Position numbers and translations under genes: made by a program
Notes under the pieces: generated by a model
The model's input: only the letters and a program-made list of their open reading frames with translations
What the model was told of the DNA's origin: nothing
Databases searched by the model: none
Shown: piece after piece, positions 1 through 64,000 of the stretch
Layout: each line of letters opens with the position of its first letter
Numbering within the stretch: position 1 is the stretch's first letter
Source: an uncultured Pirellulaceae bacterium
Lineage (GTDB): Bacteria; Planctomycetota; Planctomycetia; Pirellulales; Pirellulaceae
Length of the DNA stretch: 64,000 bases
NCBI GenBank assembly: GCA_937928215.1
Contig: CALFWL010000016.1
Location: 1 to 64,000 of the forward strand
Reading direction: 5' to 3'

Positions 1-88
1 TGTTGACTATGACTTAAAGCCCGGCAATGTTAGCATCGCTTTCAGTCGGTCTTTTCTCATGTTCGTGTGCAGCAGGACAGGTATACTG

Positions 89-1798
89 ATGAGTACAGCT
101 CCAAGACAACGCGAAAGGGGCGTGCCACAAAGTAATACACCAACCGATGGCCGCTTGGCCTCGATCGCTAGGCTCTCCGCAATTGCCAAGTTGGACATTC
201 TTGACCGTCCGATGGAGCGCAATTTTCAGATGCTTGTTGAGCTCGCGAACAGCGTGCTTGGCACCCCAGTGTCTCTGATATCGATCGTTACCGATAAGCG
301 GCAATTCTTCGTGAGTTCTGATGGCCTGCAAGAACCGTGGTCCAGTCAGCGCGAGACGCCATTAAGCCATTCGTTTTGCCAGCATGTTGTCACGTTGGAT
401 GCTCCTCTGGTCGTGACCGATTCACGTGAACATCCATTGGTGTGTGAGAACCTGGCCATTGCGGACCTGAACGTCAGTTCCTACCTGGGCGTTCCTTTGC
501 GGACCGATAACAAGTCGGTGCTTGGTTCGTTCTGTGTCATTGATACATTGCCTCGGCAGTGGACCGCTGACGAAATATCGACACTGACTAAATTCGCAGA
601 CCTGACGATATCCGAGCTCAATTTACGGGTCGAGGCAATCCAGCAGAAAACCGAATTCGAGAAACGCCTGAGGCATGCTCAAAAAATGGAAGCAATCGGG
701 CAGTTTACTGCCGGTGTCGCGCATGATTTCAACAACGCATTGGGCGCGATTCGAATTTATTGCGATTTGCTCGAATCAGAATTCGCCGAACAACCGAAGC
801 CTGCGAATTATGTCAATCAGATAGTAAAAACGGTCGAATCAGCAGCAGAGGTTGTCAAGCAGTTGCAGAGTTGGAGTCGTCCGGCTCGAGACGAGCTACA
901 GCGGATTGCTATCCAAGACATCATTGAGGAGTTGTTGCCAATGCTGAAAACCGTTTTGTCAGACGGTATCCAGGTCAAATTTGGACGATCGAGTAGAGAG
1001 TGTCTTGTCGCCACGAGTCCAAGTCTGGTTCAGCAGGTTTTAACCAACCTGTTTTTGAACGCAGATTACGCAATGCGTGGTCCCGGCGGGCAGATCGAAA
1101 TTCGCGTCGACGAAGTCCATGTTAATGAAGACAACGCTGATCAATACGAAATGCAAATCGGTAGATACGTTGAGCTAATCGTGTCTGACAATGGGAAAGG
1201 CATCCCTTCAGATTTGCTGAACCGAATCGCTGATCCATACTTTACGACCAAGCCAGTTGGCAGTGGAACTGGTCTTGGGCTTTGGACTGTTTTTGGGATC
1301 GTGAACGAACACGGAGGGCAAATCAAAGTCTTCAGCGAATTGGGGCAAGGGACAACGTTCAAAATCTACTTTCCCTGTGCGCAATCACCATCAGTTCAGA
1401 ATGCCGAGTCAACCGAAAACTTATCGGTCGAGTTCGCGAGAAGCCGGAGTATTCTTGTCGTGGATGACAATGAACAGATTGCCAAGGGCATGAAAATGCA
1501 GCTTATTGTCAGCGGATACCAAGCGGAGTGCATTACCGACCCAAACGACGCACTGACGTTAGTCGCAAATGTTCCTGACAAATTCGAGTTAGTGATTGCT
1601 GACCAAACCATGCCCAATCTCAAAGGGGATGAATTGTTGAGCAGGATCAAGCGTATCAACCCGGCAGTTCGAACGATGCTTTGCTCAGGCAACCTCGCGA
1701 TTGATTTTATGTCTGACCAAATCGATCATTATTGCCGCAAGCCATACAAGTTGGAGGACATGGTTGGCGCGATCGAAAATATATTTCAGGCTCATTAA
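89..1798 (+). CDS. GAF-domain hybrid sensor histidine kinase
   Basis: Two-component sensor of 569 residues, with no membrane segment, so cytoplasmic. An N-terminal GAF-like sensory domain covers about residues 40-185. It is followed by a short helix and a DHp domain whose H-box reads AHDFNN (His212). The HATPase domain shows an N-box (LFLNADYAM, Asn324), a G1 box DNGKGIP (Asp367) and a G2 box GTGLGLW (393-399). A C-terminal receiver has the acidic pair 459-460, phospho-acceptor Asp505 in IADQTMP and Lys551 in CRKPY. The kinase core resembles the NtrB/PAS-hybrid class whose receiver is carried in the same chain. I chose the ATG at 89 rather than 59 because AGGACAGG lies just upstream of it. 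No cognate response regulator is adjacent, so the ligand and output are unknown. The TAA stop is the first three bases of a repeat element. Confidence 0.9.
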   Translation: MSTAPRQRERGVPQSNTPTDGRLASIARLSAIAKLDILDRPMERNFQMLVELANSVLGTPVSLISIVTDKRQFFVSSDGLQEPWSSQRETPLSHSFCQHVVTLDAPLVVTDSREHPLVCENLAIADLNVSSYLGVPLRTDNKSVLGSFCVIDTLPRQWTADEISTLTKFADLTISELNLRVEAIQQKTEFEKRLRHAQKMEAIGQFTAGVAHDFNNALGAIRIYCDLLESEFAEQPKPANYVNQIVKTVESAAEVVKQLQSWSRPARDELQRIAIQDIIEELLPMLKTVLSDGIQVKFGRSSRECLVATSPSLVQQVLTNLFLNADYAMRGPGGQIEIRVDEVHVNEDNADQYEMQIGRYVELIVSDNGKGIPSDLLNRIADPYFTTKPVGSGTGLGLWTVFGIVNEHGGQIKVFSELGQGTTFKIYFPCAQSPSVQNAESTENLSVEFARSRSILVVDDNEQIAKGMKMQLIVSGYQAECITDPNDALTLVANVPDKFELVIADQTMPNLKGDELLSRIKRINPAVRTMLCSGNLAIDFMSDQIDHYCRKPYKLEDMVGAIENIFQAH

Positions 1799-1902
1799 GC
1801 ACCTCGTGCATAAGTTCTCTGGCGCCAAGATTACGGATGACGTGAGAATAGACAGTTATTTTTTTGTTGGGTAATGCCAACTTACTGTATTGCGGGTGCT
1901 TA
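1796..1902. repeat. Near-palindromic 107-bp element, copy 1 (subfamily A)
   Basis: The element begins TAAGCACCTCG and ends CGGGTGCTTA. Its ends are inverted repeats that continue inward: TAAGTT after about 19 bases on one side matches AACTTA on the other. An inverted copy lies at 16044-16149; by eye the two agree at about 80 percent over 106 bases, with one gap. The first three bases are the TAA stop of the histidine kinase, and the other side faces a convergent gene. It contains a run of seven to eight T, so it could also act as a transcription terminator. It encodes no protein. It looks like a MITE- or REP-type element. Confidence 0.8.
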
Positions 1903-2030
1903 AAGTACACCGAGGCTTAGACCGGGCGCGGCAACCATCGAGAGCACGTTGCACTCGACTGTGGCCATGCAAACTGGCTATCACTTGAGCGGCGATTGAA
2001 CCGAGCCGGATGCTTTGTGGTCAGTTCCGG

Positions 2031-3851
2031 CTACCGTCGGTCCCACCACCAAGTGGAACGTTGATTCCTAAGGCTTGTCGAAACCAATCTACCCTGATCA
2101 ATGACATTCGGATTAGCAGGGCGATCACGTAGAAGTTGAGCAAAGTCAGCCGAAACTCCTCCGCTGACTCCGACAATGGTGTGATGCCGAGTGGCTGATT
2201 TTAATCGTTGCCGGATCATTCGATCATTCATCACGGTGTCGACTTGACGTGGAGTACTTGCTTGACCGAAGGGGTACCGCAGCATCGACTGTGGGGCCAT
2301 CGAGACGAAAGTGGTTGTGTCGTGTGCGGCTGAACGCCCACGTGGAGTGAAAAAACTTGCCTTCCAGGAAGCCCGTTTTGCGAGGCCGCGATCGTGAATA
2401 AGATTTGCCGCCATCGCCAGATCGAACACGTTCTTCAGTTTTTGATAAATGGGATACTTGTCCGCCAGTTTTTCAAAATGGCCCGTAAAGTCCTCGGCGA
2501 ACGTCTTGGTCGGTCCGACCGAATCGCCCGAATGAATTCGCTTTCCCTGCTCATCAATGAATTCCGTTTCACTCAAAACTTTTACACCAGCTCCGGAAAA
2601 TGCAAACAGATCGGACGATTCATTGCGTTGAACACGGTCGTAGTCCGGCGTGAACCACCATCGAGCAACATCCAGCGGCGGAGGGCTCCCATTGGTGTCC
2701 AGCTGGACACGGTCGAGGTAGCTGGGGACTTGGGCGATGGACGGCTCGAGCCCCATTCCGATCAGCTTCATGTGACAGTCTGCCTCGACCAGCACATAAG
2801 CGGTGTGAGTCGTCGGTTGGATACCGAAAACTTCGATGTCCTGTTGGCCTGAAACGTTTTTTAATTCAGTCCTCCAAGCCTTCCCTCTCAATTTGCTGGA
2901 TGCCAGAAACCGCTTCGTCGCTGCGAGATTTTGTTGACGGGGCACAATCGCACAGCCGAATTTTCCGTCAGCGTGAATGGCATTCTGAAGACAGACCACA
3001 AGATCGTCCAGTTGAAGAGTCGGCTTGCCGGTTTTGTTGCAAATCGAGCGACCTCGTTCATCTTCTTTCCATGAGCCACCCGGCCCTGCAATCACTACAT
3101 CATTCGATTCCGGCAAATACGCGACGAATTGAATCTCCGTCAGTCCGGCCAGATTCTTCATCGCGTCGGTCAGCGGTTTTCCCGTGGCGGTAAGCAATTG
3201 CGCTTGCCGCTCCAGCCGGTTGAGTGAAACGATTCTCATCGGCGATGACTTCATCGCTCGGGCCGCCCGCCCAACATCCGTTTGAAGGTCGAACTGCGTC
3301 GCCAACTTCGTCTTTGCTGAATCTGGACGAACCAAGTCGGGTAGTTCTGCCGAGGCGGCACGTGTCGACGTTGACAGCTTGCTCTTTCGGAGAGTTCCTC
3401 GCGCGTCGACGTAAATGCCGCTTGGAAACGGTTGGATTGTGCCGAGCCCACTGCCGGTGTCCAGCCATGATTCGGGTGAAAGCGAACCGGTGATCAGCTC
3501 GATCAGGCTATCAAAGTCGGCTTCGGTCAGGCCGCCACCGGCGCCATTGGATTCCGCTTTCTGCCGGATCGCCTGCGTGCCCGAGCCATCGGGCAAGCTG
3601 CTGACCTGACGTAAGATCGAAAGTTGGCCCAACGTCGTCTGGCGCTGATCGTCATCCAGAATCGCGACCGCGGTCTTGAACGCGTCATCTATCGAACCAG
3701 CAATGGCCTGTTGTTGAGCCATCTGTACAAGACGCTGATCGTCGTCAGACGTTTGCGCATTGGCGGACGCTGCCACGCAGAAATGAATCACAGAAAAAGC
3801 GCAGACGATGGCCAGATGCTGCCCATTCGAGCCGCCGGATGAAAAGAGCAT
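2031..3851 (-). CDS. Secreted planctomycete protein, probable DUF1598 family
   Basis: 606-residue protein with an N-terminal signal peptide (hydrophobic segment about 13-32, likely cleaved after an ANA motif). Around residues 127-150 is a motif of the type ESWLDTGSGLGTIQPFPSG, a pattern (SW...G.G.I.PF) I associate with planctomycete secreted proteins. Residues 207-261 (RIVSLNRLE... VVIAGPGGSW) look like the DUF1598 core. The rest has no recognisable catalytic motif. The frame stays open upstream to 4043, but that part overlaps the next gene. The ATG at 3851 is immediately followed by the signal sequence, so I start there. Function is unknown; location is probably periplasmic or cell surface. 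The family assignment is from memory and moderately sure. Confidence 0.75.
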   Translation of the reverse strand: MLFSSGGSNGQHLAIVCAFSVIHFCVAASANAQTSDDDQRLVQMAQQQAIAGSIDDAFKTAVAILDDDQRQTTLGQLSILRQVSSLPDGSGTQAIRQKAESNGAGGGLTEADFDSLIELITGSLSPESWLDTGSGLGTIQPFPSGIYVDARGTLRKSKLSTSTRAASAELPDLVRPDSAKTKLATQFDLQTDVGRAARAMKSSPMRIVSLNRLERQAQLLTATGKPLTDAMKNLAGLTEIQFVAYLPESNDVVIAGPGGSWKEDERGRSICNKTGKPTLQLDDLVVCLQNAIHADGKFGCAIVPRQQNLAATKRFLASSKLRGKAWRTELKNVSGQQDIEVFGIQPTTHTAYVLVEADCHMKLIGMGLEPSIAQVPSYLDRVQLDTNGSPPPLDVARWWFTPDYDRVQRNESSDLFAFSGAGVKVLSETEFIDEQGKRIHSGDSVGPTKTFAEDFTGHFEKLADKYPIYQKLKNVFDLAMAANLIHDRGLAKRASWKASFFTPRGRSAAHDTTTFVSMAPQSMLRYPFGQASTPRQVDTVMNDRMIRQRLKSATRHHTIVGVSGGVSADFAQLLRDRPANPNVIDQGRLVSTSLRNQRSTWWWDRR

Positions 3852-3933
3852 CGGATCGCTCCACTGAAGTATTGCCCTTTTCGCATCATCGCAGTTGCGG
3901 CAGTGACGGGCAAGTCTCGAAGCGCGAAACAGG

Positions 3934-4761
3934 TTACGCGGCGGCTCGCTGAGTGGCTGTTTCCAATGGCTTGCGGCAGCAAATTTCCAATGATTTGCAA
4001 ACCCCGAGCTTGCGATACGCCGCGCGAAGGCCCCGGTAAGCAAGCGCGTACAGTGTCAGATGAACGGGCAAGGCGGTAGCTTTGCCGATCAATCGAGAAG
4101 GCAGCAGCTCGAATCCGACAGTTTGCAAGATTGAGGACAGGTTGGCTTGATCGAACGTGTACAGATGTTCGGGCGGCCAGAATTTTTTGTACTTGGCTCC
4201 TAGGCGTCGAGCCTTCCAGCAGGTCGAATCGGGCGTCTCAAGGATCATCGCTCCGCCAGGCTTGAGGACTCGTCGCCATTCAGCCAGAGTTTCGCGGACG
4301 TCGGTAACATGTTCGATGACATGCCAGTTCGCGACTAGGTCGAACGTGTCGTCCTCAAAGGGCAGGTCGGTGCCATCGATCTTATGACAATTTAACCCTT
4401 GAGTGCGGCAAAAGTCGATTGCACCCTGACTGATGTCGACACCGGTTGCGTTCCAACCGAGGTTCTCAGCGGCTTTCACCGTCGCACCAACGCTGCAACC
4501 GATGTCCAGCATGTGAGGGCGATCGGTCAACAGATCTCTGGTCGTTGAAGCGAGCCGAATGGACGCGGTGATTTCCTTGGATCGTTTTCGGCTGCTGTAA
4601 CAGTTGTGGTAGTCGCCCTCGTAAACGTCGTTTGATTCCAAGACACCTTTCTGGAACAAGTTGCAGTTGGGGCAATGCTTCAATTGGTGGTCCGGCTGGT
4701 CAATGAAGGACTCCAGCGGCCCGTATTCGCAATTTTCGCATGTCAAATCTGGGTCGCTCAT
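3934..4761 (-). CDS. Class I SAM-dependent methyltransferase with N-terminal zinc ribbon
   Basis: 275-residue protein. The N-terminus carries two CxxC pairs (CENC and CPNC, about residues 8-35), consistent with a small zinc ribbon. Next comes a Rossmann methyltransferase domain with motif I MLDIGCSVGATV, an acidic end of strand 2 (GVDIS), and the HVIEHV and RVLKPGG motifs typical of the Methyltransf_11/23 group. The substrate cannot be read from the sequence. Ribbon-plus-methyltransferase proteins of this layout often sit in sugar or lipid modification loci, but no such gene is adjacent here. The ATG at 4761 is preferred over an in-frame TTG at 4794. It lies 82 bp upstream of the DUF1598-like gene on the same strand. 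Confidence 0.85.
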   Translation of the reverse strand: MSDPDLTCENCEYGPLESFIDQPDHQLKHCPNCNLFQKGVLESNDVYEGDYHNCYSSRKRSKEITASIRLASTTRDLLTDRPHMLDIGCSVGATVKAAENLGWNATGVDISQGAIDFCRTQGLNCHKIDGTDLPFEDDTFDLVANWHVIEHVTDVRETLAEWRRVLKPGGAMILETPDSTCWKARRLGAKYKKFWPPEHLYTFDQANLSSILQTVGFELLPSRLIGKATALPVHLTLYALAYRGLRAAYRKLGVCKSLEICCRKPLETATQRAAA

Positions 4762-4855
4762 CAGTCGCTCGTCAGTTTCCGGATTACGATTCAATGGAGA
4801 TCGATTGAAACTAACGGAGTCCTCGTGGTTGCGGCAACGCGGATTGCGTTACTGC

Positions 4856-4886
4856 TAGCGTCGCGGTGCCAACGCAAGCGACACTA
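4856..4886 (-). terminator. Hairpin starting on a stop codon (possible terminator)
   Basis: TAGCGTCGC (4856-4864) and GCGACACTA (4878-4886) form a 9-bp stem with one mismatch and a 13-base loop. On the minus strand the stem begins with the TAG stop codon of the enoyl-CoA hydratase gene. No T-run follows, so a classical intrinsic terminator is not proven. The same stop-codon geometry is seen at the larger palindromic elements of this window. Confidence 0.45.
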
Positions 4887-5684
4887 GTGCAATGCATTCC
4901 AGTCGGGATCGCGTTTTTCCAGAAACGCTTTGACGCCTTCCATCGCGGCCGGGGTGGTTCGAGCCGCCGCCATATTCGCTGCTCCAATGCTCAGTTGAGT
5001 AAACAGCGACTCGCCAATCGTTTCATTGAGCATTTGTCGAGTCATCTGATGCGACTCGCGTGCTCCAGCGGCACACTGGGTCGCAAGTTCATGGGATCGC
5101 GCCCATATCAGATCGTCTTTAACGGTTTCATGGTACAAGCCGAGTCGCAGCGCTTCGGTTGCAAGCACAGGTTTTCCGCAGAACAAGATTTTTGCCGCCG
5201 GACCAGTTCCGACTCGGAAAGAAAGCAGCGGCGTTGTCATGCCCGCGTTCAAGCCTCGCAGCGCTTCGGGCATCAGAAGCTTGGATGACTCACCAGCGAT
5301 CACGATATCGCTGGCCAGCATCAACGCAAGTCCGCAGCCAACGTTCCAACCATTGACGGCAGAAATGATTGGTTTGGGATAACGAAGCAAGGTTTCGATC
5401 AAATCCTGAAACGCTTTTGCATCATCGTGCCAGATTTTGAACGCGTCGGGGGACTCGGCAGTCTCTTGCAATTGAAAAAGATCGGTCCCCGAGCAAAACG
5501 TATCGCCTGATCCTGTCAGGATAACTGCTCGGACGGAGCCTTCCTGAGCAAAATCATCCAACGCTTGCTGGACCATCCCGACCATCTCGCGAGACAGCGC
5601 GTTACGGCAGTCGGGACGATTGAGCGTGATGGTTCCGCTGGGGACATCTTTGCGAAGCTGAACGTTGTCGGAGATGGCGATCAT
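4884..5684 (-). CDS. Enoyl-CoA hydratase/isomerase family protein (crotonase fold)
   Basis: 266 residues, the usual crotonase length. The N-terminal strand motif GTITLNRPDCRNALS, the first oxyanion-hole segment (ILTGSGDTFCSGTDL) and the second (AVNGWNVGCGLALMLASDIVIAG) are all recognisable. The protein therefore binds an acyl-CoA thioester and probably catalyses hydration, isomerisation or a related step in fatty- or amino-acid breakdown. The catalytic acids are not clear enough to choose the reaction. The ATG start at 5684 fits the family N-terminus. It lies 46 bp downstream of tatC on the same strand but is probably functionally unrelated. A hairpin begins on its stop codon. Confidence 0.88.
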   Translation of the reverse strand: MIAISDNVQLRKDVPSGTITLNRPDCRNALSREMVGMVQQALDDFAQEGSVRAVILTGSGDTFCSGTDLFQLQETAESPDAFKIWHDDAKAFQDLIETLLRYPKPIISAVNGWNVGCGLALMLASDIVIAGESSKLLMPEALRGLNAGMTTPLLSFRVGTGPAAKILFCGKPVLATEALRLGLYHETVKDDLIWARSHELATQCAAGARESHQMTRQMLNETIGESLFTQLSIGAANMAAARTTPAAMEGVKAFLEKRDPDWNALH

Positions 5685-5729
5685 GGAAAAAGAACAGCGG
5701 TGTGAGGTTTTTGGTGTGAGGTCTGACTG

Positions 5730-7178
5730 CTACTCGGTCTTGACGTAGGTTCGGTCTGAATCGAAGGGATTGCTGTTACCGGGCATCCATTGACACATGC
5801 CCACCCCAAGGAAGTATAGCAATGTCAGCGGAATCGCGAGCAACAACATGCTGATTGGGTCGGCAGGAGTCAGAATCATCGACAGCACAAAGATGCACAT
5901 CACGGCGATCCGCCACTTGTCCAGGTAAGCCTCGACACTAAACAAGTTGATTCTGTTCATGAACAGCATCACCAGCGGAAGTTGAAACGCCACTCCAAAG
6001 CCAAGTGGCAGGAACATCACGAAGCTTAGCCAATCGTTGATTCGCATTTGCGGTGCGATTCCCATCTGACGGTTGAACGAGAACAGAAATCCAAGCACGG
6101 GTTCGAACACGAAAAAGAACGCCAGCGTCAAACCGGCCACAAACAATAGAATGCTGATCGGTAGGAAGATGTGAACGTATTTTTTCTCGTGCGGGTACAA
6201 CCCTTCGGCGACGAAACACCATAGGAAGTACATGACGACCGGCAGCGCCAGAATCAGACCGGAGATCAAACCGGCTTTCATCCAGATCATAAACGGTTCG
6301 GTGACCGTCAACGATTGAGGCTCGAAGTCCGCCGACTCCCATAACTCGATGGACACGAGGTCCGTTTTCAGCTGCTCCATCTGGCCCGCGAACAGTCCAA
6401 ACAAAAGAGCTCGATTGAGTCGCTGGTTGGCCACCGCGTTGAACTCCTCGTCGAGCGACTGTTTCATCTTGGCCAACGGGTTGGTTGCGGGCGGCTCAAG
6501 CCAATCCTGCCAGCGACTGGGTTCTTCCGTCAACAAATCTGCAAACGCGTCCGCTTTCGCCAGATCGTCCGACTTTGAAAGGCGATCGAACGCGGTGGCG
6601 ACGGCAGCGGTATCTTCGTTGGTGATTGCATCACTAGGTTTTACAGCGATGTCTTTAAGGGACGCACGCTCTGCCTCGGAAAGCCGAGTCCAAACTTCTT
6701 CCAAGCGTTTCGAAGCGGGTGCCGAATCATCGGTTCGTGTCGCCAGCCGCTGAGCCAACTTCGGCAGTGCAGACGGTTTGAAGTGGCTTGAGCGGAACCC
6801 GTAAGGTTTCAAATTGACCTGATCTCCAAAATCAGGAATCACCGATTGCAGCGCCCGTACAAGTTCGCCCGGATCGACCTTCATCCTGCGAGGGATCAGT
6901 TTTTCTTCTTCCAGCCAAGGCACCAACTCCGGCGCGACGTAACCCTCACGCTCGATCATGTCCTCAGCCGCTTCTGCGCTGTTGAATTCGGCCATCGCTT
7001 TGACCAGAGGCCCTTTTAGGTACTCGACTGTCTGACTGGCGAACGTAAAACCGATGATGCAACCCAAGGCGATCGCCGCGACGCATTTCAGCAGCGTAGT
7101 CCGCAGCTCTTCCAAGTGTTGACCGAAGGACATCCGAGTTTTTTCGAACAGGTCTTCGCTGGATTGACGGAAGTTCAT
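5730..7178 (-). CDS. tatC: Sec-independent translocase TatC with a ~230-residue inserted loop
   Basis: Core membrane subunit of the twin-arginine translocase, which exports folded proteins. The family signature HLEELR occurs at residues 21-26, followed by the first membrane helix (about 30-48). Conserved later segments include FVAEGLYPHEKK (322-333), a cytoplasmic-facing loop, LTPADPISMLLLAIPL (436-451) and further helices. A normal TatC has about 250 residues; this one has 482. The excess lies in the first periplasmic loop, roughly residues 62-290, and is hydrophilic, rich in Glu/Asp/Lys/Ala, with no membrane segment. The start could also be the Met at residue 16. No tatA or tatB lies next to it. 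The family assignment is firm; the role of the insert is unknown. Confidence 0.93.
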   Translation of the reverse strand: MNFRQSSEDLFEKTRMSFGQHLEELRTTLLKCVAAIALGCIIGFTFASQTVEYLKGPLVKAMAEFNSAEAAEDMIEREGYVAPELVPWLEEEKLIPRRMKVDPGELVRALQSVIPDFGDQVNLKPYGFRSSHFKPSALPKLAQRLATRTDDSAPASKRLEEVWTRLSEAERASLKDIAVKPSDAITNEDTAAVATAFDRLSKSDDLAKADAFADLLTEEPSRWQDWLEPPATNPLAKMKQSLDEEFNAVANQRLNRALLFGLFAGQMEQLKTDLVSIELWESADFEPQSLTVTEPFMIWMKAGLISGLILALPVVMYFLWCFVAEGLYPHEKKYVHIFLPISILLFVAGLTLAFFFVFEPVLGFLFSFNRQMGIAPQMRINDWLSFVMFLPLGFGVAFQLPLVMLFMNRINLFSVEAYLDKWRIAVMCIFVLSMILTPADPISMLLLAIPLTLLYFLGVGMCQWMPGNSNPFDSDRTYVKTE

Positions 7179-7418
7179 AGACGGGGCAGATTGGGAGCGT
7201 TGGGACGGCGGGATTCGTGGATCTTGGTTGAAGCAGCCTTCAGTTTAACGAGATCGAATTTCGTTGTAACTGCAAGGATCGGTGTGTGAGCGTGCTTTTC
7301 GTGTACTGCGCCCGCATTTTCGGAACCATCGATCAGCAGAGCCGGGTTTGGTATCGTACGTAACCCGGCTAGACCGCCTGTGATTCGTTTTATCGTTGAA
7401 CCTATACCCATTTGCCCT

Positions 7419-8429
7419 ATGTATCCGCTTCGTTTTGAGCCGCTGTTCCGTCGTTACCTGTGGGGCGGTCGTCGATTGGCTGATGTGCTAAACAAGCCAA
7501 TTGGTGACGAATCGGCTGCCGAAAGCTGGGAGATTGTTGATCATGGACCGGACCAGAGCGTGGTGTCGTTCGGCTCGTTCGCGGGAATGACGCTTCAACA
7601 GTTGGTCGATCAGCATGGCGATCAGCTGCTGGGCAAAGGTCTGATGGAGGAGCTTTGGTCGCCTTCGATTCCCAGTCAGATTCGCGGTCGGTTCCCGTTG
7701 CTACTGAAGTTTCTGGACGCAAACAAGGATCTGTCTGTTCAGGTTCACCCGGACGACACGTTTGGAGCAACGCTCGATCCGCCCGACCTTGGCAAGACCG
7801 AAGCTTGGTACGTGATGCATGCCGACGACGGGGCAAAGATATACGCAGGACTGAAAGACGGTGTGACCAAGGAATCGTTCCAAAAAGCAGTTGAAGCGGG
7901 GCAAACCGAAGCGGTTTTGCATTCTTTTGAGCCCCAGGCAGGTGACTGCGTTTTCATTCCTGCCGGAACCATGCACGCGATCGGAGCCGGTTTACTGATT
8001 GCGGAAATTCAACAGGCGAGTGATACGACTTTCCGGATTTACGATTGGGGTCGAGTCGACAAGGACGGAAAGTCGCGACCGTTGCACATCGATCAGGGTA
8101 TTGCTGCAACCGATTTTTCACGAGGCCCGGTCAACGCTACCCATCCGATCGAAAAGAAAGATGCTCGAGACCAAGTCTTCACTCAGCTGGTCAGCTGCGA
8201 CAACTTCGTCATGAATCGGCGAACGTTCAGCGGCTCGATCCAGCTAGGCGGCGACGGAAAATGCAGAATCATCGCGGTGACCCAAGGTCGCTTGGAAATT
8301 GAGAACGATCCGGGGAACAGACCGTTGGAGCTAGGCCAGACTGCGGTGTTGCCAGCAAGTTTGCCAGCGACTTGCCTGACGGCCAAGGAAAACGCAGAGC
8401 TGTTGGAAATTCCTGTGCCGACAAGCTGA
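7419..8429 (+). CDS. manA: Mannose-6-phosphate isomerase, class I (ManA-like)
   Basis: 336 residues. Converts mannose-6-phosphate and fructose-6-phosphate, feeding GDP-mannose and related sugars. The N-terminus (LRFEPLFRRYLWGGRRL) and the cupin metal motif QVHPDD (Gln and His zinc ligands) are diagnostic. A further metal/active-site segment reads IPAGTMHAIGAGLLIAEIQQ, followed by TTFRIYDWGRVD, all as in short bacterial phosphomannose isomerases. The ATG at 7419 matches the start of the family; an in-frame ATG at 7380 would add 13 unlikely residues. It is divergent from tatC across a 240-bp gap. It may supply precursors to surface polysaccharides, but it is about 18 kb from the polysaccharide locus. 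Confidence 0.9.
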   Translation: MYPLRFEPLFRRYLWGGRRLADVLNKPIGDESAAESWEIVDHGPDQSVVSFGSFAGMTLQQLVDQHGDQLLGKGLMEELWSPSIPSQIRGRFPLLLKFLDANKDLSVQVHPDDTFGATLDPPDLGKTEAWYVMHADDGAKIYAGLKDGVTKESFQKAVEAGQTEAVLHSFEPQAGDCVFIPAGTMHAIGAGLLIAEIQQASDTTFRIYDWGRVDKDGKSRPLHIDQGIAATDFSRGPVNATHPIEKKDARDQVFTQLVSCDNFVMNRRTFSGSIQLGGDGKCRIIAVTQGRLEIENDPGNRPLELGQTAVLPASLPATCLTAKENAELLEIPVPTS

Positions 8430-8516
8430 GCACCAGACAGGATTTACGCGACAGCGATTTTGTTTTGTGGCTTGATCGATCTTGCTGCAAGTGTGACGTG
8501 GCTCTAATGTCGCGTC

Positions 8517-8801
8517 ATGAATATCCGGTTTTTTCAATCCGCCATCTGCTGCGCGATGTTGATCGTAAGCGTTGGCTGCCACATACGGCCTCGGCAAGGT
8601 CCGCCGGGAACGATTGGTAATCAGCGTGAACGAGCGGTGATTCATGATCCGTTTCCCAGCAATGATCTGGGGCCTCCGATCATGGGCGGTCGACCGTTGG
8701 GGTTCGAGGTACCTCAGGCAGAACCCACCTCCATCCAAGGCAGCCCGTGGGCGAATCTCAGTCGTCGCGGCGGTCGGTTTACACCGCAGTATGGTTTTTA
8801 G
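8517..8801 (+). CDS. Small putative lipoprotein
   Basis: 94 residues. The N-terminus has a basic residue, a hydrophobic stretch and a lipobox-like VSVGC (Cys21), so the mature protein is probably lipid-anchored. The remainder is rich in Pro, Gly and Arg and ends in an aromatic residue; I recognise no domain. Small lipoproteins of this style are common in Pirellulaceae. It lies 87 bp downstream of the mannose-6-phosphate isomerase gene on the same strand and converges with the aminotransferase gene. No clear ribosome-binding site is seen. Coding status rests on the convincing signal/lipobox and open frame. Confidence 0.65.
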   Translation: MNIRFFQSAICCAMLIVSVGCHIRPRQGPPGTIGNQRERAVIHDPFPSNDLGPPIMGGRPLGFEVPQAEPTSIQGSPWANLSRRGGRFTPQYGF

Positions 8802-8811
8802 CATTAGCCGG

Positions 8812-9927
8812 TCACGGCGTTGCGATCTTGCACAGCGTTTCGATACCTCGTTCGATCACGGAGTCGTCCACCGCGTACGAAATGCGGAAGTGAGTGTCGT
8901 GGTCACTGAAGATGTTTCCCGGAATCACCATCATGTTGTTCTCGATCGCTCTTTCGACAAACTCCTGCCCGGTTCCCCACGGAAGTTTCGGATAAATATA
9001 AAACGCACCGCCGGGTTGGACAATTTCGTAATGATCACCAATGCCCTCGATGAATCGATCACGCTTGGATCGGTAACGATCGACATAAGGCGTCATATCA
9101 AAATCCATCGCCGCCGCTCCCGCCCATTGAGCCGGTTGCGGAGCACATACAAACGTGTACTGCTGGATCTTCAGCATTGTCTGCATCAAGTGCTTGGGGC
9201 CGTGAACGTAACCGACTCGCAGGCCCGTCATCGCGTACGTTTTTGAGAAGCCATCGATCACGATCGTGTTTGGATTGTACTTCGCGGCAGAAACATGAGG
9301 CTGGTCGTAAACGAACTTGCTGTAGATCTCGTCCGAGACCAATGCAATGCCCTTTGAATGAGCCAGCTCGGCGACCGCTTTGATTTCTTCCTCGCTGTAG
9401 CACACCCCCGTTGGGTTCGAAGGACTGTTCAGAATGATCATCTTCGTACGGTCGGTGATGGCGGATTCCAGCTGATCGATATCGATCTTGAAGTCCGGAA
9501 ACGTGCTCAGTTTAACGCTCTTGCCGCCCGCAAGTTCGATAATCGCAGGGTACATCACGAAAAATGGATCGAAGTAAATCACTTCATCGCCCGCATTGAT
9601 CAACGACAACACGGACAGCAGCAAGCCGCCACTCGTTCCACTGCAAACGAACAGCTCGCGGTCGTCGTGACCAAACGTCGCATCCACTTCGGCTTGCAGT
9701 TTCTCACGTAGAACGGGCATCCCCTGAGTCAATGCATAGCCGTTCTTGCCGTCGCGAATGGCTTGGATCAATGCCTCTTTGATCGGTGGCGGTACGTCAA
9801 AGTCCGGTTGTCCAATCGACAGGTTGATCGGATCCTTCAGCTTGGCCGCGAGGTCAAACATCCGACGGATTCCGCTGGAATCAAAATTACGAGTACGATC
9901 GGCGATCCAATGGTCGAATTCCGACAT
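8812..9927 (-). CDS. Class I/II pyridoxal-phosphate aminotransferase (aspartate aminotransferase type)
   Basis: 371 residues, fold type I. Key residues are visible: the NPTG motif (Asn171), Asp199 and Tyr202 in SDEIYSKFVYD, the Schiff-base lysine Lys229 in DGFSKTYAMTGLRVGY, and a C-terminal Arg in THFRISYA that would hold the substrate carboxylate. It transfers an amino group between an amino acid and a 2-oxo acid. Substrate preference (aspartate, aromatic or other) cannot be told from motifs alone. The ATG at 9927 fits the family N-terminus. It is divergent from purF over a 254-bp intergenic region. Confidence 0.9.
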   Translation of the reverse strand: MSEFDHWIADRTRNFDSSGIRRMFDLAAKLKDPINLSIGQPDFDVPPPIKEALIQAIRDGKNGYALTQGMPVLREKLQAEVDATFGHDDRELFVCSGTSGGLLLSVLSLINAGDEVIYFDPFFVMYPAIIELAGGKSVKLSTFPDFKIDIDQLESAITDRTKMIILNSPSNPTGVCYSEEEIKAVAELAHSKGIALVSDEIYSKFVYDQPHVSAAKYNPNTIVIDGFSKTYAMTGLRVGYVHGPKHLMQTMLKIQQYTFVCAPQPAQWAGAAAMDFDMTPYVDRYRSKRDRFIEGIGDHYEIVQPGGAFYIYPKLPWGTGQEFVERAIENNMMVIPGNIFSDHDTHFRISYAVDDSVIERGIETLCKIATP

Positions 9928-10093
9928 CGAGAGACTCTTTCACTTGTTAACAGAAGGCAATCGTTACAGGCCGTCCAGCATTGTAGTGGACGGGATTGAG
10001 AGCCCCAAGCGAGGCAACGATCCCATCGTTCATCGTCGGATAGCCGTACACCAAGTTTCACGCGGCCCGCTGCCCGTGCGGACATGACAGCGC

Positions 10094-10122
10094 TTGTGAT
10101 AAACAACTGACCACTCTAGAAT
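10094..10122 (+). promoter_or_regulatory. Candidate sigma-70 promoter for purF
   Basis: TTGTGA (10094-10099), a 17-bp spacer, then TAGAAT (10117-10122), about 60 bp before the purF ATG. Both hexamers are close to the bacterial consensus. The same two hexamers with the same 17-bp spacing occur upstream of the nucleoside hydrolase gene at 14927-14955. Confidence 0.45.
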
Positions 10123-10181
10123 CGCCACCTCTTGATCCAAACTCCCGCTTATGCCCTAGCCAAAGTCTGCGTGTTGCCCCG

Positions 10182-11786
10182 ATGAGCGAACTTCATCATG
10201 AGTGCGGTGTGGCCGCGATCTATCATTTGCCTTCTGCTGAGCCCAGTCCGCTGTGCCCAGGCGACAATGCTCAACTGGCTTCCACGCTCGTCCCCAGAAT
10301 GCTGCTGGACATGCAGAATCGCGGCCAGTTGTCAGCAGGTCTGTCGAGGTTCCATCCCGCCCCGACCAATGGCCAGCTGATCGACACGCACCGCGACATT
10401 GGCAGCGTGCAGGAGGTCTTTCGCATGTCGCACAGCGGCAAGGCTGAAAGCCTGATGAAGGAATACAGCGGCCCCGCAGCGATCGGTCATGTGCGTTACG
10501 CGACCTGTGGTAAAGACGATCGAAGTTATGCTCAGCCGTTTGAAAACCACCACTTCAATCGCCGCCAATGGTTCACGTTTGCGTTCAATGGCCAACTGGC
10601 AAATTATCGTGAGCTTGCTGATCAAATGCTGTCGGAGCCGGACAACCACTTGGTCCGCAGTACCGATACTGAAGTACTGATGCATGAGTTTTCACGTCGG
10701 CTGGCAGAAAACCCAAACGAATCGCTCGTGGACATGATGAGCGCCGTGGCAGAACGCCTGGACGGAGCGTGGTCGCTGGCCTTGCTGAGCGCTAAGGGTG
10801 ATCTGCTGATCGCGCGAGACCCGCTGGGCATCAAACCGCTCTGCTACGCCACCGACGGAGCCCTGTTCGCAGCCGCCAGCGAAAGCGTCGCTTTGCTGAA
10901 CCTTGGCTACGAACGGGAGCAGATCAAATCTCTGGCTCCCGGTCACGCGATCACGATCGTCGACGGGGAGATGAAGATCGAACCGTTCACCGAGGTTCGT
11001 GGCCAAGCCCATTGCTTTTTCGAATGGATTTATTTTGCCAATGTCGCCAGCACCTTGGATGATCGTGGCGTTTACACGACTCGGACCGAACTTGGACGCG
11101 AACTGGCCGACATCGAACGCGAAGCCGGTTTGATCACCATCGATGAAAACACCATCGTCGTGCCGGTTCCCGATACCAGCAAAGCCGCCGCGGACAGTAT
11201 GGCGTTTCACATGAAGGTGCCGTCGCGTGAGGGATTGATCCGGAACCGATACAGTGGCCGTACTTTTATCGAATCCACTCAGAAAGCTCGCACCCATCGA
11301 GCGAAAATCAAATACACGCCGCTTCGTGAGGTGCTTGAAGGCAAGCGAGTGATTTTGGTCGAGGATTCGATTGTGCGTTCGACTACGATGAAAGCGCTGT
11401 TGCAACGGATTCGCGACGAAGGTCGAGCGAAAGAGATTCACGTGCGAGTTGCCTGTCCTCCCATCGTCGCGCCGTGCTTTTACGGGATCGACATGTCGAC
11501 GATCGATCAGCTTTTTGCTCCACGTTACTACGTGCCGGGCGAGCCGCTGACATTCGAGATTCAGGACCAGATGGCGGCCGATCTCGGCTGTGATTCGCTT
11601 CGATATTTGCCGATCGAATCGGTGGCTCGTGCGATCGGCATCGCAAAAGATGGACTCTGTCAGGCGTGCATCAGTTGCGATTACCCCACCGAGACCGGCC
11701 AGCGGCTGTATCAGATCGATCGTGAAGGATTTTTGGCCGGGAAAAAATCGGCTGGTGGCCGAGCGTTCGATCCTGCGGGAGCGTAG
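10182..11786 (+). CDS. purF: Amidophosphoribosyltransferase (iron-sulfur type)
   Basis: 534 residues. Catalyses the first committed step of purine synthesis, PRPP plus glutamine to phosphoribosylamine. The glutaminase nucleophile is Cys8 in ECGVAAIY, preceded by a short propeptide (MSELHHE) that must be cleaved. The PRPP-binding loop [13 protein letters not shown] lies near 390-402. Four cysteines at the positions that hold the 4Fe-4S cluster in the Bacillus-type enzyme are present: Cys278, Cys432 (PCFYGID), Cys493 and Cys496 ([12 protein letters not shown]). The cluster is therefore expected, with oxygen sensitivity likely. No Shine-Dalgarno sequence is obvious before the ATG at 10182, and no other purine gene is adjacent. 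Confidence 0.92.
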
Positions 11787-11813
11787 TGAGACGTGATACG
11801 TTCTCCCCAAACT

Positions 11814-12386
11814 CTAAGGTAGCTCGTCGGCCTCCTGTAGTACCTGCTGAAGCAGCGACGTCAGTTCATTTTCAGCTGCAAACTCGGTCACGAAATCTTG
11901 CTCCGTTTTTGAGCAACGCAGCATCAGTTGCCGCAAGTCTCGGCGGCTCTTGTGGCTTCCCTTGCTGATCCAAACTAACTTGGATGAAGCGGCGTCTTGG
12001 CGAGATACGATTGGCAAGATGATGTTTTCGAAAATTTCCATCTGATTGGAGCGGCTGAGTTCGCCGCCGATCAACTCTCGCGGATAGAGGTCCAACTTCA
12101 ACGATTCATCGGGATCGAAAAGCTGAAACATACGCTTCTGTTCGATGGCAATGCTCATCGCGTTGCGGTCGAACAAAAAACCGACAAGGGAAAATTCATC
12201 AGCCAACTGGACGGCCCGCTCTGTCGCCGCCGAGTTTTCGATAACGATGTCGATGTCCTGCGTCAGCCGAGGCTCTCCATAGGCCGATCCTGTCACACCA
12301 CCTGTCAAGTGAAACGCAACTTTGTTTCGTTGCAGAACGGAAACCAGCTTCAACACGGTGTCCTGAAACGCGCTAATCGGGAACAT
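11814..12386 (-). CDS. Nucleotidyltransferase-like protein, possible toxin of a two-gene module
   Basis: 190 residues. The motif GGVTGSAYGEPRLTQDIDIVI (residues about 29-49), with its G-S and the D-x-D pair, marks the polymerase-beta-type nucleotidyltransferase fold seen in AbiEii, MenT and DUF6036-type proteins. A further acidic site is plausible at KLDLYP (about residues 97-102). It overlaps the preceding small gene by 14 bp, so translation is probably coupled. This small-gene-then-nucleotidyltransferase layout resembles type II or IV toxin-antitoxin modules, but similar proteins also occur as uncharacterised housekeeping pairs. The target is unknown. It converges with purF, leaving only 27 bp between stops. 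Confidence 0.75.
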   Translation of the reverse strand: MFPISAFQDTVLKLVSVLQRNKVAFHLTGGVTGSAYGEPRLTQDIDIVIENSAATERAVQLADEFSLVGFLFDRNAMSIAIEQKRMFQLFDPDESLKLDLYPRELIGGELSRSNQMEIFENIILPIVSRQDAASSKLVWISKGSHKSRRDLRQLMLRCSKTEQDFVTEFAAENELTSLLQQVLQEADELP

Positions 12387-12612
12387 CGGCCAGCAGCCCT
12401 TCGAGCAGTGTTTTCATGCCTGGTTCCGAGCCATACATCCTTATTGCGACCAGCAACTTCAGCCGCGGGATGCTCGCGTTGGGATGTTCACTTCGGATTT
12501 GACGCCCAATGAACTCACGTGACCAGTTAAACATCGCCTGAGATCTTGCCACCTTTTGGGCGGGTGTCATCCCATCGATCGCGGCTTGATAAAGTTCTTC
12601 AACGTAGGACAT
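12373..12612 (-). CDS. Small protein upstream of nucleotidyltransferase, possible antitoxin
   Basis: 79 residues, starting MSYVEELYQAAIDGMTP. It contains basic stretches (KVARSQAMFNWSREFIGRQIR) and is predicted largely helical. An in-frame ATG at 12651 would add 13 residues, but that region runs into a repeat element, so 12612 is preferred. Its 14-bp overlap with the nucleotidyltransferase gene suggests co-translation. Position and size suit an antitoxin or accessory subunit; this is inference from gene order only, as I do not recognise the family. Confidence 0.65.
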   Translation of the reverse strand: MSYVEELYQAAIDGMTPAQKVARSQAMFNWSREFIGRQIRSEHPNASIPRLKLLVAIRMYGSEPGMKTLLEGLLADVPD

Positions 12613-12644
12613 GGAAGGCCGATCGCGAAACCCGAATGAATGAC

Positions 12645-12750
12645 TGAACACTCACGAATTAATAACCTGCGGATTTGTAAGACGATTAAGCGGTGAAATA
12701 CGTGAGTTTCGGGTACTCGAATTCGTCACTTATTTCTTGGTGAGCGCTAA
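12645..12750. repeat. Near-palindromic element, copy 2 (subfamily C)
   Basis: About 106 bp with imperfect inverted ends: TGAACACTCACG on the left and GTGAGCGCTAA on the right. Counting the first 31 bases of each arm inward, 20 agree by eye. The left 39 bases match the end of the element at 59068 in 27 positions, including TGCGGAT, so it belongs to the same superfamily. It fills most of the gap between the small protein gene and trmB. Unlike other copies it does not touch a stop codon; it lies upstream of the 79-residue gene and could carry or disturb its promoter. Confidence 0.6.
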
Positions 12751-12807
12751 GCGTCGTGATTGACATCGTATGCCAACCGACTGGCCAATTCAATCAAGCT
12801 CATGCCG

Positions 12808-13452
12808 TCATGCTGGTTTGTGAAACTGTGACCGGAATACGTTGTGGTCGTGCTTTCTCATGCGACGCTCGAAATGAGTGCGATAGTCCATGTCGTGCTC
12901 GGCCGGCGTCTCTTCCACCGGATGAGGCCCGGTCAGTGAACTGTGCTCTTTCATCAGGCCGCACGTTTCTTCGTAGTACTCTTCGACGTCTGTCCAAAAG
13001 TGGAATACGCCGCCGGGAATCAGCACTCGCTGCAGGTCGCTGATAAACTGAGGTTGCATGACTCGACGGCGTCGATGTCTTTCTTTCCACCACGGATCAG
13101 GAAAGTAAACATGCACCGCGACCGCACAGGCGTCAGGTAGAAAGTCGCGGAACATCTTCAGTCCGTCCCCCACCATCATGTGAGCGTTGGCTCGTTCGTT
13201 TTTGGCCAGTTTGTACGCCGCAAACCGGCAGTATTTTCGCGCGATTTCGTTCCCCAGAAAATTTCGCTCAGGGACTCGGCCCGATTCGTTGAGCACGAAC
13301 AAACCTTTGCCGCTGCCAATTTCAATCTCAAGATCAGCCGTTTGCCCAAACAGCATCTGAGGATCGAACGGATCGGTCAGATCTTCTACGTCGGACAGGT
13401 GGCCGCTGAAATCGACTGCGGGATCAATCTTGGGAAGTGTGCGTCGGCCCAT
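12808..13452 (-). CDS. trmB: tRNA (guanine-N7-)-methyltransferase
   Basis: 214 residues, normal for TrmB, which methylates G46 in the variable loop of tRNAs. The SAM motif EIGSGKGLFV, the FLGNEIARKYCRFAA segment and the signature VHVYFPDPWWKERHRRRRV are diagnostic. The C-terminus holds the usual TxFE-like motif in altered form (THFERRM). The ATG at 13452 is preceded by three short tandem repeats rather than a clear ribosome-binding site. The gene is followed by a repeat element in the direction of transcription. Confidence 0.92.
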   Translation of the reverse strand: MGRRTLPKIDPAVDFSGHLSDVEDLTDPFDPQMLFGQTADLEIEIGSGKGLFVLNESGRVPERNFLGNEIARKYCRFAAYKLAKNERANAHMMVGDGLKMFRDFLPDACAVAVHVYFPDPWWKERHRRRRVMQPQFISDLQRVLIPGGVFHFWTDVEEYYEETCGLMKEHSSLTGPHPVEETPAEHDMDYRTHFERRMRKHDHNVFRSQFHKPA

Positions 13453-13457
13453 GTTTT

Positions 13458-13497
13458 GAATTCGGAGGTCGAAATTCGGAGATCGGAATTCAGGTCG
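13458..13497. repeat. Three tandem ~14-bp repeats upstream of trmB
   Basis: Units GAATTCGGAGGTCG, AAATTCGGAGATCG and a shortened GAATTCAGGTCG follow one another directly just before the trmB start codon. They could be a binding site for a regulator or a simple slippage product. Nothing else in the window matches them. Confidence 0.6.
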
Positions 13498-13518
13498 TGT
13501 CGACGCAGCAGAGCGGGC

Positions 13519-13620
13519 CTATGGAGTTTTGATCTTCTTATTCTTTGCTTTGCGACCGCGGTTGTTGGCGGGGCGTTTGCCGTGGTTGGCTTTTTTGACT
13601 TTGTGGCTTGGCTTGGCCAT
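13519..13620 (-). CDS. 33-residue highly basic protein
   Basis: The peptide starts MAKPSHKVKKANHGKRPANN and ends KNKKIKTP. Of 33 residues, 15 are Lys, Arg or His and none is acidic. A strong Shine-Dalgarno sequence (AGGAG) sits 7 bases before the ATG at 13620, which is unusually good for this window and supports real translation. Size and charge suit a ribosomal or nucleic-acid-binding peptide comparable to the small ribosomal protein bTHX, but I see no clear homology and this remains speculation. It lies between trmB and trpD on the same strand, about 66 bp from the trmB start. It is too short for standard gene finders and easily missed. Confidence 0.7.
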   Translation of the reverse strand: MAKPSHKVKKANHGKRPANNRGRKAKNKKIKTP

Positions 13621-13725
13621 GACGGGACTCCTGAAATCGGATTAATTTGAAGCGACATAAACTAACAGGCGCTGGGGCTTCCGAAAAGGTCTAACGTCCA
13701 ATCGACACCGACGAATCTTGCGAAA

Positions 13726-14739
13726 TCAGCCTCGATTGGTCAGTTTGACCAAATCTTTGAGCGTTTCGGAGGCTTGGCCCCGGTCGATTGCCGTCGCACA
13801 ACGGTCGGCCCCAATGGCCAGCGAGTCCGCCAAGCCGGAAACCCACAATGCGGCAGCCGCGTTGGCGACCACGATATCACGAGCCGGTCCCAGTTCGCCC
13901 GAAAGCACCCGGTGAATCAATTCAGCGCTCTCTGTGGGGTCCTCGACTTGCAGCATCGTCATATCACCGGGCTCGATCCCGAAATCGGACGGGGCGAAGG
14001 AGCCCTCGGTCACCACGGTGCCTCGGACTTCCGAGACATCAGTCGCCTCGTCGATGGAGATTTCTCCCAGCCCATCACGCGAATGGACAACGATCGAGCG
14101 TTCGGTTCCCAGTAGTGAAAGCGCGTTGGCGACCAGGTCACGCGTTTCGCCTCGACCGGCTCCGAGCACCTGATGCGGGGCCGCGGCGGGATTGCAGAGC
14201 GGCCCCAGCAAGTTGAAGATCGTCGGGTGGTCTAGGCTGCGTCGCACCGACATCACGTGCTTGACTGACGGGTGAAACAGTGGAGCGAAACAGAAACACA
14301 AACCGATCTGGTTCAGGCACTCTTGAACGATCTCGTGTGAGCATTCGAGGTTGACGCCCAGTTCGGCTAGTACGTCAGCAGAGCCCGTTTTGCTGGTCGA
14401 TTTTCGATTGCCGTGTTTGGCGACGGCGGCTCCTGCGGATGCGGCAACAATCGCGGCCGTGGTGCTGATATTGAACGTGCCCGACTTTCCTCCACCGGTG
14501 CCACACGTGTCAACGATGTGTTCGCGACGGGACTCGATCGGTTTCATGTGCTTTCGCATCGCGCTGGCAGCACCGGCTAATTCCTCGACCGTTTCACCTT
14601 TGTCATACAAAGCGACCAACAGGTCACGGATCTGTTTGTCACTGCTTTTGCCCTGCATGATCCAATCGATCAATTCGTCCATTTGCGGCATCGTCAGAGA
14701 GTCGCCGCTTCGAACGTGGTCGATCGCTTCTTTAATCAT
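13726..14739 (-). CDS. trpD: Anthranilate phosphoribosyltransferase
   Basis: 337 residues. Joins anthranilate to PRPP in tryptophan synthesis. The PRPP-binding motif DTCGTGGGKSGTFNIST is present, with the second motif KHGNRKSTSKTGSADVLAELG and the anthranilate-side segment LLGPLCNPA. The start is the ATG at 14739, which gives the usual N-terminus MIKEAIDHVRSG; the open frame extends 41 codons further without a reason to use them. No other trp gene is adjacent, so the pathway is dispersed, as is common in planctomycetes. Confidence 0.93.
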   Translation of the reverse strand: MIKEAIDHVRSGDSLTMPQMDELIDWIMQGKSSDKQIRDLLVALYDKGETVEELAGAASAMRKHMKPIESRREHIVDTCGTGGGKSGTFNISTTAAIVAASAGAAVAKHGNRKSTSKTGSADVLAELGVNLECSHEIVQECLNQIGLCFCFAPLFHPSVKHVMSVRRSLDHPTIFNLLGPLCNPAAAPHQVLGAGRGETRDLVANALSLLGTERSIVVHSRDGLGEISIDEATDVSEVRGTVVTEGSFAPSDFGIEPGDMTMLQVEDPTESAELIHRVLSGELGPARDIVVANAAAALWVSGLADSLAIGADRCATAIDRGQASETLKDLVKLTNRG

Positions 14740-15101
14740 GGTTGACTCTGGTAAATTCTTACGGGCAATATGGTTTCGTGTTCTCGCGACTTCGAGACGA
14801 ATCGTTTCATCTGAAACGGATGGCGTCGCAGAGTGTGAGGCTTGGCCAGCGGGTCTTGACAAATCCCGCAGTCGTTAAATCTTGTCGCAGGGCGGCAGGA
14901 CGAACTGATCGAGAAACGTTTTTCTATTGTGACCAGACTGTCACGCCCATAGAATTTCGGCTTACTGGCACAGTCTTTGTTATTTTTCTTTTCGCCTGAT
15001 TCGGATCAGCGGAACGGCTATCAGCATACCCCTTGTGTCGCAGATAATCGAGTCCGTTCAGATCGGACAGTCTCGTTCCACTACTTTCAGAGCCTCACTA
15101 C
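14740..15101. other. 362-bp divergent intergenic region
   Basis: Lies between trpD and the nucleoside hydrolase gene, which point away from each other. It holds one good promoter candidate (14927-14955). I see no gene, RNA structure or repeat in the rest. Confidence 0.6.
14927..14955 (+). promoter_or_regulatory. Candidate sigma-70 promoter for the nucleoside hydrolase gene
   Basis: TTGTGA, 17-bp spacer, TAGAAT, identical in hexamers and spacing to the candidate upstream of purF. The spacer begins a GTGAC/GTCAC inverted repeat (14929-14944) that could be an operator. The start codon is about 150 bp downstream, so the leader would be long. Confidence 0.4.
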
Positions 15102-16046
15102 ATGTCACGCAAGGTCATTGTTGATTGCGATTTGGGTATCGACGATGCCGTCGCCTTATGCATGTTGCTACTGGACGAACAGCTGGATGTGATCGCGGTG
15201 ACTGCCACCGAAGGAGTCGTCGCGGCCGATCAAGCCAACCATAATCTGCAGGCGATCGTCACTGAAATCGACCCGGTTCGCCATCCTCGACTGGGGCTCG
15301 CGTCACCAGCTTTGGATGCTCCGGCTGTCGATACACGCTTTCTTTTTGGTAATGACGGGCTGGGAAACAGTGATTTGAAGGCTTCGCAGCGCCAACACAC
15401 CATGGTATCCGACAAGCTAATCGTCGATTGTGCTCGAGCTCATCCAGAACAGGTGACGCTGCTGTGCTTGGGGCCACTGACCAATCTGGCTCGAGCCATT
15501 CGCCGCGAGCCGAACTTGCCTTCGATGCTCAGTCAGGTCGTGATGGTAGGCGGGAGCTTGACCGCGACCGGGAACATATCCCCCTGCAGCGAGTTTAATT
15601 TCTTCTTCGACCCCGTCGCCGCGCGGGAAGTACTGGCGACTCGGATGACGAAGTCACTGATTCCACTCGATTTGGTCCGAGAAGTCACTTTTGGTTTTAA
15701 CCTGATGGACGAACTTCCCAGCGAGAGCACGCGAGTCGGTTATTTTCTGAAACAGATCTTCCCCTTCGCGTTTCGCGCGTTTCGACAACGATTGGGCTTG
15801 GAAAATATCACGCTCAATGATGCAGTCGGCGCGCTGGCGTTGATGGACGAAGATCTGTTCGACTTCGAACCGATGGTTGCTGATGTCGAGACCGAAGGTG
15901 AACTGACTCGTGGAATGCTGGTGCTTGATCGCCGCGGGGACTCGCGCGAGACGCCAAACTTGTCCATTGCCACGCAGTTGCGGACCGACGCGGCTTACCA
16001 GCAACTGATCGATCGCTTGATGATGGCGGGAAACCGGACGAAGTAA
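15102..16046 (+). CDS. Inosine/uridine-preferring nucleoside hydrolase family protein
   Basis: 314 residues. Hydrolyses the N-glycosidic bond of ribonucleosides. The calcium-binding N-terminus DCDLGIDDA (Asp8, Asp10, Asp14, Asp15) is the family hallmark, and GNISPCSEFNFFFDPVAA matches the second conserved block (GN..P.aEFN...DP.AA). The first Asp-Thr-Asp of the classic motif reads Asp-Cys-Asp here. No transporter or other salvage gene adjoins it, so the physiological substrate is open. Its TAA stop forms the first bases of a repeat element. Confidence 0.88.
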   Translation: MSRKVIVDCDLGIDDAVALCMLLLDEQLDVIAVTATEGVVAADQANHNLQAIVTEIDPVRHPRLGLASPALDAPAVDTRFLFGNDGLGNSDLKASQRQHTMVSDKLIVDCARAHPEQVTLLCLGPLTNLARAIRREPNLPSMLSQVVMVGGSLTATGNISPCSEFNFFFDPVAAREVLATRMTKSLIPLDLVREVTFGFNLMDELPSESTRVGYFLKQIFPFAFRAFRQRLGLENITLNDAVGALALMDEDLFDFEPMVADVETEGELTRGMLVLDRRGDSRETPNLSIATQLRTDAAYQQLIDRLMMAGNRTK

Positions 16047-16149
16047 GCACCCGCAATGATGTAAGTTGATATTACCCGAGAAAAGATGACCACCTATTCT
16101 CACGTCATCAGCAATCTTGATGCCAGAGAGCTTATGCCCCGGGTGCTTA
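16044..16149. repeat. Near-palindromic 106-bp element, copy 3 (subfamily A)
   Basis: Inverted copy of the element at 1796-1902. It starts TAAGCACCCGC on the TAA stop codon of the nucleoside hydrolase gene and ends GGGTGCTTA. The terminal inverted repeats continue as GTAAGTTG on one side and AGCTTATG on the other. It lies between two convergent genes, as does copy 1. Confidence 0.8.
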
Positions 16150-16229
16150 GGTCGACTGGAGCCTGCGGTCGTAAGATCGCGTGTGCAGAAGACGGTCACA
16201 CGTTCGCTCCATTCTGATGCAGGCAACAG

Positions 16230-17408
16230 CTATTCGCGGGAACGCAATGCTTTGCGGTTGCCAATCGTGACGCGAGCCGATTGCAGGATGCCTGATCGAT
16301 AAAGCTTGAGATCGACGACGCTGTCGATTGGCGTCAGGCTGACTTGGGTGACCAACTGTGAGTCATCGACTACGACTTCGCCGTTGAATTCAAGAATCAC
16401 GTCGCCGACTTGGATGCCTGAATTGGCGGCGGGAGAACTTGGAGTGACATTGGAAACAAGAGCGCCGTTGGCGTAATCCAGCCCGAGGGATTTGGCTTTC
16501 TCAAATGAGTACCGGCTATCGAGTGAAACGCCCAAGAAGCCGCGTTTGACTTGTCCGTAGTCGATCAAGTCTTCAGCGATTCGCATCACCATGTTGATCG
16601 GAATCGAAAACCCGATCCCGTCGTTGCCTCCACTGTTGCTGGCGATGGCAGTGTTAATGCCAATCACTTCGCCTCGTAGATTGATCAGAGGTCCACCACT
16701 ATTGCCAGGATTGATCGCGGCGTCGGTCTGAATGAAATTTTGGTAACGGACTCCCTGCGGTCCGAGTTCCAGATCGTGTCGGCCCAACGCGCTGACGATT
16801 CCGTAACTGACTGAGTGACTCAGGCCAAAAGGACTTCCGACGGCCACCACGAAGTCACCGATTTCCAGCTTCTTGCTGTTACCCACTCGGGCGGCAACCA
16901 GATCGGATTGGCTTAATGCGATGACCGACAAATCGGTTTCGCGGTCATGAATCAATCGGCTGGGGTAGTGCAGTCGACCATCGATCTCGACGCGAATATC
17001 TCCTGGGCGACAGTTTTCGATCACGTGGTAGTTGGTAATCACGTAAAAGCGCTGACCGTATTCAATTACCACACCGGAGCCAGCTTCTTCAACCATGACG
17101 GGACGTCGAGAGTCTTCGCGACGCGAAGTGGAGCTGCTTTTTTGTTCCTTGCGAGCTTCAATATGAGCGACGCTAGGGCGAACCGCTTTGATCAGACGTT
17201 TCAGCAACGAGTAATGTCGTTCGGCGGCAGCGGCTTCGACGGCCAGATCCTGATACAGTTGGTTCTGGGATTCGACGCTCACCTTACGGGCGGTTACCGT
17301 TTGAGCGTTGATGTTGGAAGTTGCGGTCAGCAATCCGACGATCAACAGTACTCCAAAGGTGGGTTGCTGCCGGATCGATCGTTGGTGGGAAGGTGGGAAC
17401 TCAGCCAT
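16230..17408 (-). CDS. HtrA/DegP-like S1C serine protease with one PDZ domain
   Basis: 392 residues. A hydrophobic segment at about 18-35 is a signal peptide or membrane anchor, so the protease works in the periplasm. The catalytic triad is visible: His128 (NYHVIEN), Asp159 (ETDLSVIAL) and Ser237 (NPGNSGGPL). One PDZ domain follows at about 290-380 (RGFLGVSLD ... ANSGIQVGDVILEFNGEVV). DegS-like proteins share this single-PDZ layout and act in envelope-stress signalling; general DegP chaperone-proteases have two PDZ domains. I chose the ATG at 17408 because the frame upstream to 17477 has no signal-like sequence. Confidence 0.92.
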   Translation of the reverse strand: MAEFPPSHQRSIRQQPTFGVLLIVGLLTATSNINAQTVTARKVSVESQNQLYQDLAVEAAAAERHYSLLKRLIKAVRPSVAHIEARKEQKSSSTSRREDSRRPVMVEEAGSGVVIEYGQRFYVITNYHVIENCRPGDIRVEIDGRLHYPSRLIHDRETDLSVIALSQSDLVAARVGNSKKLEIGDFVVAVGSPFGLSHSVSYGIVSALGRHDLELGPQGVRYQNFIQTDAAINPGNSGGPLINLRGEVIGINTAIASNSGGNDGIGFSIPINMVMRIAEDLIDYGQVKRGFLGVSLDSRYSFEKAKSLGLDYANGALVSNVTPSSPAANSGIQVGDVILEFNGEVVVDDSQLVTQVSLTPIDSVVDLKLYRSGILQSARVTIGNRKALRSRE

Positions 17409-17524
17409 GCTTTGGGTCTCAGAGTAAGTCTGTCGGTTACCAAGGTAACGAGCTCGCGTCACGTTTTCGAGTGTCAAGGAAAAGGCGGCGCGAGCTTTCT
17501 GGTTTTCACAGCGGCTTGTACGGG

Positions 17525-17959
17525 TCAGGAAAAGTTCGCGTCCAGATCGCCGGCAGGCAGATCCGGGTTCAGCACGATGCTCCAGTCGACCACCGCATTG
17601 GGCTCGACGCCCGCTTGTTCGGCGGCACGCTTACAGTCGATGCAGCACGCCGCGTAGGGCAGAGCCTGCATTCGAGCCTGTTTGATATTGCGCTCACAAC
17701 CTTTGCACTTACCAAATGTACCATCTTTGACCCGCTTGAGCGCTTCTTCAATCAGACCTAGTTCCCGAGTCTCGACTTCGGCCAGTTGAGAACTCAGTTC
17801 TCCGGTGGCACTGGCACTGGCAAAGTCGACGACATCGCCGTCAGATTGCTGACTCATCTCTTTTAAAAGGCTGTCGTCGCCGTTGACCGCCTGACGCAAT
17901 GCGTCCCGGCGTTCGGTCAGAATGTCTGCCATTTTCTTGATAAAGTCTTTACGTGCCAT
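17525..17959 (-). CDS. DksA/TraR-type C4 zinc-finger protein
   Basis: 144 residues. The C-terminal zinc finger has Cys85, Cys88, Cys106 and Cys109 with the DksA spacing (CxxC-x17-CxxC). An N-terminal helical hairpin precedes it (about 1-75), as in proteins that enter the RNA polymerase secondary channel and modulate stringent-response transcription. The finger segment is followed by a tail ending PDLPAGDLDANFS. The acidic tip residues of DksA (DxxDxA) may correspond to GDVVDFASA at about 41-49. The ATG at 17959 is preferred because the upstream frame extension is not DksA-like. Confidence 0.85.
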   Translation of the reverse strand: MARKDFIKKMADILTERRDALRQAVNGDDSLLKEMSQQSDGDVVDFASASATGELSSQLAEVETRELGLIEEALKRVKDGTFGKCKGCERNIKQARMQALPYAACCIDCKRAAEQAGVEPNAVVDWSIVLNPDLPAGDLDANFS

Positions 17960-18460
17960 CGTGGTTCCGCGTTTTGCAAAAGTCGTTCGGACGGACCCGC
18001 AGGATTGCGGGATTCGCGAAACTATAGGACGCAATAGCCGACTCACCAGTGTTTTTGGGAATAAGTCGAAATGTCGGACACTCCGTCTCTTCTTTCCCAG
18101 CCAACGAAGCAATTGAAACGGACATAGGTTGCTTTTTGGCATCATTCAAAACGGTTTCCAAATCGGTTTATCGCGGACACGAGTTTTGCTCGATCGCGAA
18201 CGGGACTGACCGAACAGCGGATTTTTGCACCCAATCAATCGTGCTTCTCGTGACAGGACCATCGGATTAGCAACGGGCAAGTAGCGGTGCCGGTTGTTAC
18301 GATTACCCGTTGAATAAGGTTCATCGGGGCCTCAACCACCACAAATCCGGCGATGTTGTTTGACCGCGACGTAAGCGAAAGCTAAATGCTAGTACTCCTA
18401 GGAAGACATCCCGCAAAATCCTTCCATTTGATGACGAACCCCGATTTGTGACAGTCTGAA
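17960..18460. other. 501-bp divergent intergenic region
   Basis: Separates the DksA-like gene from the FHA-like gene, transcribed apart. Apart from one promoter candidate at 18360-18388 I see no gene, repeat or strong hairpin. Confidence 0.55.
18360..18388 (+). promoter_or_regulatory. Candidate promoter for the FHA-like gene
   Basis: TTGACC, 17-bp spacer, TAAATG, about 73 bp before the ATG at 18461. The -35 box is one base from consensus; the -10 box is weaker. Confidence 0.35.
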
Positions 18461-21025
18461 ATGAATATCCAAGCAACACTCGAACCCGACACCCACACCG
18501 ACGATCTCCTGTTGCGATTCGTTGGAGGGAAAAACAATGGCGAATCCATCTCGATCAGCACTGAGTGCTGCATGCTGGGAGTCACCAGAAGGACAGCAGA
18601 TCGAGGATCCGTCAAAGATCAGTGCGCCATCTACCGCGGGCCGGCGGGAGTCGCGGTTCAAAGCCACGGCTCCGAAGTGCTGATCAACGGCGAAGCAAAA
18701 TCTGTACATTGGCTACAAATTGGCGATCGAATTCAGCTTTCGAACTCGCAAGCGGTTGAAGTTGTTCAGCTGGGGAGCGTCCAAAAAGAAGACGAAACGC
18801 CAAAGACCGAACTGCCGACACCATCGCCTGTCGTCAACCAGTCGATCTGTGAAGATCCTGTTTGGGAATCGCAAATGGATCCGGTTGCCACAGTGGTTAA
18901 CACGCCCGTGATCGAGTCTGAATCGGTTTTCGACGATACGGAACCCGTTGCTGAAGCCGCTACCGAAACGGTTGTTGAATCGGTCGATGTTGAAGGCGAT
19001 CGGATTGACTTTGTAACCAACCCAACGGCAGAACGATATGTGGCTGATAGCCCGGTCGAAGTGCCACCGGTCGAGTCTTCGCCAACAGAAATGAGCTTGA
19101 TTGATCAAGAAGTCCTGAACCAGCTGCCAGCGCAGAACGAATCGTCAGCGTTGCCAGTGCAAGAAGAATTGCCGGTTAACGAAACACCTGCGACACCAGT
19201 GATTGACGCCGACCAGATCAACAAAGTTGTGACGGGGCGATTCGAATCACTTGAAACGTCTGTCAACCAATTGCACGATCAGGCCGCCAACGTGGACCGC
19301 CGCTTTGATCGGCTGGAGGACAGCTTGAACGCTTTGACAGAACATCTGGAGCGTCTGGCGGTAAGCAGTCTGAATCGTGATTCAGTTGCCGCGGAGTCGG
19401 AAAAACCAGCTGCCGTTGCTGATTCAGTGCAACCTGAGGTTACCGATCAGCCTTTCGAAGATCCTGCCGCCGCCTTGAACCATGACACTTTCGCTCCGGC
19501 AAATCCGAGCGTTGAGTCAGCGCTTGAGTCAATCAATCAATCGGTTGAAGCCACCGTCGAGACCGCAGCGGTTGCTCCACGCGAAAACTATAAGGAGTCG
19601 ATTGCATCGCTGTTCCACGACTTAGTCAACACAGACGAGCCCGCGGTTACCTCAACGGTAGAGGCAACACTCCAGCCAACGAGCGAGCCGCTACAGCAAA
19701 ATGCGACCGCTTCTTTTGGAAATGACGATCCAATGGCGATCGGATCGGTAGATGTTCCAGCTGTTCTTCAGGAATCGCATAAATCGGGCGCTCAGCAGGA
19801 AGCTGCTGAACCTGAAACGGAAAACGCGGAGCTGGCGGCAGCTCTGGCAAGTGTGGCGGCATTGACTGCAGACGTGACAGAGCCTGCCAACGAAAGCGTG
19901 GTTTCCAGCCAACCTGCGGATGCTTTTCATACGGACTCTTTGCAGGACGCAATAATTGCCGGAGCGACTGAGAGCGAATCGCATGCCCAATCGGTGACGT
20001 TTACCGAACGGATGATGGAATCCATGCAAAGCGACACTCCGACCCTTTCGAGTGCCGAGCTGGCCGGAGAGGTTGGGCTCGGAATCGCTCAGCCTGTGGA
20101 AGCAGCTCAGACCCCTGAAGTATCGGAGACTCCCGAAGCGCCGGCTCGTGCTGAAGTTCGGACCGAATCCGTCGCCGAGATTTTCGCTCGCTTACAAGCG
20201 GGGACACCTGACAGCGAACAGACCGTCGAAGAGTCTGTAGCAGCGGCATCACGACTGCCAGTGCAGACGACTTTCGAAGACATCCAAGCGTCCATTTCCG
20301 CGACACTCAATGAAGAAGTTGCTCCGTTGTCAAAGACAGAAGAGCCATCGGATCTCGGCTCAGTTGGACAAGTTGCTGAACCCGAGCCTGTCGAAGCGAC
20401 CGCTACCGACCCGCCCGCCGACGATGTGGAATCGGTCATGGATCGACTACGAGCCAGCATCGACAACGAAGATGTTTCGTCTGACGAAACCGAGTCAGCT
20501 GCCGAGGCAAAAAGAGAAGATTCGGTTGACGATTACATGTCCATGTTGTTGTCTCGGATGAAAGGCGATGCTGGTGAGCCAGAGGCTCGTGTGTCATCGG
20601 TGGAAGCGGATGAGACAGTTTCAACCAGTCAGCCGCAAACCCAAACGGTGTCCGCGGGTCCGATGACCGAAGAGGAATTTACGCCTCGCCAGAAAGCCGT
20701 TCCGATCAAATCACTTGACAAAATGCGAGAACTAGCCAACTCGACCTCACGGTCGGCAGTTCAGCAAAGCGTTAGGGCTCAGCAGGAACAGCGGAAGCGG
20801 GGATTGATTCTTCAGTCGCTGGCCTTGGGAAGCTTGGCACTGGCTGGAGTGATGATCGCTTCAAAAGCGTACACATTCGGAGCCGCGTTCACCATGATTT
20901 TTCTGGTGACGTTCGGATATCTGTTCTATGAACTGCTGCGTCCTGCCGGAGGAACGAAGCAAACTAGGTCAATCGTCGCCGACACTCCAAACACGCAGGC
21001 GACAGAAACGGCTACCGACGCCTGA
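18461..21025 (+). CDS. FHA-like protein with long acidic linker and two C-terminal membrane helices
   Basis: 854 residues. Residues about 16-103 look like an FHA-type beta sandwich (LLLRFVGGKNNGESISI ... VLINGEAKSVHWLQIGDRIQL), but I cannot find the canonical Arg and Ser-x-x-His phospho-binding residues, so it may not bind phosphothreonine. Residues about 105-775 are low-complexity and strongly acidic (Glu, Val, Ala, Ser, Thr), with one coiled-coil segment near 247-300. Two membrane helices (about 782-800 and 806-824) anchor the C-terminus. The FHA-like head and linker would project into the cytoplasm if the short tail does as well. Not a known enzyme; role unknown. It is followed by a strong terminator. 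Confidence 0.8.
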   Translation: MNIQATLEPDTHTDDLLLRFVGGKNNGESISISTECCMLGVTRRTADRGSVKDQCAIYRGPAGVAVQSHGSEVLINGEAKSVHWLQIGDRIQLSNSQAVEVVQLGSVQKEDETPKTELPTPSPVVNQSICEDPVWESQMDPVATVVNTPVIESESVFDDTEPVAEAATETVVESVDVEGDRIDFVTNPTAERYVADSPVEVPPVESSPTEMSLIDQEVLNQLPAQNESSALPVQEELPVNETPATPVIDADQINKVVTGRFESLETSVNQLHDQAANVDRRFDRLEDSLNALTEHLERLAVSSLNRDSVAAESEKPAAVADSVQPEVTDQPFEDPAAALNHDTFAPANPSVESALESINQSVEATVETAAVAPRENYKESIASLFHDLVNTDEPAVTSTVEATLQPTSEPLQQNATASFGNDDPMAIGSVDVPAVLQESHKSGAQQEAAEPETENAELAAALASVAALTADVTEPANESVVSSQPADAFHTDSLQDAIIAGATESESHAQSVTFTERMMESMQSDTPTLSSAELAGEVGLGIAQPVEAAQTPEVSETPEAPARAEVRTESVAEIFARLQAGTPDSEQTVEESVAAASRLPVQTTFEDIQASISATLNEEVAPLSKTEEPSDLGSVGQVAEPEPVEATATDPPADDVESVMDRLRASIDNEDVSSDETESAAEAKREDSVDDYMSMLLSRMKGDAGEPEARVSSVEADETVSTSQPQTQTVSAGPMTEEEFTPRQKAVPIKSLDKMRELANSTSRSAVQQSVRAQQEQRKRGLILQSLALGSLALAGVMIASKAYTFGAAFTMIFLVTFGYLFYELLRPAGGTKQTRSIVADTPNTQATETATDA

Positions 21026-21081
21026 TCAGGTTCTGTAGGAACCATTCGGTTCACATCGAATCGGTAAAAAATCGTCATCCT

Positions 21082-21119
21082 GAAACGTCGCGTCACCTTG
21101 GCGCGGCGTTTCGCTTTTT
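21082..21119 (+). terminator. Rho-independent terminator after the FHA-like gene
   Basis: GAAACGTCGCG (21082-21092) pairs with CGCGGCGTTTC (21102-21112), with one G-T wobble and a 9-base loop, followed by GCTTTTT. It sits 57 bp after the stop codon, between convergent genes. Confidence 0.8.
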
Positions 21120-21157
21120 GGCAGTGCTTCTGATCCGCCTAGCGCTCGTCCGAAGGT

Positions 21158-22180
21158 TCAGAAGCCGCGGTCTTGTTGAATATCAGCAAAATCACGCAGA
21201 CGATAGCTCACGCCAGCATCATCACAGACTCGGCAGAACGCGCGTAACGCGACACCAAAACCATCGGGACCACTGAAGCCGCCAAACTGACCGCCACCTT
21301 TGACGTGCGGTTCCATGTCCGCAAATACGCCCGGAATGCCTCGGTTGATCATGCGCTGATGTAGTGTCGGCAGGAATCCGGCCAAGTCGCGGATGATGGC
21401 CGCATGCCCCGAATCGCCTTGGTCGGCTGGAACAAAATGTTTGACCGCTTCTTCGTCCACGTGATCAATCTTTCCTTGAGCCTTCGCAGAATCGGGGACC
21501 TTGAAATCCTTGATGTGAATCCAGCCGAGTCCCGGCTTCATCGCGACATACTGTTGATACACTTCATCTGGCGAGTACCCTTGCATGACCAAGTTGCCAC
21601 CGTCAAAAATCAACACGCACCCATCACGATTGATTGATTTGTGCATTTTTGCCAGAACCGGACCATTCTGACCGACTAGGTTGGCTTCCACTTCAAGTCC
21701 GTAAGTCAGCCCATGCTGATCGCATACATCAACGATCTTTCCGACCTGGTCCGTCGCCTGCGTCATGTGAGTTTCGAGTTCGCTGCCACGCGGATGGTAG
21801 AACGAGAAACCTCGCACCAGCTTCGTTCCCAGTCGATTGGCCAGATCGCACGCGCGAGGAACGTCTTCGGCAATGTATTGGTCAAACGGCGTAAACCCGG
21901 TCGACGTGCCATCGTCAACGTCAAGCAACTTGATTTTTCCGATCGGCGAACCGAGCGAGGAAACCTGCAACCCGTACTCGTCCAGTTTGGCGATGACGGT
22001 TTCTAGTTCCGAATCGTCGAGCGACATGACATTCTTGATACCGTTACCCGCGTCAACAAACCGGATGGAAAGGTATCTCAAACCCAATGCCGCAAACGCG
22101 CAGAATTGTTGGTCAAGCGTTTTTTGGTTGGCAGCTTCGTCAGAGAAACCGGACAGTAACAGAGATGGGGAGTCAGACAT
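21158..22180 (-). CDS. Sugar phosphate isomerase/epimerase family protein (AP endonuclease 2-like TIM barrel)
   Basis: 340 residues. The pattern fits the xylose-isomerase-like TIM-barrel family: N-terminal SGFSDEAANQKTLDQQF, metal-binding acidic residues at strand ends such as GLEVEANL, VLIFDGGNLV and WIHIKDFKV, and the final FADMEPHVKGGG. These proteins act on sugars or inositol derivatives using a divalent metal. The exact substrate is not readable. Planctomycete genomes carry many paralogues. The ATG at 22180 is chosen over 22192, which adds only MIKT. It is convergent with the FHA-like gene. Confidence 0.85.
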   Translation of the reverse strand: MSDSPSLLLSGFSDEAANQKTLDQQFCAFAALGLRYLSIRFVDAGNGIKNVMSLDDSELETVIAKLDEYGLQVSSLGSPIGKIKLLDVDDGTSTGFTPFDQYIAEDVPRACDLANRLGTKLVRGFSFYHPRGSELETHMTQATDQVGKIVDVCDQHGLTYGLEVEANLVGQNGPVLAKMHKSINRDGCVLIFDGGNLVMQGYSPDEVYQQYVAMKPGLGWIHIKDFKVPDSAKAQGKIDHVDEEAVKHFVPADQGDSGHAAIIRDLAGFLPTLHQRMINRGIPGVFADMEPHVKGGGQFGGFSGPDGFGVALRAFCRVCDDAGVSYRLRDFADIQQDRGF

Positions 22181-22254
22181 GGTTTTAATCAAGTTACCGG
22201 TACAAGTTTGCAGGGTACAGTAGCGAGCCGCGACGATGGAGCTGCCGCAATGAT

Positions 22255-22614
22255 TCAGGTGTTGGCAATGTAATCACACCGAATGATCGACGAAATACCG
22301 CCTCGTGGAGTGAACGTGGCCGTCAGCTTCGCGCGACGCGGTTGAGCGACGGCAACAAAATCGTCCAGAATCGTGTTGGTCACTTTTTCGTAAAAGATTC
22401 CCTCGTTGCGGAACTGCTGAAGGTACATCTTCAGACTTTTCAGTTCGACACAAATCTTATCGGGAACGTACTCGAAGATCAGGCTACCGAAATCTGGTTG
22501 TCCCGTTTTGGGGCAAACCGAAGTGAACTCGGGGCACTGAATCTCGATCAGATAGTCTCGGTCGGGAAAGGAGTTCTCAAACGTTTCAAGCGTGTCGCGA
22601 AAATGGTTGCTCAT
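22255..22614 (-). CDS. queF: NADPH-dependent preQ0 reductase
   Basis: 119 residues, the short unimodular QueF type, which reduces 7-cyano-7-deazaguanine to preQ1 for queuosine in tRNA. The nucleophile Cys34 lies in [13 protein letters not shown] with Asp41 nearby, and the QueF motif [18 protein letters not shown] is intact. The position that is His in the Bacillus enzyme (FHE) is Tyr76 here (FYE); Glu77 is kept. This may be a lineage variant. It is divergent from queE, and the two starts are 91 bp apart, which suggests shared control, though no preQ1 riboswitch is apparent to me. Confidence 0.92.
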
Positions 22615-22705
22615 CGGTATATTGTTGGCATCAGTTTTTGGTTAAGCGTTTTGTTCTTCAATACGACACCAAGATAACTTATCGCACTCGACCAGACAGC
22701 CCGAC

Positions 22706-23395
22706 ATGTTGATTTCCGAAATCTACCAGTCGCGGCAAGGCGAAGGGTCGCTCACGGGCACTGAAAGTGTTTTCGTTCGCACCAGCGGTTGCAATCTGCG
22801 TTGCGATTTCTGTGACACGCCGTTCACGTCCTGGACGCCCGAAGGCGAAACGATGTCCGTCGATCAAATTGTTGACGCGGTGATAAACGACCATTCGGCC
22901 GACCATGTTGTCATCACGGGGGGCGAACCGATGCTACCGCGCGATATCGCCGATTTGTGCGCCTCATTGTCGCAGCAAGGGAAGCATGTCACGATTGAAA
23001 CGGCTGGGACAGTGTTCAAGGAAGTGGCTTGCGACCTGATGTCGATCAGTCCCAAACTGAACAATTCAACTCCGTCACGCGACAGGGCAAACGAATGGGC
23101 AGACCGACACGAGCAGACTCGTTTCCGACCAGATGTCGTGCGGCAACTGATTGATCGCCACGACTATCAATTAAAATTCGTAGTGGATCAACCGACAGAC
23201 ATTGACTCGATCACCGACTACCTTGATCATGTGCGACCGGTCATAGCAGACAAGGTCATGCTGATGCCGCAAGGGATTGAAGTTGAAGCTCTGAACGAAA
23301 AAGCTCAATGGATCGCTCCGATTTGTCGGCAGCATGGTTTCACCTTTTGTCCGCGGCGACACATCGAGTGGTACGGAAACAAACGCGGAACCTGA
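22706..23395 (+). CDS. queE: 7-carboxy-7-deazaguanine synthase (radical SAM)
   Basis: 229 residues. Radical SAM enzyme of preQ0 synthesis that contracts 6-carboxy-tetrahydropterin to CDG. The cluster motif is CNLRCDFC (Cys29, Cys33, Cys36, the CX3CX2C spacing of the family), preceded by the QueE N-terminal SEIYQSRQGEGSLTGTESVFVRTSGC. Later motifs include VVITGGEPML and SPKLNNS. The start ATG at 22706 fits the family. It pairs functionally with the divergent queF; queC and queD are not in the window. It overlaps nothing and is followed 43 bp later by a membrane protein gene. Confidence 0.93.
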   Translation: MLISEIYQSRQGEGSLTGTESVFVRTSGCNLRCDFCDTPFTSWTPEGETMSVDQIVDAVINDHSADHVVITGGEPMLPRDIADLCASLSQQGKHVTIETAGTVFKEVACDLMSISPKLNNSTPSRDRANEWADRHEQTRFRPDVVRQLIDRHDYQLKFVVDQPTDIDSITDYLDHVRPVIADKVMLMPQGIEVEALNEKAQWIAPICRQHGFTFCPRRHIEWYGNKRGT

Positions 23396-23438
23396 AGTCA
23401 ACTTCAGCCTTGCACTAACTTTAGCGAAAGCCCACCCC

Positions 23439-24539
23439 ATGCGTGGATTTGGATTCCTGTTGTTTACCGTGATGACGTTTTGCTGCTGGGGCATCTACGG
23501 TCCGATACTGCACGTCGGGCAAGAAAAAATGGCGGGGCAGCCCGGTCAGCTCAGCTCTTTGCGCCCGTTTATCTGCGTGGGCGTCGCCTATTTTGTGATC
23601 GCAGTTGCCGTGCCGTTGATCGTGCTGCGTACAAAAGGGGAATCGGGTAACTGGACCGTGGCCGGTTTCACGATTTCATTTGTCGCTGGTTTGATCACAG
23701 CGATCGGAGCACTTGGGATTATCCTCGCGTTCAAATTTCAAGGCAAACCTGTTTACGTGATGCCGCTGGTGTTTGGATTGGCTCCGATCGTGAACACGTT
23801 AGTTGCCATGTTGATGGCACGTACGTTCAAAGAGGCTTCCTGGGTATTTTATCTGGCCATTTTTCTAGTCGCGTTGGGCGCTGCCGGAGTGCTCAGATTC
23901 AAGCCCAAGGCTTCTCATATTGATCATCCCGTTGCAGCGAAAACCGCTGAGATTGCGGATGAAAAGGCCGAGCAATCCGAGCCAGAGACGGCTGAACCGA
24001 CTGCGACGGCCAAGAGTGAGCTTGCGACGAAAAAACCGAAAGCGAAGCCACTTTGGATCGCGATCGCGATTGGAGTTACCGCACTCTGTTGGGGATCCTA
24101 CGGGCCGCTGCTACATAAAGGACAGGTTCGCATGAACGGCAGCCGATTAAGGCCTTTGGTCTGCGTGGGATTGGCCTATTTTGTGATTGCCGTGGTCGTA
24201 CCGCTGCTACTGCTGCCAACGTTTCAGGAATCGGGAGGCTTTCAGCATGTGGGGGGAGTCATGTGGTCGTTGGCTGCCGGAGCGGCGGGAGCATTGGGTT
24301 CGCTCGGTATCATTTACGCGTTCAATTTTGGCGGCAAGCCGATTTTCGTGATGCCGCTGGTTTTTGGATTTGCTCCGGTGATCAACACGTTTACGGAAAC
24401 CTTCACCAAAGGCTTGGTTGGTCAGGTGTCAACGGAATTCTTGCTCAGCCTTGCCATGGTGATCACTGGTGCAGTGATGGTGCTGGTCTTCGCTCCACGC
24501 CCCAAACGTCCGGCGAAACCTGCTGCGGGAATCTCATAG
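23439..24539 (+). CDS. Polytopic membrane protein with internal duplication (EamA/RhaT-like)
   Basis: 366 residues, about ten membrane helices. The protein is two homologous halves. WGIYGPILHVGQ ... SLRPFICVGVAYFVIAVAVPL ... MPLVFGLAPIVNT (about 10-145) is repeated as WGSYGPLLHKGQ ... RLRPLVCVGLAYFVIAVVVPL ... MPLVFGFAPVINT (about 215-330). A hydrophilic linker rich in Lys/Glu/Ala joins them. Such inverted or tandem repeats are typical of drug/metabolite and sugar-proton transporters. The substrate is unknown. I chose the ATG at 23439 because the upstream frame overlaps queE. Confidence 0.8.
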   Translation: MRGFGFLLFTVMTFCCWGIYGPILHVGQEKMAGQPGQLSSLRPFICVGVAYFVIAVAVPLIVLRTKGESGNWTVAGFTISFVAGLITAIGALGIILAFKFQGKPVYVMPLVFGLAPIVNTLVAMLMARTFKEASWVFYLAIFLVALGAAGVLRFKPKASHIDHPVAAKTAEIADEKAEQSEPETAEPTATAKSELATKKPKAKPLWIAIAIGVTALCWGSYGPLLHKGQVRMNGSRLRPLVCVGLAYFVIAVVVPLLLLPTFQESGGFQHVGGVMWSLAAGAAGALGSLGIIYAFNFGGKPIFVMPLVFGFAPVINTFTETFTKGLVGQVSTEFLLSLAMVITGAVMVLVFAPRPKRPAKPAAGIS

Positions 24540-24569
24540 GACAATCGTATCGCGAAAAAATAACAAGCC

Positions 24570-24917
24570 ATGACCGACGAAGAAAAAGTACTCGCTATCG
24601 ATGATTTGCTATCGCATGTCTGGATGGTCCGAGCGTTTCTCAAACATTGCGAAGAAGCGGAAGAAGATGAAGAACTTCGTGAAGTGCCACGAGCCCTGTA
24701 TGACTACATGCTGGCTCTGGGGCCACCGCTGCGAGACAAAGACTACACAAAGTATCTGAAGCAGGCGAAGAAGAAGCTGAAGAAGTTGAACAACTCAGTG
24801 AAACTTTTCACCGAGATCCAACCCGAGATTTCATCGCATACCAACTTCCAGATGGCAGCTCAATCATTGCGAGTGGCCGTCGATCAAGTGACCGAGTTGC
24901 TTGAACTACAGAACTAA
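24570..24917 (+). CDS. Small helical protein of unknown function
   Basis: 115 residues, almost entirely predicted helix, rich in Glu, Lys and Leu, with no Cys. It begins MTDEEKVLAIDDLLSHVWMV and has a lysine cluster (KQAKKKLKKL) near residue 70. No known domain is recognised. It sits 30 bp downstream of the membrane transporter-like gene on the same strand, so it may be co-transcribed. The even composition and codon use resembling the neighbours support coding. Confidence 0.7.
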   Translation: MTDEEKVLAIDDLLSHVWMVRAFLKHCEEAEEDEELREVPRALYDYMLALGPPLRDKDYTKYLKQAKKKLKKLNNSVKLFTEIQPEISSHTNFQMAAQSLRVAVDQVTELLELQN

Positions 24918-25468
24918 AACTCGCCCCGCTACGCGATCCCGCCATCCAGCACAGCCAACTTGGACATCGGTGACCAGAGATTTTGTGGCATTGCACGGCC
25001 CCAAGAAAACTTCAAAAGTAGAAATTCCCGAACCGAAGGTTGAGTTGCATCGTATCACGGATGCCTCGATCATCTTTTTGACTCTTCGGGTAATTCACTG
25101 GCCCGACCTCAATCATTTGCCGGCTCGCTCGATCGAGTGACCGATCAATTCGCTAACATTTCTGCCGTCCCTCCCTGTCGGATTTCTGGAGAAATCCACG
25201 ACACCCTCGTTGAAATCCATTTCGCCTTTCGGCTACCCACCAAAAATGCAGAAGCACCATTTTTTGAGTCAGATGAGTATTTCTGACCTCGTTTTGCCCA
25301 ACCAGTCCGCTTTCTGCCGTCCGAAAACGCACGAAGTGATTCGAGAAAAGATTGGAAACATTGTCCCTGATCGTTCCCTGTTGGTTGATAAACCACTGTA
25401 GGAAAATCAGGACGGACAATTCTCGAAAGGATATCAGCATTTTTCGGCTTTAGGAGCCCATCATCCAA
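24918..25468. other. 551-bp leader region before the polysaccharide locus
   Basis: No convincing gene. It contains the small palindrome at 25181-25196 and several AT-rich stretches, and is the likely site of the main promoter for the rightward locus. I could not fix a -35/-10 pair with confidence. An open frame at 24901-25140 exists but overlaps the preceding gene and has no support. Confidence 0.5.
25181..25196. promoter_or_regulatory. 16-bp palindrome, possible operator
   Basis: GATTTCTGGAGAAATC, two 7-bp arms around a GG centre. It lies 273 bp before the first gene of the polysaccharide locus. Role inferred from symmetry only. Confidence 0.35.
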
Positions 25469-27496
25469 TTGCTCGAATTCATATATCGATACCGTGGCAT
25501 CTGGATCGTCACGGCGGTTATGGCCGTTCTTACAGCGATCGCAATCCTGATTGTGTTACCGCGAGGGTATGCCTCCGAGGCAAAGCTGATCGTGAAAATC
25601 GGCCGGGAGAGTGTCGCGCTTGATCCTACGGCGACTACCAGCCAAACGATGACGATTCAAAAGACTCAAGAGGAGGAAATTAACTCTGCACTTGAGATTT
25701 TGCATAGCCGCAAAGTGAAAGAGGCGGTTGTTAATGACATTGGCGTTGATGCCATCCTCAGTGGCTACTTAGAGAATCCCGACGCTGTAGATCTCAAGCA
25801 GTCCAAGCGCCATTGGGTGCACCAACGTTTCAGCCAAATGTTCTCCGACCTAGCGGAGATTTTGTTGGCGATTGGCGTGCGAGACCCGGTCGAGGATTAT
25901 GAGCGAGCGATTATCAAGCTTGAGAAAACGGTGCACGTTTTCGCGCCGAAGAAGACTCAGGTGATCAGCATCTACGCGGAAGCCAAGAGCCCCCAACTGG
26001 CTCAGCGGATCGTGGACTCGATGTCGTCATCCTACCTAGAGCAGCACATGCTCATTTCGCAAACCTCGGGTTCGTATGAATTCTTCAAACGAGAAACTGA
26101 AAACGCAAGGGCCTCGTTGGAGAAAGCCAATTTCGAGATGGCTCAATTCATGGCAGAGAATCAAATTGTCTCTGTCGCTTCAAACCAAGACCTATTGAAA
26201 AATGCCTGGAACGGGATCCTCGGCAACGTCCTTAGGTTGGAACGTGAAGAGCAAATGTTGGCCTCAAGCTACTCCGCGACTCACCCTCGTCGCTTGGCGG
26301 TCATTGAACAACTCAAGGCAGCTCGCGCCGTTCTGATTGGTTTGAAGGCCGAAACTGGTGATCGTCTGCCCGGCGAATTCAAGGAAGTTCTCGACAAAGT
26401 TAATGACGATGTCGACGCGCCAGTCACCGAAGAAGCCGTTTCGATGATTGGAAAAATTAGCGAGCTGATTATGGCCAATAGTGAACTCGAAACCATGTTG
26501 GAAAACGTTCGGACGCTGGAATCGCAGTTAACTTTCCATCGCAAAAAATTTGAAGAAGCCAGAATGATTCGGGTTCAGCAGGAAAGCAGCATTTCAAATA
26601 TCTCGGTTTTTCAGCCGGCAACTTTCAATCAGAAACCCGTTTCACCCAACAAAGCTCTGGTCTGTGCCGCGACTTTATTTTTTAGTTACGCGGCAGCGTT
26701 CTCGTTGGGTTTGTGGCGTGAAACCAAACGCCGAAGTGGAGTTTTGAGGAAGGCGGGCGAGATCGAACGCGCCCTCAAGTTACCCGTTGTTGCTGTCGTG
26801 CCGGTCGATCGCACCTCTCACACTCGCTGCAAGAGCGCCAAAGGTTTGCAAAGCCTGAGAGCAAAATGTCATGATGCGGTACACACGATCATGCAGAGCA
26901 AAACAGGTACCGCTTCTAAGACCGGAGAGCGTCCGTCCGTCGTGGTTGGCGTGTTAAGCGTCGAAAAAGGAAATGGTGGCAGCACGCTTGCCTCGGCTTT
27001 GGCTGCGTGTTGTGCCAAGGATTTCAGACTCAAAACACTTTTGGTTGATGCGGACACCAGAACCCGGTCGGTGTCCACCCGTTTCAGCCTCAACGGCGCA
27101 CCAGGACTTCACGAATTGATTTCGGACGAGGCAGATGTTCAGGTTTGCTTACAGCGGTTCGAACCTCTGGAACTGTCACTCATTGCCAGCACGAATAAAA
27201 GCAAAGCCGAGTCCACGCAAATCTCGTTCGACGTTTCGCATGTGATGAAGGAATTGAAATCGCTGAGCAACGATTTTGAAGTCGTGATTGTCGACCTGCC
27301 ACCTGCTTCGGAAGCCAACAACGCCGTCTTCCTAGCGACTCGTCTGGATTGCGTTTTACTGGTCGCTGAGTCGGCGAAAACGACCGTCGCTGAAGCCATT
27401 GGCGTACTGAGGAAATTCGAAACTTCCGAGACCGAAGTTTGCGGATTGGTGCTCAATAAATACCGTCGAGAGTTCCCTTGGGAGTCCTCACTGTAA
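25469..27496 (+). CDS. Wzc-like polysaccharide co-polymerase with degenerate BY-kinase domain
   Basis: 675 residues, controlling chain length and export of the surface glycan. A Wzz domain has membrane helices at about 11-31 and 396-416, a periplasmic coiled coil between them, and the Pro-rich motif QPATFNQKPVSPNK before the second helix. The cytoplasmic ATPase domain (about 488-675) has Walker A' LLVDADT (Asp527, Asp529) and Walker B VVIVDLPP (Asp609). The P-loop, however, reads SVEKGNGGST: the usual GKS/T lysine is Gly504, with Lys500 four residues earlier. The C-terminus has a single tyrosine rather than a Tyr cluster. Kinase activity is therefore doubtful. The start is TTG at 25469 with AGGAG 12 bases upstream; an in-frame stop at 25451 limits alternatives. 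Confidence 0.88.
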   Translation: MLEFIYRYRGIWIVTAVMAVLTAIAILIVLPRGYASEAKLIVKIGRESVALDPTATTSQTMTIQKTQEEEINSALEILHSRKVKEAVVNDIGVDAILSGYLENPDAVDLKQSKRHWVHQRFSQMFSDLAEILLAIGVRDPVEDYERAIIKLEKTVHVFAPKKTQVISIYAEAKSPQLAQRIVDSMSSSYLEQHMLISQTSGSYEFFKRETENARASLEKANFEMAQFMAENQIVSVASNQDLLKNAWNGILGNVLRLEREEQMLASSYSATHPRRLAVIEQLKAARAVLIGLKAETGDRLPGEFKEVLDKVNDDVDAPVTEEAVSMIGKISELIMANSELETMLENVRTLESQLTFHRKKFEEARMIRVQQESSISNISVFQPATFNQKPVSPNKALVCAATLFFSYAAAFSLGLWRETKRRSGVLRKAGEIERALKLPVVAVVPVDRTSHTRCKSAKGLQSLRAKCHDAVHTIMQSKTGTASKTGERPSVVVGVLSVEKGNGGSTLASALAACCAKDFRLKTLLVDADTRTRSVSTRFSLNGAPGLHELISDEADVQVCLQRFEPLELSLIASTNKSKAESTQISFDVSHVMKELKSLSNDFEVVIVDLPPASEANNAVFLATRLDCVLLVAESAKTTVAEAIGVLRKFETSETEVCGLVLNKYRREFPWESSL

Positions 27497-28182
27497 TGCA
27501 GTCTCCCACGTCGGCCCACTGTCAGCTGCCGCAAGACTCCGTTTTGCCTAACGCCAATCCAAGAATCATCAAGCGGAAGACATCGAGGTCGAAACGCCTG
27601 TTCGATATTGCGCTTTCGGTCTGTTTGCTTGCCTTGCTATGTCCGTTGATGGTTTTGGTTGCACTTTACATCAAAGCTGTCTCCAAAGGCCCGTTTCTTT
27701 ACATTCAACCACGATTAGGTTGCGGCGGTGAAATGTTTCGGATTTTGAAATTCCGAACCATGCACGACCGCAAACAATCACGAGACGAAATTCATCGAGA
27801 TTACGTTGCCAGCCTCGCCAAAGACGATCAAGTCTTGAAAAAACCGGACATCAAAAATGAATTGATCGTGGGCGGCGGTCTGCTTCGAGCACTTTCGATC
27901 GACGAATTACCACAGCTTTGGAATGTGATACGTGGCGACATGTCATTGGTTGGCCCACGTCCTGATCTGCTGCAAATCGAAGACTATACCCCAGAACAGC
28001 TGAGGCGGTTCGAGGTCCTGCCGGGGATCACGGGGCTGTGGCAAATCAACGAAAAGAACGACTTGACGTTCAACGACATGATCGAACTGGACATTCAATA
28101 CGTTGACTCGCAGACGCTGCTAATGGATCTGAAGATCTTGTTCGGAACAGCATTTGAGTTACTGAAATTTTCAAACTCGTAG
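27496..28182 (+). CDS. Polyprenyl-phosphate sugar-1-phosphate transferase (initiating glycosyltransferase)
   Basis: 228 residues, the short catalytic form (PglC/WcaJ C-terminal type). It transfers a sugar phosphate to undecaprenyl phosphate, starting the repeat unit. Motifs in order: KRLFDIALSVCLLALLCPLM (membrane re-entrant helix), LKFRTM, SIDELPQLWNVIRGDMSLVGPRPDL with the catalytic Asp-Glu, and PGITGLWQIN. The start ATG overlaps the TAA of the preceding gene (TAATG), so the two are translationally coupled. This is the only phosphoglycosyltransferase in the locus. Confidence 0.92.
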   Translation: MQSPTSAHCQLPQDSVLPNANPRIIKRKTSRSKRLFDIALSVCLLALLCPLMVLVALYIKAVSKGPFLYIQPRLGCGGEMFRILKFRTMHDRKQSRDEIHRDYVASLAKDDQVLKKPDIKNELIVGGGLLRALSIDELPQLWNVIRGDMSLVGPRPDLLQIEDYTPEQLRRFEVLPGITGLWQINEKNDLTFNDMIELDIQYVDSQTLLMDLKILFGTAFELLKFSNS

Positions 28183-28266
28183 GTTCACCGCTCGCATTCA
28201 TACGTTGCTTGACAAACTAATTTTCCTGTCTTTTTTTCTTATCTATTAAAACAAGAACAATTTATC

Positions 28267-29289
28267 ATGACGAAGATCGGCATCATCGGAGTTGGCTATT
28301 GGGGGCCCAACCTTGTAAGAAACTTTGAGAGTCTACCCAACTGCGAGGTCGTCGCGATTTGCGATCTTGATCCGGCCAATATCGACAACATTACGAAACG
28401 GTATCCTCGTGTCAACGATTACGACAATATCGATGCAATGTTCGGTCAGGAAGATCTTGACGCGGTCGTTATCGCAACACCGACCGCCACGCATCACGGT
28501 TTAGCCAAGCGGGCGCTCGAGGCAGGCCTGCATGTCTTCGTTGAAAAACCATTGACCGTGACCTCCGAACAAAGTCAGGAACTGATCGATATCGCAGCCG
28601 CGAAGGGCTTGATCGTCTTTGTTGGCCACATCTTCCTACATTCCGCCCCGGTGCAAAAACTTCGCGAGTTGATCGCGTCGGGAGAACTTGGCGAGATCAG
28701 CTACATCAGTTGCCGACGTCTGAACTTAGGCCCAGTTCGCAGCGACGTCAGCGCGCTTTATGATCTCGCCACACACGATATTTCGATCGTGCTACACCTG
28801 TTGGGGCAGCAACCTGTCGATGTCAACTGCCAGGGTCTTGATTACATCAAGGACAACGTTCACGATGTCGTTAATCTGACGATGAAATTCCCGAACAACA
28901 AAATGGGAATGATTCACTGCAGTTGGCTTGACCCGCGAAAAGAGCGTGTGATCACCGTCGTTGGCGATCAGAAAATGGCTGTCTACGACGACTTGGGCGA
29001 AGAAAAAATTCGCATCTACGACAAAGGCGTCAATCTGCACTCAAAATCCGGCGAGCTGGCTGAGTTCAAGCTTTCTTATCGACATGGCGACATGTACAGC
29101 CCTTGGTTTAAGCAAGGTGAACCACTTAAAACGGAGTGCTCTGAATTCGTTCGTTGCATCATTGAAGGGGACACGCCTCGCACGGACGGAGTTAACGGAT
29201 TGCAGGTCGTCGAAGTCTTGGAAGCTGCCAACGAATCGCTGCTGAACAATGGCTGTTCGATCTCGATCGACTCGAAAATTGTGGTGTGA
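28267..29289 (+). CDS. Gfo/Idh/MocA oxidoreductase, WlbA/WbpB-like
   Basis: 340 residues. Rossmann motif GIIGVGYWG (Gly8, Gly10, Gly13), the FVEKPL motif (Lys94) and THDISIVLHLL, as in UDP-N-acetylglucosaminuronate 3-dehydrogenases. Followed by an acetyltransferase and a DegT aminotransferase in the exact order known for WlbA-B-C, it probably oxidises the 3-position of UDP-GlcNAcA. The first enzyme of that route, UDP-GlcNAc 6-dehydrogenase, is not in the window. An AT-rich 84-bp leader precedes it. Confidence 0.85.
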   Translation: MTKIGIIGVGYWGPNLVRNFESLPNCEVVAICDLDPANIDNITKRYPRVNDYDNIDAMFGQEDLDAVVIATPTATHHGLAKRALEAGLHVFVEKPLTVTSEQSQELIDIAAAKGLIVFVGHIFLHSAPVQKLRELIASGELGEISYISCRRLNLGPVRSDVSALYDLATHDISIVLHLLGQQPVDVNCQGLDYIKDNVHDVVNLTMKFPNNKMGMIHCSWLDPRKERVITVVGDQKMAVYDDLGEEKIRIYDKGVNLHSKSGELAEFKLSYRHGDMYSPWFKQGEPLKTECSEFVRCIIEGDTPRTDGVNGLQVVEVLEAANESLLNNGCSISIDSKIVV

Positions 29290-29309
29290 ACCGTGGCCAA
29301 TGTAAGGCT

Positions 29310-29334
29310 TGGTCATCGCGCTGAGCGATGACCA
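29310..29334. other. Perfect 10-bp hairpin between the first two wlb-like genes
   Basis: TGGTCATCGC (29310-29319), loop GCTGA, GCGATGACCA (29325-29334). No T-run follows, so it is more likely an mRNA stability or processing structure than a terminator. Confidence 0.5.
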
Positions 29335-29406
29335 GTGCGGTGCCCGCCAAGGACCGTTCGACCTTTCCTCAGCTTTCTGCCAGCAACCAGCTTACCAATT
29401 ACTAAA

Positions 29407-29970
29407 ATGTTTCACCCAACTTCACTTGTCGAAACCGATCAAATTGGCGAAGGCACAATGATTTTCGCGTTTACCCACGTCATGCACGGCGCGAAAATTG
29501 GCTGCAACGTTAAGCTATGCGACCATGTTTTTGTCGAATCGGGCGCGGTGATTGGCGACAACGTGACCATCAAGAACAACGTTTCTGTCTGGGAAGGCGT
29601 CAATATTTCCGACGACGTTTTCGTTGGGCCCAACACGTGTTTTACAAACGACATGTCGCCTCGTTCACCCCGAATGGAGTCGGCCAAGATTCGTTATTCG
29701 AAAAAAGAGAACTGGCTGTTGGAAACCAAACTCAAACGCGGCGTCTCGATCGGTGGCAATGCCACGATTGTGCCTGGCGTCACCATCGGCGAATTTGCTT
29801 TTGTTGGAGCCGGTGCAGTGGTCACCAAAGACGTTGAGCCTTACACATTGGTGACGGGCAATCCCGCCAGACCCAAATCTTCGGTTTGCTCATGCGGACA
29901 AGTCTTGTCCGGCTCTCACCGCGAAACGACATGTCAGCACTGCGGTGAATCTCCGCAAGATCGCAACTGA
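29407..29970 (+). CDS. Left-handed beta-helix N-acetyltransferase, WlbB/WbpD-like
   Basis: 187 residues of hexapeptide repeats (for example IGEGTMIFAFTHVMHGAKIGCNVKLCDHVFVE, GDNVTIKNNVSVWEGV). It should acetylate the 3-amino group of the UDP-uronic acid intermediate using acetyl-CoA. The C-terminus after the NPARP turn carries four Cys (CSC ... CQHC), a likely zinc ribbon. The ATG at 29407 is used; the open frame reaches back to 29335 but reads through the intergenic hairpin. It lies between the oxidoreductase and the aminotransferase of the same pathway. Confidence 0.87.
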   Translation: MFHPTSLVETDQIGEGTMIFAFTHVMHGAKIGCNVKLCDHVFVESGAVIGDNVTIKNNVSVWEGVNISDDVFVGPNTCFTNDMSPRSPRMESAKIRYSKKENWLLETKLKRGVSIGGNATIVPGVTIGEFAFVGAGAVVTKDVEPYTLVTGNPARPKSSVCSCGQVLSGSHRETTCQHCGESPQDRN

Positions 29971-30000
29971 AACAGTAACAACTTCAACAGATCAACAATG

Positions 30001-30055
30001 TCACGCGAACGGCCTGTCGCGTGAACCGGCGTTCTTGCCGGCGCGAGAATTCTCG
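30001..30055. other. Three successive palindromes between wlbB-like and wlbC-like genes
   Basis: Hairpin 1: TCACGCGA/TCGCGTGA (30001-30024, 8-base loop). Hairpin 2: CCGGC/GCCGG (30026-30041). Palindrome 3: CGAGAATTCTCG (30044-30055). They occupy 55 of the 141 intergenic bases. Likely mRNA processing or stability elements, or remains of small repeats. Confidence 0.5.
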
Positions 30056-30111
30056 TCAGTGTCTCAGGCTCCCCTCCTCCGTTGAAACCATTGAACACGA
30101 AAGAAAACGTA

Positions 30112-31254
30112 ATGAACGCTCCTCATTTCAAGAATATTCCTTTGGTCGACCTGCAGGCTCAATCACGATCTATTCGCGACGAGGTCTTGGCGGGCATGGC
30201 CGAAGTTGTCGATTCGTGCGCGTTTATCCTCGGGCCTCAAGTCAAAGAGTTTGAAACGCAATTCGCTGAGTATTGCCAAACAGATCACTGTGTCGGACTT
30301 GCGAACGGAACCGAAGCCCTCCACATGGCGCTTCGAGCTCTCGACATCGGGCCGGGCGACGAGGTTATCACGGCGGGGAACTCGTTTGCTGCCACTGCGT
30401 TCGCGATCGCCTATGTCGGAGCCAAAGCCGTTTTTGTTGACATTGATGCGGACGATTACAACATGGACGTGACGCTGATTGAACAAGCGATCAGCGAAAA
30501 AACCAAAGCGATCATTCCCGTACATCTGTATGGCCAGCCTGCTCGTATGAATGAGATTATGGAAATCGCGAGGCGTCATGACTTGCGAGTGGTTGAGGAT
30601 GCTGCTCAGGCGCACGGTGCTGAAATCGACGGCAAGCGGACTGGATCGTTCGGCGACATCGGTTGTTTCAGTTTTTATCCGGGCAAAAACCTTGGCGCTT
30701 ACGGCGACGGTGGGGCGTGCGTCACCAACGATCCCGCGTTGGCAGAAAGACTTCAGCTGCTGCGAAACTATGGTCAAAAGGTTAAAAACCGACACGATGA
30801 GTTGGCTTACAACTGTCGCCTTGACACGATGCAAGCCGCGGTCTTGCTGGTCAAGATGAAATACATTGAGCAATGGACGGACCAGCGAATTCAAGTCGCT
30901 GCATGGTATCGCGAGGCTTTGCAAGACATTGGCGTCACGCTCCCAACGCAACATGAAAACATGCGTCACGTGTATCACTTGTTTATCGTACGGCATTCAC
31001 AGCGTGACGAGATTCTTCGCAAGCTTGCCGAGAAGAATGTCTTTGGTGGCGTGCACTATCCGCACCCGCTGTCTGACGCGCAGCCTTTCCGCGACGCACC
31101 TTGTTTTCCGATGGGCCTGCCATTGGCCAACAAGTACGCCAACGAGATCCTGTCGCTTCCGATGTATCCGGAGATGACTCAGGCACAGGTCAAGTGGGTC
31201 GCCCAGAAACTGGCGATTGCTGTCGAAGAAGTCGCCAGTTTAGAAACCGTTTAG
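30112..31254 (+). CDS. DegT/DnrJ/EryC1-family sugar aminotransferase, WlbC/WbpE-like
   Basis: 380 residues. PLP enzyme. Schiff-base Lys192 lies in CFSFYPGKNLGAYGDGGA, with Asp163 in VVEDAAQAHGA holding the pyridine nitrogen. The N-terminus PLVDLQAQ and the substrate segment LANGTEALHMALRAL are typical. It probably aminates the 3-keto sugar produced by the WlbA-like enzyme, giving the precursor of a 2,3-diacetamido-2,3-dideoxy-uronic acid. The start ATG at 30112 gives the standard N-terminus. A repeat element follows 12 bp after the stop codon. Confidence 0.9.
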   Translation: MNAPHFKNIPLVDLQAQSRSIRDEVLAGMAEVVDSCAFILGPQVKEFETQFAEYCQTDHCVGLANGTEALHMALRALDIGPGDEVITAGNSFAATAFAIAYVGAKAVFVDIDADDYNMDVTLIEQAISEKTKAIIPVHLYGQPARMNEIMEIARRHDLRVVEDAAQAHGAEIDGKRTGSFGDIGCFSFYPGKNLGAYGDGGACVTNDPALAERLQLLRNYGQKVKNRHDELAYNCRLDTMQAAVLLVKMKYIEQWTDQRIQVAAWYREALQDIGVTLPTQHENMRHVYHLFIVRHSQRDEILRKLAEKNVFGGVHYPHPLSDAQPFRDAPCFPMGLPLANKYANEILSLPMYPEMTQAQVKWVAQKLAIAVEEVASLETV

Positions 31255-31265
31255 TCACGATCGAG

Positions 31266-31365
31266 TAAGGCCTTGCCCAACAATAACTGTCAGATTTCAT
31301 TTCGCTCGCGTAAAATCGGCGTTGAATCGTGTTCAGCCGGCGACTTATTGATTCGCGAGTGCTAA
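31266..31365. repeat. Near-palindromic element, copy 4 (subfamily B)
   Basis: About 100 bp in the minus sense relative to copy 5 at 59068. On the minus strand it reads TTAGCACTCGCG at one end and GGGCAAGGCCTTA at the other. The two copies differ at only about 8 of 94 positions with one gap. It lies in the gap between the aminotransferase and polymerase genes; the TAG stop of the former is 11 bases outside it. Confidence 0.75.
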
Positions 31366-31421
31366 ACCGCTGTCTCCCGTTAACCAATCTGGAATATGCT
31401 CCATCTTTTCGTACGTTTGTT

Positions 31422-32819
31422 ATGTCCACGCTAGAAATCAAAAACAGATTGCCGCTGGGGTCAACCAGCCTCGGCGCGAGTTCCATCGGCGATCGTGGTT
31501 TGGATGATGCTGGACTGCAATGGTATGAAAAATGTTTGCTGGCCGTGATTTTGTTTGAGATCCCGCTTCAGCTCGATACCCTTTTGCTGTACAGCGATTG
31601 GGACGGCGAATTAGGAGCGATCGCGGGGCTTAATGTTTCGATCGCTACGTTTGCGATTGCGATGCTCTACGTGATCTGGCTTTTGCAATGGGCTCTAGGG
31701 GGCGCTCGATCAACTCGAGACTCGGTCATCGGCTTGCCGATGCTATTTTACATTGGCACGGTCGTGATTTCGATCTTTGCAGCTAAGGAGTCGTTTCTGG
31801 CTGTTTGCGACGTGTGGTTACTTGCACAAGCGTATTTGGTTTTTGCGTTTATCGCCAATCGAATAAGGAACGTGGCAGACATGAAGTTTGTGCTGCTGCT
31901 TTTCTGTTCCACGGTGATTTTCCAGAGTATCTTGATTTTTTTTGCCAGATCACTGTCCGATACATTGCCGCCGGGTGAGCGATTGAACTACGGCCCGCTT
32001 TCTATTGACGTTGGCGAAGCGGGACGGCCCGGGGGTACCTTGCACTCGCCTACTCTCGCGGGGAGTTATCTAGCGCTGATGTGGCTTCCCGCGCTTGGAA
32101 TGCTGTTGTCACCTGTCAAAGGTGTGTTTCGAACTGCTGCGATAGCGACCTTGCTGTTGGGCGGTATGGCGATCTTAGTGACGCAAACACGAGGCGCAAT
32201 TCTGACGACTGTCATCGGAAGTTCGATTGTCGCACTGTGTTGCATGTCGCGCGGGTGGTTTCCGACGAGAGTTTTAGTGCTTGCCGTGCTTCTGGCTGCT
32301 GCTGGATTCTTCCCCTTGATGAGTGTAATCGAGAAACGTGTTCAAGGTGACGATAGTGGATCAGCCCAGTCACGGATTCATCTTTCGCAAATTGCGTTGG
32401 AAGTCATTGAAGACAACGCATTTTTTGGCGTCGGTGCAGGAAACAGCCATCGGGCAGCATTGCGGCATGCGAACAACGGGAAGTATCGCTCGGAATGGTT
32501 TTTTACGGTTCACTGTAAGTACCTGCTGGTCTGGGCTGAAACGGGAGCACTTGGGTTGTTCGCTTTTTTGATCATGCTGGGCGCGGGGGTCAAAGACAGT
32601 CTCTCGATTTGGTTGACGCGGAATCGTTTGTTCGCACCGATTGGAATTGGGTTATCGATTGCGATCATCGGAAACATGATCCACATGATCGTGGATATTT
32701 TTAATTCTCGCCCTCAAATTCATTCGCTGTGGGCATTGTTGGGGTTGGTCGCAGCCATTCGAATGATCGCTGCCAAGGCATCGGATTCAGAAGAACTCTC
32801 GGAGTTTTCCAATGCCTAA
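31422..32819 (+). CDS. O-antigen ligase/polymerase-like (Wzy) membrane protein
   Basis: 465 residues with about ten or more membrane helices. The Wzy_C type periplasmic loop contains SRIHLSQIALEVIEDNAFFGVGAGN and, later, VHCKYLLVWAETGALGLFAFLIML (H...YL...E.G..G), the usual signature of polymerases and ligases. It would join repeat units in the periplasm. The start ATG at 31422 is preferred over 31329, which lies inside a repeat element. It overlaps the flippase gene by 8 bp. Confidence 0.85.
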   Translation: MSTLEIKNRLPLGSTSLGASSIGDRGLDDAGLQWYEKCLLAVILFEIPLQLDTLLLYSDWDGELGAIAGLNVSIATFAIAMLYVIWLLQWALGGARSTRDSVIGLPMLFYIGTVVISIFAAKESFLAVCDVWLLAQAYLVFAFIANRIRNVADMKFVLLLFCSTVIFQSILIFFARSLSDTLPPGERLNYGPLSIDVGEAGRPGGTLHSPTLAGSYLALMWLPALGMLLSPVKGVFRTAAIATLLLGGMAILVTQTRGAILTTVIGSSIVALCCMSRGWFPTRVLVLAVLLAAAGFFPLMSVIEKRVQGDDSGSAQSRIHLSQIALEVIEDNAFFGVGAGNSHRAALRHANNGKYRSEWFFTVHCKYLLVWAETGALGLFAFLIMLGAGVKDSLSIWLTRNRLFAPIGIGLSIAIIGNMIHMIVDIFNSRPQIHSLWALLGLVAAIRMIAAKASDSEELSEFSNA

Positions 32820-34275
32820 GAATCCTAGCGTCGCTGAACAGGCGACCAAAAACACCAGCTTTCTGCTGATGGGCACGGCATTTCGAATGATTGCCAACTT
32901 CGTGTTCATCGTGGTCTCTGCCGACATGCTTGGCATTGAAGGCTTCGGCGCATACTCGATTGGCCTTCACTACTTTGAGTTGTTTGCCGGCTTGGCGGGC
33001 GCTGGCATCGGTCAACTGTTGACCAACGAGATTGCCAAATGGTCGCGTCGTAGCAACCAGTTGATCTCATCGGCGATCCTTATCGGATTGCTAATGGCAC
33101 TGCTTGGTATTGTCGCCATGATCGGATTCAGCTTTGTCGGTGGATTCAAACCCTCAACGCGATTGCTGGTTCTGATCGCTTCGCTCGCCTTGGTTCCCGG
33201 CACGATTTGCATCGTGTTTGAAGGTGCGTTAATTGGCTTGCAGCGATCGGAATTCGTGGCCTTGTCAGTTACAGTCGAAAGTCTATTCCGAAGCTCGCTA
33301 AGTATTGCGGCGATCTGTCTGGGTTTTGGGATTCCCGTCCTGTTCTTGATTCTGATCGTGGGAAAGTGTCTCCAATTGTCGGTCTTTTGGTGGAGCATTC
33401 GAAAAAGCTTCCAATTCAAGTGGGCTTTCTCGCGTCGCAACTCGATCCGGATGGCAAAACGCCTGCGCGTCTACGCGGTCGAAACTTGGCTGGCCACGGT
33501 TAACGTTGGGCTCGATATTCTGATCCTCTCGATTCTGGCCGGAGAGTTCGCAGTCGGGATTTACTCAGCTGCTTGGAAAGTGATTCGAATGGGTGCAATC
33601 GTGGCTCGCGTTTACGCTCAAGCAACCTTCCCAATCCTCTCGAAACAATTCCAAAAATCACGAGCGTCATTTCATCGGATGAAACTGGCCAACATCCGCT
33701 TGATGTGCGTGCTTCCACTCCCCGTTCTCATCTGCATTTCCTATTACTCAGAGCTAATCATTAAAACGATCTATCCGTCCGGCTTGTACGCCGAGTCGGC
33801 GATTGTGCTGGCCGTACTGGCATTTTATGTGCTACAGGAGTTTCTGAATCCGTTTCTCAGTTTCTCGCTTTATGCGTCCGGACGTCAGATTCAAACCATG
33901 AAGGTTGCAGCGATCAGCCTTGTTTTTAATGCCATGACAACGTACCCGCTGGTCTTGTACTTTGGTGCGTTCGGTGCGGCGGTGGGTACTTTGATGGCAG
34001 GAACGCTGGCAACGATTTGCTATTTGTACTTTTCGCTTTCAAGAGAAGAAATCAAATGGATCGGTTTCATCTTTTTGCGTCAAACGTTTTCCTGCGCCAT
34101 CCTGCTACTGCTTTTACTATTGATGACAGATCTAAATCTATTCTTAGCGAGCGTCGCCGCCTCATTGGCTTACTATCTGGTAGCGATCGGTCTCAAGCTT
34201 GTCGGCCATGACGACTGGCAACTATTAAATGAAACCTTAATCAAGAAGTTTATCCCGAGAGGGAATGCCGTATGA
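32812..34275 (+). CDS. Polysaccharide flippase (Wzx, MATE/MOP superfamily)
   Basis: 487 residues with about twelve to fourteen membrane helices. The N-terminus SFLLMGTAFRMIANFVFIVVSADMLGIEGFGAYSIGLHY is typical of oligosaccharide flippases, with the charged loop pattern of the family. It moves undecaprenyl-linked repeat units across the inner membrane. It overlaps the polymerase by 8 bp upstream and the next glycosyltransferase by 4 bp (ATGA) downstream. Confidence 0.88.
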   Translation: MPKNPSVAEQATKNTSFLLMGTAFRMIANFVFIVVSADMLGIEGFGAYSIGLHYFELFAGLAGAGIGQLLTNEIAKWSRRSNQLISSAILIGLLMALLGIVAMIGFSFVGGFKPSTRLLVLIASLALVPGTICIVFEGALIGLQRSEFVALSVTVESLFRSSLSIAAICLGFGIPVLFLILIVGKCLQLSVFWWSIRKSFQFKWAFSRRNSIRMAKRLRVYAVETWLATVNVGLDILILSILAGEFAVGIYSAAWKVIRMGAIVARVYAQATFPILSKQFQKSRASFHRMKLANIRLMCVLPLPVLICISYYSELIIKTIYPSGLYAESAIVLAVLAFYVLQEFLNPFLSFSLYASGRQIQTMKVAAISLVFNAMTTYPLVLYFGAFGAAVGTLMAGTLATICYLYFSLSREEIKWIGFIFLRQTFSCAILLLLLLLMTDLNLFLASVAASLAYYLVAIGLKLVGHDDWQLLNETLIKKFIPRGNAV

Positions 34276-35438
34276 AAATTGCATGGATTAGTTACGACCA
34301 TTTCGAATACAGCGCCCTGCACATCAACGCGATGAACAAAGAGCACCAGGTTCTCGCCGTACTTCCAAAACCAGAAGATGACCATGGCGAGGAGATTCAT
34401 TTAGATGATGATGTTCTGCGTTTTTTGTTTGAAAACCCTCGTTTGCGTCAGCCGCTGAAGCAGTATCGCTCGATCTGCTCCATCCTCAACGCGTTGACGC
34501 AATTCAAGCCGGATGTTGTCCACTTGCAGCAAGGGCATTTGTGGTTGAATTTTTCATTGGACAAAATCAGACAGCTCTGCCCTTTGGTGATCACCGTTCA
34601 TGATCCCCGTCCTCACTCGGGCGACAAGATGACCAAGAAAACGCCGCAATGGGTGATCGATTATGGATTCCGTCAAGCCGATCATTTGATTGTTCATGGC
34701 AAAAAGCTGGTTGATACGGTCTGCCAGATATCCGGGGTGAGCTCCAATCGAGTTCATGTGATTCCTCACGTTGCCATGGGCAATATGACCAATCAAGGAA
34801 ACATTGATCATCGGCTTACCGATCCAAACACGATTCTGTTTTTTGGGCGCATCTGGGATTACAAAGGATTGAAATATTTAATCGAAGCTGAGCCGATCAT
34901 TTCCGCCAGTTGCCCGGATGTCAAAATCATTATCGCTGGACAAGGTGACGATTTCGGAAAGTACCGCAGGCTGATCAAGAATTCCGATCGGTACATTATT
35001 GATAACGACTGGATTACCGATCAAAAACGAAGCGACTATTTTTCGCAAGCCGGTGTTGTCGTACTCCCATACACCGACGCAACGCAAAGCGGCGTTGTGC
35101 CGGTTGCTTACAACTTTGGCAAGCCCGTAATTGCTTCGGATGTCGGCGCCTTGTCCGACTGTGTATTCAACGGAAAGACCGGGCTTCTGGTTCCACCCAA
35201 GAATCCCCAGGAACTCGCACACGCGATCATTCGATTGCTGAAGGACCCATTGCTGGCAAGGAGAATGGGACATGAAGGCCGCAATTGGGTCGAAGGTGAA
35301 TGTTCTCCCAAAGCGGTGGCAAAAAAGCACGTCGAGGCATACAAAAAAACGGTAATTTATCGAGCCTGCAAGCTTGGCTTGGCGTTCGATGTCCCTCCTC
35401 AAATTGCAGATTCGCAAACTCATCTGACAAAAAACTGA
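34272..35438 (+). CDS. Glycosyltransferase family 4
   Basis: 388 residues, GT-B fold. The C-terminal domain reads LFFGRIWDYKGLKYLIEAEPII ... VKIIIAGQGDD, then VVLPYTDATQSGVVPVAYNFGKPVIASDVGAL. In this subfamily the first Glu of the E-x7-E motif is absent and the A-T-Q-S-G-V pattern stands instead, as in known variants. The N-terminal domain (MKIAWISYDHFEYSALHINAMN) is the acceptor side. The sugar cannot be predicted. It begins with an ATGA overlap with the flippase stop. Confidence 0.88.
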   Translation: MKIAWISYDHFEYSALHINAMNKEHQVLAVLPKPEDDHGEEIHLDDDVLRFLFENPRLRQPLKQYRSICSILNALTQFKPDVVHLQQGHLWLNFSLDKIRQLCPLVITVHDPRPHSGDKMTKKTPQWVIDYGFRQADHLIVHGKKLVDTVCQISGVSSNRVHVIPHVAMGNMTNQGNIDHRLTDPNTILFFGRIWDYKGLKYLIEAEPIISASCPDVKIIIAGQGDDFGKYRRLIKNSDRYIIDNDWITDQKRSDYFSQAGVVVLPYTDATQSGVVPVAYNFGKPVIASDVGALSDCVFNGKTGLLVPPKNPQELAHAIIRLLKDPLLARRMGHEGRNWVEGECSPKAVAKKHVEAYKKTVIYRACKLGLAFDVPPQIADSQTHLTKN

Positions 35439-35441
35439 TTC

Positions 35442-36650
35442 ATGCGCAGCGCGAAATCACATCTGAACGTTCTCATGCTCGGCGAGTCTCTCGATCGACA
35501 AGGGGGGATCGTTACGTTGCAAAAGGTGCTGATAGAACACCTGCCTGAAAATGTATCCGTGCATCACATTGCAACGGTCGGATTGGGCGGCAAGTTTAAC
35601 AAGTTATTAGTGTATGCGATGTGTCTTGTGCGTTTGCTTTGGCGCCTCGTTACGGCACGTGTGGATATCGTGCACCTGCATGTTTCGCTGGAAGCCAGTT
35701 TTTATCGACAGTGTGTAGTTGCAATAGCGTGTTATGTTTTTGGGAAGCCGGTAATAATTCATGCTCATGCGGGCGAGTTTCCCGCTTTTTTCCAAAGAAT
35801 GGGGACGGGCAGCAAGTGGCTCTGCCGAGTCGTGTACACTCGCGCCTTTCGGCTGATCTTGCTAACCAAGGCGTGGCAATCGTTTTATGAGCAGGAGCTT
35901 GGAATCGGACCGGAACGACTTGCCGTTTTACCGAATCCGGTGGCATTGCCTGTGCTAAACAGTTGGAGCAGCGACCATCAATCGCCATGTGTTTTCGTTC
36001 ACATTGGCCTGATGGACCCAGACAAAGGCACTTTTGATCTGATCGACGCTGTGGCAGCGCTCCCTGAGCACATTCGCTCCGCTCAAATCCAGCTCGTTAT
36101 TGCTGGCAATGGAATGATCGACGAAGTCAAAGAGATGGTCTGTAAACTGGGCCTCGCAAACTGCATCAAGGTTGGCGGCTGGATGACTGCGACTGAACGT
36201 GATGAACTCTTGTCGAAATCCGATGTGCTTGTTCTGCCTTCATATTTTGAGGGCATGCCCATGGCGATTCTTGAAGCAATGAGTTGGTCGCTTCCCGTTT
36301 TGACAACTCCAGTCGGTGGCATTCCCGATCTGATCGTTGATCATGAGCATGGACTGCTGATCGAACCCGGCAATGTTCAGCAATTGTCGCAAGCGATCGT
36401 GGAACTGATTCAATCGCCGGAATTGCGAAATCGGCTTGGCCACAATGCTCGAAAACGAATGGAAAGCAATTGTCCGGAAAAGTACTCAAGACAACTGATC
36501 CGTATCTACCAAGGCCAGCCACTAAAGACGACTCATAACGACACAGTTTTAAGTGACGCCTCAAATTTGTCCGCTGATGATGTGCCAGTCCTCGCCCGTT
36601 CCCAGAAAGGCGAAACCAATGCGAATTGGAATTCTAATCGGACAGTTTGA
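35442..36650 (+). CDS. Glycosyltransferase family 4
   Basis: 402 residues, GT-B fold. A retained E-x7-E motif is visible in VLVLPSYFEGMPMAILEAMSWSLPVLTTPVGG. The N-terminal glycine-rich loop has LGESLDRQGGIVTL and the C-terminal domain starts VFVHIGLMDPDKGTFDLIDA. A retaining glycosyltransferase for a nucleotide-sugar donor. The C-terminal 40 residues are Ser/Asn-rich and extend beyond the fold. The downstream gene starts 32 bp inside it, so the two are coupled. Confidence 0.9.
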   Translation: MRSAKSHLNVLMLGESLDRQGGIVTLQKVLIEHLPENVSVHHIATVGLGGKFNKLLVYAMCLVRLLWRLVTARVDIVHLHVSLEASFYRQCVVAIACYVFGKPVIIHAHAGEFPAFFQRMGTGSKWLCRVVYTRAFRLILLTKAWQSFYEQELGIGPERLAVLPNPVALPVLNSWSSDHQSPCVFVHIGLMDPDKGTFDLIDAVAALPEHIRSAQIQLVIAGNGMIDEVKEMVCKLGLANCIKVGGWMTATERDELLSKSDVLVLPSYFEGMPMAILEAMSWSLPVLTTPVGGIPDLIVDHEHGLLIEPGNVQQLSQAIVELIQSPELRNRLGHNARKRMESNCPEKYSRQLIRIYQGQPLKTTHNDTVLSDASNLSADDVPVLARSQKGETNANWNSNRTV

Positions 36651-38268
36651 AGGTTTGAGCAACTGGGAATTGCGTCTTATCCAAACGATAATCGACACGC
36701 CCGGTTGGGAAATTTGCTTGTTGATGACCGATGGCAGGAACGACAACAAGGGTCTGCCCGGTTTTCAGCACAAGCTCAAGCGGATGTTTCAGTCTGGAAA
36801 TGTGCTTGGCCGGATCTTGTTTAAGATTCAATGTGTTTTTGAAAGTAAGTTCTTTCCCGAGAAGCAGACGGTCGACAGAGCCGCGATCATCGATCACCTA
36901 AGCAAGATCGACCGGATCGAGCTTACCCCCAAGCGCAAAGGGTACCTCGATATCTTCGGAAAAAACGATGGACAGTCGGTCAAAGCTTATGACTTGGACG
37001 TGATCCTGCGACATGAATTCAACATCATACGCGGCAGCATTTTGGATGCAGCCAAACATGGGATCTGGTCATTCCACCACGCCGATAACGCGATCAATCG
37101 AGGGAGTCCAGCCTGTTTTTGGGAGATCGTTCTAAAGCAACCCGTGGTCGGTGTAACGCTGCAAAAATTGACGCCCGAACTGGACGGCGGACTTGTCATC
37201 GATAAGGCGTTTTTTGATGTCCATTGGTCCCACATCGCAACCAACCATGAGGTCATGGAGGCCTCCGTCAACTTGCTGATAAAAAATCTGAGAAAACTGG
37301 ACTCCAATCGAGTTACCTTCAGTAAATCTCCGGTCTACTTCAACCCACTGTACCGAACGCCCGACTTCAAAAACCTCGTCCGTTACTGCACGGGCTTTTA
37401 CTTCAATGTTATCTGCAGGGTTGTCATGGCATGGAAGGCCAAGTTCCTAGGTACCCGGTATGGGTGCTGGACGCTTTTTATTGGCAAAGGAAATTTTCTG
37501 GAGTCTACCCTCTTCCGATTGAAACCTGTTGCGATGCCAAAAGGAGAGTTCTGGGCCGATCCGTTTGTTTTTGAATACCGTGATGAAAAGTATGTGTTTT
37601 TCGAGAATTATTCTTATTCAACAGGTCGAGGAAAAATCTCCTGTGGGAAGATCGAGAAGGATCAATTGGTTGACGTGGTTGATGTTCTGACGACGGATTA
37701 CCACCTCTCTTACCCATTCGTTTTCGAAGAAGATGGCGAAATTTACCTGATGCCAGAAGCTGCCGAAAACAATCGCTTGGAAATTCATCGATGTACTCGC
37801 TTTCCGGATAAATGGGAATTGTTCACGACCGCGTTTGAGGGTGAACGAATTGTCGATGCTACTTTTCACGATGATCAGAACGGTCAAAAGTGGCTCTTCC
37901 TCAACAAGATGATTGATTCAACAGATTCTGTCGCTGAGTTGTACGTTTACCAGGTTGATTCCATTGAGGTGAACAATCCCGTGCCGCACCAAGACAACCC
38001 GGTTCTGATTGACAGCAAAGTTGCCAGAGGTGCCGGGCCTACCTTTCAGTACGAAGGTCAGACTTATCGACCTTCTCAACGCAACTCAGACGGGATTTAT
38101 GGCCGAGCGCTCAATGTCAACAAAATCACAAAGCTAAACCTCCATGAATACGAAGAGGAAACGATTGTGACGGCTTATCCCGATTTTTTACCGGGACTGA
38201 TGGGAATGCATCATCTCCATCAGGCGGACGACATGTTTGTGATCGATGCTGCCTTCAAAAAGAGATAG
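36619..38268 (+). CDS. Formyltransferase-like domain fused to a beta-propeller glycosyltransferase-like domain
   Basis: 549 residues in two parts. Residues about 120-200 resemble the formyl_transferase fold: SFHHADNAINRGSPACFWEI ... VGVTLQKLTPELDGGLVIDK. The catalytic His (153) and Asp (189) are present, but the Asn of the usual N-x-H-P motif seems to be Ser151. Residues about 300-549 look like the propeller N-domain of plant glucosamine inositolphosphorylceramide transferase (GEFWADPFVFEYRDEKYVFFENY, YPFVFEEDGEIYLMPE). It probably N-formylates or transfers an amino sugar in the glycan. I chose the ATG at 36619; the frame opens at 36553 but the product of the upstream gene fits better there. 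Function is an inference. Confidence 0.8.
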   Translation: MRIGILIGQFEGLSNWELRLIQTIIDTPGWEICLLMTDGRNDNKGLPGFQHKLKRMFQSGNVLGRILFKIQCVFESKFFPEKQTVDRAAIIDHLSKIDRIELTPKRKGYLDIFGKNDGQSVKAYDLDVILRHEFNIIRGSILDAAKHGIWSFHHADNAINRGSPACFWEIVLKQPVVGVTLQKLTPELDGGLVIDKAFFDVHWSHIATNHEVMEASVNLLIKNLRKLDSNRVTFSKSPVYFNPLYRTPDFKNLVRYCTGFYFNVICRVVMAWKAKFLGTRYGCWTLFIGKGNFLESTLFRLKPVAMPKGEFWADPFVFEYRDEKYVFFENYSYSTGRGKISCGKIEKDQLVDVVDVLTTDYHLSYPFVFEEDGEIYLMPEAAENNRLEIHRCTRFPDKWELFTTAFEGERIVDATFHDDQNGQKWLFLNKMIDSTDSVAELYVYQVDSIEVNNPVPHQDNPVLIDSKVARGAGPTFQYEGQTYRPSQRNSDGIYGRALNVNKITKLNLHEYEEETIVTAYPDFLPGLMGMHHLHQADDMFVIDAAFKKR

Positions 38269-38359
38269 ACGCGAGATTTGCCGAATACGATTTGGAGCAG
38301 CACGGCACTTCATTCACACGATACCGAGAATCCAAATCACAACACATGCGAGATAGATA

Positions 38360-39001
38360 ATGGGAATAAAAGAAACGTTTCAGAGCGCCGTTAGCGTCGC
38401 CGAAGATTTGCTCTTCGACTTTCGTTACAAGTTCGATACAGCGAAAGTTCTTGAAGTAAAAGATCTCGATATTAGTTCTGAAGACAAGCAACACAGTGTT
38501 CGCTATAAGCCGACGCGAGTACGCTATTTTCGAAAATTGATGCAAGCCGTTGCTCTGCCTAAGTCTGCGACGTTTGTCGATGTCGGCTGTGGCAAAGGCC
38601 GGATCCTCATGTTGGCTGCCAAATATGGTTTCCAGAATACCATTGGCCTCGAGTTGTCACCGCAGCTTTGCAAGGTCGCTGAGAGCAATCTTGAGACGTA
38701 TTGCAACCACCATCCGGAGGTCAAGAAACCGAGTGTGATTTGCACAAACGTCCTTGAACATCAGCTCACCGACGACGAAACCATCTTCTTTTTGTTTTGG
38801 CCGTTTGACCGGGAGGTCACTGTTCTGTTTCTGGATTTGCTGAAACAGTCTCTGCTGCGAAATCCACGAGAGCTATGGCTGATCATCAATGAGTTTCAGT
38901 TTCCTGATCTACTGGAAAGCGATACGCAATTCGAAAGAACGCACCTAGTAAAGTACGGTGCCAGCGAATTCCATGTCTTCCATACAACCCCACAAACCTG
39001 A
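38360..39001 (+). CDS. Class I SAM-dependent methyltransferase
   Basis: 213 residues. SAM motif I FVDVGCGKGRILMLAAKYG, motif II IGLELSPQLCKVAESNLE. The N-terminal helical part (about 1-65) ends in a conserved-looking RYKPTRVRYFRKLM. The protein resembles small methyltransferases with a phosphate- or sugar-handling neighbourhood, but the substrate is not evident. It stands 91 bp after the formyltransferase fusion and 263 bp before asnB-like, so it may be the end of one transcription unit. Confidence 0.82.
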   Translation: MGIKETFQSAVSVAEDLLFDFRYKFDTAKVLEVKDLDISSEDKQHSVRYKPTRVRYFRKLMQAVALPKSATFVDVGCGKGRILMLAAKYGFQNTIGLELSPQLCKVAESNLETYCNHHPEVKKPSVICTNVLEHQLTDDETIFFLFWPFDREVTVLFLDLLKQSLLRNPRELWLIINEFQFPDLLESDTQFERTHLVKYGASEFHVFHTTPQT

Positions 39002-39264
39002 GCCGCCAACACCACGCCAAATCTTCTCGGTAACTCCCAGTTGACTAGGGTGAACTTCGGGCTGCGCGGCTTGAACAGATGCCTCCCTCGTCAGTCTTTT
39101 TCCGATGGCACCGCGAGCCCTTTGGTCTGCGCTCGTATCCCGCAAGCGATATCGAAAAACTTTCCAGATTCAGACGTGAAGAATGTCCCTAAACGCCGTG
39201 TTTTAGTGGATCAACATACGTGGACCCAAACTAGTCAGGTTTCGGCCTGCTTGGAACAAATATT

Positions 39265-41181
39265 ATGTGCGGCATCGCTGGAATCCTGAATCTTGACCAG
39301 CGCAAACCGGCGGCCCCGGCTTTGCTTACGGGGATGCTGCGCCGGATTATCCACCGTGGCCCAGACGATGAAGGGATGTTGGTCGATGGTGAGTTGACGA
39401 TGGGGATGCGCAGGCTGAGCATCATCGATCTCGCTGACGGAAAGCAACCCATTCAAAACGAAGATGGACGTTTCTCGGTCATTCTCAATGGCGAGATTTA
39501 TAACTACATCGAACTGCGTCGCGACCTAGAATCACGTGGTCACAAATTCCGCACCAACAGTGACACCGAAGTTATCGTGCATCTGTTTGAGGAACACGGA
39601 ACGGAATGTGTTCATCACCTGCGCGGTATGTTTGGCTTCGCTGTGTGGGATCATCAGAAGCACGAGCTGTTCATCTTTCGGGATCGTCTGGGCATCAAGC
39701 CGCTTTATTATTCGCTGCAAGATAATACCCTCGCGTTTGGTTCCGAGATTAAATCGCTATTGGCGTTACCCTGGATCAATCCGACGATCGACTACGCAGC
39801 ACTCAACGAGTTCCTTTCTCTCAAGTACGTTCCAGCACCACGAACACTTTTTCAGGGCATTGCTTCGTTGCCGTCGGGCCACATGATTTCCGTCCGGCAA
39901 GGAACAGTCGAAGTCAAAAAGTATTGGGATATTTCCTTTGCTGAGAAACTGGATTTCGTCAGCGAAGCCGATGCGGTTGACCAGTTGCTCGAAAAATTGC
40001 GAGAGGCCGTGCGGTTGCGTTTACGTTCGGACGTTCCTTTCGGTGCGTTTTTGAGCGGTGGATTGGATTCCAGTGTGATTGTGGCTTTGATGTCCGAGCA
40101 GATGGACATGCCTGTCAATACGTTTTCGGCTGGATTCTCCGGATCCGACGGGCAAGACGAACTTCCTTACGCGAGACAGGTCGCTGAAACGTTTGGCTGC
40201 AATCATCACGAGGTGCTTGTCGGAGCGAAAGAGTTTTTGGAACATGCCGATCAAGTAATGTGGCATCTGGAAATGCCGATCGCCGACCAAGCTACCGTCG
40301 CGACTCACATGGTGGCAGCACTTGCTCGCAAGCACGTAAAAATGGTTCTGACGGGTGAAGGTGGCGACGAGCTGTTCGCCGGATACGCGCGCTACGTTGG
40401 TGAAACTCATGCCTCCAAGTTCGGCTGGCTACCGGGATCGCTGTCAGCAATGATCCGGGGCAGTGCCAAACGCTTGCCCGGATTGAGACGCCAAAAAATC
40501 GCCCTGCACGCGCTGCTGCAAAACGGTGAAGCGGCTCGTTTTTCAAATTGGTTTCCGTTGTTCAATGGAGACGCCAAACGTCAGGTTGTTGCTGAGCGTT
40601 TTAAGTCGGCTTCAACCAACGTGGTGGCTTCTTTTGAACAATACCTTAACCAGTGTGACGCGCAATCGCCAGTTGAGCGGATGCTGTATGTTGATTCCAA
40701 AACGTGGCTTCCCGATTACTTGCTGCTTCGCGGCGACAAGCTGACGATGGCCAATTCGATTGAAGGCCGCGTGCCGTTGCTGGATCACGAGGTGGTTGAG
40801 TTCGCTGCGAAGCTTCCTGCGAAATGGAAGCTCAATGGATCGACACGGAAGTACCTGCTGAAAAAAGTCGCAGCCAAGCTTCTTCCCGACGAAATCATCA
40901 ACCGAAAAAAGCAGGGCTTCCCAATCCCGATCGAACGGTGGCTCAAAGCAGAAGCTAACGAAATGATGCGCGACCTGCTTTCAACGGATACGCTAAACCG
41001 ACGCGAGCTGTTCGATCCAAAAGTCGTTTCCAGGTTGATGCAGCGCCACGAAAGTGGATACGCCGATTATTCGACCGAACTTTGGGGGTTGATGAGTATT
41101 GAAATCTGGCAACGTCAGTTTATTGACGCTGATCACAGCCAGTCGCAACCGAACGTGGCCGAAGTTGTCACCACGCGCTGA
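39265..41181 (+). CDS. asnB: AsnB-type glutamine-dependent amidotransferase
   Basis: 638 residues. N-terminal glutaminase domain with nucleophile Cys2 (MCGIAGI) and the RRLSIID loop. The C-terminal synthetase domain carries the PP-loop SGGLDSS (264-270) and LTGEGGDELFAGY. Such proteins make asparagine or amidate other carboxylates. In Pseudomonas O-antigen loci the related WbpS amidates uronic acids. Here the neighbours make a uronic acid, so glycan amidation is a good alternative to asparagine synthesis. A 263-bp gap upstream may hold its own promoter, though I found no clear one. Confidence 0.9.
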   Translation: MCGIAGILNLDQRKPAAPALLTGMLRRIIHRGPDDEGMLVDGELTMGMRRLSIIDLADGKQPIQNEDGRFSVILNGEIYNYIELRRDLESRGHKFRTNSDTEVIVHLFEEHGTECVHHLRGMFGFAVWDHQKHELFIFRDRLGIKPLYYSLQDNTLAFGSEIKSLLALPWINPTIDYAALNEFLSLKYVPAPRTLFQGIASLPSGHMISVRQGTVEVKKYWDISFAEKLDFVSEADAVDQLLEKLREAVRLRLRSDVPFGAFLSGGLDSSVIVALMSEQMDMPVNTFSAGFSGSDGQDELPYARQVAETFGCNHHEVLVGAKEFLEHADQVMWHLEMPIADQATVATHMVAALARKHVKMVLTGEGGDELFAGYARYVGETHASKFGWLPGSLSAMIRGSAKRLPGLRRQKIALHALLQNGEAARFSNWFPLFNGDAKRQVVAERFKSASTNVVASFEQYLNQCDAQSPVERMLYVDSKTWLPDYLLLRGDKLTMANSIEGRVPLLDHEVVEFAAKLPAKWKLNGSTRKYLLKKVAAKLLPDEIINRKKQGFPIPIERWLKAEANEMMRDLLSTDTLNRRELFDPKVVSRLMQRHESGYADYSTELWGLMSIEIWQRQFIDADHSQSQPNVAEVVTTR

Positions 41182-41208
41182 TGAGTTTGTTGTTAAAGGG
41201 AGGATCGT

Positions 41209-42060
41209 ATGTCTACTGCTGAAATTGATGACGTTGAAGTCGAATCTCACGAAATCGATGTCGTTGATGTACTGACTGCAGCCGAGTTTCGGTCGAACTA
41301 CATCAATCGTAAAAAACCCGTCAAGATAACGGGAATGATGCAGTCGTGGCCCGCGATGCACAAATGGAGCTTCGAATTCTTCAGCCAATTGAACGCCGAG
41401 TCCGCAGTTCACTTGGAAGAAGGCAATGTGATGCAGTCGGAGACTCAGTTTCGCAAGTCGAACTTTCAGGAGTTTGTGAACGGCTTGATCGCAGGTGACG
41501 CTCAAGGGTATCTCTCCGTGTTTCGAATCTTCGACTTCTTTCCTCAACTTCGAGAAGACGTTGACTTTTCAATTCTTGATCAGTTCAAGACAAAATCATC
41601 AACATCAGGTTGGCTTGGCCCCAAGGGTACGGTCACGGGTTACCACATTGATTGGGGGGATAACATTTTGGCTCAGGTTGTCGGTCGCAAGTGTCTGCAT
41701 CTGGCCGCCCCCGAGGAGACTCCCAACATGTACGTTAGCCGAAAGTTTGATCAGGGAACGACGATTAGTGATGTTGACCTTGAAAATGTCGACGAAGGAA
41801 GGTTTCCTCGATTTTCGAACGTCAGGCACCAGCGTGTGATTCTGCATCCGGGTGAAATGATTTTTATTCCACGTGGCTGGTGGCATCATGTGCGGTCGCT
41901 CGATGCGTCGGTAAGCGTCAGCAACATTGGGTACGACCTGAAGAGCATTGTGCGCGATCTCGTACCCCATCGTGCGAAACAGATTTTGCATGATGCCGGA
42001 TTTTGGAAATGTGATTGCACCTGCCATGTGATTCGCGATGGAAAGTGGATCAAAAAATAA
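41209..42060 (+). CDS. JmjC/cupin-like Fe(II)/2-oxoglutarate oxygenase-type protein
   Basis: 283 residues. The cupin_8/JmjC pattern is clear: N-terminal YINRKKPVKITGMMQSWPA, metal motif HID (His146, Asp148 in GYHIDWGDN), and distal His226 or 227 in PRGWWHHV. Such enzymes hydroxylate proteins or small molecules; the fold is also used for non-oxidative steps. The C-terminus has three Cys (WKCDCTC, 268-272). In an EPS locus this is unusual. The next gene starts within its stop codon (TAATG), so they are coupled, and the substrate may be linked to the FemAB-like acyltransferases. Confidence 0.85.
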   Translation: MSTAEIDDVEVESHEIDVVDVLTAAEFRSNYINRKKPVKITGMMQSWPAMHKWSFEFFSQLNAESAVHLEEGNVMQSETQFRKSNFQEFVNGLIAGDAQGYLSVFRIFDFFPQLREDVDFSILDQFKTKSSTSGWLGPKGTVTGYHIDWGDNILAQVVGRKCLHLAAPEETPNMYVSRKFDQGTTISDVDLENVDEGRFPRFSNVRHQRVILHPGEMIFIPRGWWHHVRSLDASVSVSNIGYDLKSIVRDLVPHRAKQILHDAGFWKCDCTCHVIRDGKWIKK

Positions 42061-43172
42061 TGAACTCATTGAAACCCACCAATGAGAAGCTGTGTGAGAG
42101 TCGAGATCGCCCTATGCCAATCAACAAAATATTTGAACTAACATCCCAGTGCGGTTGGAATGAGTACGTGCTTCAGCATCCCCAGGGATCGATCTTTCAC
42201 ACGCGGGAAATGTATCAGGTTTTTGCGAACACGCCGCGCCATGAACCTATGTTCAACGGCTATCGAGATTCCACCGGGAAAATTATTGCGATGCTGTGTG
42301 CTGTCAAGATTGACACCATTGGTGGCGCGATGTCCAGTCTGGCGTCTCGGTCCGTGATGTTTGCAGAACCAATTTGCGATGACTCCGACGAAGGCATCAT
42401 GGCATTAAAAAAACTGATCGAGCATCACGATCTGGAATGGGGTCGCAAGACTCTGTTTACCGAAATTCGTTTGCACAACGCACCAGGGGCCGAACGTATT
42501 GCCTTAGAAGGTTGCGGATACGACCACCTCGAATATTTGAACTATGTCAATGATCTTTCTGACGGGCAGCATGTACTGGCATCGAAGATCAAGAAAACGT
42601 TTCGAAAAATTCGCACAGCACGACGACGCGGAATGACTGTCGATCAGGCAAGCACGCCCGACATGCTACTGCGCGTTTATCGACAAATTCAGTCCAGTTA
42701 TTCGCGTGCCAAAGTCCCTGTAGCTCCGCTTCAGTTGTTCGAATCGGCGGTTCAGTTTTTGCCCAATGACTCGATCCAGCTTCGCGTCGGAAGCCTTGAC
42801 GGTACGGATGTCGCGTCGGCCGTTGGTCTGATATTTAAAGATCGATATTACGCTTGGTACAACGGGACGACTCGCCCTCAAGGGGTTTCGGCAACCGCTA
42901 CCGTTGTGTGGGATGAGATCGAGGCAGCGTGCCGGCTTGGGTTGACGCAATATGATTTTGGCGGTGCAGGATGGCCAGACGAGGACTTTGGCCCACGAAA
43001 ATTTAAGTCTCGATTTGGTGGTGAACTTGTATCACACGGTCGTTATCGAAAGGTTGGTTCTCCTTTGAAGCTGGCGTTGGCCAAGGGAGGTTATGGTCTG
43101 TTCCGTACGTTTCTTGCGAACAGAAGCGATCTTGAGTGTCTGAAGGTTCAACTCGCGAAAGATAGAGAATGA
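42060..43172 (+). CDS. FemAB-like acyltransferase (GNAT fold), first of a tandem pair
   Basis: 370 residues with a double-GNAT FemAB/BioF2-like layout. The N-terminal motif GSIFHTREMYQVFANTPRH and the C-terminal motif GLTQYDFGGAGWPDEDFGPRKFKSRFGGELV are shared with the next gene. In cell-wall synthesis the family adds amino acids from aminoacyl-tRNA to lipid-linked precursors; a related group is linked to exosortase/EPS systems. The substrate is unknown. It overlaps the JmjC-like gene by TAATG and the next paralogue by 4 bp. Confidence 0.85.
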   Translation: MNSLKPTNEKLCESRDRPMPINKIFELTSQCGWNEYVLQHPQGSIFHTREMYQVFANTPRHEPMFNGYRDSTGKIIAMLCAVKIDTIGGAMSSLASRSVMFAEPICDDSDEGIMALKKLIEHHDLEWGRKTLFTEIRLHNAPGAERIALEGCGYDHLEYLNYVNDLSDGQHVLASKIKKTFRKIRTARRRGMTVDQASTPDMLLRVYRQIQSSYSRAKVPVAPLQLFESAVQFLPNDSIQLRVGSLDGTDVASAVGLIFKDRYYAWYNGTTRPQGVSATATVVWDEIEAACRLGLTQYDFGGAGWPDEDFGPRKFKSRFGGELVSHGRYRKVGSPLKLALAKGGYGLFRTFLANRSDLECLKVQLAKDRE

Positions 43173-44203
43173 ACGAACCTTCCGGATATCGTTTAATCGA
43201 ACCGTCGGACAATCCGCAGCGATGGGACGCCTACGTCGATGCTCATGACAAAGGTACGGTTTTTCACACCACGAAAATGCACCGCGTGTTTGAGCAAACG
43301 CCAAAAAACTCACCGTGGTCGCGAGCGGTTATTAACGACTCGGGCGAAATCGTCGCGATGGTTTGCGCGGTTCGTGTCGAGACGTTTGCCCGCATGGCAA
43401 AGCGATTTGCATCGCGTTCAATCTGGTACTGCGAACCTATCTGTGATGATTCGATCGCAGGAGCCAACGCATTGAGGCTACTGATTCAAGAACACGATCA
43501 GCAGATGCAAAGTCAGACTCTGTTCACGGAGATTCGTCCTCATTTTCGACGCGGTAATGAAAATGCCGTTCTGACGAAGCTTGACTACGAATACAAAGAC
43601 TACTTGAACTACGTCGTCGATCTGGAAAACGATACGGAAACACTTGAGAAAAATCTGAGCAAAAGTTGTCGCAAGCAAATCCGCAAGTGCAGGCAACGCG
43701 GCGTTAGCATTCAAGTTTTGAGCACTCACGATTCCATCGACAAAATGCATGAACTGGTCAAATATAGCTACTGTCGTTCAGGCATGCCTTTAGTCGATCG
43801 ACAGATTTTTCATCATGCTTTGGACGTTTTCGGCGGATCAGTGGTCGATGTCCGTTTGGCTTGGCTATCGAGGCGCGTTGTTGCTGCCGGAATATGTTTG
43901 CGGTTTAAACGTGTTGTCTACGCGTGGTTTGGTGGTTCTTATCGAATTACGGGCCTCACCCCGTTTGCGCTTTTGACATGGGACGAAATCGAATCCGGAC
44001 ATCGCGAAGGCTTCGAACGCTATGACTTTGGTGGTGCTGGTTGGCCAGGAAAGAAATACGGTCCGCGTCACTTCAAGGCAAGTTTTGGCGGTGAGCTAGT
44101 TCACTCTGGGCGTTACCGCAAAATCAACTCGCCGCTGAAGCTGAGAGCAGCCAAACTGGCGTTTGCTTCGATCAGGGCGGTCAAAACGGCGCTCCAGCGA
44201 TGA
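43169..44203 (+). CDS. FemAB-like acyltransferase, second of a tandem pair
   Basis: 344 residues, a clear paralogue of the preceding gene. GTVFHTTKMHRVFEQTPKN and RYDFGGAGWPGKKYGPRHFKASFGGELV match it closely. It is shorter by about 26 residues, mostly at the N-terminus. The starts overlap as ATGA, so they are translated together. A pair would suit a heterodimer or two successive transfers. No aminoacyl-tRNA synthetase or ligase sits next to it except the ATP-grasp protein two genes on. Confidence 0.85.
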   Translation: MNEPSGYRLIEPSDNPQRWDAYVDAHDKGTVFHTTKMHRVFEQTPKNSPWSRAVINDSGEIVAMVCAVRVETFARMAKRFASRSIWYCEPICDDSIAGANALRLLIQEHDQQMQSQTLFTEIRPHFRRGNENAVLTKLDYEYKDYLNYVVDLENDTETLEKNLSKSCRKQIRKCRQRGVSIQVLSTHDSIDKMHELVKYSYCRSGMPLVDRQIFHHALDVFGGSVVDVRLAWLSRRVVAAGICLRFKRVVYAWFGGSYRITGLTPFALLTWDEIESGHREGFERYDFGGAGWPGKKYGPRHFKASFGGELVHSGRYRKINSPLKLRAAKLAFASIRAVKTALQR

Positions 44204-44242
44204 TCGGAATCACGCTTGAAATCCACCAGCAGCTTTGAACTC

Positions 44243-45583
44243 ATGGCGGCACCTAAACGTAAAGTCTCAATGACGAAATCCAACAAATATCGAATCTTGA
44301 TGATTCTGGAAAATGAAGGTTATCCAGAGGATTCTCGTGTACTTTTGGAAGCCATCGCGCTTCGTGAAGCAGGGCACCAAGTCACTGTGATCTGCCCCAC
44401 TTCCAAAACTTTCCGTCGCAAGTTTGAGGTGATCGACAACGTCCGGGTTTATCGCTACCCCGCTCCGTTGGAGTTCGACGGCGTGCTTGGGTATGCGTGG
44501 GAGTTTGGATACAGCTTCCTGATGGCGTGGTTTATCTCGTTTTATATTTTGGTGCGGTTCGGGTTCGATGCAATTCATATCCACATGCCGCCCGATTTGA
44601 ATGGGTTCCTCGGTGTCTTCTATCGGTTGCTGGGCAAGAAGTTTGTGATGGATCACCACGACCTGTCGCCAGAGTTGTTTTCAGCACAGGGGAAAACAAG
44701 CGGCATGCTCAAAAAACTGCTGTACTTTTTTGAAAAAACGTCCTGCCGCTGGGCTCACCGTTTGATCGCGACCAACGAATCTCAACGCGATGTCCAGATC
44801 AATCGTTGTGGAGCCTTGGCTGATCATTGCTTTATTGTTCGCAATGGTCCCGCTCAATTTTTCATGGAATCTCACTCGCCATTCGAATACGAGAATTCAA
44901 CCGGACGAAAAATCATCGGTTACGTCGGAATCATGGGTACTCAGGATGGCGTCGATGTCTTGATCCACGCCTTCGACTGTCTAAAAAACAAACTTGGACG
45001 GGACGATTTCTTGGGTGTGTTGATTGGTAACGGCCCTTCGGTCGAAGACTTAAAGCAACTGACCATTGATCTGGGTCTGACAGACAATGTGATTTTCACC
45101 GGCTTGGTCCCCTTTGCCGATGTGCCGAAGTACGTGGCCGGATTTGATATTTGCACGACTCCCGATCCAGTCAACGCCTACAACAGCAGCTGCACAACGA
45201 TCAAGACAATGGAATACATGGCGCTTTCCAAGCCAACAATTTCCTTTCGGACAGTCGAAAACCAAAAGACCGCTGGCCAATCGGCAATCTACGTCGATTC
45301 CGATTGCGACCCGACGCTGTTCGCCAAAGCAATCAAGCAACTTATGGATGCCCCTGACCAGTGCCGACGGCTTGGTGATTTTGGGCGTCAACGGATCGAG
45401 TCAGGCTTGGCGTGGGATCACCAAAAAATGGAACTCGTTCGGCTCTATCAGAGCTTTGGTTCTCCGGGCACGCTGCCCTCGGTCGACGTTTCTGATTCGG
45501 TACTTGGCAAGTTATCAAGAAGCAAAACTGATAAGACGTCGATGTCAAACAATGAAAGCTCAGAGACGGTGACCAGCCAATGA
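44243..45583 (+). CDS. Glycosyltransferase family 4
   Basis: 446 residues, GT-B fold, with HMPPDLNGFLGVFYRLLGKKFVMDHHDLSPELFS in the N-domain and CTTPDPVNAYNSSCTTIKTMEYMALSKPTISF near the C-terminal donor site. The canonical Glu of E-x7-E is in the EYMAL segment. The start is uncertain: ATG codons at 44243 and 44270 are possible, and the open frame begins with TTG at 44216; no Shine-Dalgarno sequence favours one. It overlaps the ATP-grasp gene by 4 bp (ATGA), which couples the two. Confidence 0.86.
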   Translation: MAAPKRKVSMTKSNKYRILMILENEGYPEDSRVLLEAIALREAGHQVTVICPTSKTFRRKFEVIDNVRVYRYPAPLEFDGVLGYAWEFGYSFLMAWFISFYILVRFGFDAIHIHMPPDLNGFLGVFYRLLGKKFVMDHHDLSPELFSAQGKTSGMLKKLLYFFEKTSCRWAHRLIATNESQRDVQINRCGALADHCFIVRNGPAQFFMESHSPFEYENSTGRKIIGYVGIMGTQDGVDVLIHAFDCLKNKLGRDDFLGVLIGNGPSVEDLKQLTIDLGLTDNVIFTGLVPFADVPKYVAGFDICTTPDPVNAYNSSCTTIKTMEYMALSKPTISFRTVENQKTAGQSAIYVDSDCDPTLFAKAIKQLMDAPDQCRRLGDFGRQRIESGLAWDHQKMELVRLYQSFGSPGTLPSVDVSDSVLGKLSRSKTDKTSMSNNESSETVTSQ

Positions 45584-46761
45584 CTACCCCCAATTCAACC
45601 ATCGGCGCGGTCGTCATCGGCGCGGATTTCCAGTCGCTAGGAGTGGTCCGCAGTCTTGTGTCGGAAGGCATTCCCGTATTTCTGGTCGAACATGAACGGG
45701 GCATCGCTCGCCGTTCACGGCATGTGCAACGGAGGGCGTCGCGGTTCGAGTTTCTGAAAGACGACGCAAAGACCGTTGAATGGCTCTTGGAGCTGGCAAG
45801 AAAAGAAGGCCTTGAAGGCTGGACGTTGTTTCCGAATGACGATGAGATCGTCAAGTTCCTTGCAGAACATCGCGAACCGTTATCGACCGTTTTTCGATGT
45901 CCACTCCCCGCGTGGGAAATCACCAAAAACATCTACTACAAGCAGCACACGTATCAGAAGGCTCGTAAAATTGGCCTGTCGATGCCTGGCTTTTATGAAG
46001 GTGGTTCCGCTGATGAAATCCTCGCCCAGTCTCCCTTGTTTCCGTTGGTGTTGAAGCCGACGTGCAAGAAGGACTACTATCCGGCGACACACAAAAAGGC
46101 GATCCGAGTTAACGACGAAGCCGAGTTTCGATCTGAGTTCGCAACGATGGCTTCGATTATTCCCCCGGGGATGATCGTGGTACAGGAATTGATTCCGGGC
46201 GGAACCGATGTGCTGTTCTCAGTCGCGACGGTTTTTGATGGCGAGGATCATTTGGTGGCGATGTGTGCTAACCGACTGCGACAACATCCAATGGACTTCG
46301 GGCACGCGACGACTTACGCGGTGTCGGTTGATCGGCCAGAGATGCTACAATTGGCAAAACAGTTACTCAAGGCAATCGGATATTCCGGAATCGCAGAAGT
46401 CGAATTCATGTACGACACGCGAGACGAAAAGTACAAGCTGATCGAAATTAATGCTCGACCTTGGGGTTGGAATACCTTGGCGAAAGCTGCTGGCGTCAAC
46501 ACGCCCGCCACGCTTCATCGCTTCCTTTGTGGATTGCCGGTTGAGAAACAAAACCCAAAAATCGGCGTCAAGTGGATTCGTTTGCTGACGGATTGCCCGA
46601 CGGTTTTGACGGAAGTTTTGAAAGGTCGCATGAGCCCGATCTCGTATCTAAAAACGTTGACAGGCCAGAAAGAGTTCGCCGTCTTTTCGTTTAGAGATCC
46701 GTTGCCATTCATCTACGAAGCATTAATGGCTCCGTACTTGTGGTGGAAAAAGGGTTTCTAA
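45580..46761 (+). CDS. ATP-grasp carboxylate-amine ligase-like protein
   Basis: 393 residues. The N-terminal Rossmann-like part begins AVVIGADFQSLGVVRSL. The ATP-grasp core has FPLVLKPTCKKDYYPATH, VVQELIPGGTDVLFSVATVFDGE and the metal site EVEFMYD ... KLIEINARPWGWNTLAKAAG. These enzymes form amide bonds between a carboxylate and an amine through an acyl phosphate. Together with the FemAB and AsnB genes it could attach an amino acid to the glycan or make an activated building block. The substrate is not predictable. Confidence 0.85.
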   Translation: MTTPNSTIGAVVIGADFQSLGVVRSLVSEGIPVFLVEHERGIARRSRHVQRRASRFEFLKDDAKTVEWLLELARKEGLEGWTLFPNDDEIVKFLAEHREPLSTVFRCPLPAWEITKNIYYKQHTYQKARKIGLSMPGFYEGGSADEILAQSPLFPLVLKPTCKKDYYPATHKKAIRVNDEAEFRSEFATMASIIPPGMIVVQELIPGGTDVLFSVATVFDGEDHLVAMCANRLRQHPMDFGHATTYAVSVDRPEMLQLAKQLLKAIGYSGIAEVEFMYDTRDEKYKLIEINARPWGWNTLAKAAGVNTPATLHRFLCGLPVEKQNPKIGVKWIRLLTDCPTVLTEVLKGRMSPISYLKTLTGQKEFAVFSFRDPLPFIYEALMAPYLWWKKGF

Positions 46762-46894
46762 AACGAAAGCTGGGCGATTGCTCTTTCGCACGCCCAAACC
46801 ACGGAACAAGCCGACGATCGGTTTGACTAAAAATCAAAACTTCGGATCTCAAAGATCACAGCTCAACCCAAATTAGCTCATTAACAACCAGGAA

Positions 46895-47740
46895 ATGACA
46901 ATCGTGTTGGAATACCTCTCAGAACTTGTATTTTGCTTACTCAGTTTAGCTTCTGTCTGGATGGTCGGTCGCAAATGGGAAATGAGTATTCGCCAATATG
47001 GCGTGTGGTCGATTATCGCAACACTGCTTGGCTTGGGAGTTGTTCTCGCATGTAAAAACTGGCTGCCGGCGTTGCCGTGGATCATCTACACGGGCGTTGG
47101 ATTGGGATTCGTCTGTGCGATCTCGGCTGGAATCATCGCTTACTTTTTCTTCCGTGATCCGGAACGGGTTTCACCAACGGATGAGAACTTGCTGATCTCG
47201 CCCGCGGACGGACGAATCGTCTACATCAAAAAAATCTCTAACGGAGAATTCCCGTTCGCATTAAAGAAGGGGAACACGATTCCACTTGAGAACTTTTCAA
47301 AGATCAATTTGATTCCGACCGAAGGCTGGCAAATCGGCATCGCGATGAATTTCCTCGACGTTCACGTGAACCGCAGCCCGATCAAGGGAAAGGTCACCAT
47401 GGTCGAACGAATTCCGGGCGAGTTCAAATCGCTCAAGCACATCAAGTCGCTGCTTGAGAATGAGCGAATGTTATTGGTGCTGGAAGGCGAGAAGATCCGC
47501 GTGGGCATGGTTCAGATCGCCTCGCGTCTGGTGCGTAGAATCGTTCCATACGTGAAACCCGAAGAGATGGTGGAAACTGGAAAAAGAGTCGGCATGATTC
47601 GCTTTGGTTCGCAAGTCGATCTCTTGATCCCCACCGTTGATGGCCTCGAGTTGCTGGTCAACGAGAAAGACGAAGTCATCGCCGGCGAGTCAATTCTTGG
47701 ACGTTTTGATTTTGACAAAATTGAAAAAACCAAAGGTTGA
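46895..47740 (+). CDS. Phosphatidylserine decarboxylase-like protein with N-terminal membrane helices
   Basis: 281 residues. Two or three N-terminal membrane segments (about 8-25, 38-55 and 62-85), then a PSD domain: FFRDPERVSP (85-94), ISPADGRIVYI (101-111), MNFLDVHVNRSP with His157, and the autocleavage site RFGSQVDLLIP (Gly238-Ser239) that would generate the pyruvoyl cofactor. The GS form is that of the short, non-E. coli-type enzymes. It may make phosphatidylethanolamine for lipids or a phosphoethanolamine donor. An ATG sits at 46895, but AGGAA 9 bases before a GTG at 46904 suggests translation may begin there. A 133-bp gap precedes it. Confidence 0.83.
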   Translation: MTIVLEYLSELVFCLLSLASVWMVGRKWEMSIRQYGVWSIIATLLGLGVVLACKNWLPALPWIIYTGVGLGFVCAISAGIIAYFFFRDPERVSPTDENLLISPADGRIVYIKKISNGEFPFALKKGNTIPLENFSKINLIPTEGWQIGIAMNFLDVHVNRSPIKGKVTMVERIPGEFKSLKHIKSLLENERMLLVLEGEKIRVGMVQIASRLVRRIVPYVKPEEMVETGKRVGMIRFGSQVDLLIPTVDGLELLVNEKDEVIAGESILGRFDFDKIEKTKG

Positions 47741-47751
47741 GCGAACGTGCA

Positions 47752-48894
47752 ATGAATAACTCATTTGATTCAGAAACTGATTTGCAGTTCGCGTTCGGCG
47801 GACAAGCTCAACAGGTATTGGAGCGGCATTTTCTGGATGACGCAGCCAGTGCGAAATTGTCGGCAAAATTCCGACTTTACTATTTGCTGCGGCCCATCAT
47901 TCCGATATGGCTGCGCCAAAAATTGCAAAAATCACGCGGCTCATCGATGACCGATGTCCCGTCTGATTGGTACGTCCCCAATGCGTTCATTGATGACTTT
48001 GTCGAGGCATTGCGTTCTGACTGCCAGCAGAACTCTGATGCGACCATCCTTCACCCCTGGCCTAAACCACATCAGATGTGTGTTTCGCTAACACATGATG
48101 TTGAAACGCGTGAGGGCGTGTTGCTGGTTGATCGACTTGCGAAACTGGAAGAGTCGTATGGATTTCGTTCCTGCTGGAATTTCATCCCATACAAATACAA
48201 AATCGAATCTGAGTTGATTGAGGACTTGAAAGCACGAGGTCACGAGGTTGGAGTTCACGGCTACAACCACGATGGACGTTTGTTTTCTTCGCGGCGAGTT
48301 TTTGAGAAACGCCGAACGCCAATCATGGACGCGATCAAAAAGTTTGACGCCGTTGGATTTCGCGCGCCGATGGTGCATCGTAACCTCGAGTGGATTTTGA
48401 CATTGAAGTCGGATTATGACGCCAGTTGCTTTGACGTTGATCCTTATCAAGCCATGTCTGGGGGCGTCGGTAGTATCTGGCCGTTCATGAAACAGAACAT
48501 GGTCGAACTGCCGTACACGCTGCCTCAAGACCACACGCTATTCATCGCGCTGGCGCAAAATGACATCTCCGCATGGACTCAAAAATTGAAATTTCTGCGC
48601 CGATGGTGTGGAATGGGAATGCTGGTGACGCATCCTGATTATTTGGACACGGAAGAGCGATTCGATTTGTATCGCCAATTCCTAGAACATTTACAGGAGC
48701 AATCCGATGTTTGGTTTGCGTTGCCCAAAGAAATATCTGCGTGGTGGCGTAGGCGTAACGATTCGACAATCGGTAATAATCTGGATGTGAGTGGGCCAGT
48801 TGGCGACCAAGGACAACTTTTGAAGCTCAACGAGCTTCTTCACGGACCATGCCAACACGATACGGTCACTGTTGCTGGCGGTGCAACACGTTGA
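47752..48894 (+). CDS. Polysaccharide deacetylase (CE4/NodB fold)
   Basis: 380 residues. The metal triad is visible: Asp116 in LTHDVET and His169 and His173 in GVHGYNHDG, the CE4 pattern with THDVE as the first motif. A later RAPMVHR segment corresponds to the R-x-P motif. It would remove acetyl groups from N-acetyl sugars in the glycan. There is no signal peptide or membrane helix, unlike secreted CE4 enzymes, so it may act on lipid-linked or cytoplasmic intermediates. I start at ATG 47752; the open frame also allows TTG at 47737 overlapping the preceding stop. Confidence 0.87.
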   Translation: MNNSFDSETDLQFAFGGQAQQVLERHFLDDAASAKLSAKFRLYYLLRPIIPIWLRQKLQKSRGSSMTDVPSDWYVPNAFIDDFVEALRSDCQQNSDATILHPWPKPHQMCVSLTHDVETREGVLLVDRLAKLEESYGFRSCWNFIPYKYKIESELIEDLKARGHEVGVHGYNHDGRLFSSRRVFEKRRTPIMDAIKKFDAVGFRAPMVHRNLEWILTLKSDYDASCFDVDPYQAMSGGVGSIWPFMKQNMVELPYTLPQDHTLFIALAQNDISAWTQKLKFLRRWCGMGMLVTHPDYLDTEERFDLYRQFLEHLQEQSDVWFALPKEISAWWRRRNDSTIGNNLDVSGPVGDQGQLLKLNELLHGPCQHDTVTVAGGATR

Positions 48895-49000
48895 TGTTTC
48901 AAGCAGGCTGAATCATCGACACGATCGTATTGTGATGTTGATCGGCAATTGAAAATCTGAAACCTGCTGTTTCTGTATCCCTGACTTTGAATTCGCAACC

Positions 49001-50002
49001 ATGAGCCGATCGATTGACAATTCGCGTTCGGTACTCGTTACAGGCGCTGCTGGGTTTGTCGGTTCCTGCGTCGTCAGGCAATTGCTCACACTCGGATTTC
49101 ACGTTGTTGGCATCGACAACCTGAACGATTATTACTCCCCCAATTTGAAACTGGATCGGTTAGTCGAGTTTGAAAGGAGTCCAAGTTTTACGTTTGAGAA
49201 ACTTGACATTGAAGATCGTGTTGCCTTGGCCAAACTGTTCGAAGAACACTCGTTCGGAGCCGTTGTGAATCTCGCAGCACGGGCGGGAGTTAGAGCAAGC
49301 ATTGAGAACCCGCATGCCTACTTTACGACCAATACAATCGGCACGCTGAATTTGCTGGAACTAATGCGAACTCACGCGGTTTCGAAAATTGTACAGGCTT
49401 CGACATCGTCTTTGTACGCCGGCCAACCAATGCCATTTGTTGAAACGATGCCGGTGAATCAGCCGATCTCACCCTACGCTGCATCCCAACAAGCGGCGGA
49501 GGTTCTTGGCTATACGTACCACAAGCTGTTCGAGATTGACGTGTCTGTCGTCCGCTATTTCACAGTATATGGTCCGAGTGGACGACCGGACATGTCGCCT
49601 TACCGATTCTTTAACTGGATCCATGAGGGCAAACCGATTCAGCTATATGGCAATGGAAAACAGGAGCGAGATTTCACGTTTGTTGACTGCGTTGCTCGCG
49701 GAACGATCGCGGCATTGAAGCCTGTCGGCTACGAGATTTTTAACATTGGGAGTAACTCACCCACTTCGGTCTTACAGATGATCGAGATGATGGAATCGCT
49801 GGTCGGAAAAAAGGCCGTCATTGATTTCCTGCCAGCTCATCCTACCGACATGGCAGCAACTTGGGCCAACACGGAGAAAACAGAGCGGATGCTGGGTTGG
49901 CAAGCGGAAGTCGATTTCGCCGAAGGCTTGCGAAGAACGTGGGAGTGGCATCGCTCTTATTTTGCGAATAAGACGACGGCAAAGCAGGACGAGTCAACGT
50001 GA
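49001..50002 (+). CDS. NAD-dependent nucleotide-sugar epimerase, UDP-glucuronate 4-epimerase-like, with altered YxxxK
   Basis: 333 residues, extended SDR fold. Glycine motif GAAGFVG (15-21), the sugar-nucleotide epimerase pattern GIDNLNDYY, and RDFTFVDC near 225. The catalytic motif reads SPYAASQQAAEVLGY: Tyr159 is kept but the YxxxK lysine is Gln163 (codon CAA). Gln is very unusual there. Either the enzyme is inactive, or another Lys substitutes. It overlaps the next gene by 4 bp (GTGA). Its normal role would be to make UDP-galacturonate. Confidence 0.88.
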   Translation: MSRSIDNSRSVLVTGAAGFVGSCVVRQLLTLGFHVVGIDNLNDYYSPNLKLDRLVEFERSPSFTFEKLDIEDRVALAKLFEEHSFGAVVNLAARAGVRASIENPHAYFTTNTIGTLNLLELMRTHAVSKIVQASTSSLYAGQPMPFVETMPVNQPISPYAASQQAAEVLGYTYHKLFEIDVSVVRYFTVYGPSGRPDMSPYRFFNWIHEGKPIQLYGNGKQERDFTFVDCVARGTIAALKPVGYEIFNIGSNSPTSVLQMIEMMESLVGKKAVIDFLPAHPTDMAATWANTEKTERMLGWQAEVDFAEGLRRTWEWHRSYFANKTTAKQDEST

Positions 50003-51423
50003 TCTTCAATAGCTTCCCTTTCTTGATCTTCTTCGCCGTTTTTCTGGTTGCGTATTGGAATCTGGCGGGACGGCAGCGTCTGTTGCTCTGTTTAGTGGGC
50101 AGCTATTTTTTCTACGGCTGGTGGAATTGGTACTTGCTGTCTCTGATCGTGTTTTCGACCGTGGTCGACTTCCTGGTTGGCTTGAGTCTTAGTCAAACCG
50201 ATACTGAGCCCCGACGACGACTGCTTTTGATCGTCAGCCTTGCTTGCAATCTTGGCGTGCTCGGATTTTTCAAATACTGCAATTTCTTTGCTGAAAGCCT
50301 GAATGGACTGGCGAGTCAGTTTGGCTGGGCACTCGATTGGCCTACGCTGAATATTGTGCTGCCGGTCGGAATCTCGTTCTATACCTTCCAATCGCTTAGC
50401 TACACGATCGATGTGTATCGGCGAAAGATTCCTCACGAACCCGACTTCGTTCGCTTTTCCACGTTCGTCGCATTTTTTCCACAGCTAGTCGCAGGCCCGA
50501 TTGTCCGAGCATCAGAATTCATTCCACAACTTCAGTCAGACCGAGAGTATCGGTGGAGCGATACGGTAGATGGCTTCGGGCAAACATTGCTGGGATTTTT
50601 CAAGAAAGTTGTCATTGCCGATACGATCGCAATTGTGGTCGATCCAATGTACGACCAGCCTGAAGGCTATGGTTGTTTGAACGTGATCCTCTTGTCGGCG
50701 TTGTTCGCGATTCAGATCTATTGCGACTTCTCTGGCTACTCCGATATCGCAATCGGCACAGCAAGAATGCTGGGATTCCGACTACCGAAAAACTTTGACA
50801 GACCATTTTTCGCGGCTTCGATCACGGACTTCTGGCGTCGTTGGCACATAACTCTCTCAACTTGGTTGCGGGACTATGTTTACATTCCACTGGGCGGCAA
50901 TCGAGGTACGCGACTCGCGACCTCCCGCAATTTATTTTTAACCATGTTGATAGGCGGATTGTGGCATGGCGCCGCATGGACGTACGTTGTCTGGGGAGCA
51001 TTTTTTGGAATCCTGTTAGTTGTCGAGCGAGAAATCATTCGACGAAATCTAATTGAGATCAAATCGTCAGCGATTCAGAGTCTTATTCAACTTGTGAAAC
51101 CATTCTTGGTTTTTGCAATTTTCGCTTTCTCGATGATTATCTTCCGCAGTGATAATTTTGGCCAAGCAATGACTGTTTTGAGTAGGATTGCATCTCTGGA
51201 AGGACTGTCCGCCTCGGCATTGCACAACAGAATTCCCTTGATCAAGGCCATGGCCTTAGCCTCCGTCCTGATGTCGTGTGAATTGCTGTGGCAGTTTGGA
51301 TTTGTCCAACGATTGTTCGTGAAAGCATCTGTCCTCCGACCAATCGTCTACGCATGTTTGATTTGGAGCATTGCGTTGTTCGGCACGTTCGAAGGAAACG
51401 CGTTCGTTTACTTTCAGTTCTAG
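49999..51423 (+). CDS. MBOAT family O-acyltransferase (AlgI-like)
   Basis: 474 residues, about eleven membrane helices. The MBOAT core: VGISFYTFQSLSYTIDVYR (124-141), FFPQLVAGPIVRA (159-171), CDFSGYSDIAIG (242-253), FWRRWHITLSTWLRDYVYIPLGG (278-300), and the catalytic His323 in GGLWHGAAWTYVVWG. It moves acyl groups (usually acetyl) from the cytoplasm to the outside. GTG start at 49999 overlapping the epimerase stop. Followed by an SGNH-domain partner, as in AlgI/AlgJ/AlgX and related EPS acetylation systems. Confidence 0.92.
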   Translation: MIFNSFPFLIFFAVFLVAYWNLAGRQRLLLCLVGSYFFYGWWNWYLLSLIVFSTVVDFLVGLSLSQTDTEPRRRLLLIVSLACNLGVLGFFKYCNFFAESLNGLASQFGWALDWPTLNIVLPVGISFYTFQSLSYTIDVYRRKIPHEPDFVRFSTFVAFFPQLVAGPIVRASEFIPQLQSDREYRWSDTVDGFGQTLLGFFKKVVIADTIAIVVDPMYDQPEGYGCLNVILLSALFAIQIYCDFSGYSDIAIGTARMLGFRLPKNFDRPFFAASITDFWRRWHITLSTWLRDYVYIPLGGNRGTRLATSRNLFLTMLIGGLWHGAAWTYVVWGAFFGILLVVEREIIRRNLIEIKSSAIQSLIQLVKPFLVFAIFAFSMIIFRSDNFGQAMTVLSRIASLEGLSASALHNRIPLIKAMALASVLMSCELLWQFGFVQRLFVKASVLRPIVYACLIWSIALFGTFEGNAFVYFQF

Positions 51424-51463
51424 ATCACATCGTCACACTGAACATTTCTGACTAGAAGTCCTC

Positions 51464-52390
51464 ATGAGTTCTCGCAACCTGTTGAAAATCCTGCTCTTCG
51501 TAGTGATCGTCTTTGTTGGCGATCGCCTTGGGGGGGAATTGATGCAGCGAATATTTATGAAATCAGGATTTCGATACTCGATGCTATATCGTGGCGAACT
51601 GGAGGCAGACATCGCCGTCTTGGGAAATTCACGCGGACTGCACATGTACCACCCGCCAGCCATGGAGGTCGTGACCGGTCAAGAAGTAGTTAACTTGGCT
51701 TTTAATGGGTTGCCCACTCAAGCCATGCCCGTCATCTGGGCCGACTATTTAAAACATCATAACGCACCGAAATTGCTCGTCCTTGAAATCAGTTGCATTG
51801 GCGTGGCAGGCGCGCCGGGTTCCATCGAGCAACTTTCGGTTCTGATTGACCAAAACTCAAACTTTTTGGAATTGATCCAAGATCGGAACGTCAGAGTGGG
51901 TTGCGCAGCGAAACTGAGCCGTCTTTTTCGGTACAATGGTTCGCTCATGTGGCGTAGCCTGTTACTTAAAAATAGCGACCAATCTTGGATTATGGATTCA
52001 CAGCTAAATGAAGCGATGCTGGAACAACTGGTTGAATCGAGCACAACCGAAATGTTGCGTTCAAAAGAAAACATTGATGCGATTCGCCAAGTAATAGAGA
52101 CTGCAAGTCAACACGGTGTTCAGGTAAAACTCGTTCTAGCACCATACCATCCACGATTTTACGAACGTCTTACCCAACCGAGAGTTGACGCGTGGCGGGA
52201 CTGGGTAGAAAAAGAAGTTGACTTCCCAGTTGATGATCATTCGCAACGAATGACGGATCCTAGGTTGTTTGCCGACCATTTGCATTTGAACAAGCAAGGT
52301 GCCAAGCAGTTAGCGGAGTCACTTAAGAGTCTAGACTTTTTTGATACTCGCAAATCAAACTCGACAGTAGAATCTGCGCGTAAATTCTGA
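51464..52390 (+). CDS. Membrane-anchored SGNH-hydrolase-like protein, partner of the MBOAT
   Basis: 308 residues. One N-terminal membrane segment (about 8-23), then an SGNH-like domain in the periplasm. The nucleophile serine is Ser56 in GNSRG and the acid-base pair is Asp271 and His274 in DHLHLNKQGAK. These match the AlgJ/AlgX/DltD-like group that accepts the acyl group from the MBOAT and transfers it to polysaccharide. It lies 40 bp after the MBOAT gene and is the last gene of the locus. Confidence 0.85.
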   Translation: MSSRNLLKILLFVVIVFVGDRLGGELMQRIFMKSGFRYSMLYRGELEADIAVLGNSRGLHMYHPPAMEVVTGQEVVNLAFNGLPTQAMPVIWADYLKHHNAPKLLVLEISCIGVAGAPGSIEQLSVLIDQNSNFLELIQDRNVRVGCAAKLSRLFRYNGSLMWRSLLLKNSDQSWIMDSQLNEAMLEQLVESSTTEMLRSKENIDAIRQVIETASQHGVQVKLVLAPYHPRFYERLTQPRVDAWRDWVEKEVDFPVDDHSQRMTDPRLFADHLHLNKQGAKQLAESLKSLDFFDTRKSNSTVESARKF

Positions 52391-52460
52391 CTTGGGTAAC
52401 TTGTACGGCGGCCTCACGGTTTCCGGTCAGCAAGAAATCGGGCGAGGCAAGGCGTGATCC

Positions 52461-52543
52461 ATTAAGCGACAATAACCTGTGTACTCGTCAAATCCAAGCA
52501 GTTAGCTGTAATAAAACAAAACACTGGTTATCGCGGACTTAAT
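52461..52543. repeat. 82-bp palindrome on a stop codon (subfamily uncertain)
   Basis: Left arm ATTAAGCGACAATAACCTGTGT (52461-52482). The right arm (52521-52543), read on the minus strand, is ATTAAGTCCGCGATAACCAGTGT. The ATAACCxGTGT core pairs well. The minus-strand TAA of the following gene lies in the ATTAAG end (52541-52539). It sits between convergent genes. Relationship to the other palindromic elements is possible but weaker. Confidence 0.55.
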
Positions 52544-54311
52544 CGCCGAGTGCTTCATTCGCTTGCAGGGCGCTCCAAATCAGCCGTGAACCTGATTGTG
52601 TTGAAACGACTTTTGGACCGGCTGTCGCAACTTTATCGTCACTGGAAAGTAACTCGATTCCAACGAACCAGTCAGACGGGATCGGCCTGGAAAAGTCGAA
52701 TTGCAAGGGCTCGCCCTCGTAAGCCACTCCTTCAACGTACGCTACGGATTCCTTCTCCAACTGCTCTTTTCCCGTTCGCCAGTGAATTGGGAGTCCGTTG
52801 AAATGGGCAGGTTCGGGCGTGTGCACGACCAAACGATGGGTCCCGGCAGATAACTCATATAGGTGGTCCGAATGTCTTGTGACTTCGACTCCTTTCCCTG
52901 TTAGTTGAAGTCGCAACCGCAAATCACACGCGGTGAAGATGCCGTCTTCAGGCCGGTCGAGCGAATAGTGCCAGTCACCCCGCTTGGGCATGGAAAGGAT
53001 TTGAAAAGCAGCCCGATTGTTACGCTGTACCGTGTTAACATTCATCGAAGCGAAATCTCTGCCGTCGTTCAGAAACCGAACACGAAACGCCACAGCCGGA
53101 TCAAGAACGGTTTTCCAATAGCCAATAATTGGCTTACGCTGGGTCCAGAAGCTGGATGCATTGACCGTTCCCAAAGTTGCTGTGGGGGAAAACCATGTTG
53201 TGCCAACACGTTCCTTTTTAGGTTGGTCGCTGCGGACGAAACGACGACGGATCTGATACGGCTCTCTGATTGCACGGGTGAAACCCGTTGCCCATTTTTT
53301 TGGACAATCAATCGGTTTGACAACCTCATAACCTCGGGATTTGTCTTGCGTTTGAGTTGGATGAGCGATCACGGGACGAGGTAACCGTGCGCTCAAAAAT
53401 TCGGTAGTCGGTTTTTGAATCCTTTCTTCAGCCATACGGCTGTGCGGACCCGCCCATTGTTGAGACGGCGGATGAAAGCTGCGAGCGATCGTATGCCAAG
53501 CGATGGAGTGAATCTTTTCCAGTGCAATTCGCGCGTCCTTGTCTTCAATCATTTGCAACCCGCGTTCACATTCGCCAATGACAACGTGAGAGTAAGGAGG
53601 ACTGTTGTATTCCGCAAATCCATCTACGCCATGTGCGTGCTGAATCACGTCTTGCAGCCTTGATCGACCATAGTGAATCCACGAATCGTGGTCGAGAAGT
53701 TCGCCACTGCGTACTGCAACCGCGCCACCCAGTACCGCAATATTGGTGTAGGAAGGTTGGACGTTCCGAACGACGATTCGTTGGGTCGCCGTCTTGAGAG
53801 CCCGCTCAATTTCCGGAGCGATCAAATTAACCTGATCACGGTGATCGGTAAGAATTTGAGCCAGTCTCGCGGCAAGAAAATCAGCCCAATTCAAGTCGGG
53901 ATCGGGCATCTCCATTTCTTCCAAAACGTACGGCCATGTTCCCCAGTGATCTGTTGTCCGGTCTCGATACTGTAGACTCACAACTTTTCTAATAATGTTT
54001 TGTGCCCGTTCAGCGTCGCGTCGTCCGTCACGCTTTAAAAGTGCGATCGCATAAGTCAGCGATTCTCGTGTCGGATGGACCTGCGTTCCGCTCTTGATCG
54101 CCGTGTGATAACCTGGGCTGCGGAATTTGATCTGAATCAGGTTTGCATCTGCGTCGTAACAGGAATCGTACTCCAACAACAATCGCTGCAAAGCTTCTGC
54201 CTGCCGAACTTGCCTCGGATCATCCTCAGCGTTGACCTGCAATGTAAGCAAAGCGACGATGGTGCATACCAGAAACCCCGAGATTCGATTCGAGAAAATG
54301 AGCCTTTTCAT
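52539..54311 (-). CDS. Secreted protein of unknown function, possible alpha/alpha-toroid
   Basis: 590 residues. A signal peptide covers about 1-28 (VNA cleavage), so it is exported. The first half is mostly predicted helix with NWADFLAARLAQILTDH and DGFAEYNSPPYSHVVIGECERG; the second half is beta-rich. This shape resembles an alpha/alpha-toroid followed by a beta-sandwich, as in heparinase II/III-type lyases. I see no certain catalytic residues, so lyase activity is a guess. Its position next to the polysaccharide locus makes a glycan-degrading role attractive. It converges with the SGNH gene across a palindrome. Confidence 0.65.
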   Translation of the reverse strand: MKRLIFSNRISGFLVCTIVALLTLQVNAEDDPRQVRQAEALQRLLLEYDSCYDADANLIQIKFRSPGYHTAIKSGTQVHPTRESLTYAIALLKRDGRRDAERAQNIIRKVVSLQYRDRTTDHWGTWPYVLEEMEMPDPDLNWADFLAARLAQILTDHRDQVNLIAPEIERALKTATQRIVVRNVQPSYTNIAVLGGAVAVRSGELLDHDSWIHYGRSRLQDVIQHAHGVDGFAEYNSPPYSHVVIGECERGLQMIEDKDARIALEKIHSIAWHTIARSFHPPSQQWAGPHSRMAEERIQKPTTEFLSARLPRPVIAHPTQTQDKSRGYEVVKPIDCPKKWATGFTRAIREPYQIRRRFVRSDQPKKERVGTTWFSPTATLGTVNASSFWTQRKPIIGYWKTVLDPAVAFRVRFLNDGRDFASMNVNTVQRNNRAAFQILSMPKRGDWHYSLDRPEDGIFTACDLRLRLQLTGKGVEVTRHSDHLYELSAGTHRLVVHTPEPAHFNGLPIHWRTGKEQLEKESVAYVEGVAYEGEPLQFDFSRPIPSDWFVGIELLSSDDKVATAGPKVVSTQSGSRLIWSALQANEALGD

Positions 54312-55246
54312 ATCGTTTTGTTCCCGACGGCGTAGCGCAAACTAGTTGCCATACATCGATCGCAAGCCTGAGTCCGGCGGCTCGATGAAGCCTCAGAATA
54401 CAAGCGACAGCGATCGTTCTATCTTTGAAACAAGACGTACGTCGGATCGGGCTTGAAGTGTCTCAAAAATTATCAGATTTGAACGGTAGAAGTCAAAAAC
54501 TGGCTGTCCGTTTGTATTGCGTCAGTTGAATCCACAGAAATAATTTGATCGAGTTCTTCTATGTTCTGAAGGAGAACACAACGCTTCCTTTTTCGCAGCA
54601 ATCCTATCTAAGGCCAGCCTGGTCTTTTGGCCTCCAATCCTTGTGTTAGACCGGATAGCTAAGTTGTGCTCGGGGCCCCATGTGCGACCGACTCAAGAAC
54701 TGAGATTGCCTCTTCTCTTTTCATATCCAAGGCCCCAGTGGATTTTGTAGCACACTTTGGTAAATCCAATACGCCTACTGAGAATAGCTTTCGCAAGAAG
54801 TCGTTTTGGGAACAGAATGGGAACATCGTTGGCAATGCGCAAGCCATGTGAACGCTCGACCAACTGTGGGCGATTGTCGGAAATTGCGTGAAAACGCGAA
54901 GGAAAACGGGCACAATACAAACGCAATATCGCCCAACAGTCGATCGTCAGATTCACTCGCTGGCGAGACGACGGTGACGCAAAAGTGGACGAAGCAGTCT
55001 GCTGAGTCACAGCAGAGCGTGCGAAAACTCAATCAGTTCGTCGGCTCATTTCGTGGGGAACCCAGAAAACAAACCCTGCGACGTCTCATTGCAAAACAAA
55101 AACTCGAACCAATAAGTTCGGGCAAGACAACTGACATCTGCCATGTCGTCTCCATTGCGTCACGACTTCTTGGAAAGTCGTGATTCGCTTCGGTTCTCTG
55201 CTTCTTACGGCATCAAATGTTCGACAATGATGTAGCACCCAGTCGC
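54312..55246. other. 935-bp region without a convincing gene
   Basis: Longest gene-free stretch of the window, between the secreted toroid-like gene and aspS, both leftward. Open frames of 60-125 codons exist on both strands (for example 54806-55183 plus and 54693-55010 minus), but none has a recognisable domain, a good ribosome-binding site or neighbour-like codon use. It holds one strong hairpin (55160-55183). It may contain a decayed gene. Confidence 0.5.
55160..55183 (-). terminator. Perfect 9-bp hairpin downstream of aspS
   Basis: TCACGACTT (55160-55168), loop CTTGGA, AAGTCGTGA (55175-55183). About 64 bp past the aspS stop in its direction of transcription. No U-tract, so it may be a processing structure or part of a repeat. 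Confidence 0.4.
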
Positions 55247-57028
55247 CTACGTGGGCGTTGTCGGCTTGGTAATCTTGATCCCTAATTCGGCCAGTTGTTC
55301 ACTATCGACCTCGTTCGGCGCTTCGGTCATCAGATCGGATGCTTTCTGAGTCTTTGGGAACGCAATGCAATCGCGGATATTGTCCAAGCCGCAGAACAGC
55401 ATGACGACACGATCGATTCCCAACGCAATGCCTCCATGTGGTGGGGCTCCGTACTGCAATGCATCAAGCAGGAAGCCGAACCGGTCTTTCGCCATTTCCT
55501 CGTCCATGCCCAGCAAGCCAAACACTTGCTGCTGAACTTCGCTGTCATGAATTCGGATCGTTCCGCCGCCCGCCTCGTAGCCGTTGATCACCAAGTCGTA
55601 CGCTTTGGCGCGTGATTTGGACGGATCGGACTTCAACAGTTCCAGATCTTGATCACGAGGCGCAGTGAAAGGATGATGCATGGCAACCCACCGATCCGCT
55701 TCAGCATCGTGCTCGAACATCGGGAACTCGGTAATCCACGAGAAATGCATTTGCTCGGGATCGTACAGCTTCAGTTCGACTCCCATTCGCTTACGCAACG
55801 CATAGAGTGATTTGCAACTGATCTCCCAAGTGTCGGCAATGAACATCAGCAGATCACCGGGCTTGGCCTCCATGCGTTCCTTGATGCCGTCCAGAATCTC
55901 GGGTTCAAAATTCTTGGCGATTGGCGAGAACAAAGTTCCGTCTTCTTCAACGCGGAACCACGCCAAGCCTTTGGCTCCGAAATCCTCCTGTACCATTGCG
56001 GTCAGTTCATCGATCCCTTTACGCGAGAATAAAGAAGCTGCTCCCGTCGCGTTGATTCCTCGCACAAAATTTCCAGCGTCAGCGACACCGCGAAACACGC
56101 GGAATTCGGTTTTGGCTGCAAGATCCGTACAGTCAACGATTTCCATTCCGAATCGGAGGTCAGGAGCGTCGTGACCAAATCGAGTCATCGCCTCGTCGTA
56201 AGTCATCCGAGGCAACGGAAGCTGGATCTCCTGCCCTAGGACTTCCTTTGCCAGTTTGTGCATCAAGCCGTCGATCAATCCCATGACATCGTCCGCGTCG
56301 ACGAAGGACATTTCCATGTCCAACTGAGTGAATTCAGGTTGCCGATCGGCTCGAAGGTCTTCGTCACGAAAACAACGAGCAACTTGAACGTAGCGATCGT
56401 AACCGGCAATCATCATGATTTGTTTGTACAGCTGAGGCGATTGCGGCAACGCATAAAATTCGCCCTTGAACACGCGACTTGGAACGAGATAATCGCGCGC
56501 GCCTTCAGGCGTGCTGCGTCCGAGAATCGGCGTTTCCACGTCAATGAAATGATGCTCTTCCGCATAGTCCCGCATCAGTTTGATAATGCGGCTGCGAGTC
56601 TGCAACGTTTCCATCATCCCACCACGACGCAAATCGAGATAGCGATGCTTCAAACGAAGGTCCTCGTTGGGCATGTCTCGTTGGTTGGGAAAAAACGGCG
56701 GCGTCTTGCATGCGTTAAGCACCTTCAATTTCGTCGCGATCAGCTCGATTTCGCCCGTCGACAGCTTGGGATTCTCTTGTCCAACCGGACGCTGCGAAAC
56801 CGCACCCGTGACCTGCACCACGTATTCACGTTTCACACCACCAGCAACTTCTACAACTGAGGCGTTTGATTGTGGATTGACAACACATTGAGTCACTCCG
56901 AAACGATCCCGGACGTCAATGAAAGTCACGCCGCCTTGATCTCGAATTTTGTCAACCCAACCAGAAATCGTAACGGTTTGTTCGAGCAGTTTTTTGTTCA
57001 GTTCGCCGCAGGTGTGAGTGCGTAGCAC
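55247..57028 (-). CDS. aspS: Aspartyl-tRNA synthetase
   Basis: 593 residues, the long bacterial class II form with a GAD insertion domain (about 290-420). The N-terminal OB-fold (anticodon binding) begins LRTHTCGELNKKL. Class II motifs: motif 2 RCFRDEDLRADRQPEFTQLDME and motif 3 GIALGIDRVVMLFCG. Bacterial AspRS of this length is often specific for Asp, but some charge Asn too; no GatCAB genes are visible. GTG start at 57028 gives the family N-terminus MLRTHTCGEL. Confidence 0.95.
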   Translation of the reverse strand: MLRTHTCGELNKKLLEQTVTISGWVDKIRDQGGVTFIDVRDRFGVTQCVVNPQSNASVVEVAGGVKREYVVQVTGAVSQRPVGQENPKLSTGEIELIATKLKVLNACKTPPFFPNQRDMPNEDLRLKHRYLDLRRGGMMETLQTRSRIIKLMRDYAEEHHFIDVETPILGRSTPEGARDYLVPSRVFKGEFYALPQSPQLYKQIMMIAGYDRYVQVARCFRDEDLRADRQPEFTQLDMEMSFVDADDVMGLIDGLMHKLAKEVLGQEIQLPLPRMTYDEAMTRFGHDAPDLRFGMEIVDCTDLAAKTEFRVFRGVADAGNFVRGINATGAASLFSRKGIDELTAMVQEDFGAKGLAWFRVEEDGTLFSPIAKNFEPEILDGIKERMEAKPGDLLMFIADTWEISCKSLYALRKRMGVELKLYDPEQMHFSWITEFPMFEHDAEADRWVAMHHPFTAPRDQDLELLKSDPSKSRAKAYDLVINGYEAGGGTIRIHDSEVQQQVFGLLGMDEEMAKDRFGFLLDALQYGAPPHGGIALGIDRVVMLFCGLDNIRDCIAFPKTQKASDLMTEAPNEVDSEQLAELGIKITKPTTPT

Positions 57029-57401
57029 AGCAATAATTCCGAGTTTGTGTGGAAGGCGAGTTGAAACTTACCGTACAGAAAATCCAACACACTGCATTTC
57101 GTGCAACGGTGTTGAGGGATTCCGGTCTGTCACTCGCCATGAAAGTGAAATTGGAGCGACGATTATCGCAACAAATGAAGCCTCCAGCCAGACCGCTGAT
57201 CGACATTTCACTCGGATAAGCCAACAGAATGGCAGTGCCGTCATCCAACTGGGGCTCGTTGACCGCAAAACAACCCGCTTCAACTGGTCGCCAGATTCCC
57301 TCCGATGACAAGACTTGAATCGTCGGTGGGACGCACATCGTTTCAGTTGGCAAAGCAGATTGCCATAAAGGCAACGGCTTCACCGCTGGCAAGAAGATAA
57401 G
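57029..57401. other. 373-bp gap between miaA and aspS
   Basis: No convincing gene. A leftward open frame (about 56952-57392, TTG start) overlaps the first 77 bp of aspS and encodes no recognisable protein. Probably intergenic, with the aspS promoter. Confidence 0.5.
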
Positions 57402-58358
57402 CTACTTCACTTGCTGCCCAATCGCGACCAGCTGTTCCGCGATTTGATCCGAGTCAAATTCCGTCGGAAGATCGATCATTCGGCATTCGCTAAGCCCGCG
57501 GAACCACGTCTCTTGGTGTCGAGCAAACTTTCGGGTTCGAACACGAACTTTCTCGATCGTCTGGTCCCAAGTCAATCGACCTTCAAGGTGATCGATCGCC
57601 TCACGGTAGCCAACCGCTTGAGCAGCCGTTTGCCCTAAGCTGCCGTGTTTGTCCAGCAAGCCTTGGACCTCATCCAGCAGTCCCGCTTCAAACATGGATG
57701 TCACTCGATTTTCAATTCGTTCGTGCAGAACGGGCCGGGCGTGCCTCAGCGTGAACACTCGGCAATCTTCAGATTCCTTGCCTTCCGAAAACTGCATCTG
57801 CCAATGGCTGATCGGCTTACCGGTCGTCTTGAAAACTTCCAGCGCCCGGATGAGCCGCCGGTGATCGTTCGGGTGTAGATTCGCGGCAGAAACGGGATCG
57901 ATCATCTCGAGCCGTTGATGCAGGAAATCGCCACCCATTTCATCAAGCTCCTGCTCAATCTCCTGGCGAAAATCCCAGTCTGCAGGCGGGCCTTCGAACA
58001 TGCCTCGTAACAACGCCTTCAAATACAAAGCCGTTCCACCGACAAAGATGACCTGCTTGTTCCGTTCACGCACTTGCCGCACGATCTCCATCGATCGATC
58101 ACGGTACTGAGACACACTGAAGGCTTCCATCGGTTCAATGATGTCCAACATGTGATGAGGAACAAGTTGCTGATCTGACAATGCGGGTTTGGCGGTCCCA
58201 ATATCCATGCCACGATAAATGGCCATCGAATCCAACGAAATTATCTCGGCGTCCAACAGCCGAGCCATCGTCAGGCTGACCCGCGTCTTTCCACTGGCGG
58301 TGGCACCGGTCAGAAACCAACATTTTGCTGCCAGTTCGCAAAGTTCAGAGTTGGTCAC
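57402..58358 (-). CDS. miaA: tRNA dimethylallyltransferase
   Basis: About 318 residues. MiaA transfers a dimethylallyl group to A37 of tRNAs reading UNN codons. Motifs: the P-loop GATASGKT, the LDSMAIYRGMDIGTAKP block (the D-S-x-x-x-Y-x-x-x-D/G-I-G-T-A-K-P pattern), FVGGTALYLKALLRG and the C-terminal RKFARHQETWFRG. Two GTG codons could start it: 58358 (318 residues) or 58403 (333). Neither has a clear Shine-Dalgarno sequence. 58358 puts the P-loop 17 residues in, close to the family norm. It lies upstream of aspS on the same strand. Confidence 0.9.
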   Translation of the reverse strand: MTNSELCELAAKCWFLTGATASGKTRVSLTMARLLDAEIISLDSMAIYRGMDIGTAKPALSDQQLVPHHMLDIIEPMEAFSVSQYRDRSMEIVRQVRERNKQVIFVGGTALYLKALLRGMFEGPPADWDFRQEIEQELDEMGGDFLHQRLEMIDPVSAANLHPNDHRRLIRALEVFKTTGKPISHWQMQFSEGKESEDCRVFTLRHARPVLHERIENRVTSMFEAGLLDEVQGLLDKHGSLGQTAAQAVGYREAIDHLEGRLTWDQTIEKVRVRTRKFARHQETWFRGLSECRMIDLPTEFDSDQIAEQLVAIGQQVK

Positions 58359-58433
58359 AGCGATTTCGAAAAATGGAAACGGAAAAGAGCAACGGGAAAT
58401 CACTTGCTAAATTTATGGACGCGTCGACGAAGC

Positions 58434-59012
58434 TCAACGACGCGAAGACCGGCGTTTGGATCGAGTACTGAATAGTGACAGGTAGTACTTGGGATGCAGC
58501 AGATTGGACATCATGAATCTCGCCGCCCCACAACATTGGCACCGATAGGGGCCTGCGATTACAGCCAAACCAAATGTTAATCCGATCAGGTAGCTGTACC
58601 ACGCCCGTCGATAAAACAACAGGTAATGCCCTTCCATGCGATTGCAGTTAAAGCAATGCAATCCAATTCGCTTGCGTCGATCGCCCATTTCCGCCTGCAG
58701 ATCATCAAGCGGTTCATCGACGTAATCACCAAGTTCGACATCACCTTCTTGGCCATCGTCCATTGCCTTGGCGGCTTGAGCAGCAGCATGTTCCTGCTCC
58801 CGCAGTCGCTGCTTCTCGGCAGCACGGTGCAGCGCCTCCTTGGCCCGTTTCTCTTTGGCAGCTTCACGCTCAACGATTCTTGCTGCCTCCGCCGCTTCCG
58901 CTTCAGCCACTTCCCTCGCTGCCTCTTCCTGCAACGCTTGCAGTTTTTCAGCCTTGCGCTTGGCCTCCTCCAGTTTGGCAGCGGCTTTCGCCTTGTCAGA
59001 TGTTTCGCTCAT
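58434..59012 (-). CDS. Ala/Glu-rich coiled-coil protein with C-terminal zinc ribbon and membrane segment
   Basis: 192 residues. Residues about 3-85 are a highly charged Ala/Glu/Lys coiled coil. The C-terminal part contains Cys pairs CFNC (about 119-122) and CQCC (about 157-160), likely a zinc ribbon, around one membrane segment (about 137-153). The tail is Arg/Ser-rich (STRSKRRSSRR). Nothing similar comes to mind. It lies 75 bp or so before miaA on the same strand. The low-complexity start warns that some residues may be spurious. Confidence 0.65.
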   Translation of the reverse strand: MSETSDKAKAAAKLEEAKRKAEKLQALQEEAAREVAEAEAAEAARIVEREAAKEKRAKEALHRAAEKQRLREQEHAAAQAAKAMDDGQEGDVELGDYVDEPLDDLQAEMGDRRKRIGLHCFNCNRMEGHYLLFYRRAWYSYLIGLTFGLAVIAGPYRCQCCGAARFMMSNLLHPKYYLSLFSTRSKRRSSRR

Positions 59013-59067
59013 GCAAGAAGCTTATCGAGGGATAGTTTAACCAGAGGAGATACAGACGAACGTCGAC

Positions 59068-59165
59068 TTAGCACTCGCGGATCAATAAGTTGCGGATGAA
59101 CATGACTCAGCGCCGATTTTACGCGAGCGAAATGAAACCTGGCAGTTATTGTTGGGCAAGTCCTA
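59068..59165. repeat. Near-palindromic element, copy 5 (subfamily B)
   Basis: 98 bp starting TTAGCACTCGCGG and ending GGGCAAGTCCTA. The end CTA is the complement of the TAG stop codon of aconitase (59163-59165), so the element supplies that stop codon. Inverted copy at 31266-31365 with about 8 differences in 94 positions. Inner inverted repeat CAATAA in both arms. Short open frames in this element encode a repeated peptide, which is not a real gene. Confidence 0.78.
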
Positions 59166-61868
59166 CAACAGGTTCCGCAACACTGTTTGCAAGATCCCGC
59201 CATTGCGATAGTAATCCATCTCGACCGGCGTATCAATTCGTACAGTGGCACCGAATGAAATCTTTGTCCCGTCTGATTTTGTCGCCGCTACCGAGATTGT
59301 CGACCGAGGCTGCAAATCATTGCTCAAACCCGCGATGTCGAATGTTTCGGTCCCATCAAGCCCCAAAGCCGACCACGTTTTTCCGTCGGCAAACTCTAAA
59401 GGCAAAATACCCATTCCCACCAGATTGCTGCGATGAATCCGTTCGTAACTGGCGGCGATCACCACTTTCACGCCCAGCATCATCGTCCCTTTGGCCGCCC
59501 AGTCTCGGCTGCTTCCTGTCCCATACTCCGTCCCGGCTAGCACCACCAACGGAACGCCATCAGCTTGGTATTTCATCGAGGCGTCGTAAATCGACATCTG
59601 TTCACCCGACGGCACATGAGTCGTTACACCTCCTTCGGTGCCAGGAGCCAACTGGTTGCGAATACGAATGTTCGCAAAAGTACCTCGGACCATAACGCGA
59701 TCATTTCCGCGACGCGAACCAAAACTATTAAATTCTCGCGCTTCGACACCGTTCTCTTTGAGAAATTTCCCTGCCGGGCCGTCCTGAGCGATTGCTCCAG
59801 CCGGAGAGATATGATCCGTCGTCACCGAATCACCCAACAACGCCAAGCACCGAGCACCCGCGATTGGCTCAACCGGATTCACGTCCCGCGTTAGCCCCGC
59901 GAGAAACGGCGGTTCCTGAATGTACGTGCTTTCCGGTGTCCATTCGTAAAGAGCTCCGCTGCCAACCTGAATCTTGTTCCACGTTTCGTTGGAGTCAAAT
60001 GCACCGGCGTACTGCTGTTGGAACATTTCAGATGTCAAACTGCTTGCGAGCACTGACTGAACTTCCTCATTGGAAGGCCAGATGTCTTTCAGGTAAACCG
60101 CTTGCCCTGTTTCGTCATTGCCCAACGGTTCAGTCACTAGGTCAATATCCGTCGTCCCCGCCAAGGCGTATGCGACAACCAACGGCGGGCTGGCGAGGTA
60201 ATTCGCCTTCGTCAGTGGATTGACTCGTCCTTCAAAGTTTCGGTTTCCGCTCAACACGCTCGACGCGACAAGCTCCCCTGTTGTAATCGCATCAGCAACG
60301 ACACTTGGCAGAGGGCCACTGTTTCCAATGCAGGAAGTGCAACCGTAGCCGACCGTATGAAATCCGAGGCTCTGCAATGACTCGGTCAAACCCGACGCAT
60401 CCAGATACTCGGTTACGACTCGCGAACCCGGTGCTAGGCTTGTCTTCACGTACGAAGGAACCGTCAGGCCACGGGCCGTCGCATTCCTTGCCAGTAATCC
60501 CGCAGCGATCATCACAGATGGGTTACTTGTGTTCGTGCAACTGGTGATCGCCGCAATCACAACCGCTCCATGCCCAATATCGGTCGAGTGCCCATTGTCT
60601 TCGACACGAGCCGTCCGCTCCAAATCACCGGACTCAAGCCCGAAACCAGAATGACCCACCGGAGCCTCTAACGAATCGTTGAACGCCTGCTTCATATTCG
60701 ATAATGCGATCCGATCCTGAGGCCGTTTCGGGCCGGCAAGCGAAGGTTCAACCGTCCCCATGTCCAACCCTAGCGTCCGAGTAAACGTCGGAATCGGTGA
60801 ATCATCAGTCCGGAACAAACCTTGGGCTTTCGTGTAAGCCTCGACCAACTGAACTTCTTCGTCGGTTCGACCGGTGCGGCGCATGTAATCCAAGGTCTCG
60901 CTGTCGACCGGGAAGAAACCCATCGTCGCACCATACTCCGGAGCCATATTGGCAATAGTGGCTCGATCGGCCAGCGACATTTTCGATACACCGTCACCAT
61001 AGAATTCGACAAATTTTCCGACCACTTTGGCGGCACGCAGCTGTTCGGTCACCGTCAGCACCAGGTCGGTTGCGGTCGTTCCCGCAGGGAGCTGGCCCGA
61101 CAGCTCAAAGCCGATGACTTCAGGCATCAACATGTAAATTGGCTGGCCAAGCATCGCAGCCTCGGCTTCGATTCCTCCAACGCCCCAGCCCAACACACCA
61201 AGACCGTTGATCATCGTGGTGTGGCTGTCAGTTCCGACTAACGTGTCTGGAATTGCGACCGGGCCAGCCTGATCCTCGCGGACAAAAACTCCTTTGGCCA
61301 GAAATTCCAGATTGACTTGATGGACAATCCCCACGTTTGGTGGAACAACTCGAAAGTTGTCAAACGCCTGCTGCCCCCACCGCAAGAATTCATAACGTTC
61401 CCGGTTTCGCTTGAATTCCAATTGAACGTTCATCTCCAACGCGTCGCTGCTGCCAAAACGATCAACTTGCACACTGTGATCGATAACCAGATCAACTGGA
61501 ATCAAGGGATTGATCTGAGCCGGGTCGCCTCCCAGCCGAGCCATCGCAGCGCGCATCGCGGCGAGGTCAACGACTGCTGGCACACCGGTAAAATCCTGTA
61601 GGACAACACGCGACGGCATGTAAGGAATCTCCGCTTTGGCAGGAGACTCGGCCTTCCACGCGGCGAGGTTTTTTACATCCTCTTCGGTAACGGTGCGACC
61701 ATCGCAGTTGCGAAGCACTGCTTCCAACAGCACTCGGATTGAGTACGGCAGGCGATCAACTTGCCCCAGACCGTCTTCCTGTAGCTTCGCGATCCGGAAA
61801 ATTCCGATCTCTCGATCGCCAACTTTGAAAGTGTCACGAGCTCCGAATGAGTTGAAGTTGTCGTTCAT
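59163..61868 (-). CDS. acnA: Aconitate hydratase A
   Basis: 901 residues, the usual length of AcnA/IRP-type aconitases of the TCA cycle. The 4Fe-4S cysteines are Cys444 ([10 protein letters not shown]), Cys510 and Cys513 ([12 protein letters not shown]). Other conserved parts: [19 protein letters not shown], and in the swivel domain [13 protein letters not shown] and [24 protein letters not shown]. Cluster loss under oxidative or iron stress may affect it, as in homologues. Its TAG stop is also the end of a palindromic element. Confidence 0.95.
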
Positions 61869-61975
61869 AAAACGGCCTGTTTTTCCTGTCGCAAAAGAGT
61901 TTTCTCGTACCCGCCAACGGACAAATATAACAAGCTCGCTGTTGGATCGCTATCGGCGAAGCGTCGTCCAGCTTC

Positions 61976-63046
61976 TCAAGCACCTGACGTGGGAATGAAA
62001 TCTTCCGCGTTTCGTACCGATTGGGCAAAGTGGCACAGGAGGCTGGCCGCGTGATCGATGTCCGACAATGAGATCGTTTCAACCGCACTATGCATGTAAC
62101 GGTTTGGAATCGCCAGAATTCCTGCCGCGACTCCACCACGATTGACTTGCAGAGCATTCGAATCGTTAGGCGCCGCGCGCCCAAGTGCTTTGACTTGAAC
62201 GGGGATTTCGTTCGTGCTGGCGAGCGACTTCAACCGAGAGGCAACTTCAGGGTTGATGTTCGGACCGCGAACAATCACCGGGCCACCTCCCAGATCAATC
62301 TCTCCATTTTGACGCTTGTCAATGGTCGGGCAGTCGGTCGCATGAGTCACATCAACGGCGATCCCAATGTGAGGATCAACGGTAAACGCAGCCGTTTTGG
62401 CTCCTCGCAAACCGATTTCTTCCTGCACGGTGCTGACCGCGTAAAAGCCGACGTCTGAATTCAATTGACTGGCCCGGCGTAAAGCTTCAACCACGACCCA
62501 GACGCCGGTTCGGTTGTCCATCGCAGGAGCCGTTGCGAGGTCGTTTCTCAGCTCTTTCATGCCAAGCGGGAACGTGACGCAATCACCGATCTCGACGAGT
62601 GATTCGGCGTCCTCTTTGGAACTTGCCCCGATGTCAATCCACAGATCTTGCAGTTTTACAACCTTCTTTCTTTCGCTCTCATCCAACAAATGAATCGCCT
62701 TGCGAGCGATCACACCATCGACTGGCCCCTTCGCTGTCCACACGACCATCCGTTGTCCAATCAGCTGCTGCGGGTCCCAACCACCGACAGTTTGTGTGTA
62801 AAGAAATCCTGTTTCGTCAATTTGAGAGACGAGCAAACCAATCTGGTCACTATGCCCAGCCAACATGATTCGCACTTTCGCATCCGGATTCTTGCAGAGA
62901 ATCACATTGCCGTGCAGGTCGGTCGTGATCGAGTCCGTGAAATCAGCTGCGTAGGAGCGGACTTCATCTTGGACTTTCTGTTCGTAGCCTGACACACCGG
63001 GTGTCGCGAGCAGCGTTTCAAAAAACTCTCTTGCAGAAGACTCCAT
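61976..63046 (-). CDS. M42-family metallo-aminopeptidase
   Basis: 356 residues. Metal ligands fit the M42/FrvX type: His65 and Asp67 (AGHSDQIGLLV), Asp177 (MDNRTGVWV), Glu209/Glu210 (TVQEEIGLRGA), Asp232 (VDVTHATDCP) and a C-terminal His (RYMHSAVETI). These enzymes are cytoplasmic and cut N-terminal residues from peptides; some homologues are annotated endoglucanases or deacetylases. It lies 107 bp upstream of acnA on the same strand (in direction of transcription, before it). No signal peptide is visible. Confidence 0.9.
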   Translation of the reverse strand: MESSAREFFETLLATPGVSGYEQKVQDEVRSYAADFTDSITTDLHGNVILCKNPDAKVRIMLAGHSDQIGLLVSQIDETGFLYTQTVGGWDPQQLIGQRMVVWTAKGPVDGVIARKAIHLLDESERKKVVKLQDLWIDIGASSKEDAESLVEIGDCVTFPLGMKELRNDLATAPAMDNRTGVWVVVEALRRASQLNSDVGFYAVSTVQEEIGLRGAKTAAFTVDPHIGIAVDVTHATDCPTIDKRQNGEIDLGGGPVIVRGPNINPEVASRLKSLASTNEIPVQVKALGRAAPNDSNALQVNRGGVAAGILAIPNRYMHSAVETISLSDIDHAASLLCHFAQSVRNAEDFIPTSGA

Positions 63047-63137
63047 CGATTATCCTGTTGTTTGAATGAGTGGCCGAGAATCTCGTAACCATCGAGGCTC
63101 AACCGTAAGCTGTTGTTTTCAGCCGCTGCCGGCCAGT

Positions 63138-64000
63138 TTACGCTGTAGCGGGCTGACTTTCAGTTCGTAACGACTTGAGATATTTGATTGCCCGTTCGAA
63201 CGCTTTATCCCGGTAGTCAGCTGGATCAATCGCATCCAACGCAGGTGTTTCATCCAAGGACTCGTCCTGCACAACATCCGGCTTGCTGGCCTCAACATCC
63301 GTCGCGTCTGAGCCACTTGGAGGCAACTCGTTTTCATCGACGGCACGTTGCGAAAATACTTTTGGAAACTTCATGCCACCCGTCAGCTCACGCAATTCGT
63401 ACTCGCTGCGATAAAATTCGTTCCGCTGCACTTCAATTTCCTGCTGCAGAATTTCATAGCCTTTGTCCGGCTGGACTCCCCACATGGCTTCCCCGTCCGC
63501 AGTCGCAAAATCGCGGTCAATGTTTTTGCCGCTTGGACGCCAGTAGCTGGAAGTCGTCAACTTCAACGCGCTTTCACCATGCTCGATCGGCAGCACATCC
63601 TGAACCGTGCCTTTGCCCCACGATTGTTCGCCAATCAAGATCGCTCGGCCATGGTCCTGCAGACAACCTGCCATGATTTCACTGGCGCTGGCCGAGTAAC
63701 GATCGATCAGCACGACCATCGGCAGGTTTGAATCAAGAATCGGAGTCCGTCGCGAAGTGTAAGTTTTTTGTACGATTTCACGCCGCCGAGTCCTGATGTT
63801 GACGATCTCCAGTTGCGTTGGCAGCAGCATGTCGCACAGGTCAATCGCACAATCCAGCAGGCCGCCGGAATTGCCTCGCAGGTCAACAATCAGTCCTTCG
63901 ATTTTTCCATCCAGTCGCTCCACCGCCGCTTGAAACTCATCGGTTGTTTCCTTCCCGAACGACACAATTCTGACGTAGCCAATTTTTGGGTCATCTTCCA
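63138..64000 (-). CDS. C-terminal processing peptidase (S41), 3' part only
   Basis: About 287 codons of a longer gene whose start lies beyond the window edge at 64000. The S41 core shows LIVDLRGNSGGLLDCAIDL, the catalytic Ser region VVLIDRYSASASEIMAGCLQD and the Lys in SWGKGTVQDVLPI. The C-terminus after the protease core is acidic, ending AFERAIKYLKSLRTESQPATA. The preceding part, with the PDZ domain, is outside. Such CtpA-like proteases process secreted proteins in the periplasm. The frame stays open through 64000. Confidence 0.85.
   Translation of the reverse strand, partial: EDDPKIGYVRIVSFGKETTDEFQAAVERLDGKIEGLIVDLRGNSGGLLDCAIDLCDMLLPTQLEIVNIRTRRREIVQKTYTSRRTPILDSNLPMVVLIDRYSASASEIMAGCLQDHGRAILIGEQSWGKGTVQDVLPIEHGESALKLTTSSYWRPSGKNIDRDFATADGEAMWGVQPDKGYEILQQEIEVQRNEFYRSEYELRELTGGMKFPKVFSQRAVDENELPPSGSDATDVEASKPDVVQDESLDETPALDAIDPADYRDKAFERAIKYLKSLRTESQPATA

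Follow-up and report, generated by a model that had tools for sequence, protein, structure and literature searches.

A variant formyltransferase-fold domain joined to a GINT1_N-like propeller in a bacterial EPS locus

Formyltransferases (FTs) are recognized by the signature HxSLLPxxxG, and the Asn that precedes it is crucial in Fmt, ArnA and GART (PMC4388273). Departures from this residue set have been described: the hydrolase domain of FDH carries Ile at the Asn position (PMC4388273), and HypX, a precedent for an altered FT catalytic set, keeps the His and Asp while another Asp supports the His (PMC6802093). In plants, GINT is a member of GT64, with roughly double the length of GMT, which also belongs to that family (PMC9113257). 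We analyzed a 64,000-nucleotide stretch of DNA (the window) in which a single ORF joins an FT-fold domain to a propeller of the GINT1_N family (Table 1). With most subscription papers outside their reach, our literature searches returned no description of an FT fused to a propeller or to a GINT1-like protein; no function for the bacterial propeller was found in the literature searched, and the role of the propeller in plant GINT1 was likewise undescribed there.

The window protein shares with the sugar N-formyltransferases (the N-terminal domain of ArnA, WbkC, QdtF and FdtF) the FT fold, the active-site His and Asp, the setting in a glycan locus, and the RG-x-P-x-x-W and GVTL...LD-G blocks. 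It differs in having Ser for Asn, HHADN for HxSLLP and a fused propeller, and its relatives are usually without a sugar aminotransferase nearby. Methionyl-tRNA formyltransferase (Fmt) has the same fold and gave the best profile match (4iqf), but it has another C-terminal domain and other signature residues, and it serves translation whereas the window protein lies in an EPS locus. The FDH hydrolase domain and the N-terminal domain of HypX also combine the FT fold with a changed active-site set in which His and Asp are kept, although their partner domains and their acceptors (phosphopantetheine, CoA) are different. For the second half, the closest counterpart is the N-terminal domain of plant GINT1, a propeller of the same family (PF24793) in a glycan-assembly protein, there joined to a GT64 glycosyltransferase rather than to an FT domain. 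The five-bladed propeller glycosidases of GH43, GH117 and GH159 show the same fold and weak sequence-profile kinship; however, they act in glycan breakdown, whereas the window protein has an intracellular EPS setting.

Table 1. Coordinates of the gene, its domains and motifs, its upstream neighbors in the window, and the split genes of a haloarchaeal plasmid
Feature	Coordinates	Strand	Basis or remark
Whole gene: 549-aa protein, FT-fold domain and GINT1_N-like propeller, stop codon included	36619..38268	+	ORF and translation; start common to homologues
N-terminal FT-fold domain, ~residues 1-250	36619..37368	+	Profile match to Fmt 4iqf over residues 113-237; predicted fold and Foldseek
Variant active-site motif G148-I-W-S-F-H-H-A-D-N ... 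R161 (coordinates cover residues 148-160)	37066..37104	+	Ser151 at usual Asn position; S151, H153, H154, D156, R161 and G162 invariant in 19/19 of this type
L184-T-P-E-L-D189; Asp189 is the counterpart of the FT catalytic Asp	37174..37191	+	Alignment to Fmt and ArnA; invariant in window type
Long linker helix, residues 250-277	37366..37449	+	Secondary structure of the model
C-terminal GH43-like GINT1_N propeller, ~residues 281-549	37459..38265	+	PF24793, E 3.1e-33; conservation over 84 sequences; model; GH43 profile matches
UDP-GlcNAc-3-dehydrogenase-like oxidoreductase (28267), hexapeptide acetyltransferase (29335), DegT aminotransferase (30082)	28267..31254	+	Pfam and NCBIfam; every match short of the NCBIfam equivalog cut-off
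Immediately upstream: genes for Wzy-like and Wzx-like proteins and for two GT4 glycosyltransferases	31329..36650	+	Pfam
Split genes, Haladaptatus caseinilyticus plasmid: propeller	L169:5734-6819		Architecture (e)
Split genes, Haladaptatus caseinilyticus plasmid: SYHHGD-type FT	L169:6836-7693		Architecture (e)

Fold and conserved residues of the two halves

The ATG at 36619 is preceded by AAAGGCG and is the start shared by homologues, and the 5' end of the gene overlaps the preceding GT4 gene by 32 bases; an alternative upstream start, GTG at 36553, is possible but unlikely. From a single sequence the kinship with FTs is faint. A Pfam scan of the 549-aa protein placed GINT1_N alone over its cut-off, with no match over an FT cut-off, and the NCBIfam match to ArnA stood at 7.5e-5. 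A profile built from ten relatives found Fmt 4iqf at E 2.4e-6, and a canonical FT from another genome, used as query, matched the window ORF at 2.5e-6. Two relatives (L013 and L105) exceed the Pfam Formyl_trans_N cut-off, and L105 by itself matches Fmt at 1.5e-7 and ArnA at 3e-7. AlphaFold modeling with 47 aligned sequences, plasmid-record sequences being left out, gave a mean pLDDT of 93.7 and a pTM of 0.92, versus a pLDDT of 32.8 from the single sequence alone. When the model was compared with the PDB by Foldseek, the FT-type matches were the FDH hydrolase domain (best), Fmt, ArnA, WbkC, FdtF and QdtF, with E values of 1e-9 to 1e-6 for FDH, Fmt, ArnA and WbkC. The N-terminal half is thus predicted to have the FT (Rossmann-type) fold, and the pairing of FT and propeller in this ORF is far beyond chance. 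The initial annotation had read both domains in this one ORF, which fold, profiles and Pfam bear out; the FT fold whose absence it had named as refuting was found by the fold prediction and structure search that it had proposed.

Ser151, H153, H154, D156, R161 and D189 are invariant in all 19 aligned sequences of the window type. The catalytic His and Asp of FTs are kept, H153 and D189 aligning to their counterparts in Fmt and ArnA. The Asn two residues before the His is absent, and alignment to Fmt (NVH) and ArnA (NLH) upholds the earlier placement of Ser151 at that position, a substitution found in 19/19 of the window type. The signature HxSLLPxxxG is absent as well: the window protein has HHADNAINRG, HH-x-D occurs throughout the window type, and the Ser of HxS is replaced by Ala in the window protein and by Gly or Asp in relatives. 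On its sequence, the domain could be an active FT with an altered residue set, yet it lacks both marks by which a classical FT is recognized and is better not classed as one. We set aside the idea of an ordinary sugar N-formyltransferase on the strength of these two missing signatures and of an aminotransferase neighbor that relatives usually lack.

Other variants of the FT active site came to light in passing. Gly occupies the catalytic-Asn position (GVVGYHPALLP and similar) in other FT-like proteins (L130, L132, L133, L136 and L149). In a genome of the window's phylum, the FT domain of the protein at L019:1141-2652 (+) keeps the usual Asn, though its motif reads NFHARD..FRGGG; the C-terminal stretch of the protein resembles a polysaccharide deacetylase by eye, has no Pfam match, and would couple deacetylation with formylation.

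In the C-terminal half, GINT1_N covers residues 309-516 with 115.5 bits against a cut-off of 27. Whatever the N-terminus, at least 83 of 84 sequences retain D314, E329, H362, S364, E380, D413, R470, Q487 and Y494, while R484 is retained by 78/84 and H531 by 80/84. By comparison with the predicted strands, several of these conserved polar residues lie where inner strands of the blades start, suggesting a ligand pocket in the propeller. Foldseek matched the propeller to paraoxonase, alpha-neoagarobiose hydrolase, a GH159 enzyme and a GH43 galactanase, and the propeller profile matched GH43 structures by sequence (3kst at 2.7e-8). The window protein falls under the Pfam GH43 cut-off (17.6 bits versus 32.2), which a stand-alone propeller relative (L036) exceeds at 33.8. 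The catalytic set of GH43 is Asp, Asp and Glu, with the Glu expected at a position in the fourth blade. In the window family D314 and D413 are conserved and no Glu of the acid/base set is found at the expected fourth-blade position, with the blade register relative to GH43 uncertain. A Pfam scan of the window protein gave no GT64 match, and we ruled out that the propeller is the recognized catalytic part of the plant glycosyltransferase (PMC9113257). The earlier suggestion of a "combined amino-sugar transferase and modifier" is unsupported as stated: GINT1_N is not the recognized catalytic domain of the plant enzyme, and in appearance the propeller is closer to GH43 than to any known glycosyltransferase.

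Distribution, architectures and genomic setting

Full-length relatives with 27-58% identity occur in Bacteroidota and Campylobacterota, in one alphaproteobacterium and one acidobacterium, and in a MAG carrying the label Oscillospiraceae; the homologue from Algoriphagus marinus is 58% identical to the window protein. Further full-length relatives lie on haloarchaeal plasmids. These relatives in multiple phyla rule out a combination unique to this locus. The initial annotation had seen no function assigned to the combination, which agrees with the literature searched, although the pairing is widespread and not specific to this locus. With the query genome counted in each of the four phylum samples, GINT1_N was carried by 49/297 Bacteroidota, 50/399 Pseudomonadota, 8/149 Acidobacteriota and 2/150 Bacillota genomes. 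In the window's own phylum a propeller relative was present in 7/392 genomes, its own among them, and the window protein was absent from all 24 congeneric genomes examined. The nearest copies on a quick propeller tree sit in other phyla, which makes it likely that the window gene was acquired by horizontal transfer. No relative was found in the viral contigs searched, and phage records gave one weak propeller match.

The relatives fall into five architectures: (a) the window type, an FT domain with S-x-H-H-x-D followed by the propeller; (b) an FT-like or unalignable N-terminus without H153 and/or D189, with the propeller; (c) the propeller alone, mostly from one Bacteroidota group; (d) GT4 with the propeller (L017) or the propeller with a GT28 C-terminal domain (L067); and (e) adjacent propeller and FT genes, 16 bases apart. 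We take all type (b) N-termini to derive from an FT domain, which for the most divergent ones we infer. The propeller is the constant part of these FT/propeller architectures; it occurs too in plant GINT1, a sphingolipid glycosyltransferase (GlcN(Ac)-IPC transferase) of GT64. On a plasmid of Sphingomonas paeninsulae, a propeller-only protein without an FT domain (L127:7929-8867, WP_162986867.1) is annotated "formyl transferase", a name probably carried over from fused relatives.

The EPS setting proposed for the window gene was borne out by its neighbors. The three genes at the start of the upstream stretch in Table 1 likely make up a 3-amino-sugar route, judging by their family matches, and a 3-amino sugar may be available at the locus. 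Downstream (39265-47740), the EPS locus encodes XrtA-type asparagine-synthase-like amidotransferase, Cupin_8, two FemAB/GNAT, ATP-grasp and phosphatidylserine-decarboxylase-like proteins; peptide-like or amino-acid decoration of the EPS glycan is possible. Elsewhere, the neighbors of type (a) genes and of stand-alone propellers are most often glycosyltransferases, and a window-like GT4 accompanies the gene within ~9 kb at 13/21 type (a) loci and at 19/22 loci with a stand-alone propeller. A DegT aminotransferase lies within ~9 kb in 4/21 type (a) loci (window included), 0/22 stand-alone loci and 8/13 other FT-like loci; the difference between type (a) and the FT-like control has a Fisher p of 0.025, for loci that are non-independent and a control that is not purely sugar formyltransferases. 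On two Rhizobium plasmids (L124 and L126), a decayed-FT and propeller gene lies beside NRPS/PKS, phosphopantetheinyl transferase, DegT and GMC oxidoreductase genes.

Constraint on the FT half and readings of its function

We compared the identity of the two halves over pairs with propeller identity <50%, measuring the FT over residues 100-240. In type (a), mean FT identity was 37.9% and mean propeller identity 33.0%, the FT being higher in 85% of pairs. In type (b), with its lost motif, the means were 16.0% and 35.6% and the FT was never higher. Some of this contrast is built in, because four motif residues defined the types and the (b) N-termini align poorly, but that does not account for all of it. 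Many fusions have a decayed FT active site and retain the propeller pocket residues. Types (a) and (b) are interleaved on the propeller tree, which suggests that the FT probably decayed several times, the number being approximate as this quick tree has many open forks and its root was not inferred. Since the FT half of the window group is as constrained as the propeller, it is probably functional, that is, an active variant.

We tentatively favor, with a little less than even confidence, a glycan-assembly protein whose modified FT domain transfers a one-carbon group to a sugar handled by the GH43-like propeller. On this reading, a sugar or oligosaccharide precursor would be bound or acted on in the central pocket of the propeller and would receive a formyl group at an amine from the FT domain, with 10-formyl-tetrahydrofolate the most likely donor; formyl transfer, donor and acceptor are what we infer here. 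His153 and Asp189 would work as in classical FTs. The formyl oxygen, otherwise held by Asn, would be held by Ser151, and the His would be supported by Asp156 or His154 in place of the Ser of HxSLLP. Once the modification is given up, the FT active site would decay and the propeller carry on. This proposal draws on the FT and propeller folds, the motif residues invariant among diverse sequences, an FT identity at least that of the propeller, the split genes of Haladaptatus, the glycosyltransferase neighbors, the HypX precedent and the possible 3-amino-sugar route of the window. Against it stand the missing Asn and HxSLLPxxxG and the low count of DegT loci, and the hexapeptide acetyltransferase of the window could already acylate the amino sugar. 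N-formylation by the window protein is possible, though the Asn and HxSLLP are gone and sugar aminotransferases are rarely near relatives.

In a second reading the propeller does the work and the FT-fold domain assists it without catalysis, by binding a nucleotide sugar or an acceptor, by dimerization or by delivery, the S-HH-D residues then forming a binding site. This suits a propeller that is kept where the FT site decays and that is also encoded by itself or in fusions with GT4 or GT28. The loss of two FT signatures and the rarity of aminotransferases nearby fit as well; however, His153 and Asp189, the catalytic residues common to FTs, are strictly kept in type (a), where FT constraint equals propeller constraint, and we regard a non-catalytic role as rather unlikely. 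Somewhat less probable still is that the domain uses another acceptor or reaction, namely a hydroxyl or thiol (phosphopantetheine, CoA), hydrolysis of 10-formyl-THF or a different acyl donor. The Ile-bearing FDH hydrolase domain is the best Foldseek match, FDH passes formyl to phosphopantetheine and HypX has been proposed to pass it to CoA (PMC4388273, PMC6802093), and the two Rhizobium relatives adjoin NRPS/PKS and phosphopantetheinyl transferase genes; yet type (a) loci are mainly glycan loci, and the Rhizobium copies, being of the decayed type, have little bearing on the intact one. It is very improbable that the FT half of the window copy is already non-functional, in a recently arrived gene heading toward the decayed type. 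In favor of this, the proteins of its sister group on the propeller tree (L113, L124 and L126) have decayed FT domains, and the gene is missing from the congeneric genomes. Against it, the window copy retains every motif residue, and the relatives nearest to this copy belong to the intact type.

A bolder reading is one that we consider unlikely: the GINT1_N propeller would be an unrecognized carbohydrate-active enzyme from GH43-like hydrolases, serving glycan assembly from bacteria and haloarchaea to plants, and the fused FT branch would carry out a Ser-His-Asp one-carbon transfer on the propeller-bound glycan, not on a nucleotide sugar.

Taken together, the pairing of these domains in glycan assembly is real and widespread across bacteria and salt-loving archaea. 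Among the sampled Pseudomonadota and Bacteroidota, between about an eighth and a sixth of the genomes carry the propeller, mostly in glycan loci. The Ser/HHxD branch raises the question whether the textbook Asn of FTs is dispensable, and the natural series of intact, decayed, absent and separately encoded FT makes it possible to tell apart, by simple gene removal, what each half does.
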